64,000 nt of DNA from Acetobacteraceae bacterium (GTDB taxonomy: Bacteria; Pseudomonadota; Alphaproteobacteria; Acetobacterales; Acetobacteraceae), in NCBI GenBank assembly GCA_009693865.1, contig SHWL01000003.1, positions 20,657 through 84,656 on the forward strand, written 5' to 3'. Below the pieces are notes generated by a model. That model saw only the letters and a list, made by a program, of their open reading frames with translations. It was not told the origin of the DNA and ran no database searches. The position numbers and the translations under genes are program-made. Shown here in pieces: positions 1 through 64,000 of this stretch; position 1 is the first letter of the stretch; each line of letters starts with the position of its first letter.

Positions 1-107
1 AAGTCCTGAATACCTGTCTGGCTTATGCCGACTCCGGGCCACTCGTGCGGCGACGCTGGCCGCATCTTTATACTGGCGAGGCGGCGGCGGAGTAGCGCGT
101 TTTCCGA

Positions 108-1295
108 TCAGGCCGCGCCCCTGCGGTTAGACCCGTAATCGCCAAAGAAGATATCCGTCGAAATCTCGTCGGTCCGGTTGCAGCCAGTATAGGCCATCGT
201 CTTGTCCATCTCGGTCTTGATGATGTTGATGGCCTTCGCCGCCCCGGCCTCGCCGCCCACGGCGGTGCCGTAAAGCGTCGAGCGTCCGGTCAGCACCGCC
301 TTGGCGCCCAATGCGAGAGCTTTGACGATGTCGGAGCCGCGGCGGACACCGGAATCCAGCAGGATCGTGACCTTGTCGCCCACGGCTTCAGCGATTTCCG
401 GCAACACGCGCATCGTCGCGGCGGCGCTGTCCATGTTCCGGCCGCCATGGTTCGACACGATGATTCCGTCGACGCCATAATTCAATGCCTTCAACGAATC
501 ATCCACTCGGTTGACGCCTTTCAGCATCAAAATCCCCGGCCACATGTCACGAAATTTGGCGATATCTTCCCAACTGAGTGAGTCGACCTCCATTTCCGGC
601 CGCCGGCCCGCGATGCCGCTGGTCAACTTACCCTGAAATTCGGCGGGATAGTTTTCGTGAGCCGGCATCCCGATCGTTGTCAAATAGCGGCCCATGACGC
701 CCAGGGTCCAGGATGGGTGGGCGGCGACATCCATGAGGAATTTGGTGGAGGGATTGAATGGCAAAGCGAAACCATTTCGCGAGTTGTATTCGCGATTGCC
801 GGAGACGGCGGAATCAACGGTGACGATCAGCGCCTCATAGCCCGCGTTCTTCGCCCGTTCGATGATCTGATAGGACAGGTCGCGGCGGCGCCAGACGTAA
901 AGCTGGAACCACAGGCGCCCGCCTGCCTCCTTGGCGATCGTTTCCATCGCGGTCATCGACGCCGTGGACAGGGTCAGCGGGATGTTCGCTTTGGCGGCGG
1001 CTTTCGCCAGCGCCAGTTCGCCGCGATACCAGCACAGGCCGGCGGCTCCCGTGGGAGCGATGGCCATCGGCAGAGCGATCGGCTTGCCGAATAACGTTGT
1101 CTGTGTGGAACGGCCGGAGACATCGACCAACGCGCGATGGCGCAGCTTGATGTCCTGGAACGCCTCACGGTTGCCGGTCACCGCGAGGTGATCCTCGGTG
1201 GCGCGATCGACGAATTCGAACAGGCCTTTGGGAAGACGGCGTTTCGCCGCCTCCCGCAGGTCGAAGATGTTGTAGCAGTCGTCGAGCGCGGCCAT
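108..1295 (-). CDS. FMN-dependent alpha-hydroxy-acid oxidase/dehydrogenase (LldD/glycolate-oxidase-like)
   Basis: 395-aa ORF with family motifs (PMAIAPTGAAGLCW, LMLKGV, GIIVSNHGGRNMD, LLDSGVRRGSDIVKALALGA). Confidence 0.93.
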   Translation of the reverse strand: MAALDDCYNIFDLREAAKRRLPKGLFEFVDRATEDHLAVTGNREAFQDIKLRHRALVDVSGRSTQTTLFGKPIALPMAIAPTGAAGLCWYRGELALAKAAAKANIPLTLSTASMTAMETIAKEAGGRLWFQLYVWRRRDLSYQIIERAKNAGYEALIVTVDSAVSGNREYNSRNGFALPFNPSTKFLMDVAAHPSWTLGVMGRYLTTIGMPAHENYPAEFQGKLTSGIAGRRPEMEVDSLSWEDIAKFRDMWPGILMLKGVNRVDDSLKALNYGVDGIIVSNHGGRNMDSAAATMRVLPEIAEAVGDKVTILLDSGVRRGSDIVKALALGAKAVLTGRSTLYGTAVGGEAGAAKAINIIKTEMDKTMAYTGCNRTDEISTDIFFGDYGSNRRGAA

Positions 1296-2479
1296 CAGCT
1301 CGCCGCCATCCGGTTGGTCTCGCGGTCCGCGAAGAAGATGTCGGTGGTGATCTCATCGACACGGTTGCAGCCGGTATAGGCCATCGTCTTGTCCATTTCG
1401 GTGCGGATGATGTTGATGGCCTTCAGTGCCCCGGCCTCGCCGCCGACGGCGGTGCCATACAGGGTCGCGCGCCCGGTCAGCACGCATTTGGCGCCGCGAG
1501 CGACGGCTTTGACGATGTCGGAGCCGCGGCGGATACCGGAGTCGAGCAAAACCGTGATCTTGTCGCCCACCGCTTCGGCGATTTCCGGCAGCATGTCGAT
1601 CGTGGCGGCGGCACTGTCCATGTTGCGCCCGCCGTGGTTCGACACGACGATGCCGTCGACGCCGGCACTGACCGCTTTCAACGCGTCATCGACGCGGTTG
1701 ATGCCTTTCAGCATCAGAATCCCCGGCCATTTATCGCGGAAAATCTTGACGTCGTCCCAGTTCAGCGAGTCCTGGCGCATCACCTCCTGCCGGAATGGAT
1801 CGGCACCGATGTTGCGGCGGTACGGTTCAGGATAGTTCTCGTTGCGCGGCATGCCGATCGTTGTCAGATACTTCATCAGCACGTTGAGGAACCAGCCCGG
1901 CTTTTGCATGATGTCCATGGTGAACCGCACGGTCGGCGTGAACGGCAATTGGAGTCCGTTCCTCGCGTTGTATTCCCGGTTCGGCGACACGATCGTATCG
2001 GTGGTGACGATCAACGCCTCAAACCCGTTGTTCTTCGCGCGCTCGATCAACTGATACGACAGCTCGCGCTGCTTCCACACATAAAGCTGGAACCACAGAC
2101 GGAAATTCGCTTCCTTGGCGATCTTCTCCATTGAGGTCATCGCGCCGGTCGCCAGCGTGAAGGGGATTTTCATCTTTGCCGCCGCTTTGGCGAGTTCCAG
2201 TTCTCCCTCGTACCAGCAAAGACCGGCCGCGCCGGTTGGCGCGATGGCCATGGGCGCCGCGATTTCCTTGCCGAACAGCGTGGTCTTGGTCGAGCGTCCG
2301 GAGACATCCACCAAAGAACGATGCCGCAGCTTGATCTTCTCGAACGCGGCGCGGTTGTTGCGCAACGCGACCTCGTCCTCGGTCGAGCGGTCGACAAATT
2401 CGAACATGGCCTTGGGCAGCTTGCGCTTGGCGGCGTCTCTGAGGTCGAATACGTTATAGCAGTCGTCGAGCGCGGACAT
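1295..2479 (-). CDS. FMN-dependent alpha-hydroxy-acid oxidase/dehydrogenase, tandem paralog
   Basis: 394-aa ORF, closely similar to the neighbouring 108..1295 ORF; TGATG overlap between the two. Confidence 0.93.
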   Translation of the reverse strand: MSALDDCYNVFDLRDAAKRKLPKAMFEFVDRSTEDEVALRNNRAAFEKIKLRHRSLVDVSGRSTKTTLFGKEIAAPMAIAPTGAAGLCWYEGELELAKAAAKMKIPFTLATGAMTSMEKIAKEANFRLWFQLYVWKQRELSYQLIERAKNNGFEALIVTTDTIVSPNREYNARNGLQLPFTPTVRFTMDIMQKPGWFLNVLMKYLTTIGMPRNENYPEPYRRNIGADPFRQEVMRQDSLNWDDVKIFRDKWPGILMLKGINRVDDALKAVSAGVDGIVVSNHGGRNMDSAAATIDMLPEIAEAVGDKITVLLDSGIRRGSDIVKAVARGAKCVLTGRATLYGTAVGGEAGALKAINIIRTEMDKTMAYTGCNRVDEITTDIFFADRETNRMAAS

Positions 2480-2709
2480 TTGGTGTTCCCCCTTGAGCGG
2501 CCGATGATGCGGGCAGGTGCCGTGGTGTCAAGCCGTCGCGTTCGACCTGGGCAGTGGGCTATTGACTGTCGGTCTCCCTCGTGACTTGGCCCGGGAGAGG
2601 ACGAAGGACTCCGGTGGAGCTGAACTCAATGATCGGGATGCCGACTTACCGGCACCTTCCCTGGCCGGGACGACATTGGTAGCGTCATGCGCGATGCGGA
2701 GGGAATAAC

Positions 2710-3174
2710 GTGCCGAACGATCCAAAGACATCACCCTTTTGGCCGGCTGACAATCCCGCAGTTACGGGCCACATCACCCTGCTACAGGGGATCATCACCC
2801 GCCTCGCAAACAACAGCGCCTCCTGCAAGACATGGTGTCTGACACTGGTCGCCGCGCTGCTCAGCGTCGCGGGCACGGCCCACGCACCGCGGATCGTGAC
2901 CGCCGCGCTGGTCCCCGTGCTGGTCTTCGGTTTCCTTGACGTGATGTACCTCGCCACGGAGGTCGCCTATCGGAACCTATACGAGACCGTCGTGGACTCG
3001 ATCCGTGCGGGGAGTTACGACAGAGCAAGGGTCTTCGAAGCCCGCGCCCGCCCGGATGCCGGTTGCGTGATCTGGGCTGCCGCGTCGTGGTCGGTCGTGC
3101 CGTATTATGTGCTGGTCGTGTTTTACGTCGTCGCGTTGATGCAGGGGTGGCTGGCGTTGCTGGCGGCGAAGTGA
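2710..3174 (+). CDS. Small membrane protein, SLATT-like (two TM segments)
   Basis: 154 aa, GTG start after GGAGGG; 'ITRLANNSASCKTWCLTLVAALLSVAG' plus second hydrophobic segment; stop directly abuts the next ATG. Confidence 0.7.
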   Translation: MPNDPKTSPFWPADNPAVTGHITLLQGIITRLANNSASCKTWCLTLVAALLSVAGTAHAPRIVTAALVPVLVFGFLDVMYLATEVAYRNLYETVVDSIRAGSYDRARVFEARARPDAGCVIWAAASWSVVPYYVLVVFYVVALMQGWLALLAAK

Positions 3175-4467
3175 ATGGCTGATCCACCTGTATTTTTCTT
3201 TTCGTATTCGCGTCAGGATTACGAGGATTCCGGCGCGTATATGAGGGAGTTTTACGACGGCCTGGCGAGACGCGTCGCACGCGCTGCCTACCCGCCACGG
3301 GCACCCGACGACGTTAGCACGCTCGACATCCTGACAAAGTTCGGTGACGATTGGCAAACACACCTTGGGAACGCGCTCGCCGCAAGCAATGTGCTGATCG
3401 CGGTGATTTCGCCACCTTACTTCTCCCGTCCTGACTGTGGTCGGGAGTTTGGCGGATTCATCCTCCGCAGCCCCAATTTGGGGATCGACGCGCAAGGGCA
3501 ATTGACCGGAGTTAACAACGTATTCCTGATCCGCTGGATGGAGTCGGGTTTCTACAACCGGCCCGATCAAAAAGACGGCCGGATTCCGTCGTTCATCCGC
3601 CGAATCAACGATGCGCTGCCAGCCCCCGCGAACGCCAATGCGGACCCCGAACTCGCCGAGGCGGTTCGAAACTACCGGCAATTCGGCATGGAGCTATGCG
3701 TCGACAAACCGTACTACAAACGTTTACTGAACGCACTGGTACTGGCGATCGTCAACGCCACGCCCCTCCAACCGGCCGCACCGCAAAACTGGGACGACCT
3801 GATCGACGCCTTCCGACACGACTGGGGAGCGCATTTCAATGCCGCGCAGGCACAGCCGCCTGAACTGGTCCCGGTAGAGCCTCTCACCTCGGCGGTCATC
3901 GTCTATGTGACAGGACGGTCGTTCCAGATAAGCCCGGCCTCGGCTCAGTTCGCAGCTCGTTTGATTGCAGCGCCCGTGCCGGACGGAACCGGCACCGACC
4001 CCGAGCTGGGATCGCTGATACTGGACATGCAGGCTGCCGCGTCGCCAGAGATATTGCAGGCGCTCGCTTGCGTTGGGGAGCCGGTCATACCGGCGGTGGC
4101 GGCACCGATGATTGAATTGTTAGCGGACCTTTCACTGCGCCGTGTTTTACCACTGTTGGTGATCGATGCCGGAACCCTCATTGGACAGGCTCTTCCCGTT
4201 TTGCGGGAAATCGTGGATTCTGAGGTCTGGACAGGACCGGTATTGATCCCCACCTTTCCGGGTACTCCCGCTGATGCGGATCAGTTCCTCGATTCACGGC
4301 AAAGGCCAGTGTATATGTTGCCCGGAGCCCGGGATGCGCGAAGGACCATTGTGACCAGCATCTTGCTCAACCTGCGCCGTCAGGTCACTGCGGCGGCGCG
4401 GCTCGAACAGCCCGTTTCTGGAGATCCGATGCCACTGCTGCGTGGCCCAGGAGACAGCCGGAGATGA
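3175..4467 (+). CDS. TIR-domain (FxsC-like) protein
   Basis: N-terminal 'FFFSYSRQDYEDSG' and 'VLIAVISPPYFSRPDCGREFGGF' typical of TIR folds, with a Glu in the Cys-x-x-Glu position; long C-terminal extension. Confidence 0.85.
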   Translation: MADPPVFFFSYSRQDYEDSGAYMREFYDGLARRVARAAYPPRAPDDVSTLDILTKFGDDWQTHLGNALAASNVLIAVISPPYFSRPDCGREFGGFILRSPNLGIDAQGQLTGVNNVFLIRWMESGFYNRPDQKDGRIPSFIRRINDALPAPANANADPELAEAVRNYRQFGMELCVDKPYYKRLLNALVLAIVNATPLQPAAPQNWDDLIDAFRHDWGAHFNAAQAQPPELVPVEPLTSAVIVYVTGRSFQISPASAQFAARLIAAPVPDGTGTDPELGSLILDMQAAASPEILQALACVGEPVIPAVAAPMIELLADLSLRRVLPLLVIDAGTLIGQALPVLREIVDSEVWTGPVLIPTFPGTPADADQFLDSRQRPVYMLPGARDARRTIVTSILLNLRRQVTAAARLEQPVSGDPMPLLRGPGDSRR

Positions 4468-6188
4468 CGTCCGCGCACCCGCCTGGACAGATCGTCACCT
4501 TCTACTCCTACAAGGGCGGTACCGGCCGGTCGATGGCGCTCGCCAACGTGGCCTGGATTCTGGCGGCTAACGGCGCACGGGTTCTGGTCATCGACTGGGA
4601 CCTCGAAGCGCCTGGGCTGCACCGCTATTTTCGCCCCTTCCTGACCGATCCAGATCTTACGGAGACCAAGGGGCTGATCGACGCGTTCTGGGATATGACG
4701 GCGGTTCAGGTCGCGCGGGCTAACGGCCGGCGATCAGACCGAGTGCTGGAGACTGCCTCCGCCGGACCCGGCGGAGGCACCATGGCCAGGGTGGCGTCCG
4801 AGGAGCCTGAGCCGCCCCACCTTGGGCCGCTACTACTGAGTGTGACGCGGCGGTTGCGTCACAAGTTGACGGTAGCAAGAAAAGTTTCTCTGGCGTCGTC
4901 AAAGGATGACGGAGAGGATGACGACAAACTGTTTTTGGGTGACGGTTATATCGATTTCATCGGCGCGGGACGGCAAGGTGGCGCCTATAGCGAGCGCGTC
5001 AATACGTTCGACTGGCGCGGTTTCTACGAACTTGGCGGCGCCGCGATGTTGAGCGAGGCGACCGAAGTGCTCCGTACGAAGTACGACTGGGTGCTGATCG
5101 ATAGCCGCACCGGCGTCTCCGACACGTCCGGCATCTGCACGATGCAGATGCCGGACAAGGTTGTGGCTTTCTTCACACTGAACCGGCAGAGCACCGAAGG
5201 GGTTACGTCGGTTCTGGCGTCGATCCGGGCTTGGCGGGCAGACCATCCCAAATTGCCGCCGATTACATTCTTTCCAGTAGCGACTCGGATCGAGAACGCC
5301 GAAAAAGATAAGCTGGACGCGGCTCGGCTGCATTGCCGGTCGGTGTTGCAGTCATACCTGCCGGAAGGCACGAGGGATCAGGAATCTTACTGGAACCAGA
5401 TGGAGGTTGCCTATCGGCCCTGGTACTCCTACGAGGAAGTCATCGCGCCATTCGGCGATCAGACGGGGCCGGCGCGTACGCGGGACAGTATGTTGGCGCA
5501 GATGGAGATCATCGCGCAGACGATCAGCGGATCCCCAAGGCAACTTCGCTCGCCGGACGTATCGGCGGCTGAGCGAAGCGAGGTGTTGTCGCAATTCTCG
5601 TTCGATGGCGGGAAACCTTCAACGGCCGTTACCCGACCGGCTGTTCGGGAACTCGAACCACTGATGAAGGGCCTTCTACGCAAGCGTGCACTGTGGGAGA
5701 ATAGTGGAAAGCATTATCGTTTGTTACTTAGTAGGAATGAAATGGCATATTTGTCAGGACGGGCAACTGTTTCCGAAACTCCTGAAATATCGGATTACGT
5801 CAAAAACAGCGAAAAAATCCACGAGATACTTAAGCGGAATAGACGCTGGATGCCAAGAGCCATTACAATCACCTTATACGTCATGGTGCCTTTGGCAACA
5901 GCTCGGTTATTTTACTTACCTTTTGGTTTCACCGCCGACACGCTCGTTAAGGACATCCTTGTAAGAATTGGTGCCAGCCTCGACTCTTTGATATCTACCG
6001 AATCGGTGGTATTGGTCGGCACGGCCTGGGTCTTGGTAGGATTCCTGGAAGGAGCCTGGGGCTCGCGACAGGGTGCCTTTCCAGATGGAATGACATTCGT
6101 TCAGTCCCTTCAGTTGTCTATGCGCGGCCCCTTCCAACCTGAGATTCGAGACTATAGTATACTGGATGAGCCGGGTGGCGCAAGATGA
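4464..6188 (+). CDS. KGGxGR-type SIMIBI/ParA-like ATPase with C-terminal TM segments
   Basis: 'IVTFYSYKGGTGRSMALANVAWILAANGARVLVIDWDLEAPGLHRYF' deviant Walker A; 'WVLIDSRTGVSDTSG'; two C-terminal hydrophobic segments; ATGA overlap with TIR gene. Confidence 0.88.
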   Translation: MTSAHPPGQIVTFYSYKGGTGRSMALANVAWILAANGARVLVIDWDLEAPGLHRYFRPFLTDPDLTETKGLIDAFWDMTAVQVARANGRRSDRVLETASAGPGGGTMARVASEEPEPPHLGPLLLSVTRRLRHKLTVARKVSLASSKDDGEDDDKLFLGDGYIDFIGAGRQGGAYSERVNTFDWRGFYELGGAAMLSEATEVLRTKYDWVLIDSRTGVSDTSGICTMQMPDKVVAFFTLNRQSTEGVTSVLASIRAWRADHPKLPPITFFPVATRIENAEKDKLDAARLHCRSVLQSYLPEGTRDQESYWNQMEVAYRPWYSYEEVIAPFGDQTGPARTRDSMLAQMEIIAQTISGSPRQLRSPDVSAAERSEVLSQFSFDGGKPSTAVTRPAVRELEPLMKGLLRKRALWENSGKHYRLLLSRNEMAYLSGRATVSETPEISDYVKNSEKIHEILKRNRRWMPRAITITLYVMVPLATARLFYLPFGFTADTLVKDILVRIGASLDSLISTESVVLVGTAWVLVGFLEGAWGSRQGAFPDGMTFVQSLQLSMRGPFQPEIRDYSILDEPGGAR

Positions 6189-6231
6189 AGCGCTTCGCCC
6201 GAGGCGAGAGCCAGCACATGCCATTCAGGCG

Positions 6232-6588
6232 TCAGCGTACCCGCGAAACCTCAGGCAAAATCCTGGTCACTAACGGCAAAACCTGCCCCATCCAGACCGC
6301 GTTGATCGTGTGATCATCCCTCGGGCGGCCGGACTCCGGATGCAACAGGATGGTCAGCCCGTTCTGGTTCATCATCAGAAACGGCGCCAACGCCGGAAAC
6401 CGATCGGTCTCGAACGCGATTTGGTACATCGCCTGAGGATGCGGGCCGACAGGCACATCGTGCCAGCGGCCCATTTTCATGGTGAACCGCTGCTCCACCG
6501 CCTCGCGCAATGCCGCGGCCCGCGGCCGGCTCACAGCGTCATAATAAACATGGGCGTGGTAGGCTTTGATCCGGGCCTGATCGATCAT
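6232..6588 (-). CDS. DOPA 4,5-dioxygenase-family protein
   Basis: 118 aa with 'YHAHVYYD', 'GPHPQAMYQIAF', 'NGLTILLHP' motifs. Confidence 0.8.
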   Translation of the reverse strand: MIDQARIKAYHAHVYYDAVSRPRAAALREAVEQRFTMKMGRWHDVPVGPHPQAMYQIAFETDRFPALAPFLMMNQNGLTILLHPESGRPRDDHTINAVWMGQVLPLVTRILPEVSRVR

Positions 6589-8111
6589 GATTCCTCCAGC
6601 ATGCGCTTCACGTCGCGCTTCACCACTTTGCCGTAGCCGGACTTCGGAAGTTCCGGCCAGAAGACGTACGAACCGGGGTGTTTATAGCGGGCGAGCTTGC
6701 CTTCGACATGCGCGGCCATTTCCTCGGCGGTGACAGACGCGCCAGGAGACCGCACCAGCACCGCGACACCGGTTTCTCCCCATTTTTCGTGGGGCATTCC
6801 GACGACGCAGACTTCGGCCACCGCGGGATGGGTCAACAGCAGTTCCTCGACCTCCCGCGGATAAACGTTGGAGCCACCGGAGATGTACATGTCCGATGCT
6901 CGCCCCGTGATGTAGACAAAGCCGCGCGCATCCATGTGGCCCAGGTCGCCGGTGTGAAACCAACCATAAAGGGTGGCTTTTTCCGTTGCCTCCCCGTTAT
7001 CATGATACCCCGCGAACACTCCTGGGCCTCGCACGCAGATTTCACCGGTCTCGCACGGCGCCAGATGTGCCCCGGTATCGTCCATGATCGTGACGTCCAT
7101 GCCGGTCCGGGGAAAACCGCAACTGCCAACGGGCATCTCATCATCGTTGAGACTATGACACGATGGTGGCAGCACGGTGATGTTGCCAGTCACTTCGCCC
7201 ATGCCGAAATATTGCACCAGCACCGGACCAAGTTTCTCCAGCGCGTGTTTCTGATCAGCGCGGTACATCGGCGCACCCGCGTAAATCACGTGGCGAAGGC
7301 TGGAATGATCGAATTGATCCACCGATTCGTGCCGGGTCAGCATCGTCAGGATCGTCGGCACGGTGAACATGTTGGTGACGCGATGCCGCTCCACCAGGCG
7401 CCAGGCTTCGGCCACGTCCAGCCGTTCACTTGGCATCAGCACCGTGGCGGCGCCGCGCGCGACCTGCGGCAAGGCGTGGATGCCGGCGCCGTGGGACAGC
7501 GGCGCGACCACCAGAGAGGCGTCATGCTCGGTCGTTCCAGGCATCAGGTCGCACAGATGGTTGCAGATGACGTATTCCATCTGACCGTGTGTCAGCACAC
7601 CTGCCTTCGGCCGGCCGGTGGTGCCGGAGGTGTAAAAGAACCACGCGGGATGGTCGCGATCGACATCGGCGGGACGGGCGATCCGATCGCCGCCGGTGGC
7701 CATCGCTTCCCAGTCTCCAGGAATGGAAATCTCTAGCCGGCAGGCCGGATTTTCCGCCTTCGCGGCGGCCGCGTGATCCGGAAACGCGCTGTCGAAAATG
7801 TGCACCGAAGCCCCGGAGGATAGCGCGAGATACGCGACCTCCGGCGGTGTCAGGCGGAAATTGGTCGGCACCCAGGTCGCCCCCAGCATCCAGGTGGCGA
7901 ACATGGATTCCAGGACGGCGTTGGAGTTACGCGCGTGCACCAAAATCCGGTCGCCGTGCCGCACCCCACGCTTCGCCATTGCCCCCGCGGCGGCCTGGAC
8001 CCGGGCATTGAAATCGGACCAGGACCAGGTTGTGTCGCGCCAGACAATCGCCGGGTGATCGGGAAATCGCCGCGCCGATTGGATGAGCAGGTGCGCCAGG
8101 TTGGAGGTCGG
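6585..8111 (-). CDS. Acyl-CoA synthetase / AMP-dependent ligase
   Basis: 'FYTSGTTGRPKAGVLTHG', 'YGWFHTGDLGHMD', 'SGYGKVVKRDV'. ORF track extends to 8342 but this overlaps the thiolase; true start near 8111 is uncertain and non-ATG. Confidence 0.88.
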   Translation of the reverse strand, partial: PTSNLAHLLIQSARRFPDHPAIVWRDTTWSWSDFNARVQAAAGAMAKRGVRHGDRILVHARNSNAVLESMFATWMLGATWVPTNFRLTPPEVAYLALSSGASVHIFDSAFPDHAAAAKAENPACRLEISIPGDWEAMATGGDRIARPADVDRDHPAWFFYTSGTTGRPKAGVLTHGQMEYVICNHLCDLMPGTTEHDASLVVAPLSHGAGIHALPQVARGAATVLMPSERLDVAEAWRLVERHRVTNMFTVPTILTMLTRHESVDQFDHSSLRHVIYAGAPMYRADQKHALEKLGPVLVQYFGMGEVTGNITVLPPSCHSLNDDEMPVGSCGFPRTGMDVTIMDDTGAHLAPCETGEICVRGPGVFAGYHDNGEATEKATLYGWFHTGDLGHMDARGFVYITGRASDMYISGGSNVYPREVEELLLTHPAVAEVCVVGMPHEKWGETGVAVLVRSPGASVTAEEMAAHVEGKLARYKHPGSYVFWPELPKSGYGKVVKRDVKRMLEES

Positions 8112-8113
8112 AA

Positions 8114-9286
8114 TTATCGCAATGGCTCCAGAATGGACACATAGTTGGCGACCGCCGCGCCGCCCATGTTGAACACGCCTCCGAGATCCGCTTTCGGCAA
8201 CTGCATGCCGGCCGGCGCCTCGCCCGCCAGTTGCATCGCCGTGATCGCGTGCATCGACACACCCGTCGCGCCGATCGGATGGCCCTTCGCCTTGAGACCG
8301 CCCGAGGGATTGATCGGCAGCCTGCCGTCCTTCTGCGTCCACCCTTCCAGAATTGCGCGGGCGCCTTGGCCGGGAGCCGTGAGGCCCATCGCCTCATACT
8401 CGATCAGTTCAGCGATCGTGAAGCAGTCATGCGATTCGACGAAGGACAGGTCTTGCAGTTTGATGTCCGCCGCTTTCAGCGCCTGTTGCCAGGCCTGTGC
8501 CGCACCCTCGAACAACGTGATGTCGCGCTTGCTGATGGGCAAGAAATCGTTGACCTGAACGGCGGCTTTGAAGCGGATGGCTTTGCCCATGGCGCGGGCG
8601 GTTTCCTCGTCGGCGAGGATGAGCGCGGCCGCGCCATCCGACACGAGCGAGCAATCGGTGCGCTTCAACGGCGGGGCGACGTAGGGGTTTTTGTCGGAGA
8701 CGTTGCGGCAGAAGTCGTAACCCAGGTCTTTGCGCATCTGAGCCCAGGGATTGTCGACGCCATTTTTGTGGTTTTTCGCGGCGATGGCGGCCAGGGCGTC
8801 GGATTGATCGCCGTGCCGCTGGAAGTATTTCTCCGCGATCCTGCCGAACACGCCCGCGAAACCCGCGGGGATGTCGGCTTCTTCCTTGTGATAGCTGGCT
8901 TTGAGCAGGATATCGCCGATCTCTTTGCCGGGGGTCGCGGTCATCTTCTCCACCCCGATCACCAGGGCGAAGCGTCCGCGGCCACTGAGCAGGAAGTCGC
9001 GCGCGCCGTGGATCGCGGCCGAGCCCGAGGCGCAAGCGTTTTCATACCGGGTAATGGGGCGGTAGCGGAGTTCCGGCAAATGTTGCAGCACCAGGGAAGA
9101 CGGAAAGTCCTGGTTGGAGAAACCGTTGTTGAACAGGCTGAGGAAGGTGCCCTCGATCTCATGCGGGGCAATGCCCGCGTCCGCGATGGCGGCGCCGGCG
9201 ACGCGGCCGATCAGGGATTCGATATCCGGATCCTCAAGCTTACCGAAGGGTGAATGGGCCCAACCAACGATGCAGGCTTCGGTCAT
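8114..9286 (-). CDS. Thiolase family protein (acetyl-CoA acetyltransferase-like)
   Basis: 'ENACASGSAAIHGARDFLLSGR', 'VESHDCFTIAE', 'NPSGGLKAKGHPIGATG'. Confidence 0.92.
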   Translation of the reverse strand: MTEACIVGWAHSPFGKLEDPDIESLIGRVAGAAIADAGIAPHEIEGTFLSLFNNGFSNQDFPSSLVLQHLPELRYRPITRYENACASGSAAIHGARDFLLSGRGRFALVIGVEKMTATPGKEIGDILLKASYHKEEADIPAGFAGVFGRIAEKYFQRHGDQSDALAAIAAKNHKNGVDNPWAQMRKDLGYDFCRNVSDKNPYVAPPLKRTDCSLVSDGAAALILADEETARAMGKAIRFKAAVQVNDFLPISKRDITLFEGAAQAWQQALKAADIKLQDLSFVESHDCFTIAELIEYEAMGLTAPGQGARAILEGWTQKDGRLPINPSGGLKAKGHPIGATGVSMHAITAMQLAGEAPAGMQLPKADLGGVFNMGGAAVANYVSILEPLR

Positions 9287-9463
9287 GGTTGTGTCTCCTG
9301 TCAAACCGTTCAGGCGGTTTTACCGCATGGACGCGAGGCTGGCGATGGGGGCGAAGCCGCCAGGTGGAAATCAGGGCGTGGCACTGTTCAATCCATGAAC
9401 GCGTGCGGATTTGGGTGAGCCTCATAAGCATGATATAGTATGACACTGAGAAGGAGGGCCCTC

Positions 9464-9739
9464 ATGGCCAAGATCGAACGTCTGACGATCACTTTGCCGT
9501 CCGAAATGGCCGCCGTGGTGAGGGGAGCTGTCGAGCGCGGAGACTACGCGTCCAGCAGTGAAGTGGTGCGCGAGGCGATCCGGGATTGGAAGGCGAAACA
9601 GGCGCTGCAACTGAAGGAAATGGAATCGCTCAAGGCCGATATCGACAAGGGCTTGACCGATCTGGCCGAAGGCCGCGTGCAAGACTTCGACGCCGCCCGC
9701 ATCATTGAGCGCGGGAGGAAGTTATTAGCCGCCCGTTAG
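9464..9739 (+). CDS. parD: ParD-family type II antitoxin
   Basis: 'MAKIERLTITLPSEMAAVVRGAVERGDYASSSEVVREAIRDWK' RHH fold; RBS aaggaggg upstream. Confidence 0.88.
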   Translation: MAKIERLTITLPSEMAAVVRGAVERGDYASSSEVVREAIRDWKAKQALQLKEMESLKADIDKGLTDLAEGRVQDFDAARIIERGRKLLAAR

Positions 9740-10088
9740 CGCTTCGTCTTACAGCGGCCGCGGAGGATGACCTCGCCGAAATCTGGGCTTACATCGCCTC
9801 CGAAGCGTCCGAGGAGGTAGCGTCCCGGTTTATCATGGCGATCGAAGCGGCGCTCGAACCTGTAAGGTATTTTCCGTTCGCGGCGCCGGGTCGGGAGGCG
9901 TTCGGGCCGGGATTGCGGGTTGCGTTTCATGGGTCGTACGCGATTTACTACCGGCCCTTGAGGATACGATCGTTATCGTCCGCGTGTTGCATGGTGCTCG
10001 GGATGCGGCGGCAATTGCCAGACGCAGGGGTTTTCGGTGTGATACAGGGTGTTACCGCCGGTGTCAGGAGGCTTCCAACCTGTTTTGA
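9721..10088 (+). pseudogene. parE: ParE-family toxin, decayed
   Basis: Translation gives 'VISRPLALRLTAAAEDDLAEIWAYIASEAS..PVRYFPFAAPGREAFGPGLRVAFHGSYAIYYRPL' then, after a shift at about 9955-9960, 'EDTIVIVRVLHGARDAAAI'; no ATG/GTG/TTG between the upstream in-frame stop and the conserved N-terminus. Confidence 0.75.
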
Positions 10089-10107
10089 CGCCGACCCCAC
10101 GTGATCA

Positions 10108-10857
10108 TTACCCCGCCGTCCACCCCCCATCGATCACCAGGCTCTGCCCGGTCATGTAAGCCGACGCATCCGACGCCAGGAACACCACGCCGCCGGCCAT
10201 GTCGTCCGGCCCGGCGAAGCGGCCCATCGGGGTGCGGGCCTTCAGGCGTTGGCCGTGCACATCGTGCTCCAGCAGACCATGCGTCAGATCGGTATCGACC
10301 CACCCGGGCGCCAGCGTGTTGACCCGCACGCCTTTGGAAGCCCAATCCAGTGCCAGGGCTTTCGTCAGCATCTCGACGCCGCCCTTGGACGCGCAGTACG
10401 GCACCGAGCGTAACAACCCAGTGTGTCCCGCGACCGAACTGACATTGATAACCGAACCGCCTTGAGTCATCGCGCCACCGATATATTTGCAGCACAGGAA
10501 CACGCCGGTCAGATTAACGTCGATGATCTCTTGCCATTCAGTCAGGCTCGTACGCTCGATCCCCTTGAAGATCGCGTTGACGCCCGCGTTGTTCACGAGA
10601 ACGTCGATCTTACCAAAATGCGCCAGCACCGCGTCGCGCAGCGCGATGACATCCGCTTCCTTCGACACGTCGGCGGTCTGAATGAAGGCGCGCTCGCCGA
10701 ACGATTCCGCCGCCTCCTCCAGTGTCGTCCGGGTGCGGCCGGTCAGCACGACAAGGGCGCCATTCCGAGCCAGCCCCTCGGCCATGCCGCGGCCAATGCC
10801 CCGGCCCGCGCCGGTGACGACGCAGACCTTGCCGGTCAGATCGAAATCGCCACTCAC
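10108..10857 (-). CDS. SDR-family oxidoreductase
   Basis: 'GKVCVVTGAGRGIGRGMAEGLA', 'LVNNAGVNAIF', 'YCASKGGVEMLTKALALDWASKGVRVN'; GTG start overlaps ACAD stop. Confidence 0.92.
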   Translation of the reverse strand: MSGDFDLTGKVCVVTGAGRGIGRGMAEGLARNGALVVLTGRTRTTLEEAAESFGERAFIQTADVSKEADVIALRDAVLAHFGKIDVLVNNAGVNAIFKGIERTSLTEWQEIIDVNLTGVFLCCKYIGGAMTQGGSVINVSSVAGHTGLLRSVPYCASKGGVEMLTKALALDWASKGVRVNTLAPGWVDTDLTHGLLEHDVHGQRLKARTPMGRFAGPDDMAGGVVFLASDASAYMTGQSLVIDGGWTAG

Positions 10858-12023
10858 CAGTTTGCCCCATCGCGATTGATTTTCTGCGCGAGGCTCCAGC
10901 GATGCACCTCGGACGGGCCATCGTAAATCCGAAAACCGCGGACTTCGTTGAAGATGCGCGCGACCAAAGTTTCGCCGGTGACGCCCTGCCCGCCCAACAC
11001 CTGCACACAACGATCGACCACACGCCAGATAGCCTCGGAGCAAAACACCTTCGCCATCGAGGACTCGGTCCCTCCCCGCGCTCCCTGATCCAGCAACCAC
11101 GCGGTATGCCAGATCGCCAGCCGGCTCATGCGAATATCGATCTCGTTGTCGGCGAGCTGGAACCCCACGCCTTCATGATCGATCAATTTGCGCCCGAAGA
11201 CCTCACGGCGGCGCGCGTAGCCGGTCGCTATGTCGTGCGCCCGCCGCGCGGTGCCCAGCCAGCGCATGCAGTGCGTCAGCCGCGCGGGCGCCAGGCGAAC
11301 CTGCGCGTAACGAAATCCTTTGCCGGGCTCGCCCAGAATATCTGAGGCCGGCACGCGCAGATTATTGAACCGCACCACCGCGTGACCGCCAGAGAATGCG
11401 CTGTCCAGACTGTCCATCGCGCGCACGATCTCGATGCCCGGCTGGTCCATGTCGGCCAGAAACATCGTGGCGTGACCATCGTCGTCCTTCGCCATGATAA
11501 TCGCGAAGGCCGCGCCATCGGCGCCGGTAATAAACCACTTATCGCCATCGATCACGTAATGATTGCCATCTTTCCGTGCCGTCGTGGTCATCGCCGCCGG
11601 ATCTGACCCGGCCCCCGGCGCGGGCTCCGTCATGCAAAAACACGACCGTGTCGCGCCGGAAGCCAGCGGCCGCAACCAGCGTTCCTTTTGCTCTTGATTC
11701 GCCACGGCTTCCATCAGATGCATGTTGCCCTCGTCGGGCGCGAAGATATGCATCGCGACGGGACCAAGCAGCGAGTACCCCGCTTCCTCGAACACGATCG
11801 CCTTGGCGACATGGTTCAAGCCAAGCCCGCCCCACTCGGTGCCGACATGCGGCGCGACAAACCCCGCCTCGCGTCCAAGCGCGACGAGTTCGCGCCGAAA
11901 CTCTTCAGTCGGGCCATGATGGGTCTGGCGTTTGTCGCCTTCCAGCGGAATGATCCGGTCCCGGATAAAAGCGCGGGTGCGTTGTTGCAGGTCCAGCAAC
12001 TCGGGCGAGAGCGAAAAATCCAT
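10854..12023 (-). CDS. Acyl-CoA dehydrogenase family protein
   Basis: 'RSCFCMTEPAPGAGSDPAAMTTTA', 'CVQVLGGQGVTGETLVARIFNEVRGFRIYDGPSEVHR'. Confidence 0.94.
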   Translation of the reverse strand: MDFSLSPELLDLQQRTRAFIRDRIIPLEGDKRQTHHGPTEEFRRELVALGREAGFVAPHVGTEWGGLGLNHVAKAIVFEEAGYSLLGPVAMHIFAPDEGNMHLMEAVANQEQKERWLRPLASGATRSCFCMTEPAPGAGSDPAAMTTTARKDGNHYVIDGDKWFITGADGAAFAIIMAKDDDGHATMFLADMDQPGIEIVRAMDSLDSAFSGGHAVVRFNNLRVPASDILGEPGKGFRYAQVRLAPARLTHCMRWLGTARRAHDIATGYARRREVFGRKLIDHEGVGFQLADNEIDIRMSRLAIWHTAWLLDQGARGGTESSMAKVFCSEAIWRVVDRCVQVLGGQGVTGETLVARIFNEVRGFRIYDGPSEVHRWSLAQKINRDGANW

Positions 12024-13085
12024 CAGAACGCGCGTCCTTGGGCGATTTCGTGGGTGAATTCCAGAATGCCGGTGCCGATGGCGGTCAACGGCGCGTAGCG
12101 TGGCTCAGTCGTGGCGCCGCTACGGTAGCGGAAGCCGAGTTGCAGGAAAATCACCGATAGTTTGTACATGGTGATCACGCGATGAAACAAAATGTTGGAC
12201 ACATCGCGGCCGGTGATTTTCGCGTAGGCGGCGACTGCCTCCCGACGGGGGCACAGACCAACCTCGACGGCGGGCATTTGTTTCATGTCATGCATGGCCC
12301 ATGGATCGGTGGGGTGAATCCAGTAGGACAGGAGGGTGCAGAAATCGAACAGAGGATCGCCGCGCGTGCCTTGATCCCAGTCCACAACGCCGACCGGCGA
12401 CAGGTCCTCGGGGTTCAAAATTATATTGTTGAGTTTGAAATCATTGTGCAGCAAACTGGGCGGCCCCTCCGGCACGATGTTCTTTTCCAGCCACGCACCG
12501 ATATCCTTGTGCAAAGCATCGGTGCCGTCCTCCTTCGCGGACCAGCCGCGTTTGGTCCAACCCGACACGGCACGGGCGAGAAATCCCTCGGGGCGGCCCA
12601 GATCGTCAAGGCCAATCGCCTTCGTATCGACCGCATGAATCGCGGCAATCGTTTCCAGCAATACCCCAGACACTCGCTCCCCAAACCCTGGGCGGGCGGC
12701 GAGATCGGGTGGAACCGTCTCGCGGATCACCAAACCAGGCCGGTATTCCAGGATCTGAAACCGCTGCCCGCAGACGGATACATCGTCGCACAGATGAAAG
12801 CTTCTCGGCACGAAGGGCAACGCGTCCGGCAGACGCGACAGGATGCGGTGCTCGCGCGCCATGTCGTAGGCGCCAACGGGTAACTCCCCCATCGGCGGGC
12901 GCCGCAGGACCGCGGGTTTGCCGTCCAGATAAATCAGGTAATTCAGGTTCGCGAGCCCGCCCGCGAATTGGCGCGGCGGCGGGTCGCGATCAAATCGAAG
13001 GCCATGGCGCGCGAGATAAGTACGCACGGACGGCCAGTCCAACTGAACGCTTTCTTCCGGTCCCCTCAAATCGCCTTCCGGCACG
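12023..13085 (-). CDS. Phosphotransferase family protein (APH/ACAD10-11-type)
   Basis: 'LHNDFKLNNIILNPEDLSPVGVVDWDQGTRGDPLFDF' Brenner-type motif; start approximate (track ORF extends upstream). Confidence 0.85.
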
Positions 13086-13207
13086 CGTCCTCCTATCGGC
13101 TTGCGGGCGGTCCTGGTAGAACGCCATACTGATACAGGAGGAACGCCACGACGCAACCGGACGCCGGCCGGTGGCGCTTCCCTGGCGAATGACGGGAGGA
13201 CGCGGCC

Positions 13208-14896
13208 ATGACGGAGACCCTGAGCTACGCCCACGGCGTGGCCGACGTGCCGCTGATCGGCGAGACGATCGGCGTGCATTTCGATCGCACGGTCGCGCGA
13301 TGGGGTAACGAGCCCGGTCTGGTCTCCCGCCAGCAGGGTATCGCCTGGACCTGGCGGGAACTGGCGGAGAAAGTCGATGCTTTCGCCGCGGGCCTGGTCG
13401 CGCTTGGCCTCACGCCCGGGGATCGCGTGGGCATTTGGTCACCCAACAACGCGGAATGGATCATCGCGCAATACGCCACCGCGAAAGCAGGCCTGATCCT
13501 GGTCAATATCAACCCCGCCTATCGCCTGTCCGAGTTAGAATACGCGCTGAACAAAGTCGGCTGCCGCGCGTTGATCGCAGCGACACGGTTCAAGACCAGC
13601 GATTATATCGGGATGATCAATACACTGGCACCCGAACTGGCGCTCTCGCGACCCGGCCATTTGGAGTCTTCAAAATTGCCGTCGTTGCGCGCGGTGATCC
13701 AGATCGGTGAGGCAGCGCCCGGAACGATTCCATTTGACAGCGTTGCCAAAATGGGCAGCGCGGTGGAACGAATGACGTTGGGGGCCCTCGCCGGCACGCT
13801 GCAATTCGACGATGCCATCAATATTCAGTTTACCTCCGGCACGACCGGGCTGCCGAAAGGCGCCACGCTGACGCATCACGGGATCCTGAACAACGGATAC
13901 TTCATTGGCCGGATCATGCGTTACACCCATCGCGACAAGGTCTGCATCCCGGTGCCGATGTATCATTGTTTCGGCATGGTGATCGGGAGCCTCGCCTGCC
14001 TGACCAGCGGCGCCACGATCGTGCTACCAGGGGAGGGCTTCGATCCGCTGGCCACGCTGGAAACGATCGCCGAGGCGCGGTGCACTTCGTTGTACGGCGT
14101 CCCCACGATGTTCATCGCCGAGTTGGACCATCCCGACTTCAAAAAATTCGACCTGAGCAGCCTTCGAACCGGCATGATGGCAGGCGCTCCCTGCCCCATC
14201 GAGGTCATGCGCCGCTGCATCGCCGATATGCATCTGACCGAACTGACCATCGGTTACGGCATGACCGAAACCAGCCCGGTCAGCACGCAAACCCTGATCG
14301 GCGATACGCTCGAGCATCAGACCGGAACGGTCGGAAAAGTTCACCCGCATGTCGAAGTGAAAATCGTCGACAGCGACGGCCTTATCGTTCCCGCCGGCAC
14401 CAAGGGCGAGTTCTGCACCCGCGGTTATTCCGTCATGCTTGGCTACTGGGCTGACGAGGAACGGACCGCCGACTCGATCGATAAAGCGGGATGGATGCAT
14501 ACCGGCGATCTGGCGACGATGGACGCCGACGGATATTGCAACATCGTGGGCCGGATCAAAGACATGGTGATCCGCGGCGGCGAGAACATCTATCCGCGCG
14601 AAATCGAGGAATTCCTCTACCGCCATCCCGCGATCCAGGACGTCCAGGTTTTCGGCGTGCCCGATAAAAGATATGGCGAAGAACTATGCGCATGGATCAA
14701 AATCCGCGACGGCGCGACGCTGTCCGCGGACGACGTGAAGGCGTTCTGCAAGGACCAGATCGCGCACTACAAAGTACCGCGCCACATCCGGTTCGTGAAC
14801 GAATTCCCGATGACCGTGACCGGTAAAATGCAAAAGTTCATCATGCGGGAGAAGATGCTCGAGGACCTCGGTGTGGCCGAAATCGTGACCGCATGA
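13208..14896 (+). CDS. Acyl-CoA synthetase (AMP-binding)
   Basis: '[18 protein letters not shown]', '[11 protein letters not shown]', '[12 protein letters not shown]', 'VTGKMQKF'. Confidence 0.94.
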
Positions 14897-16503
14897 GCGA
14901 ATTCGATTACATCGTGAGCGGCGCGGGCTCAGCCGGTTGTGCCGTCGCCGCGCGGCTGTCGGAATCCGGCCGTCATCGCGTTTTGCTGCTGGAAGCGGGC
15001 GTTCGCGACAGCAACCCCTGGATCCATATCCCGATCGGCTACACGAAACTCTACGCCAATCCGCGCATGAACTGGATGTTCGACAGCGCGCCGGAAGCGA
15101 ACCTGAACAACCGCACGCTTTATTTGCCGCGCGGGAAAATGCTGGGCGGCACGAGTTCCTTGAACGGAATGGTGTACATGCGCGGCACGCCCGCCGATTA
15201 CGATTTATGGCGCCAGCGCGGGTGCGAGGGTTGGGACTGGGATTCCGTGCTTCCCTTCTTCCGCAAGGCCGAGGACAACGAACGCGGCGCCGACGAATTC
15301 CACGGCAGCGGCGGGCCATTGCGCGTGTCCGATCCACCGAAAATCTGGCCGCTTGGCAAGGCGATGGTCGAAGCCTCGAAGCAGGCGGGCATTCCCTTCA
15401 ATCCGGACTTCAATGGCGCGCGCCAGGAAGGCTGCGGGTATTATCAGACGACAACGAATAAGCGGCTGCGTTGGAGTTCGGCGTCAGCCTATCTTAAAAC
15501 CGCCCGGAAACGCCCCAATCTGACCATCGTCACCGAAGCCCAGGCAACGCGTGTGCTGATTGAGAACGGCCGCGCCGTGGGTGTCGAATACCGTACGCCC
15601 CGCGGCCTCGAAACCGCGCGCGCGAACGGCGAGGTCATCGTGTCAGGTGGCACGTATGGCTCGCCGCATTTGTTGCAACTCTCGGGGCTCGGACCCGCGG
15701 CGCTGCTTCAGGGGCTCGGTATTCCGGTGGTGCGCGACATGCCTGGCGTGGGCGATCATCTGCACGATCATTTCAACATCTATGCGACCTACCGGTTGAC
15801 GCGGCATGTCAGTCTTAACGATCTCGCATCCAGTTTGCCGCGGCGGTTGCTGGCGGGCGCGCAATATTTGTTCACCCGCGGCGGCTACATGGCGACCACC
15901 GGACTGTTCGCCGGCGCGTTCCTGCGCAGCGATCCGGCGTTGGAACGGCCTGACATTCAGATCAACATGTCGGCATGGAGCACGGCCGAGCGGACCAGCA
16001 AAGGGATCAATCCGCACCCTTTTCCAGGCATGACACTCAGTCCGGTCCACCTGAGGCCGGAGGGCCGTGGTTCGGTGCGCGTCAAAAGTCCCGATCCCAC
16101 CGTTCAACCGGACATAAGGTTCAACTTCCTCAAATCCGACTACGACATGCGCGCGCTGTTGTACGGCGTCAGGATGTGCCGGACGATCGCGGCGCAACCG
16201 GCTCTCGCGCCTTTCGTGGCCGAGGAAATCCTGCCAGGGGCCGCTGCTCAGTCCGATGCCGATCTGGAACAGGTCGTGCGTCAGCGCGGCGTCTCGAACA
16301 ACCATCCGGTCGGCACCTGCCGCATGGGCACAAACCCGGGAGACGTGGTCGATCCGCAGTTGCGGGTCTATGGTGTGGAGAGGCTACGGGTCGCCGACGC
16401 GTCGATCATGCCGTCCATCATCGGCGGCAACACCAACGCGCCGGCCATCATGATCGGGGAAAAAGCCGCCGCGATGATCCTCGCCGACGCGCCCACCCCA
16501 TAA
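14893..16503 (+). CDS. GMC-family oxidoreductase (choline dehydrogenase-like)
   Basis: '[22 protein letters not shown]', '[21 protein letters not shown]', 'HPVGTCRMG'. Confidence 0.94.
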
Positions 16504-16518
16504 CCCTGGAGGAAACCC

Positions 16519-17304
16519 ATGCGCTGGGCTCGTTTCGATAACAAAGGCACACCCACCTACGGCGTCGTCGAAGGCGATACCATCATCCCCGTGCGCGGCT
16601 CGCCGTTCGAGGCATGGGATCGCACCAGCGAGAAGCTGAAGGTGACCGACGTGAAGCTGCTGCTGCCGGTCGTGCCTCCGACCTTTTACGCCGCTGGGCT
16701 CAACTACGCGCTGCATGTGAAAGAGGCCGCCGAAAAGCTGGGTTTGCCGGTCAGCCTGCCGACGCACCCGGACATTGGCTACCGCGCCAACAATGCGCTG
16801 ATCGCGCATGGGGAAAACATCGTCATCCCCGCCGACGCCACGGCAATGGTGCAATACGAAGGCGAGCTGGTCGCGGTGATCGGTCAAAAATGCAAGAACC
16901 TCACACGCGAAAACGCGTTATCCGCCGTCATGGGCTGGACCATCGGCAATGATGTATCCGAGCGTACCTGGCAGAAACAGGACCGGACTCTGTGGCGGGC
17001 GAAGAACACCGACACGTTCAAGCCGATGGGACCGTGGATCGAGACCGACGTGAAACTGGAAAGCCTCGTCACGAAAATCCGTTTGAACGGTAAGGAGTTG
17101 ATCGCGTTCAACACCAACGACATGGTGTTCGGCGTCGTCGATTATCTGGTCGCGATGACCACGTGCCTGACACTGTATCCTGGCGACGTCGTATGGATGG
17201 GCACCGAGGGTCACACCGAAAACATGAAGCACGGCGACACGATCGAGGTCGAGATTTCCGGGATTGGCACTCTATCGAATGGGGTGGTCCGGGAGGGGCA
17301 GTAA
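16519..17304 (+). CDS. Fumarylacetoacetate hydrolase family protein
   Basis: 'YAAGLNYALHVKEAA', 'YEGELVAVIGQKCKN', 'GWTIGNDVSERTWQ', 'LTLYPGDVVWMGTEG'. Confidence 0.92.
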   Translation: MRWARFDNKGTPTYGVVEGDTIIPVRGSPFEAWDRTSEKLKVTDVKLLLPVVPPTFYAAGLNYALHVKEAAEKLGLPVSLPTHPDIGYRANNALIAHGENIVIPADATAMVQYEGELVAVIGQKCKNLTRENALSAVMGWTIGNDVSERTWQKQDRTLWRAKNTDTFKPMGPWIETDVKLESLVTKIRLNGKELIAFNTNDMVFGVVDYLVAMTTCLTLYPGDVVWMGTEGHTENMKHGDTIEVEISGIGTLSNGVVREGQ

Positions 17305-17427
17305 TCGCGTGCGCTGAAACGCGCGGCATAACCAACAAGGCCGGTCGCTCCGGCGATCAGAATGGGCCGCTTCGCCACGGCTCATACCAGTGGCTCAAAG
17401 TTCTGACCGGTAGCAATTCCCTTTCCT

Positions 17428-17458
17428 CGTCATCCACGGGACGAGCCCGTGGATGACG
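17428..17458. repeat. Solo palindrome CGTCATCCACGGG-acgag-CCCGTGGATGACG
   Basis: Perfect 13-bp arms, 5-nt loop; resembles one arm of the 39.3-kb inverted repeat. Confidence 0.8.
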
Positions 17459-17492
17459 TTGAGGGGGGAGTCGAACCTTTGATCTCCTGGTA

Positions 17493-18833
17493 TCAAAGCT
17501 TCCAGCTTCCGACATCGGGGATCTCCAGGCCGAGATTTTCGCGCAAGGTCGCGCCTTTGTACTCCTTCGGTGACAGGCCCCGTCGTTGCAACTCCGGGAT
17601 GACGAACTTCACGAAATCCTCAAAGGTGCCAGGCGTATGGGTGCCGGCGATCACGTAGCCGTCGCAGGCGCCCTCAGTGAACCATTTCTCCAGCCGATCC
17701 GCGATATCCTTGCCGCTGCCGATGATTGCCTCCCGCGGGCGGCCGCGGCGAGTGATTTCCAGGAAATCGCGCACGGTCGGATTGCGGCCGGTTTTTTCCA
17801 CGACGCGGTCGCGCATGGCCTGCATGCCGGACATGCCTTCGATTTCCTCGTCGGAGAAGGCCTCGTCCATGCCCTTCTTCTTGAAGTCGTAGTTCAACGC
17901 TTCCGACAACAGAGACAGGCCATCGACCTCCTTATACAGCGAGTCGATCAGCGCCCACTTGTCCTCAGCCTCAGCGCGGGTTTCCGCCACGACGGGGTAC
18001 GCGATTGTGTTAATCGTGACTTTCGAGGGATCGCGCCCCAACGCGCCAATGGAAGATTTCATCGCCGCATAATCGCGCCGCGCGGTTTCGAAATCGGGGT
18101 AACCGACGAACATGGTTTCGCCCCAGCGCGCGGCGAAGGCCTTCCCGCGCGTGCTGCCGCCGGCCTGGATGACGACCGGATGGCCCTGCGGTGAGCGAGG
18201 CACGGTGAAAGTCCCCGACGATTTCAGGAACTTTCCGCGATATTCCATGCGGTGCACCTTCTCCGGATGCGCGAACAGGCCGGATTGTTTGTCGACCACC
18301 AGCGCGTCGGCTTCCCAGCCGTCCCAACAGCCGTGGACGATCTCCATGAACTCATCGGCGCGATCGTAACGAAGATCGTGATCCATATGGACGTCGCGGC
18401 CCATGTTCTGAGCCTCCCCGTCGTTCACAGAGGTCACGACGTTCCAGGCGGCGCGGCCGCCAAGCATGTGATCGACGGTCTGAAAGCGGCGTGCGACATC
18501 GAATGGTTCGTAATAGGTCGTGGACGCGGTGGAGCCAATGCCAAGATATTTCGTGCCTAACCCCATCGCCATCAGCGTGACGACCGGGTCCATTTTCACG
18601 ACACGGACGCCATTCGCCACGACGTCCGCGGGGTTACCGCCATAAATATCCGGCATGGCGAGACGGTCGTCGAAAAAACCAATCTGGAATTTGCCTGCTT
18701 CCAGCACCTGGCCGATTTTCTGGTAGTATGCGGCGGTGGTGAAGTCGGATCGGGCATCGGGATGCCGCCACGCGCTCGCCAGCGTGGTGCAGTTCTGCGC
18801 CTGCAGAAATCCGACCAGGACCATTTCTCGCAT
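17493..18833 (-). CDS. LLM-class flavin-dependent monooxygenase (NtaA/SnaA/DszA-like)
   Basis: 446 aa, 'GGRAAWNVVTSVNDGEAQNMG', 'GHPVVIQAGGSTRGKAFAARWGETMFVG'. Confidence 0.92.
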   Translation of the reverse strand: MREMVLVGFLQAQNCTTLASAWRHPDARSDFTTAAYYQKIGQVLEAGKFQIGFFDDRLAMPDIYGGNPADVVANGVRVVKMDPVVTLMAMGLGTKYLGIGSTASTTYYEPFDVARRFQTVDHMLGGRAAWNVVTSVNDGEAQNMGRDVHMDHDLRYDRADEFMEIVHGCWDGWEADALVVDKQSGLFAHPEKVHRMEYRGKFLKSSGTFTVPRSPQGHPVVIQAGGSTRGKAFAARWGETMFVGYPDFETARRDYAAMKSSIGALGRDPSKVTINTIAYPVVAETRAEAEDKWALIDSLYKEVDGLSLLSEALNYDFKKKGMDEAFSDEEIEGMSGMQAMRDRVVEKTGRNPTVRDFLEITRRGRPREAIIGSGKDIADRLEKWFTEGACDGYVIAGTHTPGTFEDFVKFVIPELQRRGLSPKEYKGATLRENLGLEIPDVGSWKL

Positions 18834-18901
18834 GTGTTGGCTCCATCCGTCACTGCGGGGAGTCTAGGGCGAGGGGACCGCGGGTGAAAGGGGCGCCCTT
18901 T

Positions 18902-20455
18902 TCATTTCGCCGGACGAAATCCCATCGCCAGCGTCGTTTCATCCATGCGTGCGTCATAAAGGAAGGCTTTTTTGGAAGCCCAGGTGTTGATGGTGAAATA
19001 AATCGGGATGACGCCCATGTCTTCGATGGCGATTTCGGCGGCATGCGCGAACAAGCCGTTACGTTTGGTATCATCGAGTGTGCGTAAAGCCAGGCCCAGA
19101 ACGGCATCGAAGCCGGGATTGGACCAGCGGCCGCGATTGGACGGTCCCATGCCGGTCTCGGGGTTATAGGTCGCCATCAACGCAACCAGCGGCGAGGACG
19201 GATCGCCGGTGCCGACCCAGCCGGACAGGATCATGCTGAATTCCAGCTTCGTGCCGCGGCTGAACAGGATGGCCGACGGCATGGTCCGCACGTCCGTTTT
19301 GATCCCGACCCGCGCCAGCATCTGACCGACCGCCTGGGTGACCTGCGCGTCGCTGGGGTAACGGTCGTTGGATCCCGCCAGCACCACGCTGAATCCCTCG
19401 CCCCAGCCGGCCTCGTTCAACAGCGCGTGAGACTGGATGGGGTCGTAGGGCAAAGGCTTCAGGTTCGGACTGGCGCCCGCTACCGACGGCGGGAGGTATT
19501 GTCCGGCGGGGTGCGCCTGGCCGCTCAACAGGCGATCGGCCAAACCCTGACGGTTGATCGCAAGGCTGATCGCGCGGCGCACCCGGATATCCTTCAGCGG
19601 ATTGCGAGCGATTTTGTCGCCTTTGAAGTCGCTGATGCCGGGTGAGTCGTCGCGCGCGGAATCCATATGCAGATAGATGACGCGGGTCGAGTCGATCTCG
19701 TGTAGTGCCAGGCCCGGCGTCGCGAGCAGGCGGGCGCGATCGACGGCGGGCACACCTTCGATGAGATCGACATCGCCGGACAGGATCGTGGCGACGCGCG
19801 CGCCGTCATTGGCGATTGGCCGGCGGGTGACCCGTTCCCACGGTTCGGCTCCGCCCCAATACGTATCGTTACGTACTAACACTAAATAGTTGGCGGGCAC
19901 CCATTCAACGAATCGGTACGGTCCCGTGCCGATCGTGGCGGCGCCATTGTTGAAGTCGGATGTGGTTTTCCCCTCGGCCGAGCGTTTCGATACGATTGCG
20001 ATCGACCCCAGGTCCCCGGGAAGCAGCGGCGCAGGTCCTTTGGTATGAATCCGGATCGTCAGCGGATCGACAATTTCAGTTCGAGCCACGGCCTTGGTGT
20101 ATTGCAGGTAGGACGAGGGACTGTTCGGCACGTTGGGCGCGCGTGCGACGGAAAACGCGACATCCTCCGCCGAGAACGGCGAGCCGTCATGGAAGACGAC
20201 GTTCGGGCGCAGCTTGAACTCCCAGATGTCCTCGGCGACGGCCGCCCAGCTCAACGCCAGGCCCGGGGTCAGGCGCCCGCGCGCGCCGAGGCGCGTCAGG
20301 GTATCGAAGATATGGCGGTAGACAGCCGTGTTGGGCGAAAAGACATGATAATGCGGATCGATCGAACTGGCGTCAGTCCGCACCGCCATTTTCACCTCCG
20401 CCGCGCGCGCGATGAAGGGGACGAGCAGCAGCAACGCCAGCAGCAGTCGCGTCAT
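18902..20455 (-). CDS. ABC transporter substrate-binding protein, family 5 (peptide/nickel type)
   Basis: Signal peptide then 'SIDPHYHVFSPNTAVYRHIFDTLTR', 'VVFHDGSPFSAEDVAFSV', 'IGTGPYRFVEW'. Confidence 0.92.
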   Translation of the reverse strand: MTRLLLALLLLVPFIARAAEVKMAVRTDASSIDPHYHVFSPNTAVYRHIFDTLTRLGARGRLTPGLALSWAAVAEDIWEFKLRPNVVFHDGSPFSAEDVAFSVARAPNVPNSPSSYLQYTKAVARTEIVDPLTIRIHTKGPAPLLPGDLGSIAIVSKRSAEGKTTSDFNNGAATIGTGPYRFVEWVPANYLVLVRNDTYWGGAEPWERVTRRPIANDGARVATILSGDVDLIEGVPAVDRARLLATPGLALHEIDSTRVIYLHMDSARDDSPGISDFKGDKIARNPLKDIRVRRAISLAINRQGLADRLLSGQAHPAGQYLPPSVAGASPNLKPLPYDPIQSHALLNEAGWGEGFSVVLAGSNDRYPSDAQVTQAVGQMLARVGIKTDVRTMPSAILFSRGTKLEFSMILSGWVGTGDPSSPLVALMATYNPETGMGPSNRGRWSNPGFDAVLGLALRTLDDTKRNGLFAHAAEIAIEDMGVIPIYFTINTWASKKAFLYDARMDETTLAMGFRPAK

Positions 20456-20456
20456 G

Positions 20457-21224
20457 TCAGCGACCCTGGAAATTCGGCTTGCGCTTTTCGAAGAAGGCCG
20501 CCCTCGCCTCGGCCGCGTCCTCGGATTTCGACAAAGCGACCGTCAGGTTCTGCTCGAACCGGTAACCATCGCGCGGTGGCATGTGCATCGTCGTGTTCAT
20601 CGATTGTTTGGCGTAGCGCATGGCCAGCGGGCTTTTCGAGGCGATTTCGGTCGCGATCCTCATCGCTTCCGGCATCAACTGTTCCAGCGGCACGCTGCAT
20701 TCGATGGCGCCGGTGCGGTACATCTCGTCGGCCGGCACGCGCCAGCCGGTATAGAACATGCGCCGGGCGCGTGACCGGCCGAACAATTGTTGCAACATCG
20801 CCGCGCCGCCCATCAGGCCGATGTCGATTTCTGGCATACCGAACACGGCGTTGTCGGAGGCCAGGATGATGTCGCAACTCGCGGCCAGGGCGAAACCAGC
20901 TCCCAGCGCGGGCCCGTTGACGGCGGCGATCACGGGCTTGGCGCACTCGGCGATCGAATTGAACATTTCGCGGACCAGGCGGTTGAACGCCCAGTACTCG
21001 CCGTCATTCTCCCCGGTCGGGCGGCTTTTCATATCGGCGCCCGCCGAGAACATTTTTCCAAATCCGGTCAGGATCGCGACCCGCACATCGGCCCGGTCGG
21101 TGAAACCGTCGAACGCCGCGATCAATTCGTGCCGCAGTTGATCGCTTTGGGCGTTCACCGGAGGGCGGTCCATCACGACGGTGGCGATGTAATCCCGCAC
21201 GGTGACCTTGACGACCGGGTCCAT
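20457..21224 (-). CDS. Enoyl-CoA hydratase/isomerase family protein
   Basis: 'VAILTGFGKMFSAGADMK', 'KPVIAAVNGPALGAGFALAASCDIILAS'. Confidence 0.93.
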   Translation of the reverse strand: MDPVVKVTVRDYIATVVMDRPPVNAQSDQLRHELIAAFDGFTDRADVRVAILTGFGKMFSAGADMKSRPTGENDGEYWAFNRLVREMFNSIAECAKPVIAAVNGPALGAGFALAASCDIILASDNAVFGMPEIDIGLMGGAAMLQQLFGRSRARRMFYTGWRVPADEMYRTGAIECSVPLEQLMPEAMRIATEIASKSPLAMRYAKQSMNTTMHMPPRDGYRFEQNLTVALSKSEDAAEARAAFFEKRKPNFQGR

Positions 21225-21315
21225 CCTGCAATCCTTCCACTGGCTTGATCGCTTTATTTCCCGGGCGGCTCTGCCATAGGTTCACCCACCGGTCCAGCAT
21301 GCGTGAGGAAGCCTC

Positions 21316-22158
21316 GTGCGCCCGACGTCAATCGCTTTTTTGGTCTTTTGCCTTTTGATCGGCCCAGCGCGCGGGCAGGTAGCGCAGGAACTGGGCCCGC
21401 CGGAAACGGCGTTCGCCGGCGGACCGATCCGGCTGTCCAAGGGCGCCACGGCAATGTTACGGGCCCATTATCAGGGCGACAAAGTGCCGCTGATCCCGCA
21501 ACCCTTCCGAGGCAAGTTGGACACGGCGCTGGTGGCGCGTGACTGGCCGCGCGTGGAGGCCACGAAAAAAGATCTGATGGGCGCATACGGGCCCGTGGCG
21601 GTACTGGCCTGGGAGCAAACCCGCTTCGTCGCGACCGGCGGGATCGGTGTCGCCGAGATGCACGCTCTGGACCTCGCGGCGGCCGGTTCCACTGGGCTTT
21701 CGGAATCGGCCTCAATGATGTGGTTATATGCGGTCGCGGTGACGATGACCGACGGGCATAAGTGTGCCGATACGGCCATCAAGGACGCGCATCTGGACAA
21801 GCTCCGCGGACCGGCGTTCGAACCGGTGCTGAAACTGTTTCGCGCTCTCACTGAAGACCGCGTCGCGGCAATGCGCGATCTCGCGATCCGCTTGGAGAGC
21901 GTGCTTGCGCCGGACCGGACCGATGACACCATGTGCCGCGCGGGGTCCATGAAACCCGATCTCAAACCGGATGCGATTTGGCGTCCGGCGGCGGCGGCCA
22001 CGCGGGCGATGCTGCCGAAACATTTGATCGCGCTCAGCGGATTGATGCGGCCGAAAGCGGTGGCGAAAATCGAACCGGCGAAGCCCACCGCCGCGAAGCC
22101 GGCGGTGCCGAAAGTCGAGCCCGTCAAACCGCCTCAGGCTCCGGCCGCGGCGCCGTGA
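21316..22158 (+). CDS. Hypothetical secreted protein with Pro/Lys/Ala-rich C-terminus
   Basis: Signal-like N-terminus; C-terminal 'KIEPAKPTAAKPAVPKVEPVKPPQAP'. Confidence 0.6.
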   Translation: MRPTSIAFLVFCLLIGPARGQVAQELGPPETAFAGGPIRLSKGATAMLRAHYQGDKVPLIPQPFRGKLDTALVARDWPRVEATKKDLMGAYGPVAVLAWEQTRFVATGGIGVAEMHALDLAAAGSTGLSESASMMWLYAVAVTMTDGHKCADTAIKDAHLDKLRGPAFEPVLKLFRALTEDRVAAMRDLAIRLESVLAPDRTDDTMCRAGSMKPDLKPDAIWRPAAAATRAMLPKHLIALSGLMRPKAVAKIEPAKPTAAKPAVPKVEPVKPPQAPAAAP

Positions 22159-22184
22159 AACCCAGGGAATCCCCAGACGTGTCA

Positions 22185-23816
22185 ATGTACGAAGCAGACC
22201 TTGGCCAGACCCCGGCCAACCATGTGCCGCTTTCTCCGGTCTCGTTCCTGACCCGGGCCGCCCGGGTCTGGCCAAACCGCGTCGCCATCATTCATGGCGC
22301 GCGCCGTCACACCTACGCCGGGTTCCTGGAACGGACGCGGCGTCTTGCCTCCGCGCTGGCCCAGTACGGCATCGGGAAAGGCGACACAGTCGCGATCCTT
22401 GCCCCAAATATTCCCGAGATGCTGGAAGCCCATAACGCGGTCCCCGCTCTGGGCGCCGTGCTGTGCCCCATCAATACCCGCCTCGATCCCCCCGCCATCG
22501 CCTTCATCCTGGACCACGCCGCCGCCAAAGTCGTGCTGATCGACCGCGAACTGGCGCCCGCGATGGCGGCTGCGCTGCGACAGACGGAGGCGAAGCCGCT
22601 GGTCGTGGATATCGACGACCCGCTCGCCAGAGACGGCGAACGAATTGGATCGATCGAATATGAAGCATTTCTGGCAAGCGGCGATCCCACCTTCCCTCTG
22701 AATTTACCGGACGATGAATGGCAGGCGATTTCGCTGAACTATACCTCCGGCACGACCGGCAACCCAAAAGGGGTCGTTTTGCATCACCGCGGTGCCTATC
22801 TGAACGCCACCGCCAATGCGCTGACTTTCCAGTTGTCACCTTCAAGCATCTACCTATGGACCCTTCCCATGTTCCACTGCGACGGCTGGACCCATACCTG
22901 GGCCGTTACTCTCGCGGGAGGAACGCATGTCTGCTTACGGCGAGTGGATCCAGCGGAAATCTTTCCAACGATCTCTGAACATAAAGTAACACATATGTGC
23001 GGCGCGCCAGTGGTGCTTTCGATGCTCATCCACGCGCCCGCCTCGGTTCGGCGTCGCTTCGATCGGCCAGTCCAGATCGCGACCGGTGGCGCCGCGCCGC
23101 CCTCGACCGTGATCGCGCGCATGGAGGAGATGGGGTTCGCAGTCACGCATCTGTACGGACTGACCGAGAGCTTCGGACCCGCGACCGTCTGCATGTGGCA
23201 ACCCACGCTGGACACGATGGCGATGGAGGAAAAATCCGCCTTCATGGCGCGCCAGGGCGTGAACACGCCGATGCTTGAGGACGCGATGGTGCTGAACGCG
23301 GCGACAATGCTGCCCGTCCCGCCGGACGGCGCGACCATGGGTGAGCTGATGTTGCGCGGCAACACGGTGATGATGGGCTACCTGAAAAACCCCACGGCCA
23401 CGGCGGAGGCGTTCGCCGGTGGCTGGTTCCACACCGGCGACCTGGCCGTGATGCATCCGGATGGCTACGTCGAGGTAAAGGATCGCGCCAAAGACATCAT
23501 CATTTCCGGTGGGGAGAACATTTCCTCGCTGGAAGTGGAGGAGGCGCTTTACAAACACCCCGCTGTCATGGAGGCGGCTGTCGTGGCCCAACCCGATGAG
23601 AAATGGGGCGAGACGCCGCACGCCTTCGTGACATTGAAGCCGGACGCGGAGCCAGTCACGGCGGAAGCGATCGTCGCCTGGTGCCGCGCGCACATGGCCG
23701 GGTTCAAGATCCCCCGTCATGTGACGTTCGGGGTACTACCGAAGACGTCGACCGGAAAGATCCAGAAGTTTGAGTTACGGGAGAGATTATCCGTATCACC
23801 TCGGAGGACACCATGA
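22185..23816 (+). CDS. Acyl-CoA synthetase (AMP-binding)
   Basis: 'NYTSGTTGNPKGVVLHHRG', 'GGWFHTGDLAVMHPDGYVEVKDRAKDIIISGGENI', 'TSTGKIQKF'; start chosen at MYEADLG. Confidence 0.92.
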   Translation: MYEADLGQTPANHVPLSPVSFLTRAARVWPNRVAIIHGARRHTYAGFLERTRRLASALAQYGIGKGDTVAILAPNIPEMLEAHNAVPALGAVLCPINTRLDPPAIAFILDHAAAKVVLIDRELAPAMAAALRQTEAKPLVVDIDDPLARDGERIGSIEYEAFLASGDPTFPLNLPDDEWQAISLNYTSGTTGNPKGVVLHHRGAYLNATANALTFQLSPSSIYLWTLPMFHCDGWTHTWAVTLAGGTHVCLRRVDPAEIFPTISEHKVTHMCGAPVVLSMLIHAPASVRRRFDRPVQIATGGAAPPSTVIARMEEMGFAVTHLYGLTESFGPATVCMWQPTLDTMAMEEKSAFMARQGVNTPMLEDAMVLNAATMLPVPPDGATMGELMLRGNTVMMGYLKNPTATAEAFAGGWFHTGDLAVMHPDGYVEVKDRAKDIIISGGENISSLEVEEALYKHPAVMEAAVVAQPDEKWGETPHAFVTLKPDAEPVTAEAIVAWCRAHMAGFKIPRHVTFGVLPKTSTGKIQKFELRERLSVSPRRTP

Positions 23817-24415
23817 CCCTTTACCATGACGGCAATCGTCAGCTTCAGGATGCGTTCGGCAGCCGCCGCCTCGCCGATCGGCTGGAGGAAAAACTGAACC
23901 GCGCCGCCTTCACCGATGACGACAAGGCGTTCATCGAAGGCATGCCATACTTTTTTCTCGCCACCGCCGACGCGCAAGGCCAGCCCGATTGCTCCTTCAA
24001 AGGCGGCCCGCCCGGTTTCGTCCGGATCACGGCGCCCGGCGAGTTGGCGTTCCCCGACTACGACGGTAACGGCATGTTCAAAAGTCTTGGCAATATCAAG
24101 GTCAACCCGGCGGTTGGCCTGCTGTTCATCGCCATGCATGGCAGCCCTCGCCGGTTGCGCGTGAACGGCACCGCCACGATCGGTGCCGATGACCCGCTGC
24201 TTGCCCGCACGCTTGGCGCGCAACTGATCGTCCGCGTGCAAGCTCGCGCGATCTTCCCGAACTGTCCGCGCTACATCCCGGAACTCGCGCTGACCGCCCC
24301 ATCCATCTACGCGCCGGTGGCGGGCGAGGATCCACCGGAGCCGAAATGGAAGGGCTTCGGCGATTTCGCCGAGGTGGTTCCGCCGCGGCGGCCGGTCTGG
24401 AAGGGCGAGGCATAA
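23813..24415 (+). CDS. Pyridoxamine 5'-phosphate oxidase-family (FMN-binding) protein
   Basis: 'MPYFFLATADAQGQPDCSFKGGPPGFVR', 'NPAVGLLFI'. Confidence 0.85.
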   Translation: MTLYHDGNRQLQDAFGSRRLADRLEEKLNRAAFTDDDKAFIEGMPYFFLATADAQGQPDCSFKGGPPGFVRITAPGELAFPDYDGNGMFKSLGNIKVNPAVGLLFIAMHGSPRRLRVNGTATIGADDPLLARTLGAQLIVRVQARAIFPNCPRYIPELALTAPSIYAPVAGEDPPEPKWKGFGDFAEVVPPRRPVWKGEA

Positions 24416-24492
24416 CCCGGACACCGGATTGTCACCTTGGACCCGTTATTGGGGCTGTCGCACGATCCCTCAATTGAGGCAAAAGCGTCGCC

Positions 24493-25917
24493 ATGAGCAA
24501 ACCAGCGATCGTCCCCGTCATCCTCTCCGGCGGCTCCGGCACAAGGTTGTGGCCGGTATCCCGCGAAAGCTTCCCCAAGCAGCTTTGGCCGCTGATGTCG
24601 GAGCGGTCCCTGATGCAGGACACCGTGTTGCGCGCGATCGGGCCGGAGTTTGCCCCACCGGTGGTGGTCTGCAACGAGGAGCATCGTTTCCTGATCGCCG
24701 AGCAACTTCGCGAGGTCGGGATCGCCAACGCGCGGATCGTGCTGGAGCCGGTGGGCCGTAACAGCGCCCCCGCGATCGCCGCCGCCGCCGTTCTGGTGGC
24801 CGAGGACGACCCGGACACCGTGCTGTGGATGATGGCGGCGGATGCCTCGATCGCCGATACCGCCGCATTGCACGTGGCACTTAAAGCCGCCGCGGTGGCG
24901 GCTCGCGCGGGTAAGATCGTCACATTCGGGATGCAGCCGACGGCTCCCGAAACCGGCTACGGCTACATCGAAATCGGCGCCCCGCTGGACGACGCGCCGG
25001 GCGTGCACGCTGTCGCGCGTTTCGTCGAAAAGCCCAACGCCGAGGATGCCGCGCGCCTGTCCACCGACGGACGGCATCTGTGGAACTCCGGCATGTTCGT
25101 CTTCACCGCTCGCGCTTTGCTACGGGAGATCGAAATCCACTCGCCGGAAATCCTGGCGCCGGTTCGCACCGCGGTTGCCGGCCGGCGCACCGATCTGGAC
25201 TTCATCCGGCTCGACGTCGAGGCGTTCACGGCCTGCCCGTCGATCAGCCTCGACTACGCGGTGGCGGAAAAAACCCGGGAGGCGGCGGTGGTCCCCGCCG
25301 ATATCGGCTGGTCGGATGTCGGCAGTTGGAGCGCGTTATGGGAACTCGGCGTGAAGGACGATGCCGGGAATGTCGCGATTGGCGACGTGGTGCTGGAATC
25401 GTCGCGGGATTGTTACGTCCGGAGCGACGGGATGCTGACCGCGGTCGTCGGGCTCAAGGATGTCGTGGTTGTCGTCACCGACGACGTGGCGCTGGCGATG
25501 CACCGCGACAACGCGCAGGACGTGAAGAAGGTCGTCGATCGCCTGAAAGCGGCCGGCCGCAACCAGGCCGTGGCGCATAACCGCACTTACCGCCCCTGGG
25601 GATTTTACGAGAGCCTCGCGGTGGGCGAGCGCTTCCAGGTCAAACGCATCGTCGTCACGCCCGGCGGAAAATTATCATTGCAAAGCCATTTCCATCGCGC
25701 CGAGCACTGGGTCGTGGTCAACGGCACCGCCAAGGTCACCCGCGACGCCGAAACATTGGTGCTGAGCGAGAACCAAAGCGTCTACCTCCCCCTTGGCTGC
25801 AATCATCGGTTGGAGAACCCGGGACGGATTCCGTTGACATTGATCGAGGTCCAGTCCGGCGCCTACCTGGGCGAGGACGATATCGTGCGGATCGAGGATA
25901 CGTACGGGCGGACCTGA
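24493..25917 (+). CDS. manC: Mannose-1-phosphate guanylyltransferase/mannose-6-phosphate isomerase
   Basis: 'VILSGGSGTRLWPVSRESFPKQLWPL', 'FVEKPNAEDA', 'SLQSHFHRAEHWVVVNGTAKVT'. Confidence 0.95.
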   Translation: MSKPAIVPVILSGGSGTRLWPVSRESFPKQLWPLMSERSLMQDTVLRAIGPEFAPPVVVCNEEHRFLIAEQLREVGIANARIVLEPVGRNSAPAIAAAAVLVAEDDPDTVLWMMAADASIADTAALHVALKAAAVAARAGKIVTFGMQPTAPETGYGYIEIGAPLDDAPGVHAVARFVEKPNAEDAARLSTDGRHLWNSGMFVFTARALLREIEIHSPEILAPVRTAVAGRRTDLDFIRLDVEAFTACPSISLDYAVAEKTREAAVVPADIGWSDVGSWSALWELGVKDDAGNVAIGDVVLESSRDCYVRSDGMLTAVVGLKDVVVVVTDDVALAMHRDNAQDVKKVVDRLKAAGRNQAVAHNRTYRPWGFYESLAVGERFQVKRIVVTPGGKLSLQSHFHRAEHWVVVNGTAKVTRDAETLVLSENQSVYLPLGCNHRLENPGRIPLTLIEVQSGAYLGEDDIVRIEDTYGRT

Positions 25918-25938
25918 CCCTTTTGGTTGGAGATAAAT

Positions 25939-26190
25939 ATGAGTGGTTTGACAATCACCATCGCCGAGCAGGAATGCGCGATCATCGTCGCCCAGGATGG
26001 GGATGGGTTGATTGTAAGGATTGAGTCGTCGGAGGAACCGGAGGCGGAGGATGGCGCGGAAGAGGCGGAACTCCCGATCGCGAAATTGTTGGGGCTCGCC
26101 ATCGCGACGCGGCTGACCGAGGACCCGGATTTCATGGAGGAGATGCTGGATTGGTTCGACGATTACACCGAGGATCATCCGGAGGGGTGA
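25939..26190 (+). CDS. Small acidic hypothetical protein
   Basis: ORF with RBS-like ttggagat upstream; acidic composition, no recognised domain. Confidence 0.5.
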   Translation: MSGLTITIAEQECAIIVAQDGDGLIVRIESSEEPEAEDGAEEAELPIAKLLGLAIATRLTEDPDFMEEMLDWFDDYTEDHPEG

Positions 26191-26227
26191 GGCATCGCGC
26201 CGGGTGCCGCGGGACGGTTTGCCAGAA

Positions 26228-26243
26228 TAGCACTATCGTGCTA
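26228..26243. promoter_or_regulatory. Candidate RHH operator TAGCAC-tatc-GTGCTA
   Basis: Perfect 6-bp inverted repeat 22 bp upstream of an RHH antitoxin ORF. Confidence 0.5.
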
Positions 26244-26265
26244 CACATGTGACCCCATCCGAGGG

Positions 26266-26559
26266 TTGCACCCGGTGCCGACAACGACAATCCGTATCGA
26301 TGATGACATGAAAGCCCGGGTTTCCGCCGCGGCGGAGCGCGCCGGGAAGACGGCGCATGCCTTTATCCTCGACGCGATCGCCGAGACGGTGGAACAAGAC
26401 GAACTGAACGCCGCCTTCCATCGCACCGCCGGCGAGCGTTGGGCGAATATCCTGGCGACCGGGAAGACCGTGGCATGGGACGACGCGAAACTCTGGTTGA
26501 CGGCGAGGTCGCGCGGGGAGCGTCCACGTAAGCCGGTCGCGCGCAAACCCGGGGTCTGA
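26266..26559 (+). CDS. RHH/CopG-type antitoxin
   Basis: 'TTTIRIDDDMKARVSAAAERAGKTAHAFILDAIAE'. Confidence 0.8.
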   Translation: MHPVPTTTIRIDDDMKARVSAAAERAGKTAHAFILDAIAETVEQDELNAAFHRTAGERWANILATGKTVAWDDAKLWLTARSRGERPRKPVARKPGV

Positions 26560-26567
26560 CCGGGCGG

Positions 26568-26867
26568 GTGGCCCGTGTCGAACTCGCGCCTGGGGTTCTG
26601 GGCGACTTCGATCGCTTTTTCGACCACATGGTCCGCTTCGATGTCCAGGACGCGGCGGCAAGAATCGATGACATCGCGCAGGCGATCCAAATCCTGGTTC
26701 ACAGCCCCCTCATAGGCCGGCCGGTCAGGGGCGGAAAACGCGAGTTGGTGATCGGGCGAGGTTTACGCGGTTACGTCGCGCTTTATCGTTTCGTGGTCGC
26801 GATCGATACGGTTTTCGTTTTGGCGATACGCGCCCAGTGGGAAGCAAGCTTCAGGCGCGGGGACTGA
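26568..26867 (+). CDS. ParE/RelE-superfamily toxin
   Basis: 'ARVELAPGVLGDFDRFFDHM....IQILVHSPLIGRPVRGGKRELVIGRGLRGYVALYRF'; immediately downstream of RHH antitoxin. Confidence 0.82.
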   Translation: MARVELAPGVLGDFDRFFDHMVRFDVQDAAARIDDIAQAIQILVHSPLIGRPVRGGKRELVIGRGLRGYVALYRFVVAIDTVFVLAIRAQWEASFRRGD

Positions 26868-26991
26868 CTACCGGTGAGCGAGGGTGCCCGGCCGTTCCCG
26901 AGGATGGGCGGTCGGCCGGGATCACCAATGCCTGTCGCGCTCTCGGCCGCGTTCGTGCTATAGGTGCTGAAACTTAACGTGGGAGGAAGCC

Positions 26992-27471
26992 ATGATCCAT
27001 CATCTGTCGATTGCCGCGCGCGACCCGAAGCACGCCGCGGGGGTGCTCGCCGAACTCATGGGCGGAACCGCGGTGCCGTTCCCGCCCAACCCGGGAAGTT
27101 TCTTCGCGCTACAGCTCGACGAGCACGGGTCTGGGGTGGAGGTCTATCCGGCGGGGACGGAGCTACAGCCCGGTGGCGCCACGGGCGGCACCTTCGTCAG
27201 GAAGGACGCGCGCGGCTTTGGGTCGACGCATTTCGCGCTCAGCGTCGCGACTGACGCCGATACTGTTCAGGCAATCGCTCAGCGCGCGGGGTGGCAGTGC
27301 TTCGACTGCAACCGCGGTCCGTTCCACGTGATCGAGGTCTGGGTCGAAAACGAAACAATGGTCGAGATCCTGCCGCCAGAGTATGCGCGGGAATATCTCG
27401 ACTTTGCCCACCCCGGTAAGGTTCAGGCGGCGCTGGCGGCGGCAGGCACCGCGTCTGCCCGCCATCAGTGA
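26992..27471 (+). CDS. VOC/glyoxalase-like family protein
   Basis: 'MIHHLSIAARDPKHAAGVLAELMGG...HFALSVATDAD'. Confidence 0.8.
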   Translation: MIHHLSIAARDPKHAAGVLAELMGGTAVPFPPNPGSFFALQLDEHGSGVEVYPAGTELQPGGATGGTFVRKDARGFGSTHFALSVATDADTVQAIAQRAGWQCFDCNRGPFHVIEVWVENETMVEILPPEYAREYLDFAHPGKVQAALAAAGTASARHQ

Positions 27472-27586
27472 GGGTTGCGGGCGCCGGGGCCGAATGGCCG
27501 GGGATTGCGGAGCGAAAAAATGGTCGACCGGCTTCTGATCGGTGAAGTCGATCAGTCGGCGTGAGCAATGAGACCGCGAGACAACA

Positions 27587-28219
27587 TCACGCGCGCGGCG
27601 GGTTCACGGGAATTGGCGCGCTGGTGTCAAATACCGCGCGATGAAGTGCCATCAACCGCATGATGGTCGGACTGCTTGCGTCGAACCGCTCATACCCAGA
27701 CGGCGTCAGGTCGGCGGCCGCGACACGGTCGAAAAGCGCGTAGCATATCTCGCCATTATTGTAGCGAGATCGGTAAGCAAGGCCATGTACACCGGGAAGG
27801 CCCGCATGGATGCTGAGGGCAAGCGACCTTGAGAAAGTGTGGTCGTCCGCGCCAAGTTCGCCCGCATCCACGCCGAATGCCTGAAGGCCTTCATCATAGA
27901 CCTTCGCCAGGTTCAACGGGCGTTCCAATCTCAGATTCGAATGGGCACGCTCATTGACGAACTCCGGCCGCAGTATGCGCCCCCTGGGTCTGCGTAGCAC
28001 AGTCTCAACGAATGCTCCTTCGAGCCGTTCCGAGGCATAAAGAACTCGGTATTCACCGTTGGGCGCATCGAACCTGTTCCCCGGTTTCGAACCCGGGGAC
28101 GGTCCAAAGAAGATTGCGTCACGGGTTATGCGATGAACGCGGACGATCAGCCCCCCCAACGGCAGCGTTACCGTTGGCGGCGCGCCAGGCGCCCCCGCCG
28201 TCGCCGCGGTAACTGCCAA
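27587..28219 (-). CDS. RES-domain toxin
   Basis: 'GNRFDAPNGEYRVLYASERLEGAFVETVLR', 'HGLAYRSRYN..ICYALFDR'. Confidence 0.85.
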   Translation of the reverse strand: MAVTAATAGAPGAPPTVTLPLGGLIVRVHRITRDAIFFGPSPGSKPGNRFDAPNGEYRVLYASERLEGAFVETVLRRPRGRILRPEFVNERAHSNLRLERPLNLAKVYDEGLQAFGVDAGELGADDHTFSRSLALSIHAGLPGVHGLAYRSRYNNGEICYALFDRVAAADLTPSGYERFDASSPTIMRLMALHRAVFDTSAPIPVNPPRA

Positions 28220-28222
28220 ACT

Positions 28223-29575
28223 TCAGTCCTCGTCGATGCCGAGATAAACCTTGGCGGCATGACTGACGTCCTCGGTCCTGCCTGTTATCAGCGCATGGAG
28301 CGGGACATCGGTGAGGTTAGAGTCGGGTTCGACCAGGAATTGCAGCGCGGACCACCCCCCTGCCACCCTGAAGTGCTTCAGCACCTGGGCGATGCCCGGA
28401 AGCACCTCCACCCGCCGGGAGCCGCTGATGAACTGCGCCCGAGGCAAGACCAGTTCGGTTCCGTTCATTATGCCAAGAACGGTCCGAGCCTTGACCCGCT
28501 TATGGACCGCCTGCCGCGATATCCCCAGAAGCTCCGCCACTTGCGTCAGCGACAGACCACCGCCAGCCTTTTCCAGCAGCGCGGACCTCAGCTCAGCGAA
28601 CCTCTGTTCTTCTGACGGCGGAGTTGACCCGCGGGTTTCCACCTTCGCGTTAAGGCGCGCCGCATACGCCGCCCTGAATCCAGCACGCCGCCTTCCATCC
28701 GAGGGCTGAACCGCCTCGCCGCCTTCAACCGCGGGAATCAGCTGCGCGGAATGCTCAAGCTGCAGGGTGATGGCATCAAGTTGCCTGGCCATTTCGGCGA
28801 AGGCTCTGGGTCTGTCGTACTGACAAATACGAATGAGTTCGCGGCTTGAGGGGGTGAGCTCGGTCAAAATCATAAATGCCTCGACCGCCAGCCGTTCGGA
28901 ATGAGCCGTGGGTTCCCATTGATGAACGAGTGCGTTCCGTACGTCGCGGGCTCGGCCAATACTTTGGCGCACCACTTCGAAATACCAGGGTAGTGACACC
29001 CGCGGTTCATGAGACGTCCGCCGCTCCGTCCGCGGTGTGAAATCTTTTACCGCACTCTCGACGAAGGCCGCGCTGAGCAGCACGGCGGCGTGTTCGACCC
29101 GGGTATTGAATTCCGCGATCTGGCGCAGCGCCGGACTGGCACCGCCAGTCACTTCGAGATCCTCGGCCGATTTCGGGGCCGGGCGATCGGCGGTCAGAAA
29201 ATCCGCCGCCTCACGAAGAGTTCCCTTGACCGAAGACCCGGGAATCGGCGCATGGTCCAACCACAGGCGCGTTCGCTCCCGGTCCGCGGAGACCGTAACC
29301 TGATACGTTCCAGGTTCCGAGAACAGCCAGGCGCCGCCAAGAGGGGGGCCCGTCAATCGCGGAGTCGTCTCGCGAATACTGAACCGCACACCGGTCTCAT
29401 GACCGGCGTAGACAATCGTTGCTCCGCGAGAGTCGATTCCGGGCGAGCGCTGAGCAGTACCAATCGCGATCAAGCGCTCGAGATGTTCCTTCAGGGTGAT
29501 GCCTGCCGCATCCGCTTGCTCCTCGGCAAGCGCTACGGCAGAAGGATCCAGTTGCTTCAGATGTTCAGAAACCAT
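28223..29575 (-). CDS. Large RES-associated regulator/antitoxin: HEPN-like region plus C-terminal HTH and Xre/MbcA-like domain
   Basis: C-terminal 'SLTQVAELLGISRQAVHKRV' and 'GGWSALQFLVEPDSNLTDVPLHALITGRTEDVSHAA'; central 'RDVRNALVHQW'; start chosen at MVSEHLKQ (track ORF starts 29671). Confidence 0.75.
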   Translation of the reverse strand: MVSEHLKQLDPSAVALAEEQADAAGITLKEHLERLIAIGTAQRSPGIDSRGATIVYAGHETGVRFSIRETTPRLTGPPLGGAWLFSEPGTYQVTVSADRERTRLWLDHAPIPGSSVKGTLREAADFLTADRPAPKSAEDLEVTGGASPALRQIAEFNTRVEHAAVLLSAAFVESAVKDFTPRTERRTSHEPRVSLPWYFEVVRQSIGRARDVRNALVHQWEPTAHSERLAVEAFMILTELTPSSRELIRICQYDRPRAFAEMARQLDAITLQLEHSAQLIPAVEGGEAVQPSDGRRRAGFRAAYAARLNAKVETRGSTPPSEEQRFAELRSALLEKAGGGLSLTQVAELLGISRQAVHKRVKARTVLGIMNGTELVLPRAQFISGSRRVEVLPGIAQVLKHFRVAGGWSALQFLVEPDSNLTDVPLHALITGRTEDVSHAAKVYLGIDED

Positions 29576-29830
29576 GGGTTCCGTCAGGTCTTTTGCATAG
29601 GCAGAGTTGATAGTCAGCGGTTGATAGAGTGTTACCTGAGCCACTATCAACCAGAATTGCCTAAGGCGCAAGCAGGGAGTGCCATTCGGCGGTCCTACCG
29701 CGTTCGGCGAAAGTGTCCGGCGATCACTTCAAGCCCTCGGCGTGCTGAGGGCTTGATCCATGACCCGGCGGCTCGCCGATACAGGAGATCGGACACTACC
29801 ATCGGTGCCAAAACTCAATTCGTGAGGAAG

Positions 29831-29865
29831 CCATGATCCATCATCTCTCGATTGCCGCGCGCGAC
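29831..29865 (+). pseudogene. Truncated duplicate of the VOC gene 5' end
   Basis: ccatgatccatcatctctcgattgccgcgcgcgac, one mismatch to 26990-27024 ccatgatccatcatctgtcgattgccgcgcgcgac. Confidence 0.8.
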
Positions 29866-29925
29866 CGGCTCGTCCGCATAAGCATCAGGATAACGGAGGA
29901 CCGGAGACGGATATTCTCTTTTCAT

Positions 29926-30050
29926 CGTCATGGCCCGGCCCCCGCCTTCGCAGGGGCAGGCTTCGTCCGGGCCACCGGTCGCGGCACTGTGCTGGAACGG
30001 GTGGCCCGGACGAAGCCTGCCCCTGCGAAGGCGGGGGCCGGGCCATGACG
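29926..30050. repeat. Dispersed inverted-repeat element E1 (51-bp perfect arms, 23-nt spacer)
   Basis: Arms 29926-29976 and 30000-30050 are exact reverse complements. Confidence 0.92.
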
Positions 30051-30105
30051 ACGGGGGAGGACGGGTCAAGAGTCCGAGTTGAAGCGCGCTGGTATTACTC
30101 CCTCT

Positions 30106-31413
30106 TCATTTGATCACGCCGGCGCGCCGGAGGCTGCGTTGCCAATCGCGGGCGACGTCGTCCAGCGCCGCCTTTGGCGGCTTCTGTCCGAGCAATGCTT
30201 CGGACAGTCCGGTACGCAGCGACAGGTCGAGCGCGTCGAACGCCGGGTGCGCGGGCGTGGGGATGCCGGTCTCGATCGCCTCGGCGGCCACCGGCGGCCA
30301 GCCCAGTTTCGCCACCATCGCGGGATCCCGCAACACCGAGCCGCGTGGTGGTGCGTTGCCTCGTTCCGCGGCGCGAAGTTGCCATTCCTTGCCGCACGCC
30401 ATGCGGATGAATTCCAGCGCCCAATCGGCGTTCTTGGAATATTTCGGTACCGACAGGAAATGGCCGTCGACCCAGGTCCGGCTTTGTGCCTTGGCCGTGT
30501 GTCCGGGCACGGTAGACCAGGCCCAGAGACCGCCCGTCTTGGACAATTTCGGGTCGTTGATCAGCGTGCCGTACGGCGCGAAGGTCTGCGTCATCGCGTA
30601 ACGATCCTTCTGGCCGCCCGCGATGATTTCATCGAACTCCCAGGTCGAGGCCTCCGGCGGCACGACTTTATGTTTCAGTACCAGATCGACGTAGAATTGT
30701 AGCGCGGTCACCGCCTTCTCATCGTTGATGAAGATCTCGCCGGTCTTGAAATCGACCATTCGCCCGCCAGCGGAGAACAACCAGGAGGCGAAACTGGAAT
30801 AACTTCCCGGGCCTTGCCGGCCCATCAGGCCAAACCCGTAACGATCGGGCGGCGCGTTCACCGCCAGAACCGCCTTCTCGAACTCCGCGAAGGTCTCCGG
30901 CGCCTTGGCGATACCGGCCTTTTCCAGTAACGCCTTTTGATAGTGCATGATGCCCGTGGTGATCCGGTACGGGATGCCGATCAGCTTGCCGTCGTAACTC
31001 GCCGCTTGTTTGCTGCCGCCGAGGAAATCCGCCCAGTCGAACGACGGGTCGCGGGCCACGATTTTGGCGACCAGCGGCTCGTGATCCGGCAAGTGCGGCG
31101 CCATATAGCCGGCCATCCCTACTGACCACTGAGCGATGTCGATGCCGGTCGATCCGGCGCCGAGTTCGGCTTTCAAACGCGCCCGCCAGGCATCCACCGC
31201 GAGCAAGGTGAACTCGATCTTGATGCCGGTTGCCTTCTCGAAAGCGGGCCCAACTTCTTCGACCAGGGTCTTCTTCCAGCCCCCCTGATTCTCACCGACA
31301 TAGACCAGCTTGTCAGGTTTGTTTTGTGCTCGCGTTGTCCGTGGCGAGGCCGCGAGTACGCCTCCGGCCGCCGCCGAGCCTTGCAACAAGCGCCGTCTGT
31401 TCAACGCGGTCAT
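30106..31413 (-). CDS. Sugar-type ABC transporter substrate-binding protein
   Basis: Tat-like N-terminus 'NRRRLLQGSAAAGGVLAASPRTTRAQ', 'GPAFEKATGIKIEFT', 'ALEFIRMACGKEWQ'. Confidence 0.9.
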   Translation of the reverse strand: MTALNRRRLLQGSAAAGGVLAASPRTTRAQNKPDKLVYVGENQGGWKKTLVEEVGPAFEKATGIKIEFTLLAVDAWRARLKAELGAGSTGIDIAQWSVGMAGYMAPHLPDHEPLVAKIVARDPSFDWADFLGGSKQAASYDGKLIGIPYRITTGIMHYQKALLEKAGIAKAPETFAEFEKAVLAVNAPPDRYGFGLMGRQGPGSYSSFASWLFSAGGRMVDFKTGEIFINDEKAVTALQFYVDLVLKHKVVPPEASTWEFDEIIAGGQKDRYAMTQTFAPYGTLINDPKLSKTGGLWAWSTVPGHTAKAQSRTWVDGHFLSVPKYSKNADWALEFIRMACGKEWQLRAAERGNAPPRGSVLRDPAMVAKLGWPPVAAEAIETGIPTPAHPAFDALDLSLRTGLSEALLGQKPPKAALDDVARDWQRSLRRAGVIK

Positions 31414-31502
31414 GATGTTTCCCCTGTTTCCTGTTTCTTGAACGGCACGTCCAGGTCAAAGTGTTTTCCGATCTGTTCGGGCCGGGCCGGTATTCTCCAA
31501 AT

Positions 31503-31581
31503 CGTCATGGCCCGGCTCGTCCGGGCCACCCGTAGCGGCACTGTGCTGGAGCAGGTGGCCCGGACAGGCCGGGCCATGACG
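31503..31581. repeat. Dispersed inverted-repeat element E2
   Basis: CGTCATGGCCCGGCTCGTCCGGGCCACC / GGTGGCCCGGACAGGCCGGGCCATGACG with 23-nt spacer. Confidence 0.88.
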
Positions 31582-31672
31582 AGGAAGGGCTGACCTGACA
31601 CAACCAGATCGGAAACGGCTCCGGCCGAAGGGAGCGGCATCTGGCGCTCAATGTCATTCCAGGCTCTCCTCA

Positions 31673-32524
31673 TCACCCCTTGACCGCGCCGGACGACAAC
31701 CCAGCGACGAGATGCTTCTGGGCCGCGAACGAGAACAGGATCACCGGCAAAATGACCAGCATGCCGGACGCGGTCAGGCCACCCCAATCGACGCCCGAAT
31801 CGCCCGCGTTGAACGCTGTCATCAGCACCGGCAGAGTTTGCGTGGCGTTGTTGGTCAAAACGGCGGCGAACAGAAAATCGTTCCATGCCAATTGCAGGCA
31901 CAGGATGCTCGCGGCGACCAGACCGGGCCGGGTCAATGGCAGAACGATGTGCAGGAACGCGGTATAGCGGCTGGCGCCGTCGATCCAGGCGCTTTCCTCC
32001 AACTCGACCGGCAGGTCCTCAAAGAAACCGCGCATGATCCACACGACCAGAGGCAGGCTGAACGTGGTGTAGGCGAGCACGACGCTGAGCCGCGTTGTGG
32101 AAAGGCCGAGCTTGCTGAACAGCACGTACATCGGCACCAGCACCGCGATCGGTGGCAGCATGCGCATGACCAGCAGCGCGAAGAACAGAAACGACCGTCC
32201 GGTGAAGGGGAAGCGGGCGAACGCATAAGCGGCGGGTACTCCGACGCACAACGACAGTATAACCGCGCTGGCCGAAACGATCAGCGTGTTGATGAAAGCT
32301 TGCAGGAAATCCGCGCGCGTCAACACATCGGCATAGTTCTCCAATGTCGGCCACCACAGATAAAGCGGCGGATTCGCAAACACCTGAAGTCTTGTTTTCA
32401 GCGACAGACCGAGCACCCAGAGCAGCGGGAACAGGAAGGCGAACGTCAAACCGGCCAGCACCACATAAACCAGTGCCCCCTCCAACCGCCGCGCCCGGGG
32501 CGACCCAACGACCTGTGCCATCAA
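31673..32524 (-). CDS. Carbohydrate ABC transporter permease (MalG-like)
   Basis: 'ARFPFTGRSFLFFALLVMRMLPPIAVLVPMY', 'EESAWIDGASRYTAFLHIVLPLTRPG' EAA motif. Confidence 0.93.
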   Translation of the reverse strand: MMAQVVGSPRARRLEGALVYVVLAGLTFAFLFPLLWVLGLSLKTRLQVFANPPLYLWWPTLENYADVLTRADFLQAFINTLIVSASAVILSLCVGVPAAYAFARFPFTGRSFLFFALLVMRMLPPIAVLVPMYVLFSKLGLSTTRLSVVLAYTTFSLPLVVWIMRGFFEDLPVELEESAWIDGASRYTAFLHIVLPLTRPGLVAASILCLQLAWNDFLFAAVLTNNATQTLPVLMTAFNAGDSGVDWGGLTASGMLVILPVILFSFAAQKHLVAGLSSGAVKG

Positions 32525-33465
32525 TTCGCGTCCCGGCGGCGGATTGCCGCGATGAAAACCAGACAGATCAGCATCGACATCAACAGCATCAACCAGGAGG
32601 CCGCGGCGCCCAGGCTGAAGTCGAACCGGACGAACGACATCAGATAGGTGAACATCGATAGTACCATGGTGGAGTTGGCCGGCCCTCCCCCGGTCATCGC
32701 ATAAATGTTGTCGAACGCGCGGAACTCAAAAATCGTGCGTAACAGCAGAGCGACGAGAAGATACGGCCGCAGCAGGGGAAGCGTGACATGCCAGAATGCC
32801 TGCCGCCGGCTGGCGCCATCGATCGAGGCTGCCTCCATCGGCTCGGTCGGCAGCGAGCGCAGTCCGGCCAGCAGGATCAGCATGACATAAGGCGTGCTCT
32901 GCCAGACGCCGACCACCCAGATCGCGGCGAGCGCGGTGTCCGGCCGGCCAAGCCAGACTATCTGCTGGCCGATCCAATGGTTGAACACGCCGTGGCTGGG
33001 ATCGAGCAGCAACTTCCAGCACAAAGCGCCAACGATCGGCGTGATCATCATCGGAATGATCAGCGCGGTGCGGAAAACGCGGATATACGGCAGGTCCATG
33101 TTCAACAGCAGCGCGATCCCGAGGCCGAACGCCATCTCGGCGGTCACCGCGGCCGCGGTGTAGGCGAAGGTGATTCCAAGGGCGCCGGTGAAGACCCGGT
33201 CGGTCAGCAGGTCCTCGTAATTGGCAAGTCCGACGAAGCGGCCGCTGAACAGCGCCTCGTGCAGATCCCAGCCGGTAAAGCTGAGGTAGAACGAGAACGC
33301 CAACGGCATGCCGAAGACGCCCAACATCACCAGGAAGGTCGGGAAGACCGCGATGCGGGTGAAATAACGGTCGAGCGAAACGCCCCCCAATCGCCACCCG
33401 AGGCGCGCTGGCGAGGTGACCACCGGTGCCGGTTGGGCGATTTGGCCGAAGCGGGTTCCTCCCAT
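32521..33465 (-). CDS. Sugar ABC transporter permease (MalF/UgpA-like)
   Basis: 'EPMEAASIDGASRRQAFWHVTLPLLRPYL' EAA motif. Confidence 0.93.
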   Translation of the reverse strand: MGGTRFGQIAQPAPVVTSPARLGWRLGGVSLDRYFTRIAVFPTFLVMLGVFGMPLAFSFYLSFTGWDLHEALFSGRFVGLANYEDLLTDRVFTGALGITFAYTAAAVTAEMAFGLGIALLLNMDLPYIRVFRTALIIPMMITPIVGALCWKLLLDPSHGVFNHWIGQQIVWLGRPDTALAAIWVVGVWQSTPYVMLILLAGLRSLPTEPMEAASIDGASRRQAFWHVTLPLLRPYLLVALLLRTIFEFRAFDNIYAMTGGGPANSTMVLSMFTYLMSFVRFDFSLGAAASWLMLLMSMLICLVFIAAIRRRDAN

Positions 33466-33550
33466 GCGTTCTCCTGATCAGGCCGCGTATTTGGTTGGTT
33501 TAGCCCGGTTCGGACGGCCTGGCGATGGTCCGCCCCCAGGCCCAATCGCT

Positions 33551-33709
33551 TGAACGGGGATAGCGTCAGGGCGCTGCCCTGAAACCCGCCAAAGGGCGTT
33601 GCCCTCTGGACTCCCACCAGGGACACGGTCCCTGGACCGCGATTTATGGTTCCAAGGGCCACTGCCCTTGGCGGGGTTTGGGGCAGAGCCCCGACGCTAT
33701 CCCCGTTCA
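33551..33709. repeat. Multi-hairpin palindromic element closed by a perfect 17-bp inverted repeat
   Basis: TGAACGGGGATAGCGTC (33551-33567) / GACGCTATCCCCGTTCA (33693-33709) enclosing five small hairpins. Confidence 0.88.
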
Positions 33710-33725
33710 GGCGCGTGTCTCGCGA

Positions 33726-34700
33726 TCACTCCGCCGCCATCGTCCGCAGTTCTTCGGCCGCCGACAGAACCGGCCGGCCCTCAATGGACCTGGAGGATTT
33801 GCCATCGACGCCGACCAGCGGTTCGCCCACCAATGTGATCCGATACAGTTGACGATCGAAGTCGGATTGGAAGATGTCCCTTGGCGCCAAATGCGCGGTC
33901 GAGCGATTGTCCCACATCGCGATGTCGCCCGGGTTCCATTTGAATCGCACCGTGTATTCCGGGCGAACCACATGCTCCCACAGGAGTTCAAGGATTTTGG
34001 CGCTTTCGCGTGGGGTCATTCCGACCACGGATTTGAGGAAGGAGGGGCTGGCGAAAAGCACGCGTTCTCCGGTCTCGGCATGGATGGTCACGAGCGGGTG
34101 CTCGCTCTTCAACGCGCGGCGTTCGACATGCTCATTGTATGCGCCTCCCGCCTTGCCATCGCCGCGCGGCTCGAACGCGTGAATGCCACGCAGCCCATCG
34201 ACGAACCCGCGCATCGTTTCCGATAAGCCGGCATAGGCGGCGGCGAGGTTGGTCCAGAACGTATCGCCGCCATAAGGCGGGATTGTCACGCCCCGTAGAA
34301 TGGAGGCACAGGGCGGATTGACGGCGGCGGTCACATCCGTGTGCCAGCCGAACCAGGGGGTCACCATCATCGCGTCGTATTTCTCGTTGGCAGCCCGGTT
34401 CTTGGCGACCGAGTAGATCTCGGGATATCCCTCGATGTGGCCGAACACCGCATGGCCGATCGTCGGCTCCCCGAACTGCCGCGCCATCGCCACATGCTGG
34501 GCGTGATCGAGCTCCTGGTTCCGGAAGAATATGACCTTCCACTTCAGGAAGGCCTCGCGCACCGCCTTCAATTGACTGTCCGGCAAGGGCCGCGAGAGGT
34601 CGACGCCGCGGATCTCCGCGCCAATGTGCAGAGTGAGCGGAACGACCTCGATGGTGCCATTTGTTCCGGCACCAGCAGTCTGTTGAAGCGGCGAGACCAT
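33726..34700 (-). CDS. TauD/TfdA-family 2-oxoglutarate-dependent dioxygenase
   Basis: 'GWHTDVTAAVNPPCASILRGVTIPPYGGDTFWTN', 'MWDNRSTAHLAPRD'; start at MVSPLQQ with GGAGG upstream. Confidence 0.92.
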   Translation of the reverse strand: MVSPLQQTAGAGTNGTIEVVPLTLHIGAEIRGVDLSRPLPDSQLKAVREAFLKWKVIFFRNQELDHAQHVAMARQFGEPTIGHAVFGHIEGYPEIYSVAKNRAANEKYDAMMVTPWFGWHTDVTAAVNPPCASILRGVTIPPYGGDTFWTNLAAAYAGLSETMRGFVDGLRGIHAFEPRGDGKAGGAYNEHVERRALKSEHPLVTIHAETGERVLFASPSFLKSVVGMTPRESAKILELLWEHVVRPEYTVRFKWNPGDIAMWDNRSTAHLAPRDIFQSDFDRQLYRITLVGEPLVGVDGKSSRSIEGRPVLSAAEELRTMAAE

Positions 34701-34817
34701 TTTGTTTCCATCCTCCGTTTTCATGACCCGGACACACCGCGCGGCGGCTGTCAATGTCGTCTGGCCGAGCCGCGCGGAAAATACCGGTCTCGCGATACTG
34801 GTAAACGCGATACCGCC

Positions 34818-36419
34818 TCAGCCGGCGACGACCTGGAACCGATGATCGTCATCCGCCGCCATGTCCGAGACCAGCGCGATTTCCCAGGCGAGGTATTCCC
34901 GCATCGCCGCTTCCCGGTTCTGGCCGCGTTCCCGCGCTGACAGGGCCACATCGTTGGCCTCGCTGGCCATGTGCCCCGCCCCCGTTTCAAGGGGCAATCC
35001 TGCCGCAACCCAGCCACGCGTTCCGCCAGACAGGACCATGACCGGGACCGATACGAGGGCCGCCAGTTCGGGTGCCGCCAGTCGGGCCAAGGCACCGTCG
35101 CGCGACGTCAGCACAATGCCGCCACTCGCGGGCACATGTGTCACGGCCTTCGCCAGATCCGCGCGGATCGCGAACCATGCGCCGGGAATGTGGCCCTGGA
35201 TGTAGCGGCGGCTGAAATCGAGATCGATGACCGAAACTGTGCCGGCGTCCAAACGGTGCCGCAACGCCGCGGCGTCGATGGCCTGTGTCGCGGCGGAATC
35301 GAGACCAGGCACAAATGAATCGTGGCGGCCGGTAACCCAATCACCGTCGGCCGGGCCCGCGATCAACACAGCGACCTCCCACCCCATCTGCTTCAACCAG
35401 GACGCGGTCATCGTCGCGCGCACGCCGTTGTCATCGACAAGCACGATCCGCCCACCCCAGGTCGCCGCGTGCGCGTCGGTTTCCTGCACCAACTGCCCAC
35501 CCGGAACCGAACGAGCCCAGAGCAAATGGCCGGCCTCGTATTCCTCGGGCGTGCGAACGTCGATGACGTAGAGGCTGCGCTCCGCCGATTCAGCGCGCCA
35601 TCGCGCCAGGGTCGCCCGATCGATGCGAACGATGCCGCATTTGGCCGCCACGCGCGCCGCCGCCTCACGCGCCGCCGCCAGCCCGTTGACAGAAACTTCC
35701 GGAGGCCGCCGCGCCGCCCCGTTGACAACACCGAGCCCAGAAAGATGCCAGGCCATGGTGCCGTCTTTCAACGACACGATCTTGTTGCGGAAACCGGCGC
35801 TGATCAGCGCCTGCGCCCCTATGATGCTACGGGTACGGCCACCGCAATTGACGATCACCGTAGTCTCGGGCGAGGGCGTCAGATCGGCGAAGCGATAGAC
35901 CAGTTCGGCGCCGGGTACGCTGATCGCGGTCGGGATGCTGTTGTTGTGGTACTCCTCGTAGGAGCGGCTGTCGTAGATCGCGATATCGGCGCCGCTGCCG
36001 ATCAACGCCTGGAGGTCCGGCGCGGAGATCCACGGCGTCCCCGCCTCGTGTTCGACCACCTCCGCGAAGGCCTTACTCGGCACATGCACGCCGCTGTAAA
36101 CACGGTGTCCGGCGGCTTCCCAGGCGGCGACCCCGCCGTCCAGCACCGCGACATCCTGGTAGCCAAGCGCGATCGTTTTCTGGGCCGCGCTGAGCGCCAG
36201 GCCTTCGCCGTCGTCGCACCAGACAACGCGCGCGCCTCGCCGCGGCACGAGATTGTCCACGAGCAATTCCAGTTGGCTCAGCGGCAGGCATGACGTCATC
36301 AGCAGATGCCGCCGCCCAAAGATCCCCTCCTCACGCGCGTCCAAGAGTGCGATCTCGCCGCCGTCGTGCAGTTGGGCCTTCAATTGCCGCGCATCGACGC
36401 GCTTTATTCCGTCGCTCAT
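34818..36419 (-). CDS. Multi-rhodanese-domain sulfurtransferase-like protein
   Basis: Four rhodanese-like segments ('IALLDAREEGIFGRRHL', 'IAIYDSRSYEEYHN..NCGGRTRS', 'YVIDVRTPEEYEAGHL', 'VIDLDFSRRYIQGHIPGA'). Confidence 0.88.
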   Translation of the reverse strand: MSDGIKRVDARQLKAQLHDGGEIALLDAREEGIFGRRHLLMTSCLPLSQLELLVDNLVPRRGARVVWCDDGEGLALSAAQKTIALGYQDVAVLDGGVAAWEAAGHRVYSGVHVPSKAFAEVVEHEAGTPWISAPDLQALIGSGADIAIYDSRSYEEYHNNSIPTAISVPGAELVYRFADLTPSPETTVIVNCGGRTRSIIGAQALISAGFRNKIVSLKDGTMAWHLSGLGVVNGAARRPPEVSVNGLAAAREAAARVAAKCGIVRIDRATLARWRAESAERSLYVIDVRTPEEYEAGHLLWARSVPGGQLVQETDAHAATWGGRIVLVDDNGVRATMTASWLKQMGWEVAVLIAGPADGDWVTGRHDSFVPGLDSAATQAIDAAALRHRLDAGTVSVIDLDFSRRYIQGHIPGAWFAIRADLAKAVTHVPASGGIVLTSRDGALARLAAPELAALVSVPVMVLSGGTRGWVAAGLPLETGAGHMASEANDVALSARERGQNREAAMREYLAWEIALVSDMAADDDHRFQVVAG

Positions 36420-36517
36420 CTGAGTCTCCCTCGGTCCTGTCGCCGTGTCATTCCGCGAACCATACCGCCGCGGCAGTTCTCATTTTGGCCGCCGGTGTCG
36501 CCGCCCTATCGTCCTGC

Positions 36518-36583
36518 TTCATCGTCATCCTCCGGCTGGTTCATCGTCATCCTCCGGCTGCTTCATCGTCATCCTCCGGCTTG
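36518..36583. repeat. Tandem repeat 3 x 22 bp (TTCATCGTCATCCTCCGGCTgg/gc/tg)
   Basis: Three consecutive near-identical copies. Confidence 0.92.
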
Positions 36584-36680
36584 ACCGGAGGACCCGAAGC
36601 GGTACCACGCATCGCATTTCGGCGGGTTCATACGCGGATTTGTGCCGCGACCGGTCCTCCGGTCAAGCCGGAGGATGACG
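36567..36680. repeat. Perfect 28-bp inverted repeat with 58-bp spacer
   Basis: CGTCATCCTCCGGCTTGACCGGAGGACC (36567-36594) / GGTCCTCCGGTCAAGCCGGAGGATGACG (36653-36680). Confidence 0.92.
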
Positions 36681-36684
36681 AACT

Positions 36685-36830
36685 GGAAGGCATCGCTGCC
36701 AAAGAAATGGAAGGAGTCGCTGCCAAAAAGGAAGGCGCGGCGCCCAAACGAGGGAGTCGCCGTGGTCAAAACGAGGGAGTCGCCGTGGTCGAAATCAGGG
36801 AGTCGACGCCGCCAAAAACAGAACTGCCCG
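36685..36830. repeat. Degenerate minisatellite, about six units of 21-24 bp
   Basis: Units like GGAAGGAGTCGCTGCCAAAAA / GGGAGTCGCCGTGGTCAAAACGA / GGGAGTCGCCGTGGTCGAAATCA. Confidence 0.75.
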
Positions 36831-36892
36831 CCGCCGGGAGGGACTCGGCGCAAAGGTGATAACCTCCGCGGTAATCGCTCTCGGCCGTCCGA

Positions 36893-36950
36893 TCCTTGTG
36901 ATCGTCACCGAGGCCGCCCGCTCCTTATGATCGTCACCGAGGCCGCCCGC
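36893..36950. repeat. Tandem duplication 2 x 29 bp (TCCTTrTGATCGTCACCGAGGCCGCCCGC)
   Basis: Copies at 36893-36921 and 36922-36950 differ by one base. Confidence 0.92.
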
Positions 36951-36982
36951 GCCGGCCGGCAAAACCAACGGAGGAAACAAAC

Positions 36983-37369
36983 ATGTCACCCGATCTGAAA
37001 TTCCTGGTCTGGGCTTCTGCTCTGACCCTCGCCCAATGCGTCCTCGCCGTGCTCTTCGCCATGCTTCAGGTCGGCCTTCCGGCGCTCGCGGGTAACCGGG
37101 ACGACATCCCGCCCATGGAAGGCATGGCCGATCGGGCCGCGCGAGCCCATCGCAACATGCTGGAAAGCCTCGTGCTGTTCGCGGCTTTGGTTCTGGTGGC
37201 CCAGGTGGCGGGAAAGGCGAACGCGGCGACCGCGATGGGAGCGTCGGTGTTCTTCTGGGCCCGCATCGTTTACGTCCCGGTCTATCTGCTCGGCATTCCC
37301 TGGGCGCGGACCGGCGTGTGGGGAGTCTCCATCATCGGGCTGGTGATGATCTTCCTGCAGTTGGTTTAA
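36983..37369 (+). CDS. MAPEG-family membrane protein
   Basis: 128 aa, 'RAARAHRNMLESLVLFAALVLVAQVAG'. Confidence 0.88.
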   Translation: MSPDLKFLVWASALTLAQCVLAVLFAMLQVGLPALAGNRDDIPPMEGMADRAARAHRNMLESLVLFAALVLVAQVAGKANAATAMGASVFFWARIVYVPVYLLGIPWARTGVWGVSIIGLVMIFLQLV

Positions 37370-37531
37370 TCGCGTCCGTACTGGGCGGAGCCGCGAAAAA
37401 ACGCTTGCCGCGGTCCGTTAAGGTGTTATGGGTACGCCCTCGCCGGGCAACCGGCCGGAACCCATTCGCGCGCGCCCTGACGCCGACCCATTCGGCGGGG
37501 CGCGCGGATCACAGACAGGAGATGGCTCCAG

Positions 37532-37735
37532 GTGCAAGTCCTCGTTCGCGATAACAATGTCGATCAGGCGCTCAAAGCGCTGAAAAAGAAGATGCAACGA
37601 GAAGGCATTTTTCGCGAAATGAAGCTCCGGCGGCACTACGAAAAGCCATCCGAGCGCCGCGCCCGGGAAGCCGCCGAAGCCGTCCGCCGTGCCCGCAAGC
37701 TGGAGCGCAAGCGGCTGGAACGCGAAGGCTTCTGA
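37532..37735 (+). CDS. rpsU: 30S ribosomal protein S21
   Basis: '[60 protein letters not shown]'. Confidence 0.96.
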
Positions 37736-37749
37736 TCTCGCCAATTCAG

Positions 37750-37786
37750 AAAGGGCGGCTCACCCCCGGGTGAGCCGCCCTTTTTC
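37750..37786 (+). terminator. Intrinsic terminator after rpsU (shared convergent hairpin)
   Basis: AAGGGCGGCTCACcccCGGGTGAGCCGCCCTTTTT. Confidence 0.93.
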
Positions 37787-39199
37787 CGTTGAGGCACCCA
37801 CTCTCTCCCGCCGCCCCGGAATCGCGATCAGCATCGCCACGAACAACGCCATCGTCAGCGTTCCCTGGGCCACCGCGAACGCATAGGCGAAATCCCGCTC
37901 CCCCTGCCCCGCGCCAAGCGAGGAAAAGAACAAGCTGCCGATCGCGGCAGTGCTGACCGAGGCGCCAACCTGAAGCGCGGAATTGACGATGCCGGACGCG
38001 AGGCCCGCCTGATGCGCCGGTACGTGGCCCAGTACGGTGTTGTACAAACGCGGGAAGGCAATGCCCTGGCCGAATCCCGCCAGCAACACCGCCGCCAGAA
38101 CGGCGCTGGCGGGCGAACCCAAGGCCACCAGCCCGCCAATGGCGGCATACCCGGCAACCTGAACCCCCATCCCGATCGCCAACAAATGCGGGCGCAACCG
38201 CACCAGCGGCGCGGTGACCAAAGGCCCCACGAACAGCCCGATCCCATACGGCACGATGGCGAGTCCCGTATGCAGCGGATCGGCGCCACGCCCTTCCTGC
38301 TGGTAAAGCCCGAACAAGAAGTAAAACGACGTCGTGAAGAAGAACAGCGTCGCGACCAGCACGCCGCGCCGGAAACTCGGGATCGCGAACAGGCTCAGAT
38401 CCACCAGCGGCATCCCGCCCTTGGCGCTCAGCCGGGCCTCGTGGCGGAGAAACACCGCGACCAGCACCGGCACCATGGCGAGCACCACGAAGACCCACGC
38501 CGGCCAGCCCTGATCGCGACCCTCGGACAGCGGCACGATCAGGCAGGCCAACGCCAGCGAGACCAGCGCGGCCCCGGGAAGGTCGAGTTTGGCTCGTCCC
38601 GGTGCGCGGGTTTCCGGCACCAGCCACCAACTGGCCGCCATGATCGCGAGGCAGAACGGCAGCTTGAACAGGAACACAGTCCGCCAGCCCAGGTCGAACG
38701 CGTTCCATTGGACGAGCGCGCCACCGGCGAACTGGCCAATGGCGGCGGCGAGCCCCATCATCACGCCATACGCGCTCATCGCGCGCGCCAGATCGCGCTC
38801 ATCCGAGCAGAGCGCGCGGATCGCCCCGAGCACCTGGGGCACGAACATCGCCGCGGAGATGCCCTGTAGCGCCCGCCCGAGCAGCAACTCGCCGGGGTTC
38901 GCCGCGACGCCGCATATCAGGTTGGCGACCGTGAAACCGGCCATCCCGATCAGGAACAGGCGCCGCCGCCCGAACAGGTCGCCAAGCCGTCCACCCGTGA
39001 TCAGCAACACCGCGTAGCAGGCGGCGTATCCGGAAATCACCAATTGCAGTTCCGCCGGTGACGCTCCCAGACTGGCGTGGATCGAAGGCAGCGTGACGTT
39101 GACGATGAAGAAGTCGACCGAGGGCAGAAATGCCCCGGCCTGTAGCACCATCAGGGCAAACCATCGCGTGGCCGGCGATTTCAAGGACAGCTCGGACAA
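37760..39199 (-). CDS. MFS transporter, DHA2/EmrB-QacA type
   Basis: 479 aa, 14-TM-like, 'GRLGDLFGRRRLFLIGMAGFTVANLICGVA'. Confidence 0.93.
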   Translation of the reverse strand: MSELSLKSPATRWFALMVLQAGAFLPSVDFFIVNVTLPSIHASLGASPAELQLVISGYAACYAVLLITGGRLGDLFGRRRLFLIGMAGFTVANLICGVAANPGELLLGRALQGISAAMFVPQVLGAIRALCSDERDLARAMSAYGVMMGLAAAIGQFAGGALVQWNAFDLGWRTVFLFKLPFCLAIMAASWWLVPETRAPGRAKLDLPGAALVSLALACLIVPLSEGRDQGWPAWVFVVLAMVPVLVAVFLRHEARLSAKGGMPLVDLSLFAIPSFRRGVLVATLFFFTTSFYFLFGLYQQEGRGADPLHTGLAIVPYGIGLFVGPLVTAPLVRLRPHLLAIGMGVQVAGYAAIGGLVALGSPASAVLAAVLLAGFGQGIAFPRLYNTVLGHVPAHQAGLASGIVNSALQVGASVSTAAIGSLFFSSLGAGQGERDFAYAFAVAQGTLTMALFVAMLIAIPGRRERVGASTEKGRLTRG

Positions 39200-39315
39200 G
39201 CTTCGCTCCCGATTTGGCGACGCCGGCGAAGCGTCAGGCGTGGTCGTTGGTTGGCCGGAGGGCGGAGCCTCTCAGGCGGTAACATAACCGTCAAAACTGG
39301 AAGGCGACGGTCGTT

Positions 39316-39433
39316 CACCGTCATCCACGGGCTTGTCCCGTGGACCGGTGGCGGCACGGAGCCGCGGTTGAGCTGCTCAGTCGTGGGGATGGTGGCGCTT
39401 CGGATCCCGGGGACGAGCCCGGGGATAACGGTG
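39316..39433. repeat. Imperfect inverted repeat (related palindromic family)
   Basis: CACCGTCATCCACGGGCTTGTCCCGTGGACC (39316-39346) vs GGATCCCGGGGACGAGCCCGGGGATAACGGTG (39402-39433). Confidence 0.75.
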
Positions 39434-39474
39434 AGGGGCATGTGCTTCCTGACTTCGCACAAACGGCATGGAGC

Positions 39475-39906
39475 CTACCCGGGTTCCCATCCGGGCGGCG
39501 CGAGTTCGAAACCCTCGAACCGGAACGCGGGCGCGACCACGCAGCAGCACAAACTCCATGCGCCCAAAGGCCACGCGGACTGCCACGCTTTGGCTGGCAC
39601 GGCCTGATGCGGCGTCTCGCCGCGGGCCAGGTTGGGACCCAAAGTGACGTCGCCCCCCGTTGCCCGGCGAAGAAGCAGGGATGCCCCGGCCTGCCACACC
39701 CAGAGTTCCGCCGCGTCGACGCGATGCCAGTGACTGACCTCCCCATCGCACAGCAGAAACAGGATCGATGTCGCCGCGCCACGCCCGCCACCTGGGCGCA
39801 CATCGCGCCAGGTTTCTCGAAAGTGCCCGCCCTCGGGATGCGGACGCAGATCCAACGCTTCGATCACCGACGCGGCATCCGCGCCGGGATCGCGCAGATC
39901 GATCAT
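39475..39906 (-). CDS. Cupin-fold protein (DUF985/YML079-like)
   Basis: 'LRPHPEGGHFRETWRD', 'SILFLLCDGEVSHWHRVDAAELWVWQAG'; ATGA overlap with upstream GST. Confidence 0.85.
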   Translation of the reverse strand: MIDLRDPGADAASVIEALDLRPHPEGGHFRETWRDVRPGGGRGAATSILFLLCDGEVSHWHRVDAAELWVWQAGASLLLRRATGGDVTLGPNLARGETPHQAVPAKAWQSAWPLGAWSLCCCVVAPAFRFEGFELAPPGWEPG

Positions 39907-40499
39907 TCCTTCGGCGCGGTCCGCGCTATGCCGGGGTTCTTCGAAAATTCCTCGAACCACGCCGTCAGTTTCGGGTGGCCCGGACGCCACGGGTCGCCGC
40001 CATACCGAAAATCCAGATATCCCAACGCGCAACCCACCGCGAGCGAGCCAATATCGATATGCCGATGCGGCGGATCGGCCTCCAGCGCGTCCACCGTCCG
40101 GCTCATCGCCATTTTGTGCCGGGCGATCGCCGCGTCGCGCGCGGCTTCCTTCGGCCGCTGTAGTTCGCCCCGGCACGGCACGGCGGCGTCGAGAATCCCG
40201 TCGCCCATGGCCTGGAACTTCAACGCCCGCCACCGCGCGGCGCTGGACACCGGAAACAGCGCCGGCGCATCGCCGAGACTGTCCAGGAACTCGCAGATCA
40301 CCGGGCTGTCATACAACGACAACCCGTCATCGGTGATCAGGCACGGCACTTTCGAGGTGGGATTGTCCGCCACCAGATCGGCGGGCGAGGCGTGCGGATT
40401 GGACGGATGCAACTGGATCCGGCCCTCCAGCCCACGCGTGATCGCGCAGGCCATCACCTTGCGCACGTATGGGCTGGTCGCCGCGTAGTATAGTTTCAT
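39903..40499 (-). CDS. Glutathione S-transferase family protein
   Basis: 'MKLYYAATSPYVRKVMACAI', 'SLYDSPVICEFLD'. Confidence 0.9.
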   Translation of the reverse strand: MKLYYAATSPYVRKVMACAITRGLEGRIQLHPSNPHASPADLVADNPTSKVPCLITDDGLSLYDSPVICEFLDSLGDAPALFPVSSAARWRALKFQAMGDGILDAAVPCRGELQRPKEAARDAAIARHKMAMSRTVDALEADPPHRHIDIGSLAVGCALGYLDFRYGGDPWRPGHPKLTAWFEEFSKNPGIARTAPKE

Positions 40500-40514
40500 C
40501 GATCGTGTTCCCCC

Positions 40515-41243
40515 TCAGAACCGGTCTTTCTTGCCACGCACTTCGGCGAGGGCCGTCGCGTCCTTCGCGAGCAGGAACGGATTGGCGCGCTTTTCATCAC
40601 CAAGACGAGATGGAATTGTGGGCTTCCCGGCCGCGCGTTGCTCACGCGCTTCCGCGGTCCGGGCGATCAACGCCGCGTTCGCGGGATCGACGCTGAGCGC
40701 GAATTTGGCGTTCGCTTCCGTATACTCGTGCCCGCAACACACCAGCGTATCGTCCGGTAGGGCGGCGAGTTTCCCAAGACTGGCGAACATTTCGCCGGCC
40801 GTGCCCTCGATCAGACGGCCGCAGCCCAGACTGAACAGCGTGTCGCCGGACAGCAGGATCGGGCCGTCGGGGAAGAAGTAATTGATCTGCCCGCGCGTGT
40901 GGCCGGGCGTGTCGATGACCTGCGCTGTCGCGTTGCCAAGGCGGACGGTATCGCCTTCGCGCACCGCCTGATCCAAGGCGGGCAGCCGGTGGGCATCCGC
41001 CGCCGCGCCGACCATCTTGCACCCCGGAAACCGCGCCCGGACGACGTCGGCGTCGGCGATATGATCGCCGTGGTGGTGCGTCAGCAGGATCATGTCCAAC
41101 CGCCCGCCCGCCGCCTCGATCGCGGCGATGATCGGCGCGCCCTCGGCGGGGTCGACGATCGCCGTCGCGCCCGTTTCGGTGTCGCGCAGCAGCCAGGCGT
41201 AATTGTCCTTCAGTATGGGCACCGATTGCGCGGTCACGGCCAT
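40515..41243 (-). CDS. gloB: Hydroxyacylglutathione hydrolase
   Basis: 'DNYAWLLRDTETGATAIVDPAEG', 'ILLTHHHGDHI', 'VIDTPGHTRGQINYFF'. Confidence 0.93.
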   Translation of the reverse strand: MAVTAQSVPILKDNYAWLLRDTETGATAIVDPAEGAPIIAAIEAAGGRLDMILLTHHHGDHIADADVVRARFPGCKMVGAAADAHRLPALDQAVREGDTVRLGNATAQVIDTPGHTRGQINYFFPDGPILLSGDTLFSLGCGRLIEGTAGEMFASLGKLAALPDDTLVCCGHEYTEANAKFALSVDPANAALIARTAEAREQRAAGKPTIPSRLGDEKRANPFLLAKDATALAEVRGKKDRF

Positions 41244-41268
41244 GTTGTTCTCTCCCCTTGCAGGCGGT

Positions 41269-41937
41269 TCAGAAATCGAGATCGACGTAGTGCGCGGGCG
41301 GCGCGATGCCCGGCACGCGGTCCGACAGCAGAGTGCGGAACCCGGGCCGCGACTTGATCCGTGCGTACCAGTCCTTGGCCGGCCGCGACAGACGCCAGTC
41401 CACATCGCCGATATAGTCCAGGCACGACAAATGCGCCGCCGCCGCGAAATCGGCCAGCGACAAATTCGGACCGGCAAGCCACTCCCGGTTTTCCGCCAGC
41501 CAGCCCAGGTAATCGAGGTGATAGCGCAGGGCGGTGTAGCCGGTGCGAATGGCGGCCGGCTCCGCGTTGCCGCGGCGTGCCTGCTGGCGGGTGTATTTCT
41601 CACCCAGTAGGTTCTGGGTCACTTCGGCCGCGAACTTGCCATCGAACCAGGCGGCGAGACGGCGCACCTCGATCCGTTCCGCGATCGTATCGCCAAGGAT
41701 GGGAATATCGGGATAGGCTTCGTCCAGGTATTCGCAGATGACCCCTGAATCCGGGATCACCGTGCCGTTGTCCTCGACCAGTGTCGGGACCGTGCCGGCC
41801 GGATTGAGCTCCAGGTATTCCTCCCGGCGGTCCCACGGCTTTTCGAGGATGAGTTCGACCGGCAACCGCTTTTCGGCCAGCACGAGCCGGACCTTGCGGG
41901 CATAAGGCGACAACGGAAGGTGATAGAGCGCGCGCAT
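41269..41937 (-). CDS. Glutathione S-transferase family protein
   Basis: 'LPLSPYARKVRLVLAEKRLPVELI', 'PDSGVICEYLDE'. Confidence 0.92.
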   Translation of the reverse strand: MRALYHLPLSPYARKVRLVLAEKRLPVELILEKPWDRREEYLELNPAGTVPTLVEDNGTVIPDSGVICEYLDEAYPDIPILGDTIAERIEVRRLAAWFDGKFAAEVTQNLLGEKYTRQQARRGNAEPAAIRTGYTALRYHLDYLGWLAENREWLAGPNLSLADFAAAAHLSCLDYIGDVDWRLSRPAKDWYARIKSRPGFRTLLSDRVPGIAPPAHYVDLDF

Positions 41938-42978
41938 CGGCGCCGTTTATCGCACCCGAGGCCACGTTTGGCCAATGCCTGGATGGTGGAGCCCAGGGTT
42001 TTACCCGATTATCTCTGGCGACACGGCGCTGAGCGTGCGATGACTCGTTGCATGCCTGTCCTCAGCGCGGAACATGAGGTGGCCTCGGTCGCCGCCGAAC
42101 TGATCGCGGTCATCGTCGCGGTGACCGGCGGGCAGCCGCGCGTGCTGACGATCGATCGAGGCCGGGCGCTGCCCTCCGGTCCGTTCGAATCAAACGAGCG
42201 ATCGTTGCAGGCCAGTTTGCGCACCTGGGTCGAGCGGCAGACCCATCATCCGCTTGGCTACATGGAGCAACTATACACTTTCGCCGACCCCGGCCGGACC
42301 GGTGGCCTGGATCGGCGGATCGTGTCGGTCAGCTATCTCGGACTGACCCAGGAGGCGGCGGTCTCGGGCGGTCCCGGCGCGGGCTGGCGCGATTGGTACC
42401 GGTTTTTCCCGTGGGAGGACCGCCGCAAAGCCTCCAGCCTGGTTGACGACAATTTCACTCAGGGGTTGATCGCCTGGACCGAAGACGCGCCGGACACGGC
42501 CACCCGCCGCCAGCGTTGGCGGCGGGTGGCGATCAATTTCGGCCTGGAAAATGAGCGTTGGAATGAGGAGTTGATCCTGCAACGTTACGAGATTTTGTGG
42601 GAGGCGCGCCTGGTGCCTGAGGCCGGAGTCAATGGCGTCGTGCCCGGCGATCCCATGGCGCACGACCACCGCCGTATTCTGGCCACCGGCATTGCCCGGT
42701 TGCGCGCCAAGATCAAATACCGCCCGGTGGTTTTCGAATTGATGCCCCCTGGTTTCACGTTGTTGCAATTGCAACGAGCGGTGGAGGCGCTGGCGGGAAG
42801 TTTATTGCATAAACAAAATTTCCGCCGGCTGATCGATCAGCAGGATCTCGTCGAGGAAACCGGGGAGATGGCGACTGAGACCGGTGGCAGGCCGGCGAAG
42901 TTGTTTCGGTTCCGGCGCGAAGTGCTGGCGGAACGCGCGGCCGTCGGCAGTAAGCTTCCGCTGGTTCGCTCGGCATAG
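41920..42978 (+). CDS. Nudix-related transcriptional regulator (NrtR-like)
   Basis: N-terminal Nudix-like region without a canonical Nudix box, C-terminal 'MPPGFTLLQLQRAVEALAGSLLHKQNFRRLIDQQDLVEETGE..GGRPAKLFRFR' wHTH; NAD genes nearby; start uncertain (overlaps divergent GST). Confidence 0.8.
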   Translation: MIERAHRRRLSHPRPRLANAWMVEPRVLPDYLWRHGAERAMTRCMPVLSAEHEVASVAAELIAVIVAVTGGQPRVLTIDRGRALPSGPFESNERSLQASLRTWVERQTHHPLGYMEQLYTFADPGRTGGLDRRIVSVSYLGLTQEAAVSGGPGAGWRDWYRFFPWEDRRKASSLVDDNFTQGLIAWTEDAPDTATRRQRWRRVAINFGLENERWNEELILQRYEILWEARLVPEAGVNGVVPGDPMAHDHRRILATGIARLRAKIKYRPVVFELMPPGFTLLQLQRAVEALAGSLLHKQNFRRLIDQQDLVEETGEMATETGGRPAKLFRFRREVLAERAAVGSKLPLVRSA

Positions 42979-43089
42979 GCGAATCCTGAATATTACGGCG
43001 TCACTGTGCCTCCCATACTTCCGTCCTGGCCCGGCTCGTCCGCATAGGCATCGGGATAGGGGTCTGAGTTGGACGGCGTTGTTCAAAAT

Positions 43090-43168
43090 CGTCATGGCCC
43101 GACTTGATCGGGCCATCCGTAGCGGCACGGTGCCGGACCAGATGGCCCGATCGAGTCGGGCCACGACG
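43090..43168. repeat. Dispersed inverted-repeat element E3
   Basis: CGTCATGGCCCGACTTGATCGGGCCATC / GATGGCCCGATCGAGTCGGGCCACGACG with 23-nt spacer. Confidence 0.88.
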
Positions 43169-43238
43169 ATGAAAAGAGAATATCCGTCTCCGCGCCGCCT
43201 TGGCGGATTTGCGACAGCGGCAGGGCGGCGCGCCCTGA

Positions 43239-43604
43239 TCAGGTACTGTCGCCTTCGACGAAGCAAATCACCTGCCCGCGGAACCAGCAGGCGATTCCCT
43301 CGCCGACGGGATTGTCGCGCCGGCGCAGAACGTTCGCGTTGGGCACATCGACCCAGGCATGCGGGGCGTTCTGCCAGCGGGGAAATTGGCTCCCGATGAA
43401 GGCCTGAAAATGGTCGCCGGCGATCCGGTACCGAACGGTCCGGCAATCGGACATGTCGCAGCAAGGCTCATTCGTTTGCGGTTGGCGCAGGCTTTTGAAC
43501 CAGGGGGCGAGAGCGGGGTCGGCCCGTTCCGGCGGGGCCGCCGCCACCGTTGCGCAGTAACAGCCGATCACGATCACGGTTCCCAGAACAGCCAGCACCC
43601 GCAT
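43239..43604 (-). CDS. Hypothetical secreted protein
   Basis: Signal peptide 'MRVLAVLGTVIVIGCYCATVAAAPP' then 'CCDMSDCRTVRYRIAGDHFQAFIG'. Confidence 0.72.
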   Translation of the reverse strand: MRVLAVLGTVIVIGCYCATVAAAPPERADPALAPWFKSLRQPQTNEPCCDMSDCRTVRYRIAGDHFQAFIGSQFPRWQNAPHAWVDVPNANVLRRRDNPVGEGIACWFRGQVICFVEGDST

Positions 43605-43803
43605 CGGGCCCCCATGGAACGCCCAGAGGGTCGAGCTTAAGACACGGAACGGTCTCGTGCCAGCGATGCCGCGCAAACGCATACCTGCCCCGCGAGATCG
43701 ACAGGCGGTAGCGCGGCACGGCACGAGAAAGACCCATGAACATTGGATTTTCCGGTGTTCCCTCGGCCATTTCGGGAGCGCGCGGCGACGCCGGAAAAGT
43801 CGC

Positions 43804-43831
43804 TTGACAAACTTATACTCAGGCCTAGCAT
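43804..43831 (+). promoter_or_regulatory. Candidate sigma70-type promoter of nadA (TTGACA-N16-TAGCAT)
   Basis: -35 at 43804-43809, -10-like at 43826-43831. Confidence 0.5.
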
Positions 43832-43834
43832 AAG
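43812..43834. promoter_or_regulatory. Candidate operator, imperfect palindrome CTTATACTCAGGCCTAGCATAAG
   Basis: 8-bp arms with one mismatch, overlapping spacer and -10 of the candidate nadA promoter. Confidence 0.5.
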
Positions 43835-43878
43835 CCCAGGAAATGCTCATACGGAGCATAACTTGGAGGAACCCCCCG

Positions 43879-44859
43879 ATGTCCGCATCCACCGTCCTGG
43901 AGCGCACAGCGCCGCTGTACCAACGGGTGAAATCCGTCATTCCGCCCATCGAATGGCCGGTCTTCGCGGAAGATATCGACGCGATTCTGACGCTGAAAAA
44001 GCAACGGAACGCTGTTATCCTGGCGCATAACTACCAGACGCCAGAGATTTTCCACTGCGTTGCCGACATCGTGGGCGACAGCCTGGCGCTGGCGCGGGAG
44101 GCGATGACCGTTGAAGCGGATGTCATCGTGCTGGCGGGGGTTCATTTCATGGCGGAAACCGCCAAGATGCTCAACCCGTCGAAGACCGTCCTGATCCCCG
44201 ACCTGGAGGCCGGCTGCTCCCTCGCCGCGTCCATTACCGCCGCCGATGTACGACTGATGCGCCAGAAGCATCCGGGCGTGCCGATCGTGACCTATGTGAA
44301 TTCATCGGCCGCGGTGAAAGCCGAATCGGACATCTGCTGCACCTCCGGCAACGCGAAGCGCGTGGTGGAATCCCTCGGCGTGCCCGAGGTGATCATGCTG
44401 CCCGACGAATACCTGGCCCAGAACATCGCCGCCCAAACCCACGTCCGCGTCATCGCCTGGGCCGGCCATTGCGAGGTGCACGAGCGCTTCACCCCCGCCG
44501 AAGTCCGCGCGCTGCGCACCGATTATCCCGGCGTCATCATCCTGGCGCATCCGGAATGCCCGCCGAACGTGATCGCCGAGGCAGATTTCACCGGCTCCAC
44601 CGCCGACATGTCGAACTATGTGAAACGCGAGCAGCCCGCCCGGGTCGTGCTGCTGACGGAATGCTCGATGGCGGATAACGTTTCGATCAATCATCCAGCG
44701 GTGAACTTCGTCAAACCCTGCAATCTGTGCCCGCACATGAAGCGGATCACGTTGCCTAAAATCCGCCGCGCGCTGGAAACGATGACATATGAGGTGACAA
44801 TCCCCTCCGATATCGTCGACGCCGCGCGCCGCTCCGTCGAACGCATGCTGGCCGTCTGA
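43879..44859 (+). CDS. nadA: Quinolinate synthase
   Basis: '[30 protein letters not shown]', '[34 protein letters not shown]'; RBS ggagga. Confidence 0.96.
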
Positions 44860-44860
44860 G

Positions 44861-45715
44861 ATGTCGATCCCTCCGCTGCCCGCGATCATGATCGAACCCT
44901 CCGTTCGCGCGGCATTGCTGGAAGATCTGGGCCGCGCCGGCGATCTGACCACCGACTCGATCGTTCCAGCGGACGCGCGCACAACCTGCGCATTGGTGGC
45001 CCGGCAGCCGGGCGTGGTTTGTGGCCTGGATTTCTCGGACTGGGCTTTCCGCCTTGTGGACCCGCGGATCGAGATGAAGATCGCTCTGGCCGACGGCAGT
45101 CGTTTGAAGCCCGGCGATCTGATCGCGACCGTCACGGGTCCCGCGCGCGGAATTTTAACCGGGGAGCGGGTCGCGCTGAACTTTCTGTCGCACCTCAGCG
45201 GCGTGGCCTCGGCGACGCGCGGAATCGCGGATGCCATCGCGGGAACGAAGGCGCAAGTTTGTTGCACGCGGAAAACGATGCCGGGATTGCGGGCGGCGCA
45301 GAAATACGCGGTGCGCGTCGGCGGCGGCTCAAACCACCGGTTTGGCCTCGATGACGCTGTCCTGATCAAGGACAATCACGTCGCCATCGCCGGCGGAGTG
45401 AAACCCGCGGTGGAACGCGCCCGCGCCGGTGTCGGTCATCTCGTGAAGATCGAACTGGAGGTCGATACGCTCGACCAACTCCGCGAGGCCATGGACCTGG
45501 GTGTCGACGCCGTGCTGCTGGACAACATGGGTCCGGACCTGCTGCGCGAGGCAGTCGGCATCGTCGGCGGGCGTGCGATCACCGAGGCGTCCGGCCGCAT
45601 CCGGCCGGAGACGGCGCTGCCGATCGCTCAGTCAGGGGTCGATCTGATGTCGGTCGGGTGGCTGACCCACAGCGCGCAGGTGCTGGATATCGGGCTGGAT
45701 CATCGGGAGGGGTAA
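44861..45715 (+). CDS. nadC: Nicotinate-nucleotide diphosphorylase (carboxylating)
   Basis: 'EDLGRAGDLTTDSIVP', 'CTRKTMPGLRAAQKYAVRVGGGSNHRFGLDDAVLIKDNH'. Confidence 0.96.
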   Translation: MSIPPLPAIMIEPSVRAALLEDLGRAGDLTTDSIVPADARTTCALVARQPGVVCGLDFSDWAFRLVDPRIEMKIALADGSRLKPGDLIATVTGPARGILTGERVALNFLSHLSGVASATRGIADAIAGTKAQVCCTRKTMPGLRAAQKYAVRVGGGSNHRFGLDDAVLIKDNHVAIAGGVKPAVERARAGVGHLVKIELEVDTLDQLREAMDLGVDAVLLDNMGPDLLREAVGIVGGRAITEASGRIRPETALPIAQSGVDLMSVGWLTHSAQVLDIGLDHREG

Positions 45716-45797
45716 GATACAGGGAGTTGATCCCACTCCCCTGGACGGCTCAGGTGCTGGCGGCCACAACAGGACAAGTTGGCATTGTCCGGAGATG

Positions 45798-46310
45798 ACG
45801 ATGGCTGATACCGCCCTCTACGAAACCGACATCCTCGCCTGGTCCGAGCAGCAAGCCGATGCTTTGCGCGAACTCGCCGCGCGGCGCGACCTGCCGAACG
45901 CGCTCGACCTTGCGCATGTTCTTGAAGAGATCGAGGACCTGGGCTTAAGCGAACTCAACGCGGTTAAGAGATTCTTCCAACTGATTCTGCGACACGCCGT
46001 TAAATGCGTCACCGATCCGGATGCGCCTGGAGTTCGTCACTGGCACACCGAAATCAACAACTGGCAGGGTGAACTGGAGGATCGCATGTCGCCGAGCATG
46101 CGCCGCCGGATTGACATGGATTCCTTGTGGGCCCGGGCGGTTCGCCAGGCCGAACTCGATCTTCTCGAACAAACGCGCGACCAGGATTTCATTACTAAAC
46201 TACGGGCACTGCGCGGCACCCCATGTCCGATTTCCCTCGACGACGTGCTGCTCGATCCAACCGATCCCGCCGCGCTGGTTCAGCGGCTCGAAGCGGGTTT
46301 GCGCGCGTAG
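45798..46310 (+). CDS. DUF29-family protein
   Basis: 'LYETDILAWSEQQADALRELAAR..LDLAHVLEEIEDLG'. Confidence 0.85.
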   Translation, partial: TMADTALYETDILAWSEQQADALRELAARRDLPNALDLAHVLEEIEDLGLSELNAVKRFFQLILRHAVKCVTDPDAPGVRHWHTEINNWQGELEDRMSPSMRRRIDMDSLWARAVRQAELDLLEQTRDQDFITKLRALRGTPCPISLDDVLLDPTDPAALVQRLEAGLRA

Positions 46311-46410
46311 CATCGCCCGTTCGATCGCGGCGCTTCCAGGGGTGAGACGCCCAGGTCGCACGGGCAACCGGAAGTGGTATGCTCGAAGCGAACCAGCGGA
46401 GTCCCGATCC

Positions 46411-47235
46411 ATGCTGCCACAAGCCGCCGATTTCCGCGCCGAGGCGGACGACCTGCGCGAACTGCTCGCCACGCTGACGGACGCCGATTGGGACCGCTCC
46501 ACGCTGTTCAAGCAATGGACCATCAACGACATCGTGCAACATCTGCACGACGGCGATCTGATGGCGTCCGCCTCGGTCGCGGGCGCGGACCCCTTCGCCG
46601 CCTATCGCGCTGAGCGTCAGGCAATGGTCGATAGCGGCCTGACGCGAGTGGAGGCCACGAGACGGCGGATGGGCGATCTGACCGGGCGGCGTTTGCTGTC
46701 GCGCTGGTATCGGGCCATGGCCGACCTTTGCGACAGGTTGTCGGTCATGCCGCCCGATGCGCGGCTGAAATGGGCGGGTCCCGACATGGGTGTCCGTATG
46801 TTCACGACCGCCCGCCAAATGGAGACATGGGCGCACGGTCAGGCGATCTTCGACCTCATGGGCGCGACTCGCGAGCCGGCGGACCGGCTGCGGAACATCG
46901 CTGAGATCGGTGTTCGCACCTATGGCTGGACCTTCGCCAATCGCCAGCAAGCTGTCCCCGGCCCGGCGCCTTACGTGCGGCTGACGGCGCCGTCGGGCGA
47001 CACCTGGGAGTGGAACGACCGGACACCGGAGAACGCGGTGGAGGGGGACGCGCTGGCGTTCTGTCAGGTCGTCGCGCAGACGCGAAACGTGGCCGACACG
47101 ACGCTGAAAGTCGTTGGCGAACCGGCGCGCATATGGATGAGTCTCGCACAATGCTTCGCCGGACCGCCGGAAACGCCGCCGGCTCCGGGCACGCGGCGGG
47201 CGGTGGGTTCCGCCGCGGCGGCCAACCGGCGCTGA
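46411..47235 (+). CDS. TIGR03084/maleylpyruvate isomerase-like metal-binding protein
   Basis: 'FRAEADDLRELLATLTDADWDRSTLFKQWTINDIVQHLHDGD'. Confidence 0.8.
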   Translation: MLPQAADFRAEADDLRELLATLTDADWDRSTLFKQWTINDIVQHLHDGDLMASASVAGADPFAAYRAERQAMVDSGLTRVEATRRRMGDLTGRRLLSRWYRAMADLCDRLSVMPPDARLKWAGPDMGVRMFTTARQMETWAHGQAIFDLMGATREPADRLRNIAEIGVRTYGWTFANRQQAVPGPAPYVRLTAPSGDTWEWNDRTPENAVEGDALAFCQVVAQTRNVADTTLKVVGEPARIWMSLAQCFAGPPETPPAPGTRRAVGSAAAANRR

Positions 47236-47594
47236 CCGGGGAATCGTGGTCACGAACGGCGGCCCATGGAATGCCGCGATCTGACGCATGCCGCGGCCCG
47301 ATCGTCTCCAGGCGGGATATCTCTGGCGCCGACCTGCCGCCGCGGCCAGGGAGCGGCAGGCGACGGTCGGATTGGGGGGCGTCCTCCCGGCGGAGACCGT
47401 TACATGTACGAGATGGCGTCAGAAATCTTTACACCTCCAGGCTCTCCAGCGGCCGCCTTGGGAAAAATACCGCGTTGATTCAGTAAGTAACGGAGATGGC
47501 ACGTGGTGTGCATTAAACCGCGCGACGGTCGAGGTTATCCCTCGATAGAGACGCACCAGACGACCTCGGCGAGCCGCCGATTGGAGAGACGAGT

Positions 47595-48368
47595 ATGAAA
47601 TACGGGGCATTCAAGGTTGTCGCGGCGTCGTTGGCGTTGCTGTCCGCTCCCGCGCTCGCGGCGCCGATCACGAAAACCTTGAGCGTGGATGTCTACCAGG
47701 TTTGCAACGACGCGGGCCTGACGGTGTGTGCCGCCACCGGCCCGGTTGGAAATGCCTATTTCACCGATTCAACCAATAAGATCTGGGCGCAGGCCGGAAT
47801 CGGCGTTTCGTTCAATTTTGTCAGCAAGGTATTCAACAGCGGCTTCTACGATATTAATGACGGCGTCGCGGGTGACGGGTTCGCTGACCTGGCCGCCGCC
47901 TATGGCACGCACGGTCCGAGCGCCACCAATGTCGACATGTTCCTGGTGAACACCGTCGCCGGTGCCTTCGGAGAGGGGTGGTTCGGCGCGGGTGGCCTTG
48001 TCATGGCCATGCAAACCATCATGAATTTCAACGGCGGCCTCGGCCGCATCGATACCCTCGCGCATGAAATCGGACATAATCTGGGTCTGGAACCAGCGAG
48101 CCTGGGTGGCGACGCTGGCGGGCACGTGCCAAGCAATGCCACCAACGACAGCCTGATGGCCTCCGGCGCCTGGCGCAACGTGCCAACCACGCTGGCGGAC
48201 ATCAACCCGGATGGCCTCGGCTACGACAAGCTGAGCCTCGGCGAAATCGCTTTCGTGCTCGACAGTACCCTGCTCAGGGATATCCCGGAGCCTGGCACAA
48301 TGGCTCTGCTCGCGATTGCCCTGTTGTCGATCGCTGGCTCCCGCCGTCGCGCGAAAGCCCGATCGTAG
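47595..48368 (+). CDS. Secreted PEP-CTERM protein with metzincin-like zinc motif
   Basis: Signal peptide, 'IDTLAHEIGHNLGLEP' (HExxHxxGxxP), C-terminal 'DIPEPGTMALLAIALLSIAGSRRRAKARS'. Confidence 0.85.
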   Translation: MKYGAFKVVAASLALLSAPALAAPITKTLSVDVYQVCNDAGLTVCAATGPVGNAYFTDSTNKIWAQAGIGVSFNFVSKVFNSGFYDINDGVAGDGFADLAAAYGTHGPSATNVDMFLVNTVAGAFGEGWFGAGGLVMAMQTIMNFNGGLGRIDTLAHEIGHNLGLEPASLGGDAGGHVPSNATNDSLMASGAWRNVPTTLADINPDGLGYDKLSLGEIAFVLDSTLLRDIPEPGTMALLAIALLSIAGSRRRAKARS

Positions 48369-48667
48369 CCGAGGGAGCGGCGTCGCGACGAAAGCCACCG
48401 ATCGCATCGACCGATTTGCCGCCTGGCGTGGCGCCGGTACGGCTCGCCGCGGGAAACGGACCTGGCCGGAGCTGGCCCGAGGCACCGGCATCATCGCGTT
48501 GCCGCCTGTTTCGACAGGCTCGCGGAGGGCACCGGCTGAAATCCGTCCTCCCGGCGGCGCGTGCTGTTGCGCTGGTTGGTCAGGTCCGGCGGTCGCCAGC
48601 CTTCGCTTCGTTGCCCCCCTTGCCATTCCCGCTAAAATCCCCCCATCGATCCAAAAGGAAACGCGGA

Positions 48668-49729
48668 ATGAAGAAACGTATCGTCGTCGTCGGGGCCGGG
48701 GCCGTCGGAGGTTATGTCGGCTCAAGTCTGTTTCACGCCGGCCACGACGTCACTCTGGTCGACCCCTGGCCCGAGCACGTGGAGACAATCCGCGCCCACG
48801 GCATGAACCTCTACGGCATGACCGAGGCCGAGCGGAAAACCGTCAAGGTGCCCGCGATCCATCTGACCGAGCTCCAGGACCTCGCCAAACAGCGCCCGAT
48901 CGACATCGCGCTGATCTCGGTCAAATCGTTCGATACGATCTGGGCTTGCCAGATGATCAAACAGTACCTCGCGCCGAGCGGCATCGTCGCGTCCATGCAG
49001 AACTGCGTGAACGAGGAACGGGTCGCCTCCGTCGCCGGTTGGGGCCGCACGTTGGGCATCATCGTCGGCGGCGGCGTGGGAGTCGATCTCTATGAACCCG
49101 GCCATATCCGCCGCGGCTATGCCAAGCGCCGGCAAATCACCTCATTCTATGTCGGCGAGCCGTCCGGCCTGATCACGAAGCGCGCCCAGGAACTGGCCGC
49201 GATCATGGACGATTGCGACACGGCGAAAGCCACCGACAATCTGTGGGGAGAACGCTGGACCAAGCTGTGCGTCAACGGCATGCGCAACGGCGTCTCGGCC
49301 GCGACCGGCATGGGCGGCAACGCCCGCGACGGGCACGACGCGGTGCGCCGTGTCTGCATCGCCCTTGGCGGCGAAGCGGTCCGAGTCGGCCAAAAGCTTG
49401 GCTACAAGCTTGGCCTGATAGGCACACTACCGCCGGAGAGCCTCGCGAAAGCCATGGAAGGCGACAAAGCGGCGATCGCGGAGATCGAGAAACTGTTGGT
49501 CGGTGGCACCGACGAAGGCGTGCGCGCGCCCTGGCAGCGCCCCTCGATGGCGCAGGACATGGCGAAAGGCCGCCGCACAGAGATCCAACTGATGAACGGG
49601 TTCATCGCCAGCGAGGGCGCCCGTGTGGGTGTCGCGGCGCCGGCGCATGAGATGGTCACACGCCAGGTGCTGCGGGTGGAACGCGGCGAAATCCCGCCGC
49701 GTCCAGAGAACGTGCTTGTCAACAGCTGA
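48668..49729 (+). CDS. Ketopantoate reductase-family protein (2-dehydropantoate 2-reductase-like)
   Basis: 'KRIVVVGAGAVGGYVGSSLFHAGHDVTLVDPW', 'MIKQYLAPSGIVASMQNCVNEERV'. Confidence 0.9.
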   Translation: MKKRIVVVGAGAVGGYVGSSLFHAGHDVTLVDPWPEHVETIRAHGMNLYGMTEAERKTVKVPAIHLTELQDLAKQRPIDIALISVKSFDTIWACQMIKQYLAPSGIVASMQNCVNEERVASVAGWGRTLGIIVGGGVGVDLYEPGHIRRGYAKRRQITSFYVGEPSGLITKRAQELAAIMDDCDTAKATDNLWGERWTKLCVNGMRNGVSAATGMGGNARDGHDAVRRVCIALGGEAVRVGQKLGYKLGLIGTLPPESLAKAMEGDKAAIAEIEKLLVGGTDEGVRAPWQRPSMAQDMAKGRRTEIQLMNGFIASEGARVGVAAPAHEMVTRQVLRVERGEIPPRPENVLVNS

Positions 49730-49775
49730 TCGCCGGAGGGGAGGCCGGCCCGCGAACGGACCGGCCCCTTTCCCC

Positions 49776-49856
49776 CTACGACATCTCGAAAGTGACCTTG
49801 ACTTTTCGGGCCAGAATCACCACGATCAGCAGCAAGAGGATAAGATGATTGAGCAT
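49776..49856 (-). CDS. 26-aa hydrophobic single-TM small protein
   Basis: ATG..TAG encodes MLNHLILLLLIVVILARKVKVTFEMS; GGAGGAG Shine-Dalgarno 4 nt upstream of ATG. Confidence 0.6.
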   Translation of the reverse strand: MLNHLILLLLIVVILARKVKVTFEMS

Positions 49857-49873
49857 CCTACTCCTCCGACGTT

Positions 49874-49905
49874 AAGCCGGCGGGGGTATTCCCGCCGGCT
49901 TTTTC
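49874..49905 (+). terminator. Intrinsic terminator
   Basis: AAGCCGGCGGGggtattCCCGCCGGCTTTTT. Confidence 0.9.
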
Positions 49906-50036
49906 ACTCTGAAACCTCCGGGTTAACAAAGTCTTGATGCGCTCGAATTTTCTCGGGGCGGCCGCCCGCCGGGACAGGACTTGCCCGAAGGGACCCCGCG
50001 CGGTTAAGTCCGCGCCATCGGCGAAAAGGGGCGTTC

Positions 50037-50744
50037 ATGGCGGTCAATAAGATTTTCCCGGACGCGGCGGCGGCGCTTTCCGGGCAATTGCGCGATGGCA
50101 TGACCATCATGGCCGGCGGGTTCGGCCTGTGCGGCATCCCCTCGGCACTGATCGAGGCGATCCGCGCCTCCGGCGTCAAGGATCTGACCATCATCTCCAA
50201 CAACGCCGGAATCGACGATTGCGGGCTTGGGCTGCTGCTGGTCACGCGCCAGGTCAAGAAAATGGTCAGTTCCTATGTCGGCGAGAACGCGACATTCGCG
50301 AAACAGTATCTCGCCGGAGAACTCGAGATCGAGTTCAACCCGCAAGGAACGCTCGCGGAACGTATTCGCGCGGGCGGAGCGGGCATCCCGGCCTTCTTCA
50401 CGGCGACCGGCGTCGGCACGCAGATCGCCGAGGGGAAACCAACCCAGGTGTTCGATGGCCGGACTTATGTGATGGAGCGCGGACTACGCGCCGACCTGGC
50501 GGTGATCCATGCGTGGAAAGCCGATACCGAGGGCAATCTGATCTACAACATGACCGCGCGGAACTTTAATCCGATCATGGCCACAGCGGCCGAAATGGTC
50601 GTCGTGGAAGTTGAGGAAGTCGTCCCCGCCGGACAGATCAATCCCGATCACATCGTCACGCCGGGCCTGTTCGTCAACCGGATCGTTCCGCTGACGACGG
50701 TCGAGAAACGTATCGAGCAACGCACAGTGCGAAAGCGCGCTTAG
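50037..50744 (+). CDS. scoA: 3-oxoacid CoA-transferase subunit A
   Basis: 'DGMTIMAGGFGLCGIPSALIEAI', 'GLRADLAVIHAWKADTEGNLIY'. Confidence 0.93.
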   Translation: MAVNKIFPDAAAALSGQLRDGMTIMAGGFGLCGIPSALIEAIRASGVKDLTIISNNAGIDDCGLGLLLVTRQVKKMVSSYVGENATFAKQYLAGELEIEFNPQGTLAERIRAGGAGIPAFFTATGVGTQIAEGKPTQVFDGRTYVMERGLRADLAVIHAWKADTEGNLIYNMTARNFNPIMATAAEMVVVEVEEVVPAGQINPDHIVTPGLFVNRIVPLTTVEKRIEQRTVRKRA

Positions 50745-50756
50745 GGAGTCCGCGAC

Positions 50757-51404
50757 ATGGCCTGGACACGCGATCAAATGGCCGCCCGCGCGGCGCACGA
50801 ACTGAAAGACGGCTTCTACGCCAATCTCGGCATCGGCATTCCGACGCTGGTCGCCAACTACGTGCCCCCGGGCATGTCGATTCAATTGCACTCGGAAAAC
50901 GGCATGCTCGGCATGGGGCCGTTCCCGTTCGAGGGCGATGAAGATCCCGATCTGATCAACGCCGGCAAGCAAACCGTGACCACGCTGCCGACAACCAGTT
51001 TCTTCGACAGCGCGGCCAGCTTCGCCATGGTGCGGGGCGGGCATATCGACATCTCCATCCTTGGCGCCTTGCAGGTGGCGGAGAACGGCGACCTCGCGAA
51101 CTGGATGATCCCGGGGAAGATGGTCAAGGGCATGGGCGGGGCGATGGACCTCGTCGCGGGCGTGCGCCGTGTCGTCGTGCTGATGGAGCACACCGCGGGC
51201 GGCAAGCCCAAGCTGCTGAAGCGTTGCAACCTGCCGTTGACCGGCGCGGGCGTCGTCGATCTCATCATCACCGACCTCGGCGTGTTCGAGGTACCCGCGA
51301 AAGGCGTGGACGGCGGTCTGCGCCTGCTGGAAATGGCGCCCGATGTCACATTGGACGAGTTACGGGAAAAGACCGAGGCGCCGTTCCGGATCACCAACGG
51401 CTGA
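50757..51404 (+). CDS. scoB: 3-oxoacid CoA-transferase subunit B
   Basis: '[36 protein letters not shown]', '[20 protein letters not shown]'. Confidence 0.94.
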
Positions 51405-51414
51405 CGCCTGAGCG

Positions 51415-51810
51415 TCAGGCGGCCAGGCCGGTCAATTCGCCGATGACGCGGGTCCAAACCGCTTCCATCTCCGGGGTCCAGTCAGAGCCCATGATGTCTT
51501 TGAATGTGGCCATGACGGTGACGTAGAAGCGGTCGAACATCTCGGGCTCCACGCCCAAACCCTGATGATTGACCCGTTCGATCTGGACCAGGTTGGCCCC
51601 GTAGGTCCGGTCTCCAAGAAAATCCAGCAGGCTTTCCATTGTCACCTGGAACATCTGGCCGCGCACCAGGCCGCCTTTGTCGCGGACGAACAGCGCCTCG
51701 ACCTCGGGCATTTCGGCGAACAGACGGTCGAACACGAGCTTCATCGGGTCGTCCACGCGAGCGGCGACGCGTTCGAGGGTTTCGGTAACGATGTCAGCGT
51801 CCCCGCTCAT
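51415..51810 (-). CDS. Globin-like protein
   Basis: 'VFDRLFAEMPEVEALFVRDKGGLVRGQMF', 'NHQGLGVEPEMFDRFYVTVMATFKDIMGSDWTPEMEAVW'. Confidence 0.7.
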   Translation of the reverse strand: MSGDADIVTETLERVAARVDDPMKLVFDRLFAEMPEVEALFVRDKGGLVRGQMFQVTMESLLDFLGDRTYGANLVQIERVNHQGLGVEPEMFDRFYVTVMATFKDIMGSDWTPEMEAVWTRVIGELTGLAA

Positions 51811-51905
51811 GCAGGCTCCCGAGGGTTTCGTCGTGGTCAGCTTCCACGATACCGGCGGATAACGGAAGGCCCGAACCGGCCGCGCCGGCTCGTGCCGCGC
51901 ATGCT

Positions 51906-53528
51906 CTATTCTGGCGGCGCGGCGGCGAACAGTTCGCTCAGAAACGGCGATGCGCGTCCAAGATCGCGGAACAGTTTGGCGGAATCGTTGAAGACCCAGA
52001 CCGTCGAGTTACCGCACATCATCACGCGATCGGGTTCGCCGTAAGCCGCCGACAACCGCTCGACCGGAAGCCGGTCGGTGACGATGAACCGGTAGGGTGG
52101 CCGCCGCGTTCCATCGTGGATGTCATGGGTGAACCATAGCCGATCGTTCCCCCAGATCCGCGCCGCGCCAAAGGCGTTGAGCGCCCCGATCTGTAAACTC
52201 CAATCGCTGGCGATACTGGTCTGGCGGGCGATCCAGAAATCCGCGAGGCCCGCCTGCAATCCAGCCTCCCGCAGGCACGATGCGAGCGGCGTGCTCCAGG
52301 TCAACAGGCGAGGAACCTGAGCGCCCGCCGAAACCCAGACCATCGCCAACCCAGCGGCCATCGCCGCCACCCAGCCGCGCGATGCCCAAAACCACCAGGG
52401 TCCCGCCTTTACCAACAATGTGGCGGCGAAGATGACCGCCCACCAGAGCAACGGCAGCGCGTAGCGAAACGACCAAACGTCCTCGTAAAAAATCGCCGTG
52501 AACGCGAGCGACCCGAACGAGCTGACCGCCGCGAAAACCGGCCAGAATCCGCCAGGCCACAAACGCAACCCGTCTCGCCAGGCAAGCACGGCGAGCGCGA
52601 TGGTCAGAACCAGCATCGCGGCGATCACATCGAGATGATCGCCCAGTTCGGCCAGGAAACGGCCCGCATGCTCAAGGAACGAGTCGAAAGACGGATGCGG
52701 CATGTATTGCCGGTCCATTTTCGACGCACAGAACCCGCCCAGGGCCGCGCCGAACCAAACACATGTAAGCAGGCGGATCGCGTTCTCTTTCCTGATCGTG
52801 CCAGCCAGAAGTCCACCCAGCAGAGCCGCCGTCACCGGCGCGAGCAGGCTGATCAGACTGAGTTGATCCGACACCTCCCCGGCGAAGGAAAGAAACGTGA
52901 GACATGCGATGTCCCGCACCCGCACGTGCTTCGCCGCCCGGCTCGCGACCAAAGCCGCCGTCAGAGCCAGAAGAAAGTTTCCACCGTGCCCACCCGGCAA
53001 AAGCGTCAGAATCCACGAAAAGAAAATTCCCTGGGCGTTCGTTCCAGGATGCATGTCGCTGGAATACAAAGCCGCGGTCGTCATGAGCGGCAAAACCAGC
53101 GCCAGGACCGCCAAAGTGGCCGTCCGATGAGTGCATTGAGCGATGTGAGCGGCGATCGCGCTCCCGGCTGTCACGAGCCACAGCAGCACGACCAAAACCC
53201 AGGCCGCCATCGCCACGCGCCAGCTTCCGGTGACGGCCTGCACGATGCCGACGACCGTTTCATCGGGGAAAAATCCAGGACTGTGCGGCTGTTCGAACCC
53301 CGCCCATGCGTCTCCGTGGTGCAGCAGGTCCCAGATGAAATCCGTAGGCGTCAGACTGTCCGACGTGAGCAGCAATTCTGGCCGGCCCCAGTAAAGCAGG
53401 CTCAAAAGTAGGCACGGAACGATCGTGAGGGTGGCACCCTCAAGCGACACCGCCAGAAACCGCGGCGCGACCCGTGCGAAGGCCCACGAAACCATGGCTG
53501 GGCGTGGATAAACACTGGCGGGCATCAC
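51906..53528 (-). CDS. Polytopic membrane protein of unknown function
   Basis: 540 aa with many hydrophobic segments; conserved-family assignment not possible by eye. Confidence 0.75.
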   Translation of the reverse strand: MMPASVYPRPAMVSWAFARVAPRFLAVSLEGATLTIVPCLLLSLLYWGRPELLLTSDSLTPTDFIWDLLHHGDAWAGFEQPHSPGFFPDETVVGIVQAVTGSWRVAMAAWVLVVLLWLVTAGSAIAAHIAQCTHRTATLAVLALVLPLMTTAALYSSDMHPGTNAQGIFFSWILTLLPGGHGGNFLLALTAALVASRAAKHVRVRDIACLTFLSFAGEVSDQLSLISLLAPVTAALLGGLLAGTIRKENAIRLLTCVWFGAALGGFCASKMDRQYMPHPSFDSFLEHAGRFLAELGDHLDVIAAMLVLTIALAVLAWRDGLRLWPGGFWPVFAAVSSFGSLAFTAIFYEDVWSFRYALPLLWWAVIFAATLLVKAGPWWFWASRGWVAAMAAGLAMVWVSAGAQVPRLLTWSTPLASCLREAGLQAGLADFWIARQTSIASDWSLQIGALNAFGAARIWGNDRLWFTHDIHDGTRRPPYRFIVTDRLPVERLSAAYGEPDRVMMCGNSTVWVFNDSAKLFRDLGRASPFLSELFAAAPPE

Positions 53529-53764
53529 TGTGGCGGCAGCCTCTTTTGTCGATGGACCCCCGGCGCCAACGGCGAACAGGCGGACGCCAATTTACACGAC
53601 CGCGTTAACGCGCGCGTTTCAACCCGGATCGCCGTGACGCTCCCGGCGCGGACCCAGGTGGTGTCATCGAAGGCGATGTAGCCTCCCGTCCTTCCGTCAT
53701 CGCCCGGCTCGTCCGCGTAAGCGACAGGATAACGGAGGACCGGAGACGGATATTCTCTTTTCAT

Positions 53765-53843
53765 CGTCATGGCCCGGCTCGTCCGGGCCACCCGTTGTGG
53801 TACTGTGCTGAAATTGGTGGCCCGGACGAGCCGGGCCATGACG
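53765..53843. repeat. Dispersed inverted-repeat element E4
   Basis: Perfect 28-bp arms CGTCATGGCCCGGCTCGTCCGGGCCACC / GGTGGCCCGGACGAGCCGGGCCATGACG, 23-nt spacer. Confidence 0.93.
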
Positions 53844-53903
53844 GAAAGATGGCCGCGTGCCACTCGATTCATCAATAATCGGGTGCCGCCCAACAAATGC
53901 ACG

Positions 53904-53938
53904 AAAAAAACTTGGCGGCACCGGATGGGTGCCGCCAG
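53904..53938 (-). terminator. Intrinsic terminator of the 54-56.7 kb minus-strand genes
   Basis: Minus strand TGGCGGCACCcatccGGTGCCGCCAAGTTTTTTT. Confidence 0.87.
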
Positions 53939-54062
53939 GTTTGGGGAGGAGTCCAAGAGAGAAGCAGACAAGAGGAGCTTATCCGCCTCTCAGTGGGGAA
54001 ATTGCCTTGGCCAGAGCCCGGCATCATTGACATGGATCAACGATCCGGATTTTCGGCGTTTT

Positions 54063-55202
54063 TCAGGTCGCGAAGGCCGGCATGACGTCGCGGGCAAACC
54101 AGCGAAGCTGTTCCTCGAACACCGAAGGGGACAGGCCCTCAGCCCAGTGGACCATGAAATCCTCCATGCCGGGGTATTTCGCCTCGATCGATTTGATCCC
54201 ATCGATCACCTGTTGCGGTGAGCCACAGAACCACGCCTTCTGCGCCACGCCGTCGCGCAAGGACGGAATTCGAGCGGGCGCGCCAGGCGTACCCCAGGTG
54301 CGGCCAGTTTCATCGGCGTAGCGGACGAAGCCGAACGGCGCGAACCATTTATATCGTTCGTCATGCGCGGGCTCGATCTCGCGGATCGCTTCCTCCTGGT
54401 CTTTCGCCAGATAAATCCCAGCGCCCCAGATCATGTCCTGGCCGAGTTGCTTGTCACGGCCATGCGCCGCGCAGGCCTCGTGATACGCCCGCACGACATC
54501 GTCGAGGATTTTTTCGCCGTTCAGCACCACCATCGCCTTCAGGTCGTATTTCGCCATCATGTCGATCGTCCGGCCGCTGGCGATCGGCATGTAGATCGGC
54601 ACGGGCCGGTTGATCGGCCGCGGGACGAGGGTGATCTCCTTCAATTTATAGCCGCGGTAGTCGACCTCGGGCGGGCATGTGAAATGCTTGCCCTTGAAAC
54701 TAAAGGAGTCCTCGTTGAAGGCTTTCAGCAGCAGTTGCACACCCTCCTCGAACACCTCGCGATTCTTATCGGCGTCGATCAAGGGGCCGCCGAACGTTTC
54801 CACCTCGCGCGTGTGGTAGCCACGGCCCACGCCCATGATGACGCGGCCGCCGGTCACGATGTCGGCCATCGCGTAATCCTCGGCGAGGCGCAGCGGATGC
54901 CACATCGGCAGCACGTTGAAGCCGCAGCCGAATTTCAGCCGTTCCGTCTGCGTGGCGAGCCAAAGGCCAAGCTGGATCAGGTTCGGCAGGCACTCATAGC
55001 CTTCGTGCTGAAAATGATGCTCGGCGGTCCACAGCGCGTGATAGCCGGTTTCGTCCATTGCGCGGGCCATACGGCGCGCGGTCCAGAACACCTCGGCGAA
55101 CCGGTCGTTGGTGTACCGGCGATCGTTGGCGGGCGTGCCCTGAAGGCCGATATTGTCGAGGTCGATCTGTCCGACATACAGCACGTGAAAACGTTTGATC
55201 AT
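54063..55202 (-). CDS. LLM-class flavin-dependent oxidoreductase (luciferase-like)
   Basis: 'TGYHALWTAEHHFQHEGYECLPNLIQLGLWLA', 'GGRVIMGVGRGYHTREVETFG'. Confidence 0.92.
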   Translation of the reverse strand: MIKRFHVLYVGQIDLDNIGLQGTPANDRRYTNDRFAEVFWTARRMARAMDETGYHALWTAEHHFQHEGYECLPNLIQLGLWLATQTERLKFGCGFNVLPMWHPLRLAEDYAMADIVTGGRVIMGVGRGYHTREVETFGGPLIDADKNREVFEEGVQLLLKAFNEDSFSFKGKHFTCPPEVDYRGYKLKEITLVPRPINRPVPIYMPIASGRTIDMMAKYDLKAMVVLNGEKILDDVVRAYHEACAAHGRDKQLGQDMIWGAGIYLAKDQEEAIREIEPAHDERYKWFAPFGFVRYADETGRTWGTPGAPARIPSLRDGVAQKAWFCGSPQQVIDGIKSIEAKYPGMEDFMVHWAEGLSPSVFEEQLRWFARDVMPAFAT

Positions 55203-55232
55203 GGTGGGTTCCTCTCGTCTATCTCATGGTGG

Positions 55233-56711
55233 TCACGTCTTGACCGGTGGGCCAACCTGACGCCGCGGCATCATCGGTGCCGCCGGAATTGAACTGACAT
55301 CCACGGCTGGCATCGCGAAGTTGATCTCCTTCAGCACCGCGTTGGCGAGTTCGTTGTACCTCCCAAAACTCCGCCGCAACCGCGAGCGCCAGATCGGAAT
55401 GCCCCCGTTGGCGTGCAATTCATACACCGACTCGCGCGCATCGAGCGAAGAACCAACATGATCCCACGCCATCTGCAACAACGCCGCGCGCTGCCTCGCG
55501 GAGTAACCGCCGCCGCTGAACGATTCTTCCAAACCCGCGCCAACCTCGGCGGAGGCGAGATCGGTGTCCGAGGGTGCGACGATCAGCGACGAGCCCGGCA
55601 GGATCCGCAACGTTTCCGTCAGCCGCTGGCGCGCGTTCAGCATCGCGATGCTGCCGACCGCGATGTGATCATGATTGGTGTAGCAATAACCTTCCGGCGT
55701 GAAGCTCGGGTCGAGTTCGGCCGCGATCAGACAGGTGCGGACCGTTTGCACATCCGTGATCATGTCGATCAGCAACTCGATCGTCGGCGCCTGCTGCGTC
55801 AGGCCCATCGCGTCCGCCAACGCGAGGCCAAGGCCAAGCGCGAAATCTCCCTTCGCGAGCCAGCAATAGAGTTGATGCCAGAACAGCCAGCGCGCGATCG
55901 GATCGAGATTGGCATCGAGGAAGAACAACCGGTCATTCGGAATGAACACGTTGTCGAACCACATCTGGCCGTCCAGCTCATCGTTGCGGGACGACAATGG
56001 AGACAGAAACGGGTTGGGGTCGCGCACGGAAACCTTGCGGCACAGGACCGTGACCCCCGCCGCGTTGATCGGCACGATGAAAGTGACGCGATGCCCGTTG
56101 TGCTCGCACGACGAATTGGCCCCGACATACACGTCCTCGGCGTACGCTGGGCTGGTGTGCATGCCGACCTTGCCACTGATGAACAGCCCCTCCGGCGTTT
56201 CCTTGACAACGCGCAGCGCGTTGCGTTCGGCGGGATCGGGACGCAGACGGTAGCCGATCGTGGCGGCGCCGGAGGAAAAGGTCAGGAACCGGCCGGTCTC
56301 GGCGACCGACGCCCGGTACGCGGCGGCGTTTTCGATCTGCGCCGGGAACTTGCCATACGCCCGCACGGTCGTTTCGACGCCCAGGGCAATCAGGTGGCCG
56401 TAGGCGGGCGTATGCGTGACGTTGCCCGCGTTGATGAACGTGGTGGCGGAGTAGCTACGACCGAGCCGCCGCAGATCGGCCGCCGAGCGTGGCAGGATGC
56501 CCCAGACCGGCGTGCCGGATTCAGTGACCAGGGTTTCGCGCCAGGCGAGGTCGAAGTGGCGGTCGTACCAGGTGACGTATTCCTCGACCATCGCGCTGGT
56601 CGCCGGGTGCGTCGCCACGTCTTCCACCAATCCGTCGTTCATCACCCAGATCCGGCGGCCATCGCGCAGGGATGTCCGGTAGTCCACGCCTGTCCGCATC
56701 GTCGTCTCCAA
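55233..56711 (-). CDS. 4-hydroxyphenylacetate 3-hydroxylase-family (HpaB-like) flavoprotein
   Basis: 'DYRTSLRDGRRIWVMNDGLVEDVATHPA', 'MWFDNVFIPNDRLFF', 'EESFSGGGYSARQRAALLQMAWDHVGS'. Confidence 0.88.
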   Translation of the reverse strand: METTMRTGVDYRTSLRDGRRIWVMNDGLVEDVATHPATSAMVEEYVTWYDRHFDLAWRETLVTESGTPVWGILPRSAADLRRLGRSYSATTFINAGNVTHTPAYGHLIALGVETTVRAYGKFPAQIENAAAYRASVAETGRFLTFSSGAATIGYRLRPDPAERNALRVVKETPEGLFISGKVGMHTSPAYAEDVYVGANSSCEHNGHRVTFIVPINAAGVTVLCRKVSVRDPNPFLSPLSSRNDELDGQMWFDNVFIPNDRLFFLDANLDPIARWLFWHQLYCWLAKGDFALGLGLALADAMGLTQQAPTIELLIDMITDVQTVRTCLIAAELDPSFTPEGYCYTNHDHIAVGSIAMLNARQRLTETLRILPGSSLIVAPSDTDLASAEVGAGLEESFSGGGYSARQRAALLQMAWDHVGSSLDARESVYELHANGGIPIWRSRLRRSFGRYNELANAVLKEINFAMPAVDVSSIPAAPMMPRRQVGPPVKT

Positions 56712-56891
56712 AAGCCCGCCTGATCGACCGGAGCAAGATTAGACCGGGTGGCCCAACGGGGAAACCGATGGCGGATTGCCAACGGATTTGACCGCGGAAC
56801 CCTCCGGCCGGAGCAGTCGCCGAAATCAGCTACCGCCCACCGCTATTAACCCGCCATAGTCGGCCTCCCCTGGCGATAAGGAGATGCCGAA

Positions 56892-58319
56892 ATGGCGGAC
56901 GAGTCACTCGCGTTCATGCCGGCCACTGAACTGGCGGCGGCCATCCGCGCGCGGCACGTCTCCCCCGTGGAGGTAGCGCGTGCCGCGCTTGACCGGATCA
57001 TCCGCTCGCAACCAACGCTGAACGCCTTCATCACCATCGCGGAGGAGCAGGCGATGGATCAGGCGCGGACAGCCGAGGCGGCGTTGATGCGAGGCGAACC
57101 CGTGGGACCGTTGCATGGCGTCCCGGTCGCGGTGAAGGATCTGGTTCCGACCGCCGGGATTCGCACGACCTGGGGCTCGATGATCTTCAAGGACCATGTC
57201 CCGGACGCCGATGCGATCGTGGTGACGCGCCTGAAACAGGCGGGCGCGATCATCGTCGGAAAAACCACGACGCCGGAATTCGGCCAGCAATGCCTGACCG
57301 AGGCGCCGTTGTTCGGCCGCACGCGCAACGCCTGGCGAGATGACCGCACCTCGGGTGGCAGTTCCGGCGGCTCCGCTGTCGCGGTGGCATCCGGGCTGAT
57401 TCCGTTGGCCGTGGCGACGGATGGCGGCGGCTCGACGCGCATCCCGGCGGCGTGCAACGGGCTGGTCGGGTTCAAGCAGGGGCTTGGGGTGGTGCCTCAG
57501 GAATACGCCCAGGATGGGTTCGGCAATATTTCGTATATCACGCCGATGACGCGAACAGTCGCGGACACCGCGCTCATGCTCAGCGTCATGGCTGGGCCGG
57601 ATCTTCGCGATCCGCTTTCGACCGGGCGCCCGCCGGGGAACTTCATCGCCGCCGCCTCCCCCGACGGAGACCTGGCCGGGTTGCGCATCGCCTGGCGTTC
57701 GCGGCTTGGCAACCACGCCGTCGCGTCGTCAGTTTCGTCCGCCTGTGCGGCGGCGCTCGGCGCTCTGGCGGAATTGGGTGCAAACGTGACGGAATCGACC
57801 AGCCCATTCGAAAACCCGGAATCGGTTTGGTTCGTGAACAACGGCTCCTACAGGCGCGCGCAATTCGGCCACCATTTGGAGCGGCACCGCGCGATCATGT
57901 GTCCAACCTTCGTCCGCCAGATGGACCGGGTCGCGTCATACAGCGCCGCCGAACTGTACGAGGCGATTTTCGCTCGCACCCGGTTGTACCGCCAGGTCCA
58001 GACCTGGTTCGAGACCGCCGACATCGTCGCCATGCCGACCTTGTCCCGGCCCGCATTGCCGATCGATCAGGACTTCTTCGGCCCGATCGAGATCGACAAC
58101 CAAAGCGTCGAGAACATTCGTGCCGCCTGGTATCCTTACACAATGCCGTTCAATCTGACCGGCAACCCGGCGGTCAGCCTGCCATGCGGCTTCGACGCCG
58201 CCGGCATGCCGCTGGCGATCCAACTGGTCGCGCGTCCCGGAGAGGACGAACGCCTGTTGCGGGTGGCCGCGCTGTTCGAGCGGGCGCGACCTTGGGTCGA
58301 CCGCCGCCCACCGGTCTGA
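56892..58319 (+). CDS. Amidase (amidase-signature family)
   Basis: 'GVPVAVKDLVPTAGIRTTWGS', 'GGSSGGSAVAVASGLIPLAVATDGGGSTRIPAACNGLVGFK'. Confidence 0.95.
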   Translation: MADESLAFMPATELAAAIRARHVSPVEVARAALDRIIRSQPTLNAFITIAEEQAMDQARTAEAALMRGEPVGPLHGVPVAVKDLVPTAGIRTTWGSMIFKDHVPDADAIVVTRLKQAGAIIVGKTTTPEFGQQCLTEAPLFGRTRNAWRDDRTSGGSSGGSAVAVASGLIPLAVATDGGGSTRIPAACNGLVGFKQGLGVVPQEYAQDGFGNISYITPMTRTVADTALMLSVMAGPDLRDPLSTGRPPGNFIAAASPDGDLAGLRIAWRSRLGNHAVASSVSSACAAALGALAELGANVTESTSPFENPESVWFVNNGSYRRAQFGHHLERHRAIMCPTFVRQMDRVASYSAAELYEAIFARTRLYRQVQTWFETADIVAMPTLSRPALPIDQDFFGPIEIDNQSVENIRAAWYPYTMPFNLTGNPAVSLPCGFDAAGMPLAIQLVARPGEDERLLRVAALFERARPWVDRRPPV

Positions 58320-58484
58320 CTGCCGCTGGTACCACGCTGAAGCGCAGGCATGATGTCATGCCCATGGCTACGCGCCTTGCCGCGAACGATCCTGCGAGAT
58401 GCCTCGGCGACCTCGTCTGACACCGTTCCGAGCGCGCGATCGCCGGGACGTGGCACGAGCGAGGGCGTGGCCTGAAATCCATGC

Positions 58485-60005
58485 TCATTCACCTGACATC
58501 AGGCGGGCTTTCAGAACGTTCCGTCGCACCTTGCCCGTCAGGGTACGCGGGAACCGGGCGGTATAATGGGCGGCGAACGTCACGACGTGCCGCCGCAACA
58601 ATGCCACGAGGCCGGCGCCGATTCGCTCGTCAAGCGCTGGATCGCTCCGCTCGATGAACACGTGCAATTCGCCAATTCCGAGCGAGTTCTCAAGCCCTGT
58701 CATAACCGCGCCGGTAACATCCGGGAGCGCCTTTATTTGCTCTTCGATGAGGTAAGGGGCGATCTTGAGCCCACCCACGATGATCATTTCGTCGGCGCGT
58801 CCAAGCACAATGAGTTTACCGGGTTCGGGGATGATGCCCAGGTCGCTGGTGCGAAACCAGCCGTTGGCGAAACTTCGCGCGGTTTGCTCGTCGTCCCAAA
58901 GATAATGGGTGTTCATGTGAGGCAACCGAACCACGATGATCCCTGGCTCGCCCGCCGCCTTGGGAGTTCCATCGTCATCCACGATCATGGCCGAGACATC
59001 GGGTAGCAAGGTTCCGATATCGGTTTCTTCCATGATGGCGACAGACCCGGCCTCGGTCGATCCGTAGAGACCTATCACGTCGTTCGTCAGATTCTTGCGT
59101 ATCGCCGCGCGCAACGGCACGGACACCGGGCCGCCGAATATCCGGATCGAGCACGTATCCGCCCGTTGCGACGACGCGGATATTTCCGATATCAGACGGA
59201 ACGCATCTCCAACCAACAGAAACGAATGACAAGCGGGAAGCATCCGGATGGTCGTGAGAAAATCATTCTCATTGCAATAGGTCGCCGATACACCCTGCCG
59301 GAGCGCCAGAATGGTATCGGCATACGTGTTTTGCACACTGAACCGGTAGGCCGCCACAAAGTGGTAGCGCCGCCGGTCGTACTTCAAAGTGTATTCGACG
59401 CTCCGATGCTTCGTGGCCACTGAACGCGGCGTGTCGTAGGTGAATTTCTTGCTGCCGGTGGTCCCCGATGTTGGGCCGATTCGGAGAATCGAGTCCGGTG
59501 AGTAACCGGCGTCAAGCGCCTGTAACGCGCTGGCCGTGACCTCGATCGTCGAGATATCGTCCAGCAGACGCGACGAGAGTTCAATCGCGCAAGGATGTCT
59601 AGCGGTGGATTCGGTCGTCGTCTCGATGCACAACATATCGCATCGCTTCAACAACTCGTCATCGCCGGTCAGATCGGATGGGGCCAGCGATAAGTGACTC
59701 GCGCCGGTGACCTCAGTGGCAAGGATCAAAACCAGTTGCGAATATTGCAACTCACTTTGAATGCCGATCACCATCCCCGGCCGGAGCCCTCCCCGCCGCA
59801 GCATCACGCCCGCCTGAACGATGTGCGTCGCGAGCGCCCTGTAGGACCATGACATCACGCCTTCGACGACCGCGACCGCGTCAGGCGTCTCGCGCGCCCA
59901 TCGCGCCACCGCCTGGGCGCCGATCGCCAGATCTTCCGCCGTCAGGCTTGTGTCCGGCGTGATCCCAGCCGGCGCGCGGCCGTCTGGTGAGTTTGGTAAA
60001 GTCAT
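58485..60005 (-). CDS. ANL-superfamily AMP-binding protein, paralog 1
   Basis: 'GPTSGTTGSKKFTYDTPRS', 'YGSTEAGSVA', 'NGWFRTSDLG', 'LTGKVRRN'. Confidence 0.9.
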   Translation of the reverse strand: MTLPNSPDGRAPAGITPDTSLTAEDLAIGAQAVARWARETPDAVAVVEGVMSWSYRALATHIVQAGVMLRRGGLRPGMVIGIQSELQYSQLVLILATEVTGASHLSLAPSDLTGDDELLKRCDMLCIETTTESTARHPCAIELSSRLLDDISTIEVTASALQALDAGYSPDSILRIGPTSGTTGSKKFTYDTPRSVATKHRSVEYTLKYDRRRYHFVAAYRFSVQNTYADTILALRQGVSATYCNENDFLTTIRMLPACHSFLLVGDAFRLISEISASSQRADTCSIRIFGGPVSVPLRAAIRKNLTNDVIGLYGSTEAGSVAIMEETDIGTLLPDVSAMIVDDDGTPKAAGEPGIIVVRLPHMNTHYLWDDEQTARSFANGWFRTSDLGIIPEPGKLIVLGRADEMIIVGGLKIAPYLIEEQIKALPDVTGAVMTGLENSLGIGELHVFIERSDPALDERIGAGLVALLRRHVVTFAAHYTARFPRTLTGKVRRNVLKARLMSGE

Positions 60006-61477
60006 GATATTTGGCTCAATCGGTCGTGCAGCAGGTTCCGCTGGACCTTGCCCGTCTGCGTCCGTGGCAGGCGGGTGGCATAATGGGCGGCGAACGTCGA
60101 GACATGCCGTCGAAGCGATGCCACGAGGGCCTGACCGATCCGTTCGTCATGCGTTGGATCGCCCCGTTCGATGAACACGTGCAATTCGCCGATGCCAAGC
60201 TGGTTCTGGAGGCTCAACAGAACCGCGTCGCTGACCCCTTCGATCGATTTGATTTGTTCTTCGAGTGGATAGGGCGCGACCTTGATCCCTCCAATGTTCA
60301 GCATGTCATCGACGCGTCCCATGAGGACAAGCTTACCCGGCGCCAGGTACAGACCTATATCGTTGGTGCGAAACCAACCGTCGACGAAACTCTGGGCGTG
60401 CGCATCGTCGTCCCACAGATAGCCGCCGCTCACACGAGGCGTTCGTACCATGATGATCCCCGGCTCGCCGTCATGCCGTGTTTGCCCGGTTTCATCGACG
60501 ATCCTGATCTCGGTGTCCGGAAGCAAGACACCAACATCGCCGCCGTCGAACAATGCGATGAAACTGGTCTCATTCGACGAATAGCTGCCTCTCACTTCGG
60601 TCGTGATGTACGTTCTGATTGAGGTTCTGAGGGACGGCGACAAGGCGCCACCAATGACGCGGATGGAACAAGAATCGACCCGCCGCGACAATCGTGACGC
60701 GTTGGCCACCAATTGAGGCACATCGCGCAGCACCAGAAATGTATGGCAACCCGGGAGTTTTTCCATAGCCGGAAGGATATCTTCTCCCGTGCGGAAATAT
60801 ACCGTCAGGCCGTACGACAAGGCCAGCATGGTATCGGTGTATGTACTTCTTTGGCTGAATCGGTAGCCTGACACGAAGGGAAAGCGCGTCTGGTCATCCT
60901 TCAGAATATGCTGGACGCCCCGCATGACATGCCAAAGCGAACGTCGCGTGTTGAACATGAACTTCCGGCGGCCGGTTGTACCGGACGTGGATCCTATGCG
61001 GACCACCGCGTCCGGGGGTTGAACGGTTTCCAGCATGGTCACCGTACTGCCGCCGACAGGGGTCCGCGCGAGATCGCCAACCATGCCCACCGGAAGCAGT
61101 AGCACGTTCCCGTGATCAACGGCGCTTCCCTGCGCCATCTCGACGCACAGAAGATCGCACCGCGCCATTACCTCCGGCGCCGCGGCCAAATCGGAGGGCG
61201 CGATCGACATATGAACCGCGCCAATGACTTCGCTGGCCAGGATCAGAACGAGGTGCAAATACTGAATGTCGCATTCGATCCCAACGATCATTCCGGCTCG
61301 CAGGCCGCTCGCTCGTAACATTTCGACAGCCCGCGCGACATTCCACGCAAGCGCTTCATAGGTGTGGTTTTCGCCATTCTCCGTGACCGCGATGGCGTCC
61401 GGGGTCGCGACGGCCCACCTCGCTATCGACCTCGTGTTCGTCATCCCGGGCATGTCATCCACCATCGGATGTTCCAC
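60002..61477 (-). CDS. ANL-superfamily AMP-binding protein, paralog 2
   Basis: 'GSTSGTTGRRKFMFNTRRS', 'YSSNETSFIA', 'DGWFRTNDIG', 'QTGKVQRN'; ATGA overlap with paralog 1. Confidence 0.9.
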   Translation of the reverse strand: MEHPMVDDMPGMTNTRSIARWAVATPDAIAVTENGENHTYEALAWNVARAVEMLRASGLRAGMIVGIECDIQYLHLVLILASEVIGAVHMSIAPSDLAAAPEVMARCDLLCVEMAQGSAVDHGNVLLLPVGMVGDLARTPVGGSTVTMLETVQPPDAVVRIGSTSGTTGRRKFMFNTRRSLWHVMRGVQHILKDDQTRFPFVSGYRFSQRSTYTDTMLALSYGLTVYFRTGEDILPAMEKLPGCHTFLVLRDVPQLVANASRLSRRVDSCSIRVIGGALSPSLRTSIRTYITTEVRGSYSSNETSFIALFDGGDVGVLLPDTEIRIVDETGQTRHDGEPGIIMVRTPRVSGGYLWDDDAHAQSFVDGWFRTNDIGLYLAPGKLVLMGRVDDMLNIGGIKVAPYPLEEQIKSIEGVSDAVLLSLQNQLGIGELHVFIERGDPTHDERIGQALVASLRRHVSTFAAHYATRLPRTQTGKVQRNLLHDRLSQIS

Positions 61478-61606
61478 TGAAGATCCCTCCCTGAGGCTTG
61501 AATGCCATGACGGACGCGGTTGAAAGCAGTGACGCGGCCTTACTCCGCCCAGCCCGCGCGATCGCCGCGGCAGGGAACGGGTCAGGAGGTGACCAGGAGT
61601 CCGCGG

Positions 61607-63097
61607 TCACGTGCCTGGCGCCAGGCGGGCTCTCAGAACGTTCCGCTGGACCTTGCCCGTCTGGGTGCGCGGAAACCGGGCGGCGTAATGGGCGGTGAAC
61701 GTCGAGACATGCCGCCGAAGCGATGCCACGAGGGCCTGACCGATCCGTTCGTCATGCGTCGGATCGCCCCGTTCGATGAAAACATGTAATTCGCCGATAC
61801 CAAGCTTGTCCTGCAGGCTTAGCAGAACGGCATCGCTGACCCCGTCGATCGATTTGATTTGTTCTTCGAGTGGATAGGGCGCGACCTTGATCCCTCCAAT
61901 GTTCAGCATGTCGTCGACGCGTCCCATCACGACAATCTTACCCGGCGCCGGGGTCAGACCTATATCGCTGGTGCGGAACCAACCGTCGGCGAAGCTCCGC
62001 GCGTTCGCGTCTTCGTCCCACAAATAGCCCCCGCCCAGGCGAGGCGATCGCACCATGATGGTTCCTGGCTCGCCCTCCTTCCGTGTTTGTCCGGTTTCAT
62101 CGACGATCCTGACCTCGGTATCCGGAACCAGGGTGCCAACATCGCCATCGTCGAACAACGCGATGGAGCCGGTCTCGTTCGACGAATAGCTGCCTCTCAC
62201 TTCGGTCGTGAGGTGCTTTCTGATTGACGTTCTGAGCGACGGGGACATGGCGCCACCAATGACCCGGATGGAACATGAATCGACTCTCTTTGACGATAGC
62301 GACGCGTTGGCCACCAATTGGGGTACATCGCGCAGCACCACGAATGTGAAGCAGCCCGGAAGTATTTCCAGGATCGGGAGTATATCTTCTCGCGTGCGGA
62401 AATGCACCGCCAGGCCGTGCGCCAATGGCAGCATGGTGGCGCCGTATGTACTTTTTTGGAGAAACCGGTAGCCCGAGACGAAAGGATACCGTGTCTGGTC
62501 GTGCTTCAGAATATACTGGAGAGCCAGCCTGATATGCCAAAGCGAACGGCGCGTGTTGTACATGAACTTCCGGCGGCCCGTCGTACCGGACGTGGTCCCT
62601 ATGCGGACCGCGACATCCGGCGGCTGAATGGCTTCCAGCATGGCCATCGTGCCGTCCGCCGCGGGGCCTCGCGCGAGATCGCCAGCCATGTCGCGCGATA
62701 ACGGTAGCACTCGACCGTGATCGAAAGAGATGCCATTCGCCGCCTCGGTGCACAGCAGATCGCACCGCGCCGCGATCTCGGGCGCTGACACCAAATCGGA
62801 CGCGGCAATCGACATATGAACCGCGCCGATTACTTCAGCCGCCAGGATCAGAATGAGGTGCAAATACTGGATGTCGCATTCGATCCCAACGATCATTCCG
62901 GTTCGCAGGCCGGCCGATTGCAACATTTCAACCGCCCGCGCGACATTCCACGCAAGCGCTTCATAGGTGTGGTTTTCGCCATTCTCCGTGACCGCGATGG
63001 CGTCCGGCGTCGCTTGAGCCCACTGCGCTATCGACCTCGTGTTCGTCATCCCTGGCATGTCATCCGCCATTTGATACTCCGTCGGAAATCCATCCAT
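61607..63097 (-). CDS. ANL-superfamily AMP-binding protein, paralog 3
   Basis: 'GTTSGTTGRRKFMYNTRRS', 'YSSNETGSIA', 'DGWFRTSDIG', 'QTGKVQRN'. Confidence 0.9.
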   Translation of the reverse strand: MDGFPTEYQMADDMPGMTNTRSIAQWAQATPDAIAVTENGENHTYEALAWNVARAVEMLQSAGLRTGMIVGIECDIQYLHLILILAAEVIGAVHMSIAASDLVSAPEIAARCDLLCTEAANGISFDHGRVLPLSRDMAGDLARGPAADGTMAMLEAIQPPDVAVRIGTTSGTTGRRKFMYNTRRSLWHIRLALQYILKHDQTRYPFVSGYRFLQKSTYGATMLPLAHGLAVHFRTREDILPILEILPGCFTFVVLRDVPQLVANASLSSKRVDSCSIRVIGGAMSPSLRTSIRKHLTTEVRGSYSSNETGSIALFDDGDVGTLVPDTEVRIVDETGQTRKEGEPGTIMVRSPRLGGGYLWDEDANARSFADGWFRTSDIGLTPAPGKIVVMGRVDDMLNIGGIKVAPYPLEEQIKSIDGVSDAVLLSLQDKLGIGELHVFIERGDPTHDERIGQALVASLRRHVSTFTAHYAARFPRTQTGKVQRNVLRARLAPGT

Positions 63098-63211
63098 GGC
63101 GCCGGCCCGCCATCGCGGAGAAGGTTGAGTTCGGCGGCCTGGGCTGGCACCGTTCCGCGCGCGCGATCGCCGGGACGTGGAGCGAACCAGGAAGTGGCCT
63201 GAAATCCATGC

Positions 63212-63850
63212 TCATTTGCCTGGCGCCAAGCGGGCCTTCAGAGCATTCCGCTGGACCTTGCCCGTCAGGGTGCGCGGAAATCGCGTGGCATAATGGGCGG
63301 CGAACGTCATGACATGCCGCCGCAGCACCGCCACCAGGGCCTGGCCGATGCGTTCATCGAGCGCCGGATCGCTCCGTTCAATGAACACGTGCAGTTCCGC
63401 GACGCCCATCTCATTGGCGTGGCTCATCAGGACCGCATCGTTGATACCTTCGATGGTCCTGATCCGTTCCTCAATTGGGTAGGGCGCCAATTTGATCCCG
63501 CCTATGTTGATCATGTCGTCAGCCCTGCCGATCACGATGAGCTTGCCGGGCGCTGGCACCACGCCGATGTCGCTGGTTCGAAACCACCCATCGATGAAAT
63601 GCTTTCGGGTTTCATCGGCATTCCAAAGGTAGTGAGAACCCATGCGCGGCGACCGCACCATGATGGTGCCGGACTCCCCCATGTTTCTCATTTTGCCATC
63701 GTCATCGACGATCCGGACCGAGACATCCGGAAATAGCTCCCCGACCCCGCCGTCATCGGCTATCGATATATAGCCAGTCTCATTCGAAGAATAGGTGGAA
63801 ACGACTTCGTTGGTGACGCTTGCTTGCAACTCCGCGCGAAGACGCGGTGG
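63212..63850 (-). pseudogene. ANL-superfamily AMP-binding protein, paralog 4, 5' end disrupted
   Basis: C-terminal half only ('YSSNETGYISIAD', 'DGWFRTSDIG', 'LTGKVQRN'); homology stops at about 63850 where IS-like sequence begins. Confidence 0.85.
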
Positions 63851-64000
63851 CAGCCCCCTGTGTCAGAGAAGTTGCCGCCCGGATAGGATCAAGACCTCAG
63901 GGGGCGCTGGAAGACGAACATGGCTCGGTATGGACAGACGTTTAAGGACAACGCGGTGGCGCGACTGCTGCCGCCGCAGAGTTGCCCGGTAGAGGCGCTT
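63851..64000 (+). mobile_element. IS element left end with transposase N-terminus (truncated by window edge)
   Basis: ORF from 63920 'MARYGQTFKDNAVARLLPPQSCPVEAL', HTH-transposase-like; preceded by end-proximal inverted repeat CAGCCCCCTG..CAGGGGGCGCTG. Confidence 0.72.

Follow-up and report, generated by a model that had tools for sequence, protein, structure and literature searches.

The stretch of DNA analysed here (the window) comprises the last 64000 bases of C199, an 84656-base contig from a draft genome of 209 contigs that is about 81% complete. Close to its end, the minus strand carries a head-to-tail row of three complete genes for ANL (class I adenylate-forming) enzymes and the 3' fragment of a fourth. 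Copy 1 (58485..60005) encodes 506 amino acids, with TSGTTGSKKF at the A3 motif and YGSTE at A5; copy 2 (60002..61477) encodes 491 amino acids, with TSGTTGRRKF and YSSNE; and copy 3 (61607..63097) encodes 496 amino acids, with GRRKF and again YSSNE. All three are intact and match the Pfam AMP-binding model at 84.6-95.4 bits (gathering cut-off, 29.9). Only the last ~213 codons of copy 4 (63212..63853) are present. This layout had been proposed in an earlier reading of the letters and their open reading frames (the sequence-only reading), and both the ORF coordinates and the Pfam matches agree with it. The A5 strings, the A10 TGKV lysine and the N-terminus common to copies 2 and 3, whose proteins are 78% identical (copy 1 is 47% identical to either), were likewise confirmed, as were the duplicated 3' flanks of copy 1 (58393..58484, minus strand) and copy 4 (63120..63211, minus strand). 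On the other hand, the statement that all copies carry a variant A3 holds for copies 1-3 but not for copy 4, in which the A3 region is absent.

Further repetition is evident within the array. The start of copy 1 and the stop of copy 2 overlap in an ATGA, and a 300-nt block near the 3' end occurs four times, with 73-100% identity and spacings of 1517, 1605 and 1605 nt, far beyond chance. The array faces a convergent gene for an amidase-signature protein (56892..58319, plus strand), followed by genes for an HpaB-type flavin hydroxylase (55233..56711, minus strand) and a luciferase-like monooxygenase (54063..55202, minus strand). The link of these neighbours to the array is putative.

Copy 4 had appeared to be truncated by the window edge alone. 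Instead, bases 63854..64000 (plus strand) are the end of an insertion sequence, including the first part of a transposase-like ORF, and the contig ends within it. These bases are repeated at 16 other places in the genome with 99-100% identity, at least seven of which begin at base 1 of a contig, and their plus strand encodes MARYGQTFKDNAVARLL..., which to the eye looks like a transposase N-terminus. Since this element is multicopy, and since the 22 bases immediately preceding the junction match the corresponding region of an intact gene on another contig, C105, we conclude that an insertion sequence interrupts copy 4 and that the assembly breaks inside that repeat. The 5' half of copy 4 was not found elsewhere in the draft genome.

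C105 (10.7 kb) carries two more copies, bringing the total in this genome to six, four of them intact. The first (191-1501) is broken, an internal deletion having taken out ~50 codons, part of A5 among them, and has a Cys in its P-loop (TSCTTGHRKF); the second (1498-3018) is intact, with GARKF at A3 and YSSNE at A5. The two are joined by the same ATGA overlap as copies 1 and 2 of the window. Just after the intact gene the sequence again resembles the beginning of an ANL copy, likely a trace of unequal recombination.

The ratio dN/dS lies between 0.20 and 0.39 in every pair of copies, broken ones included, and all pairs are thus under purifying selection. Among copies 1, 2, 3 and the intact C105 copy, synonymous divergence (pS) drops in the last 70 codons to 0.39-0.49, versus 0.61-0.68 elsewhere, in five of the six pairs; in four pairs it is below any other window of the same length (uncorrected permutation P 0.001-0.04). 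Neither the young pair of copies 2 and 3 nor a second array, found in genome G561, shows this drop. The low 3' divergence, taken with the duplicate flanks that copies 1 and 4 share, suggests local gene conversion or recombination at the 3' ends in this genome. The check for gene conversion put forward in the sequence-only reading gave a mixed answer, with 3' ends that look homogenised in most pairs but not in pair 2/3. The view of a family of stand-alone adenylating enzymes with no assigned substrate, expanded by tandem duplication, was supported; with two of the six copies broken, however, the array shows decay besides expansion.

A maximum-likelihood tree was computed with 34 members of the family and 35 ANLs from outside it. 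The family forms one clade (support 100/97), within which the four intact copies of the window genome form one subclade (100/99). A separate subclade (100/100) unites the four G561 copies, three of them in tandem, which makes the two expansions independent of each other; tandem pairs also occur in G014 and G616. At least two genera have thus each seen a tandem expansion of their own. None of the NCBIfam ANL models (MatB, MenE and FadD types, benzoate-CoA ligase, DHB-AMP ligase) reaches its curated cut-off with the array proteins, for which the best score was 144 bits against a cut-off of 476 (cut-offs being 317 and above), whereas three ordinary ANLs in the same window pass at 822-868 bits. 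Placement within a characterised acyl-CoA ligase subfamily, set in advance as the outcome that would count against an unassigned family, was therefore not obtained, the scores falling far below the cut-offs and the structural neighbours being evenly mixed among classes.

Distribution was counted with strict thresholds among genomes sampled at the genus, family, order, class and phylum levels. Members were found in 11/33 genomes of the genus; in 11/300 genomes (~4%) and 5/102 genera of the taxonomic family; in 13/397 genomes of the order, all 13 within the same taxonomic family; in 3/385 genomes of the class; and, among 399 genomes of the phylum, in the window genome only. On these counts, the family is narrowly distributed and lineage-restricted, occurring almost nowhere outside its taxonomic family. 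A plasmid search gave generic matches only, at <30% identity, and we found no description of such an array in the literature. The description that fits the array best is an ANL subfamily that is uncharacterised, restricted to one lineage and in birth-and-death evolution, and not a new kind of system.

The catalytic Thr, Glu, Asp, Arg and Lys of A3, A5, A7, A8 and A10 are kept (copy 4 of the window being without A3), and T173, E308, D378, R393 and K482, in the numbering of copy 3, are invariant or nearly so in the 34 members. Most of what surrounds them differs from 34 other ANLs used as comparators. The Gly after the A3 Lys is found in 0/34 members versus 28/34 comparators; at A4, Pro occurs in 0/34 versus 33/34 and His in 0/34 versus 32/34; the A5 Thr is kept in 2/34 versus 25/34, the family mostly having Asn instead; and the A7 Gly is present in 3/34 versus 33/34. 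At A8, Asp and Lys stand where the comparators mostly have Lys and Asn, and at A9 the Lys (0/34) and Pro (3/34) found in 33/34 comparators are replaced. The VGxPDxxWGE stretch after A8, typical of CoA ligases, is absent. Consequently, the family does not carry the sequence signature of acyl/aryl-CoA ligases (P..H at A4 and K..P at A9).

The non-canonical A3, initially taken as the hallmark of the array, is indeed present in copies 1-3, but it loses weight against known enzymes. A3 is also without the Gly in E. coli EntE (TGTPKL) and MenE (TGLPKA), and the A3 Pro is absent from FadD (TGVAKG) and five other comparators. Because these E. coli enzymes depart there too, the A3 change alone means little; it is the least telling of the family's motif changes and is not diagnostic on its own. 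For the same reason we rejected the idea that the variant signals inactivity or a special mechanism. In 4-chlorobenzoate:CoA ligase, mutating the Pro of the motif has been reported to abolish activity (PMC8388817), but E. coli FadD carries Ala at that position.

An AlphaFold model of copy 3, built from a 27-sequence alignment, displays a full two-domain ANL fold (mean pLDDT 81.9, pTM 0.79), which is thus predicted with good confidence. With this model, Foldseek retrieved solved ANL enzymes of many classes (best TM 0.76-0.83, ~20% identity), and a profile search of PDB sequences returned NRPS domains, CoA ligases and AMP ligases mixed. Since no structural class stands out, the substrate cannot be read from resemblance. 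MatB, the oxalyl-CoA and feruloyl-CoA synthetases, and the 4-chlorobenzoate and 4-coumarate:CoA ligases share the fold (best TM 0.76-0.83), the catalytic T/E/D/R/K and a similar length with the family, but at ~20% identity, and the family replaces their A3 Gly, A4 Pro and His, A5 Thr, A7 Gly and A9 K..P. NRPS adenylation domains reach comparable profile scores (113 and 142 bits for two LgrA domains), whereas the family is stand-alone.

The substrate pocket gave no firmer indication. A prediction of the pocket had been proposed, and its positions were mapped onto GrsA by motif anchors, but they point to no substrate: the Asp of amino-acid-activating domains is absent from the mapped pocket positions, and the equivalent of GrsA residue 235 is variable (L, S, S and N among the four intact copies), so that no substrate can be read off. 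We did not see faster change in the pocket among the paralogs either, the motif-anchored positions differing to roughly the same extent as the remaining sequence. The sequence-only reading had noted that no carrier or condensation domains accompany the array, and this was borne out, with no carrier domain on the two array contigs (C199 and C105) and no condensation domain in the draft genome. The genome search for cognate carriers did retrieve stand-alone carrier-like ORFs, but on contigs C174, C142, C195 and C21 rather than beside the array. The array thus has none of the marks of NRPS alpha-amino-acid adenylation domains, namely the Asp at the 235-equivalent and accompanying carrier and condensation domains.

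No partner gene is conserved across the neighbourhoods of family members. Protocatechuate dioxygenase and thiolase genes lie beside the ANL gene in G431, and matching sequence indicates the same for G518 and G613; an acyl-CoA dehydrogenase gene lies upstream of the G561 array, a CoA-transferase gene is found in G430 and an enoyl-CoA hydratase gene in G040. These neighbours point to the catabolism of carboxylic acids, often aromatic, with none named. In G137, which is outside the taxonomic family (L139, 8651-12015), a divergent member overlaps an RraA-like aldolase gene that is preceded by a gene for a Rieske ring-hydroxylating oxygenase. This operon-like run of Rieske oxygenase, RraA and ANL could be the best substrate hint.

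Beyond the homology, motifs, common ancestry, expansion elsewhere, purifying selection and decay of two copies that we observe, we propose that the array enzymes are carboxylate:CoA ligases for small, perhaps aromatic or other catabolic, acids, both substrate and acceptor being putative. We give this assignment about an even chance. Tandem duplication of one ancestral gene in the lineage gave rise to the copies; purifying selection acted on some of them as they diverged, and others were lost through a deletion or a mobile-element insertion. Each intact enzyme would convert a small carboxylic acid, plausibly aromatic or otherwise catabolic, and ATP to an acyl-adenylate, which would be passed to coenzyme A. 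We favour this reading because the catalytic residues are kept, CoA-ligase folds match, the family is a single clade with low dN/dS among the copies, the neighbours are catabolic, and no condensation or carrier domains stand by the array. We count against it the lack of a conserved neighbour, the absence of the A4 His, the A9 K..P and the VGxPDxxWGE stretch, and the variable 235-equivalent position.

These missing CoA-ligase features, at A4, at A9 and after A8, are also what favours the main rival, namely that acyl-adenylates are formed but the acceptor is not CoA, being instead a stand-alone carrier protein encoded elsewhere or an amine, as in McbA. According to Clark et al. (PMC6122825), NRPS and FAAL enzymes, which use carrier proteins, do not have the stretch after A8, numbered motif 4 in that study. 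The carrier-like ORFs on C174, C142, C195 and C21 would provide candidates, and amide bond synthetases (6sq8 and 8ppp) are among the structural matches; McbA and the Streptomyces hindustanus ABS are stand-alone ANLs like those of the array and have a similar fold score, at ~18-20% identity. However, no carrier is encoded on the array contigs, no amine-handling partner is conserved, and the A8 GGxK loop is like that of CoA and aryl-AMP ligases and unlike that of NRPS domains. We regard a non-CoA acceptor as rather unlikely.

A second alternative concerns the acid: the orthologues next to trpE would be aryl-CoA or aryl-AMP ligases for anthranilate or a related aryl acid, and the array would by extension act likewise. 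In five closely related species the gene immediately after trpE, in the same orientation, encodes an ANL, and in G040 another ANL copy is followed by a gene for a Pfam Cyclase-family protein. In addition, the best single-sequence PDB matches are the salicylate-AMP ligase CahJ and 2,3-dihydroxybenzoate-AMP ligases of the EntE/DhbE type (~20-22% identity), and the A3 of EntE shares the loss of the Gly. Nevertheless, aryl-AMP ligases are not the top matches with the family profile, EntE falls outside the family on the comparator side of the tree (100/97), itself on a long branch, and no siderophore or carrier genes adjoin the array. The window genome has its trpE on contig C133 with no ANL gene beside it. 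Because the five trpE neighbours probably reflect one inherited event, and because other congeneric species have unrelated genes in the slot after trpE, we downgraded this adjacency as proof of an anthranilate substrate, and we consider the aryl-acid reading unlikely. It is very improbable that the array is no more than a group of redundant duplicates in decay that have kept little function. In favour of this view, two of the six copies are broken, the inserting element has many copies in the genome, and the family is kept in only about one third of the sampled species of the genus; four intact copies, however, retain all catalytic residues, dN/dS is well below 1 in every pair, and intact members persist in several genera.

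Our preferred reading therefore remains that of CoA ligases for small acids. ANL enzymes are normally assigned to named subfamilies by sequence. This clade resists such placement: apart from the catalytic residues, almost all of its core motifs have changed, yet it looks functional. A bolder proposal, which we hold to be unlikely, is that a lineage-restricted subfamily with coordinated A3-A9 changes performs non-CoA transfer (amide or ester formation, or carrier acylation) and has been amplified repeatedly in tandem, with homogenisation of the 3' ends, generating new acid specificities. Tandem copies that descend from one ancestor and differ in sequence offer a natural series on how substrate specificity changes in this superfamily, and the independent G561 array offers a replicate of that series.

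A few additional observations concern the surroundings of ANL genes. A gene for an SBP_bac_5 solute-binding protein lies immediately downstream of an ANL gene, on the same strand, in G045, G561 and G616 (L133, L185 and L186); we keep this linkage in three lineages as a lead only, because the window genome alone has 51 such matches and the count was made post hoc. In four related genomes (L188, L189, L191 and L193) an ANL gene adjoins that of a 1039-1084-aa protein, and the one tested, from L188, has an autotransporter beta-domain. On C105 (L014), the intact copy is followed on the same strand by a gene for a 323-aa protein (3347-4318, plus strand) that is ATP-grasp-like by eye, with no Pfam match at 1e-3. 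Further along, 1.6 kb from the intact copy, a 1941-aa protein (4620-10445, plus strand) contains at least six 120-residue Ig-like (ASH/HYDIN-type) repeats, up to 99% alike in DNA, and a C-terminal Hint_2 domain. Finally, at the opposite end of the window (108-2479), two tandem ORFs of 395 and 394 aa have near-alike N-termini and, by eye, look like FMN-dependent alpha-hydroxy acid dehydrogenases.
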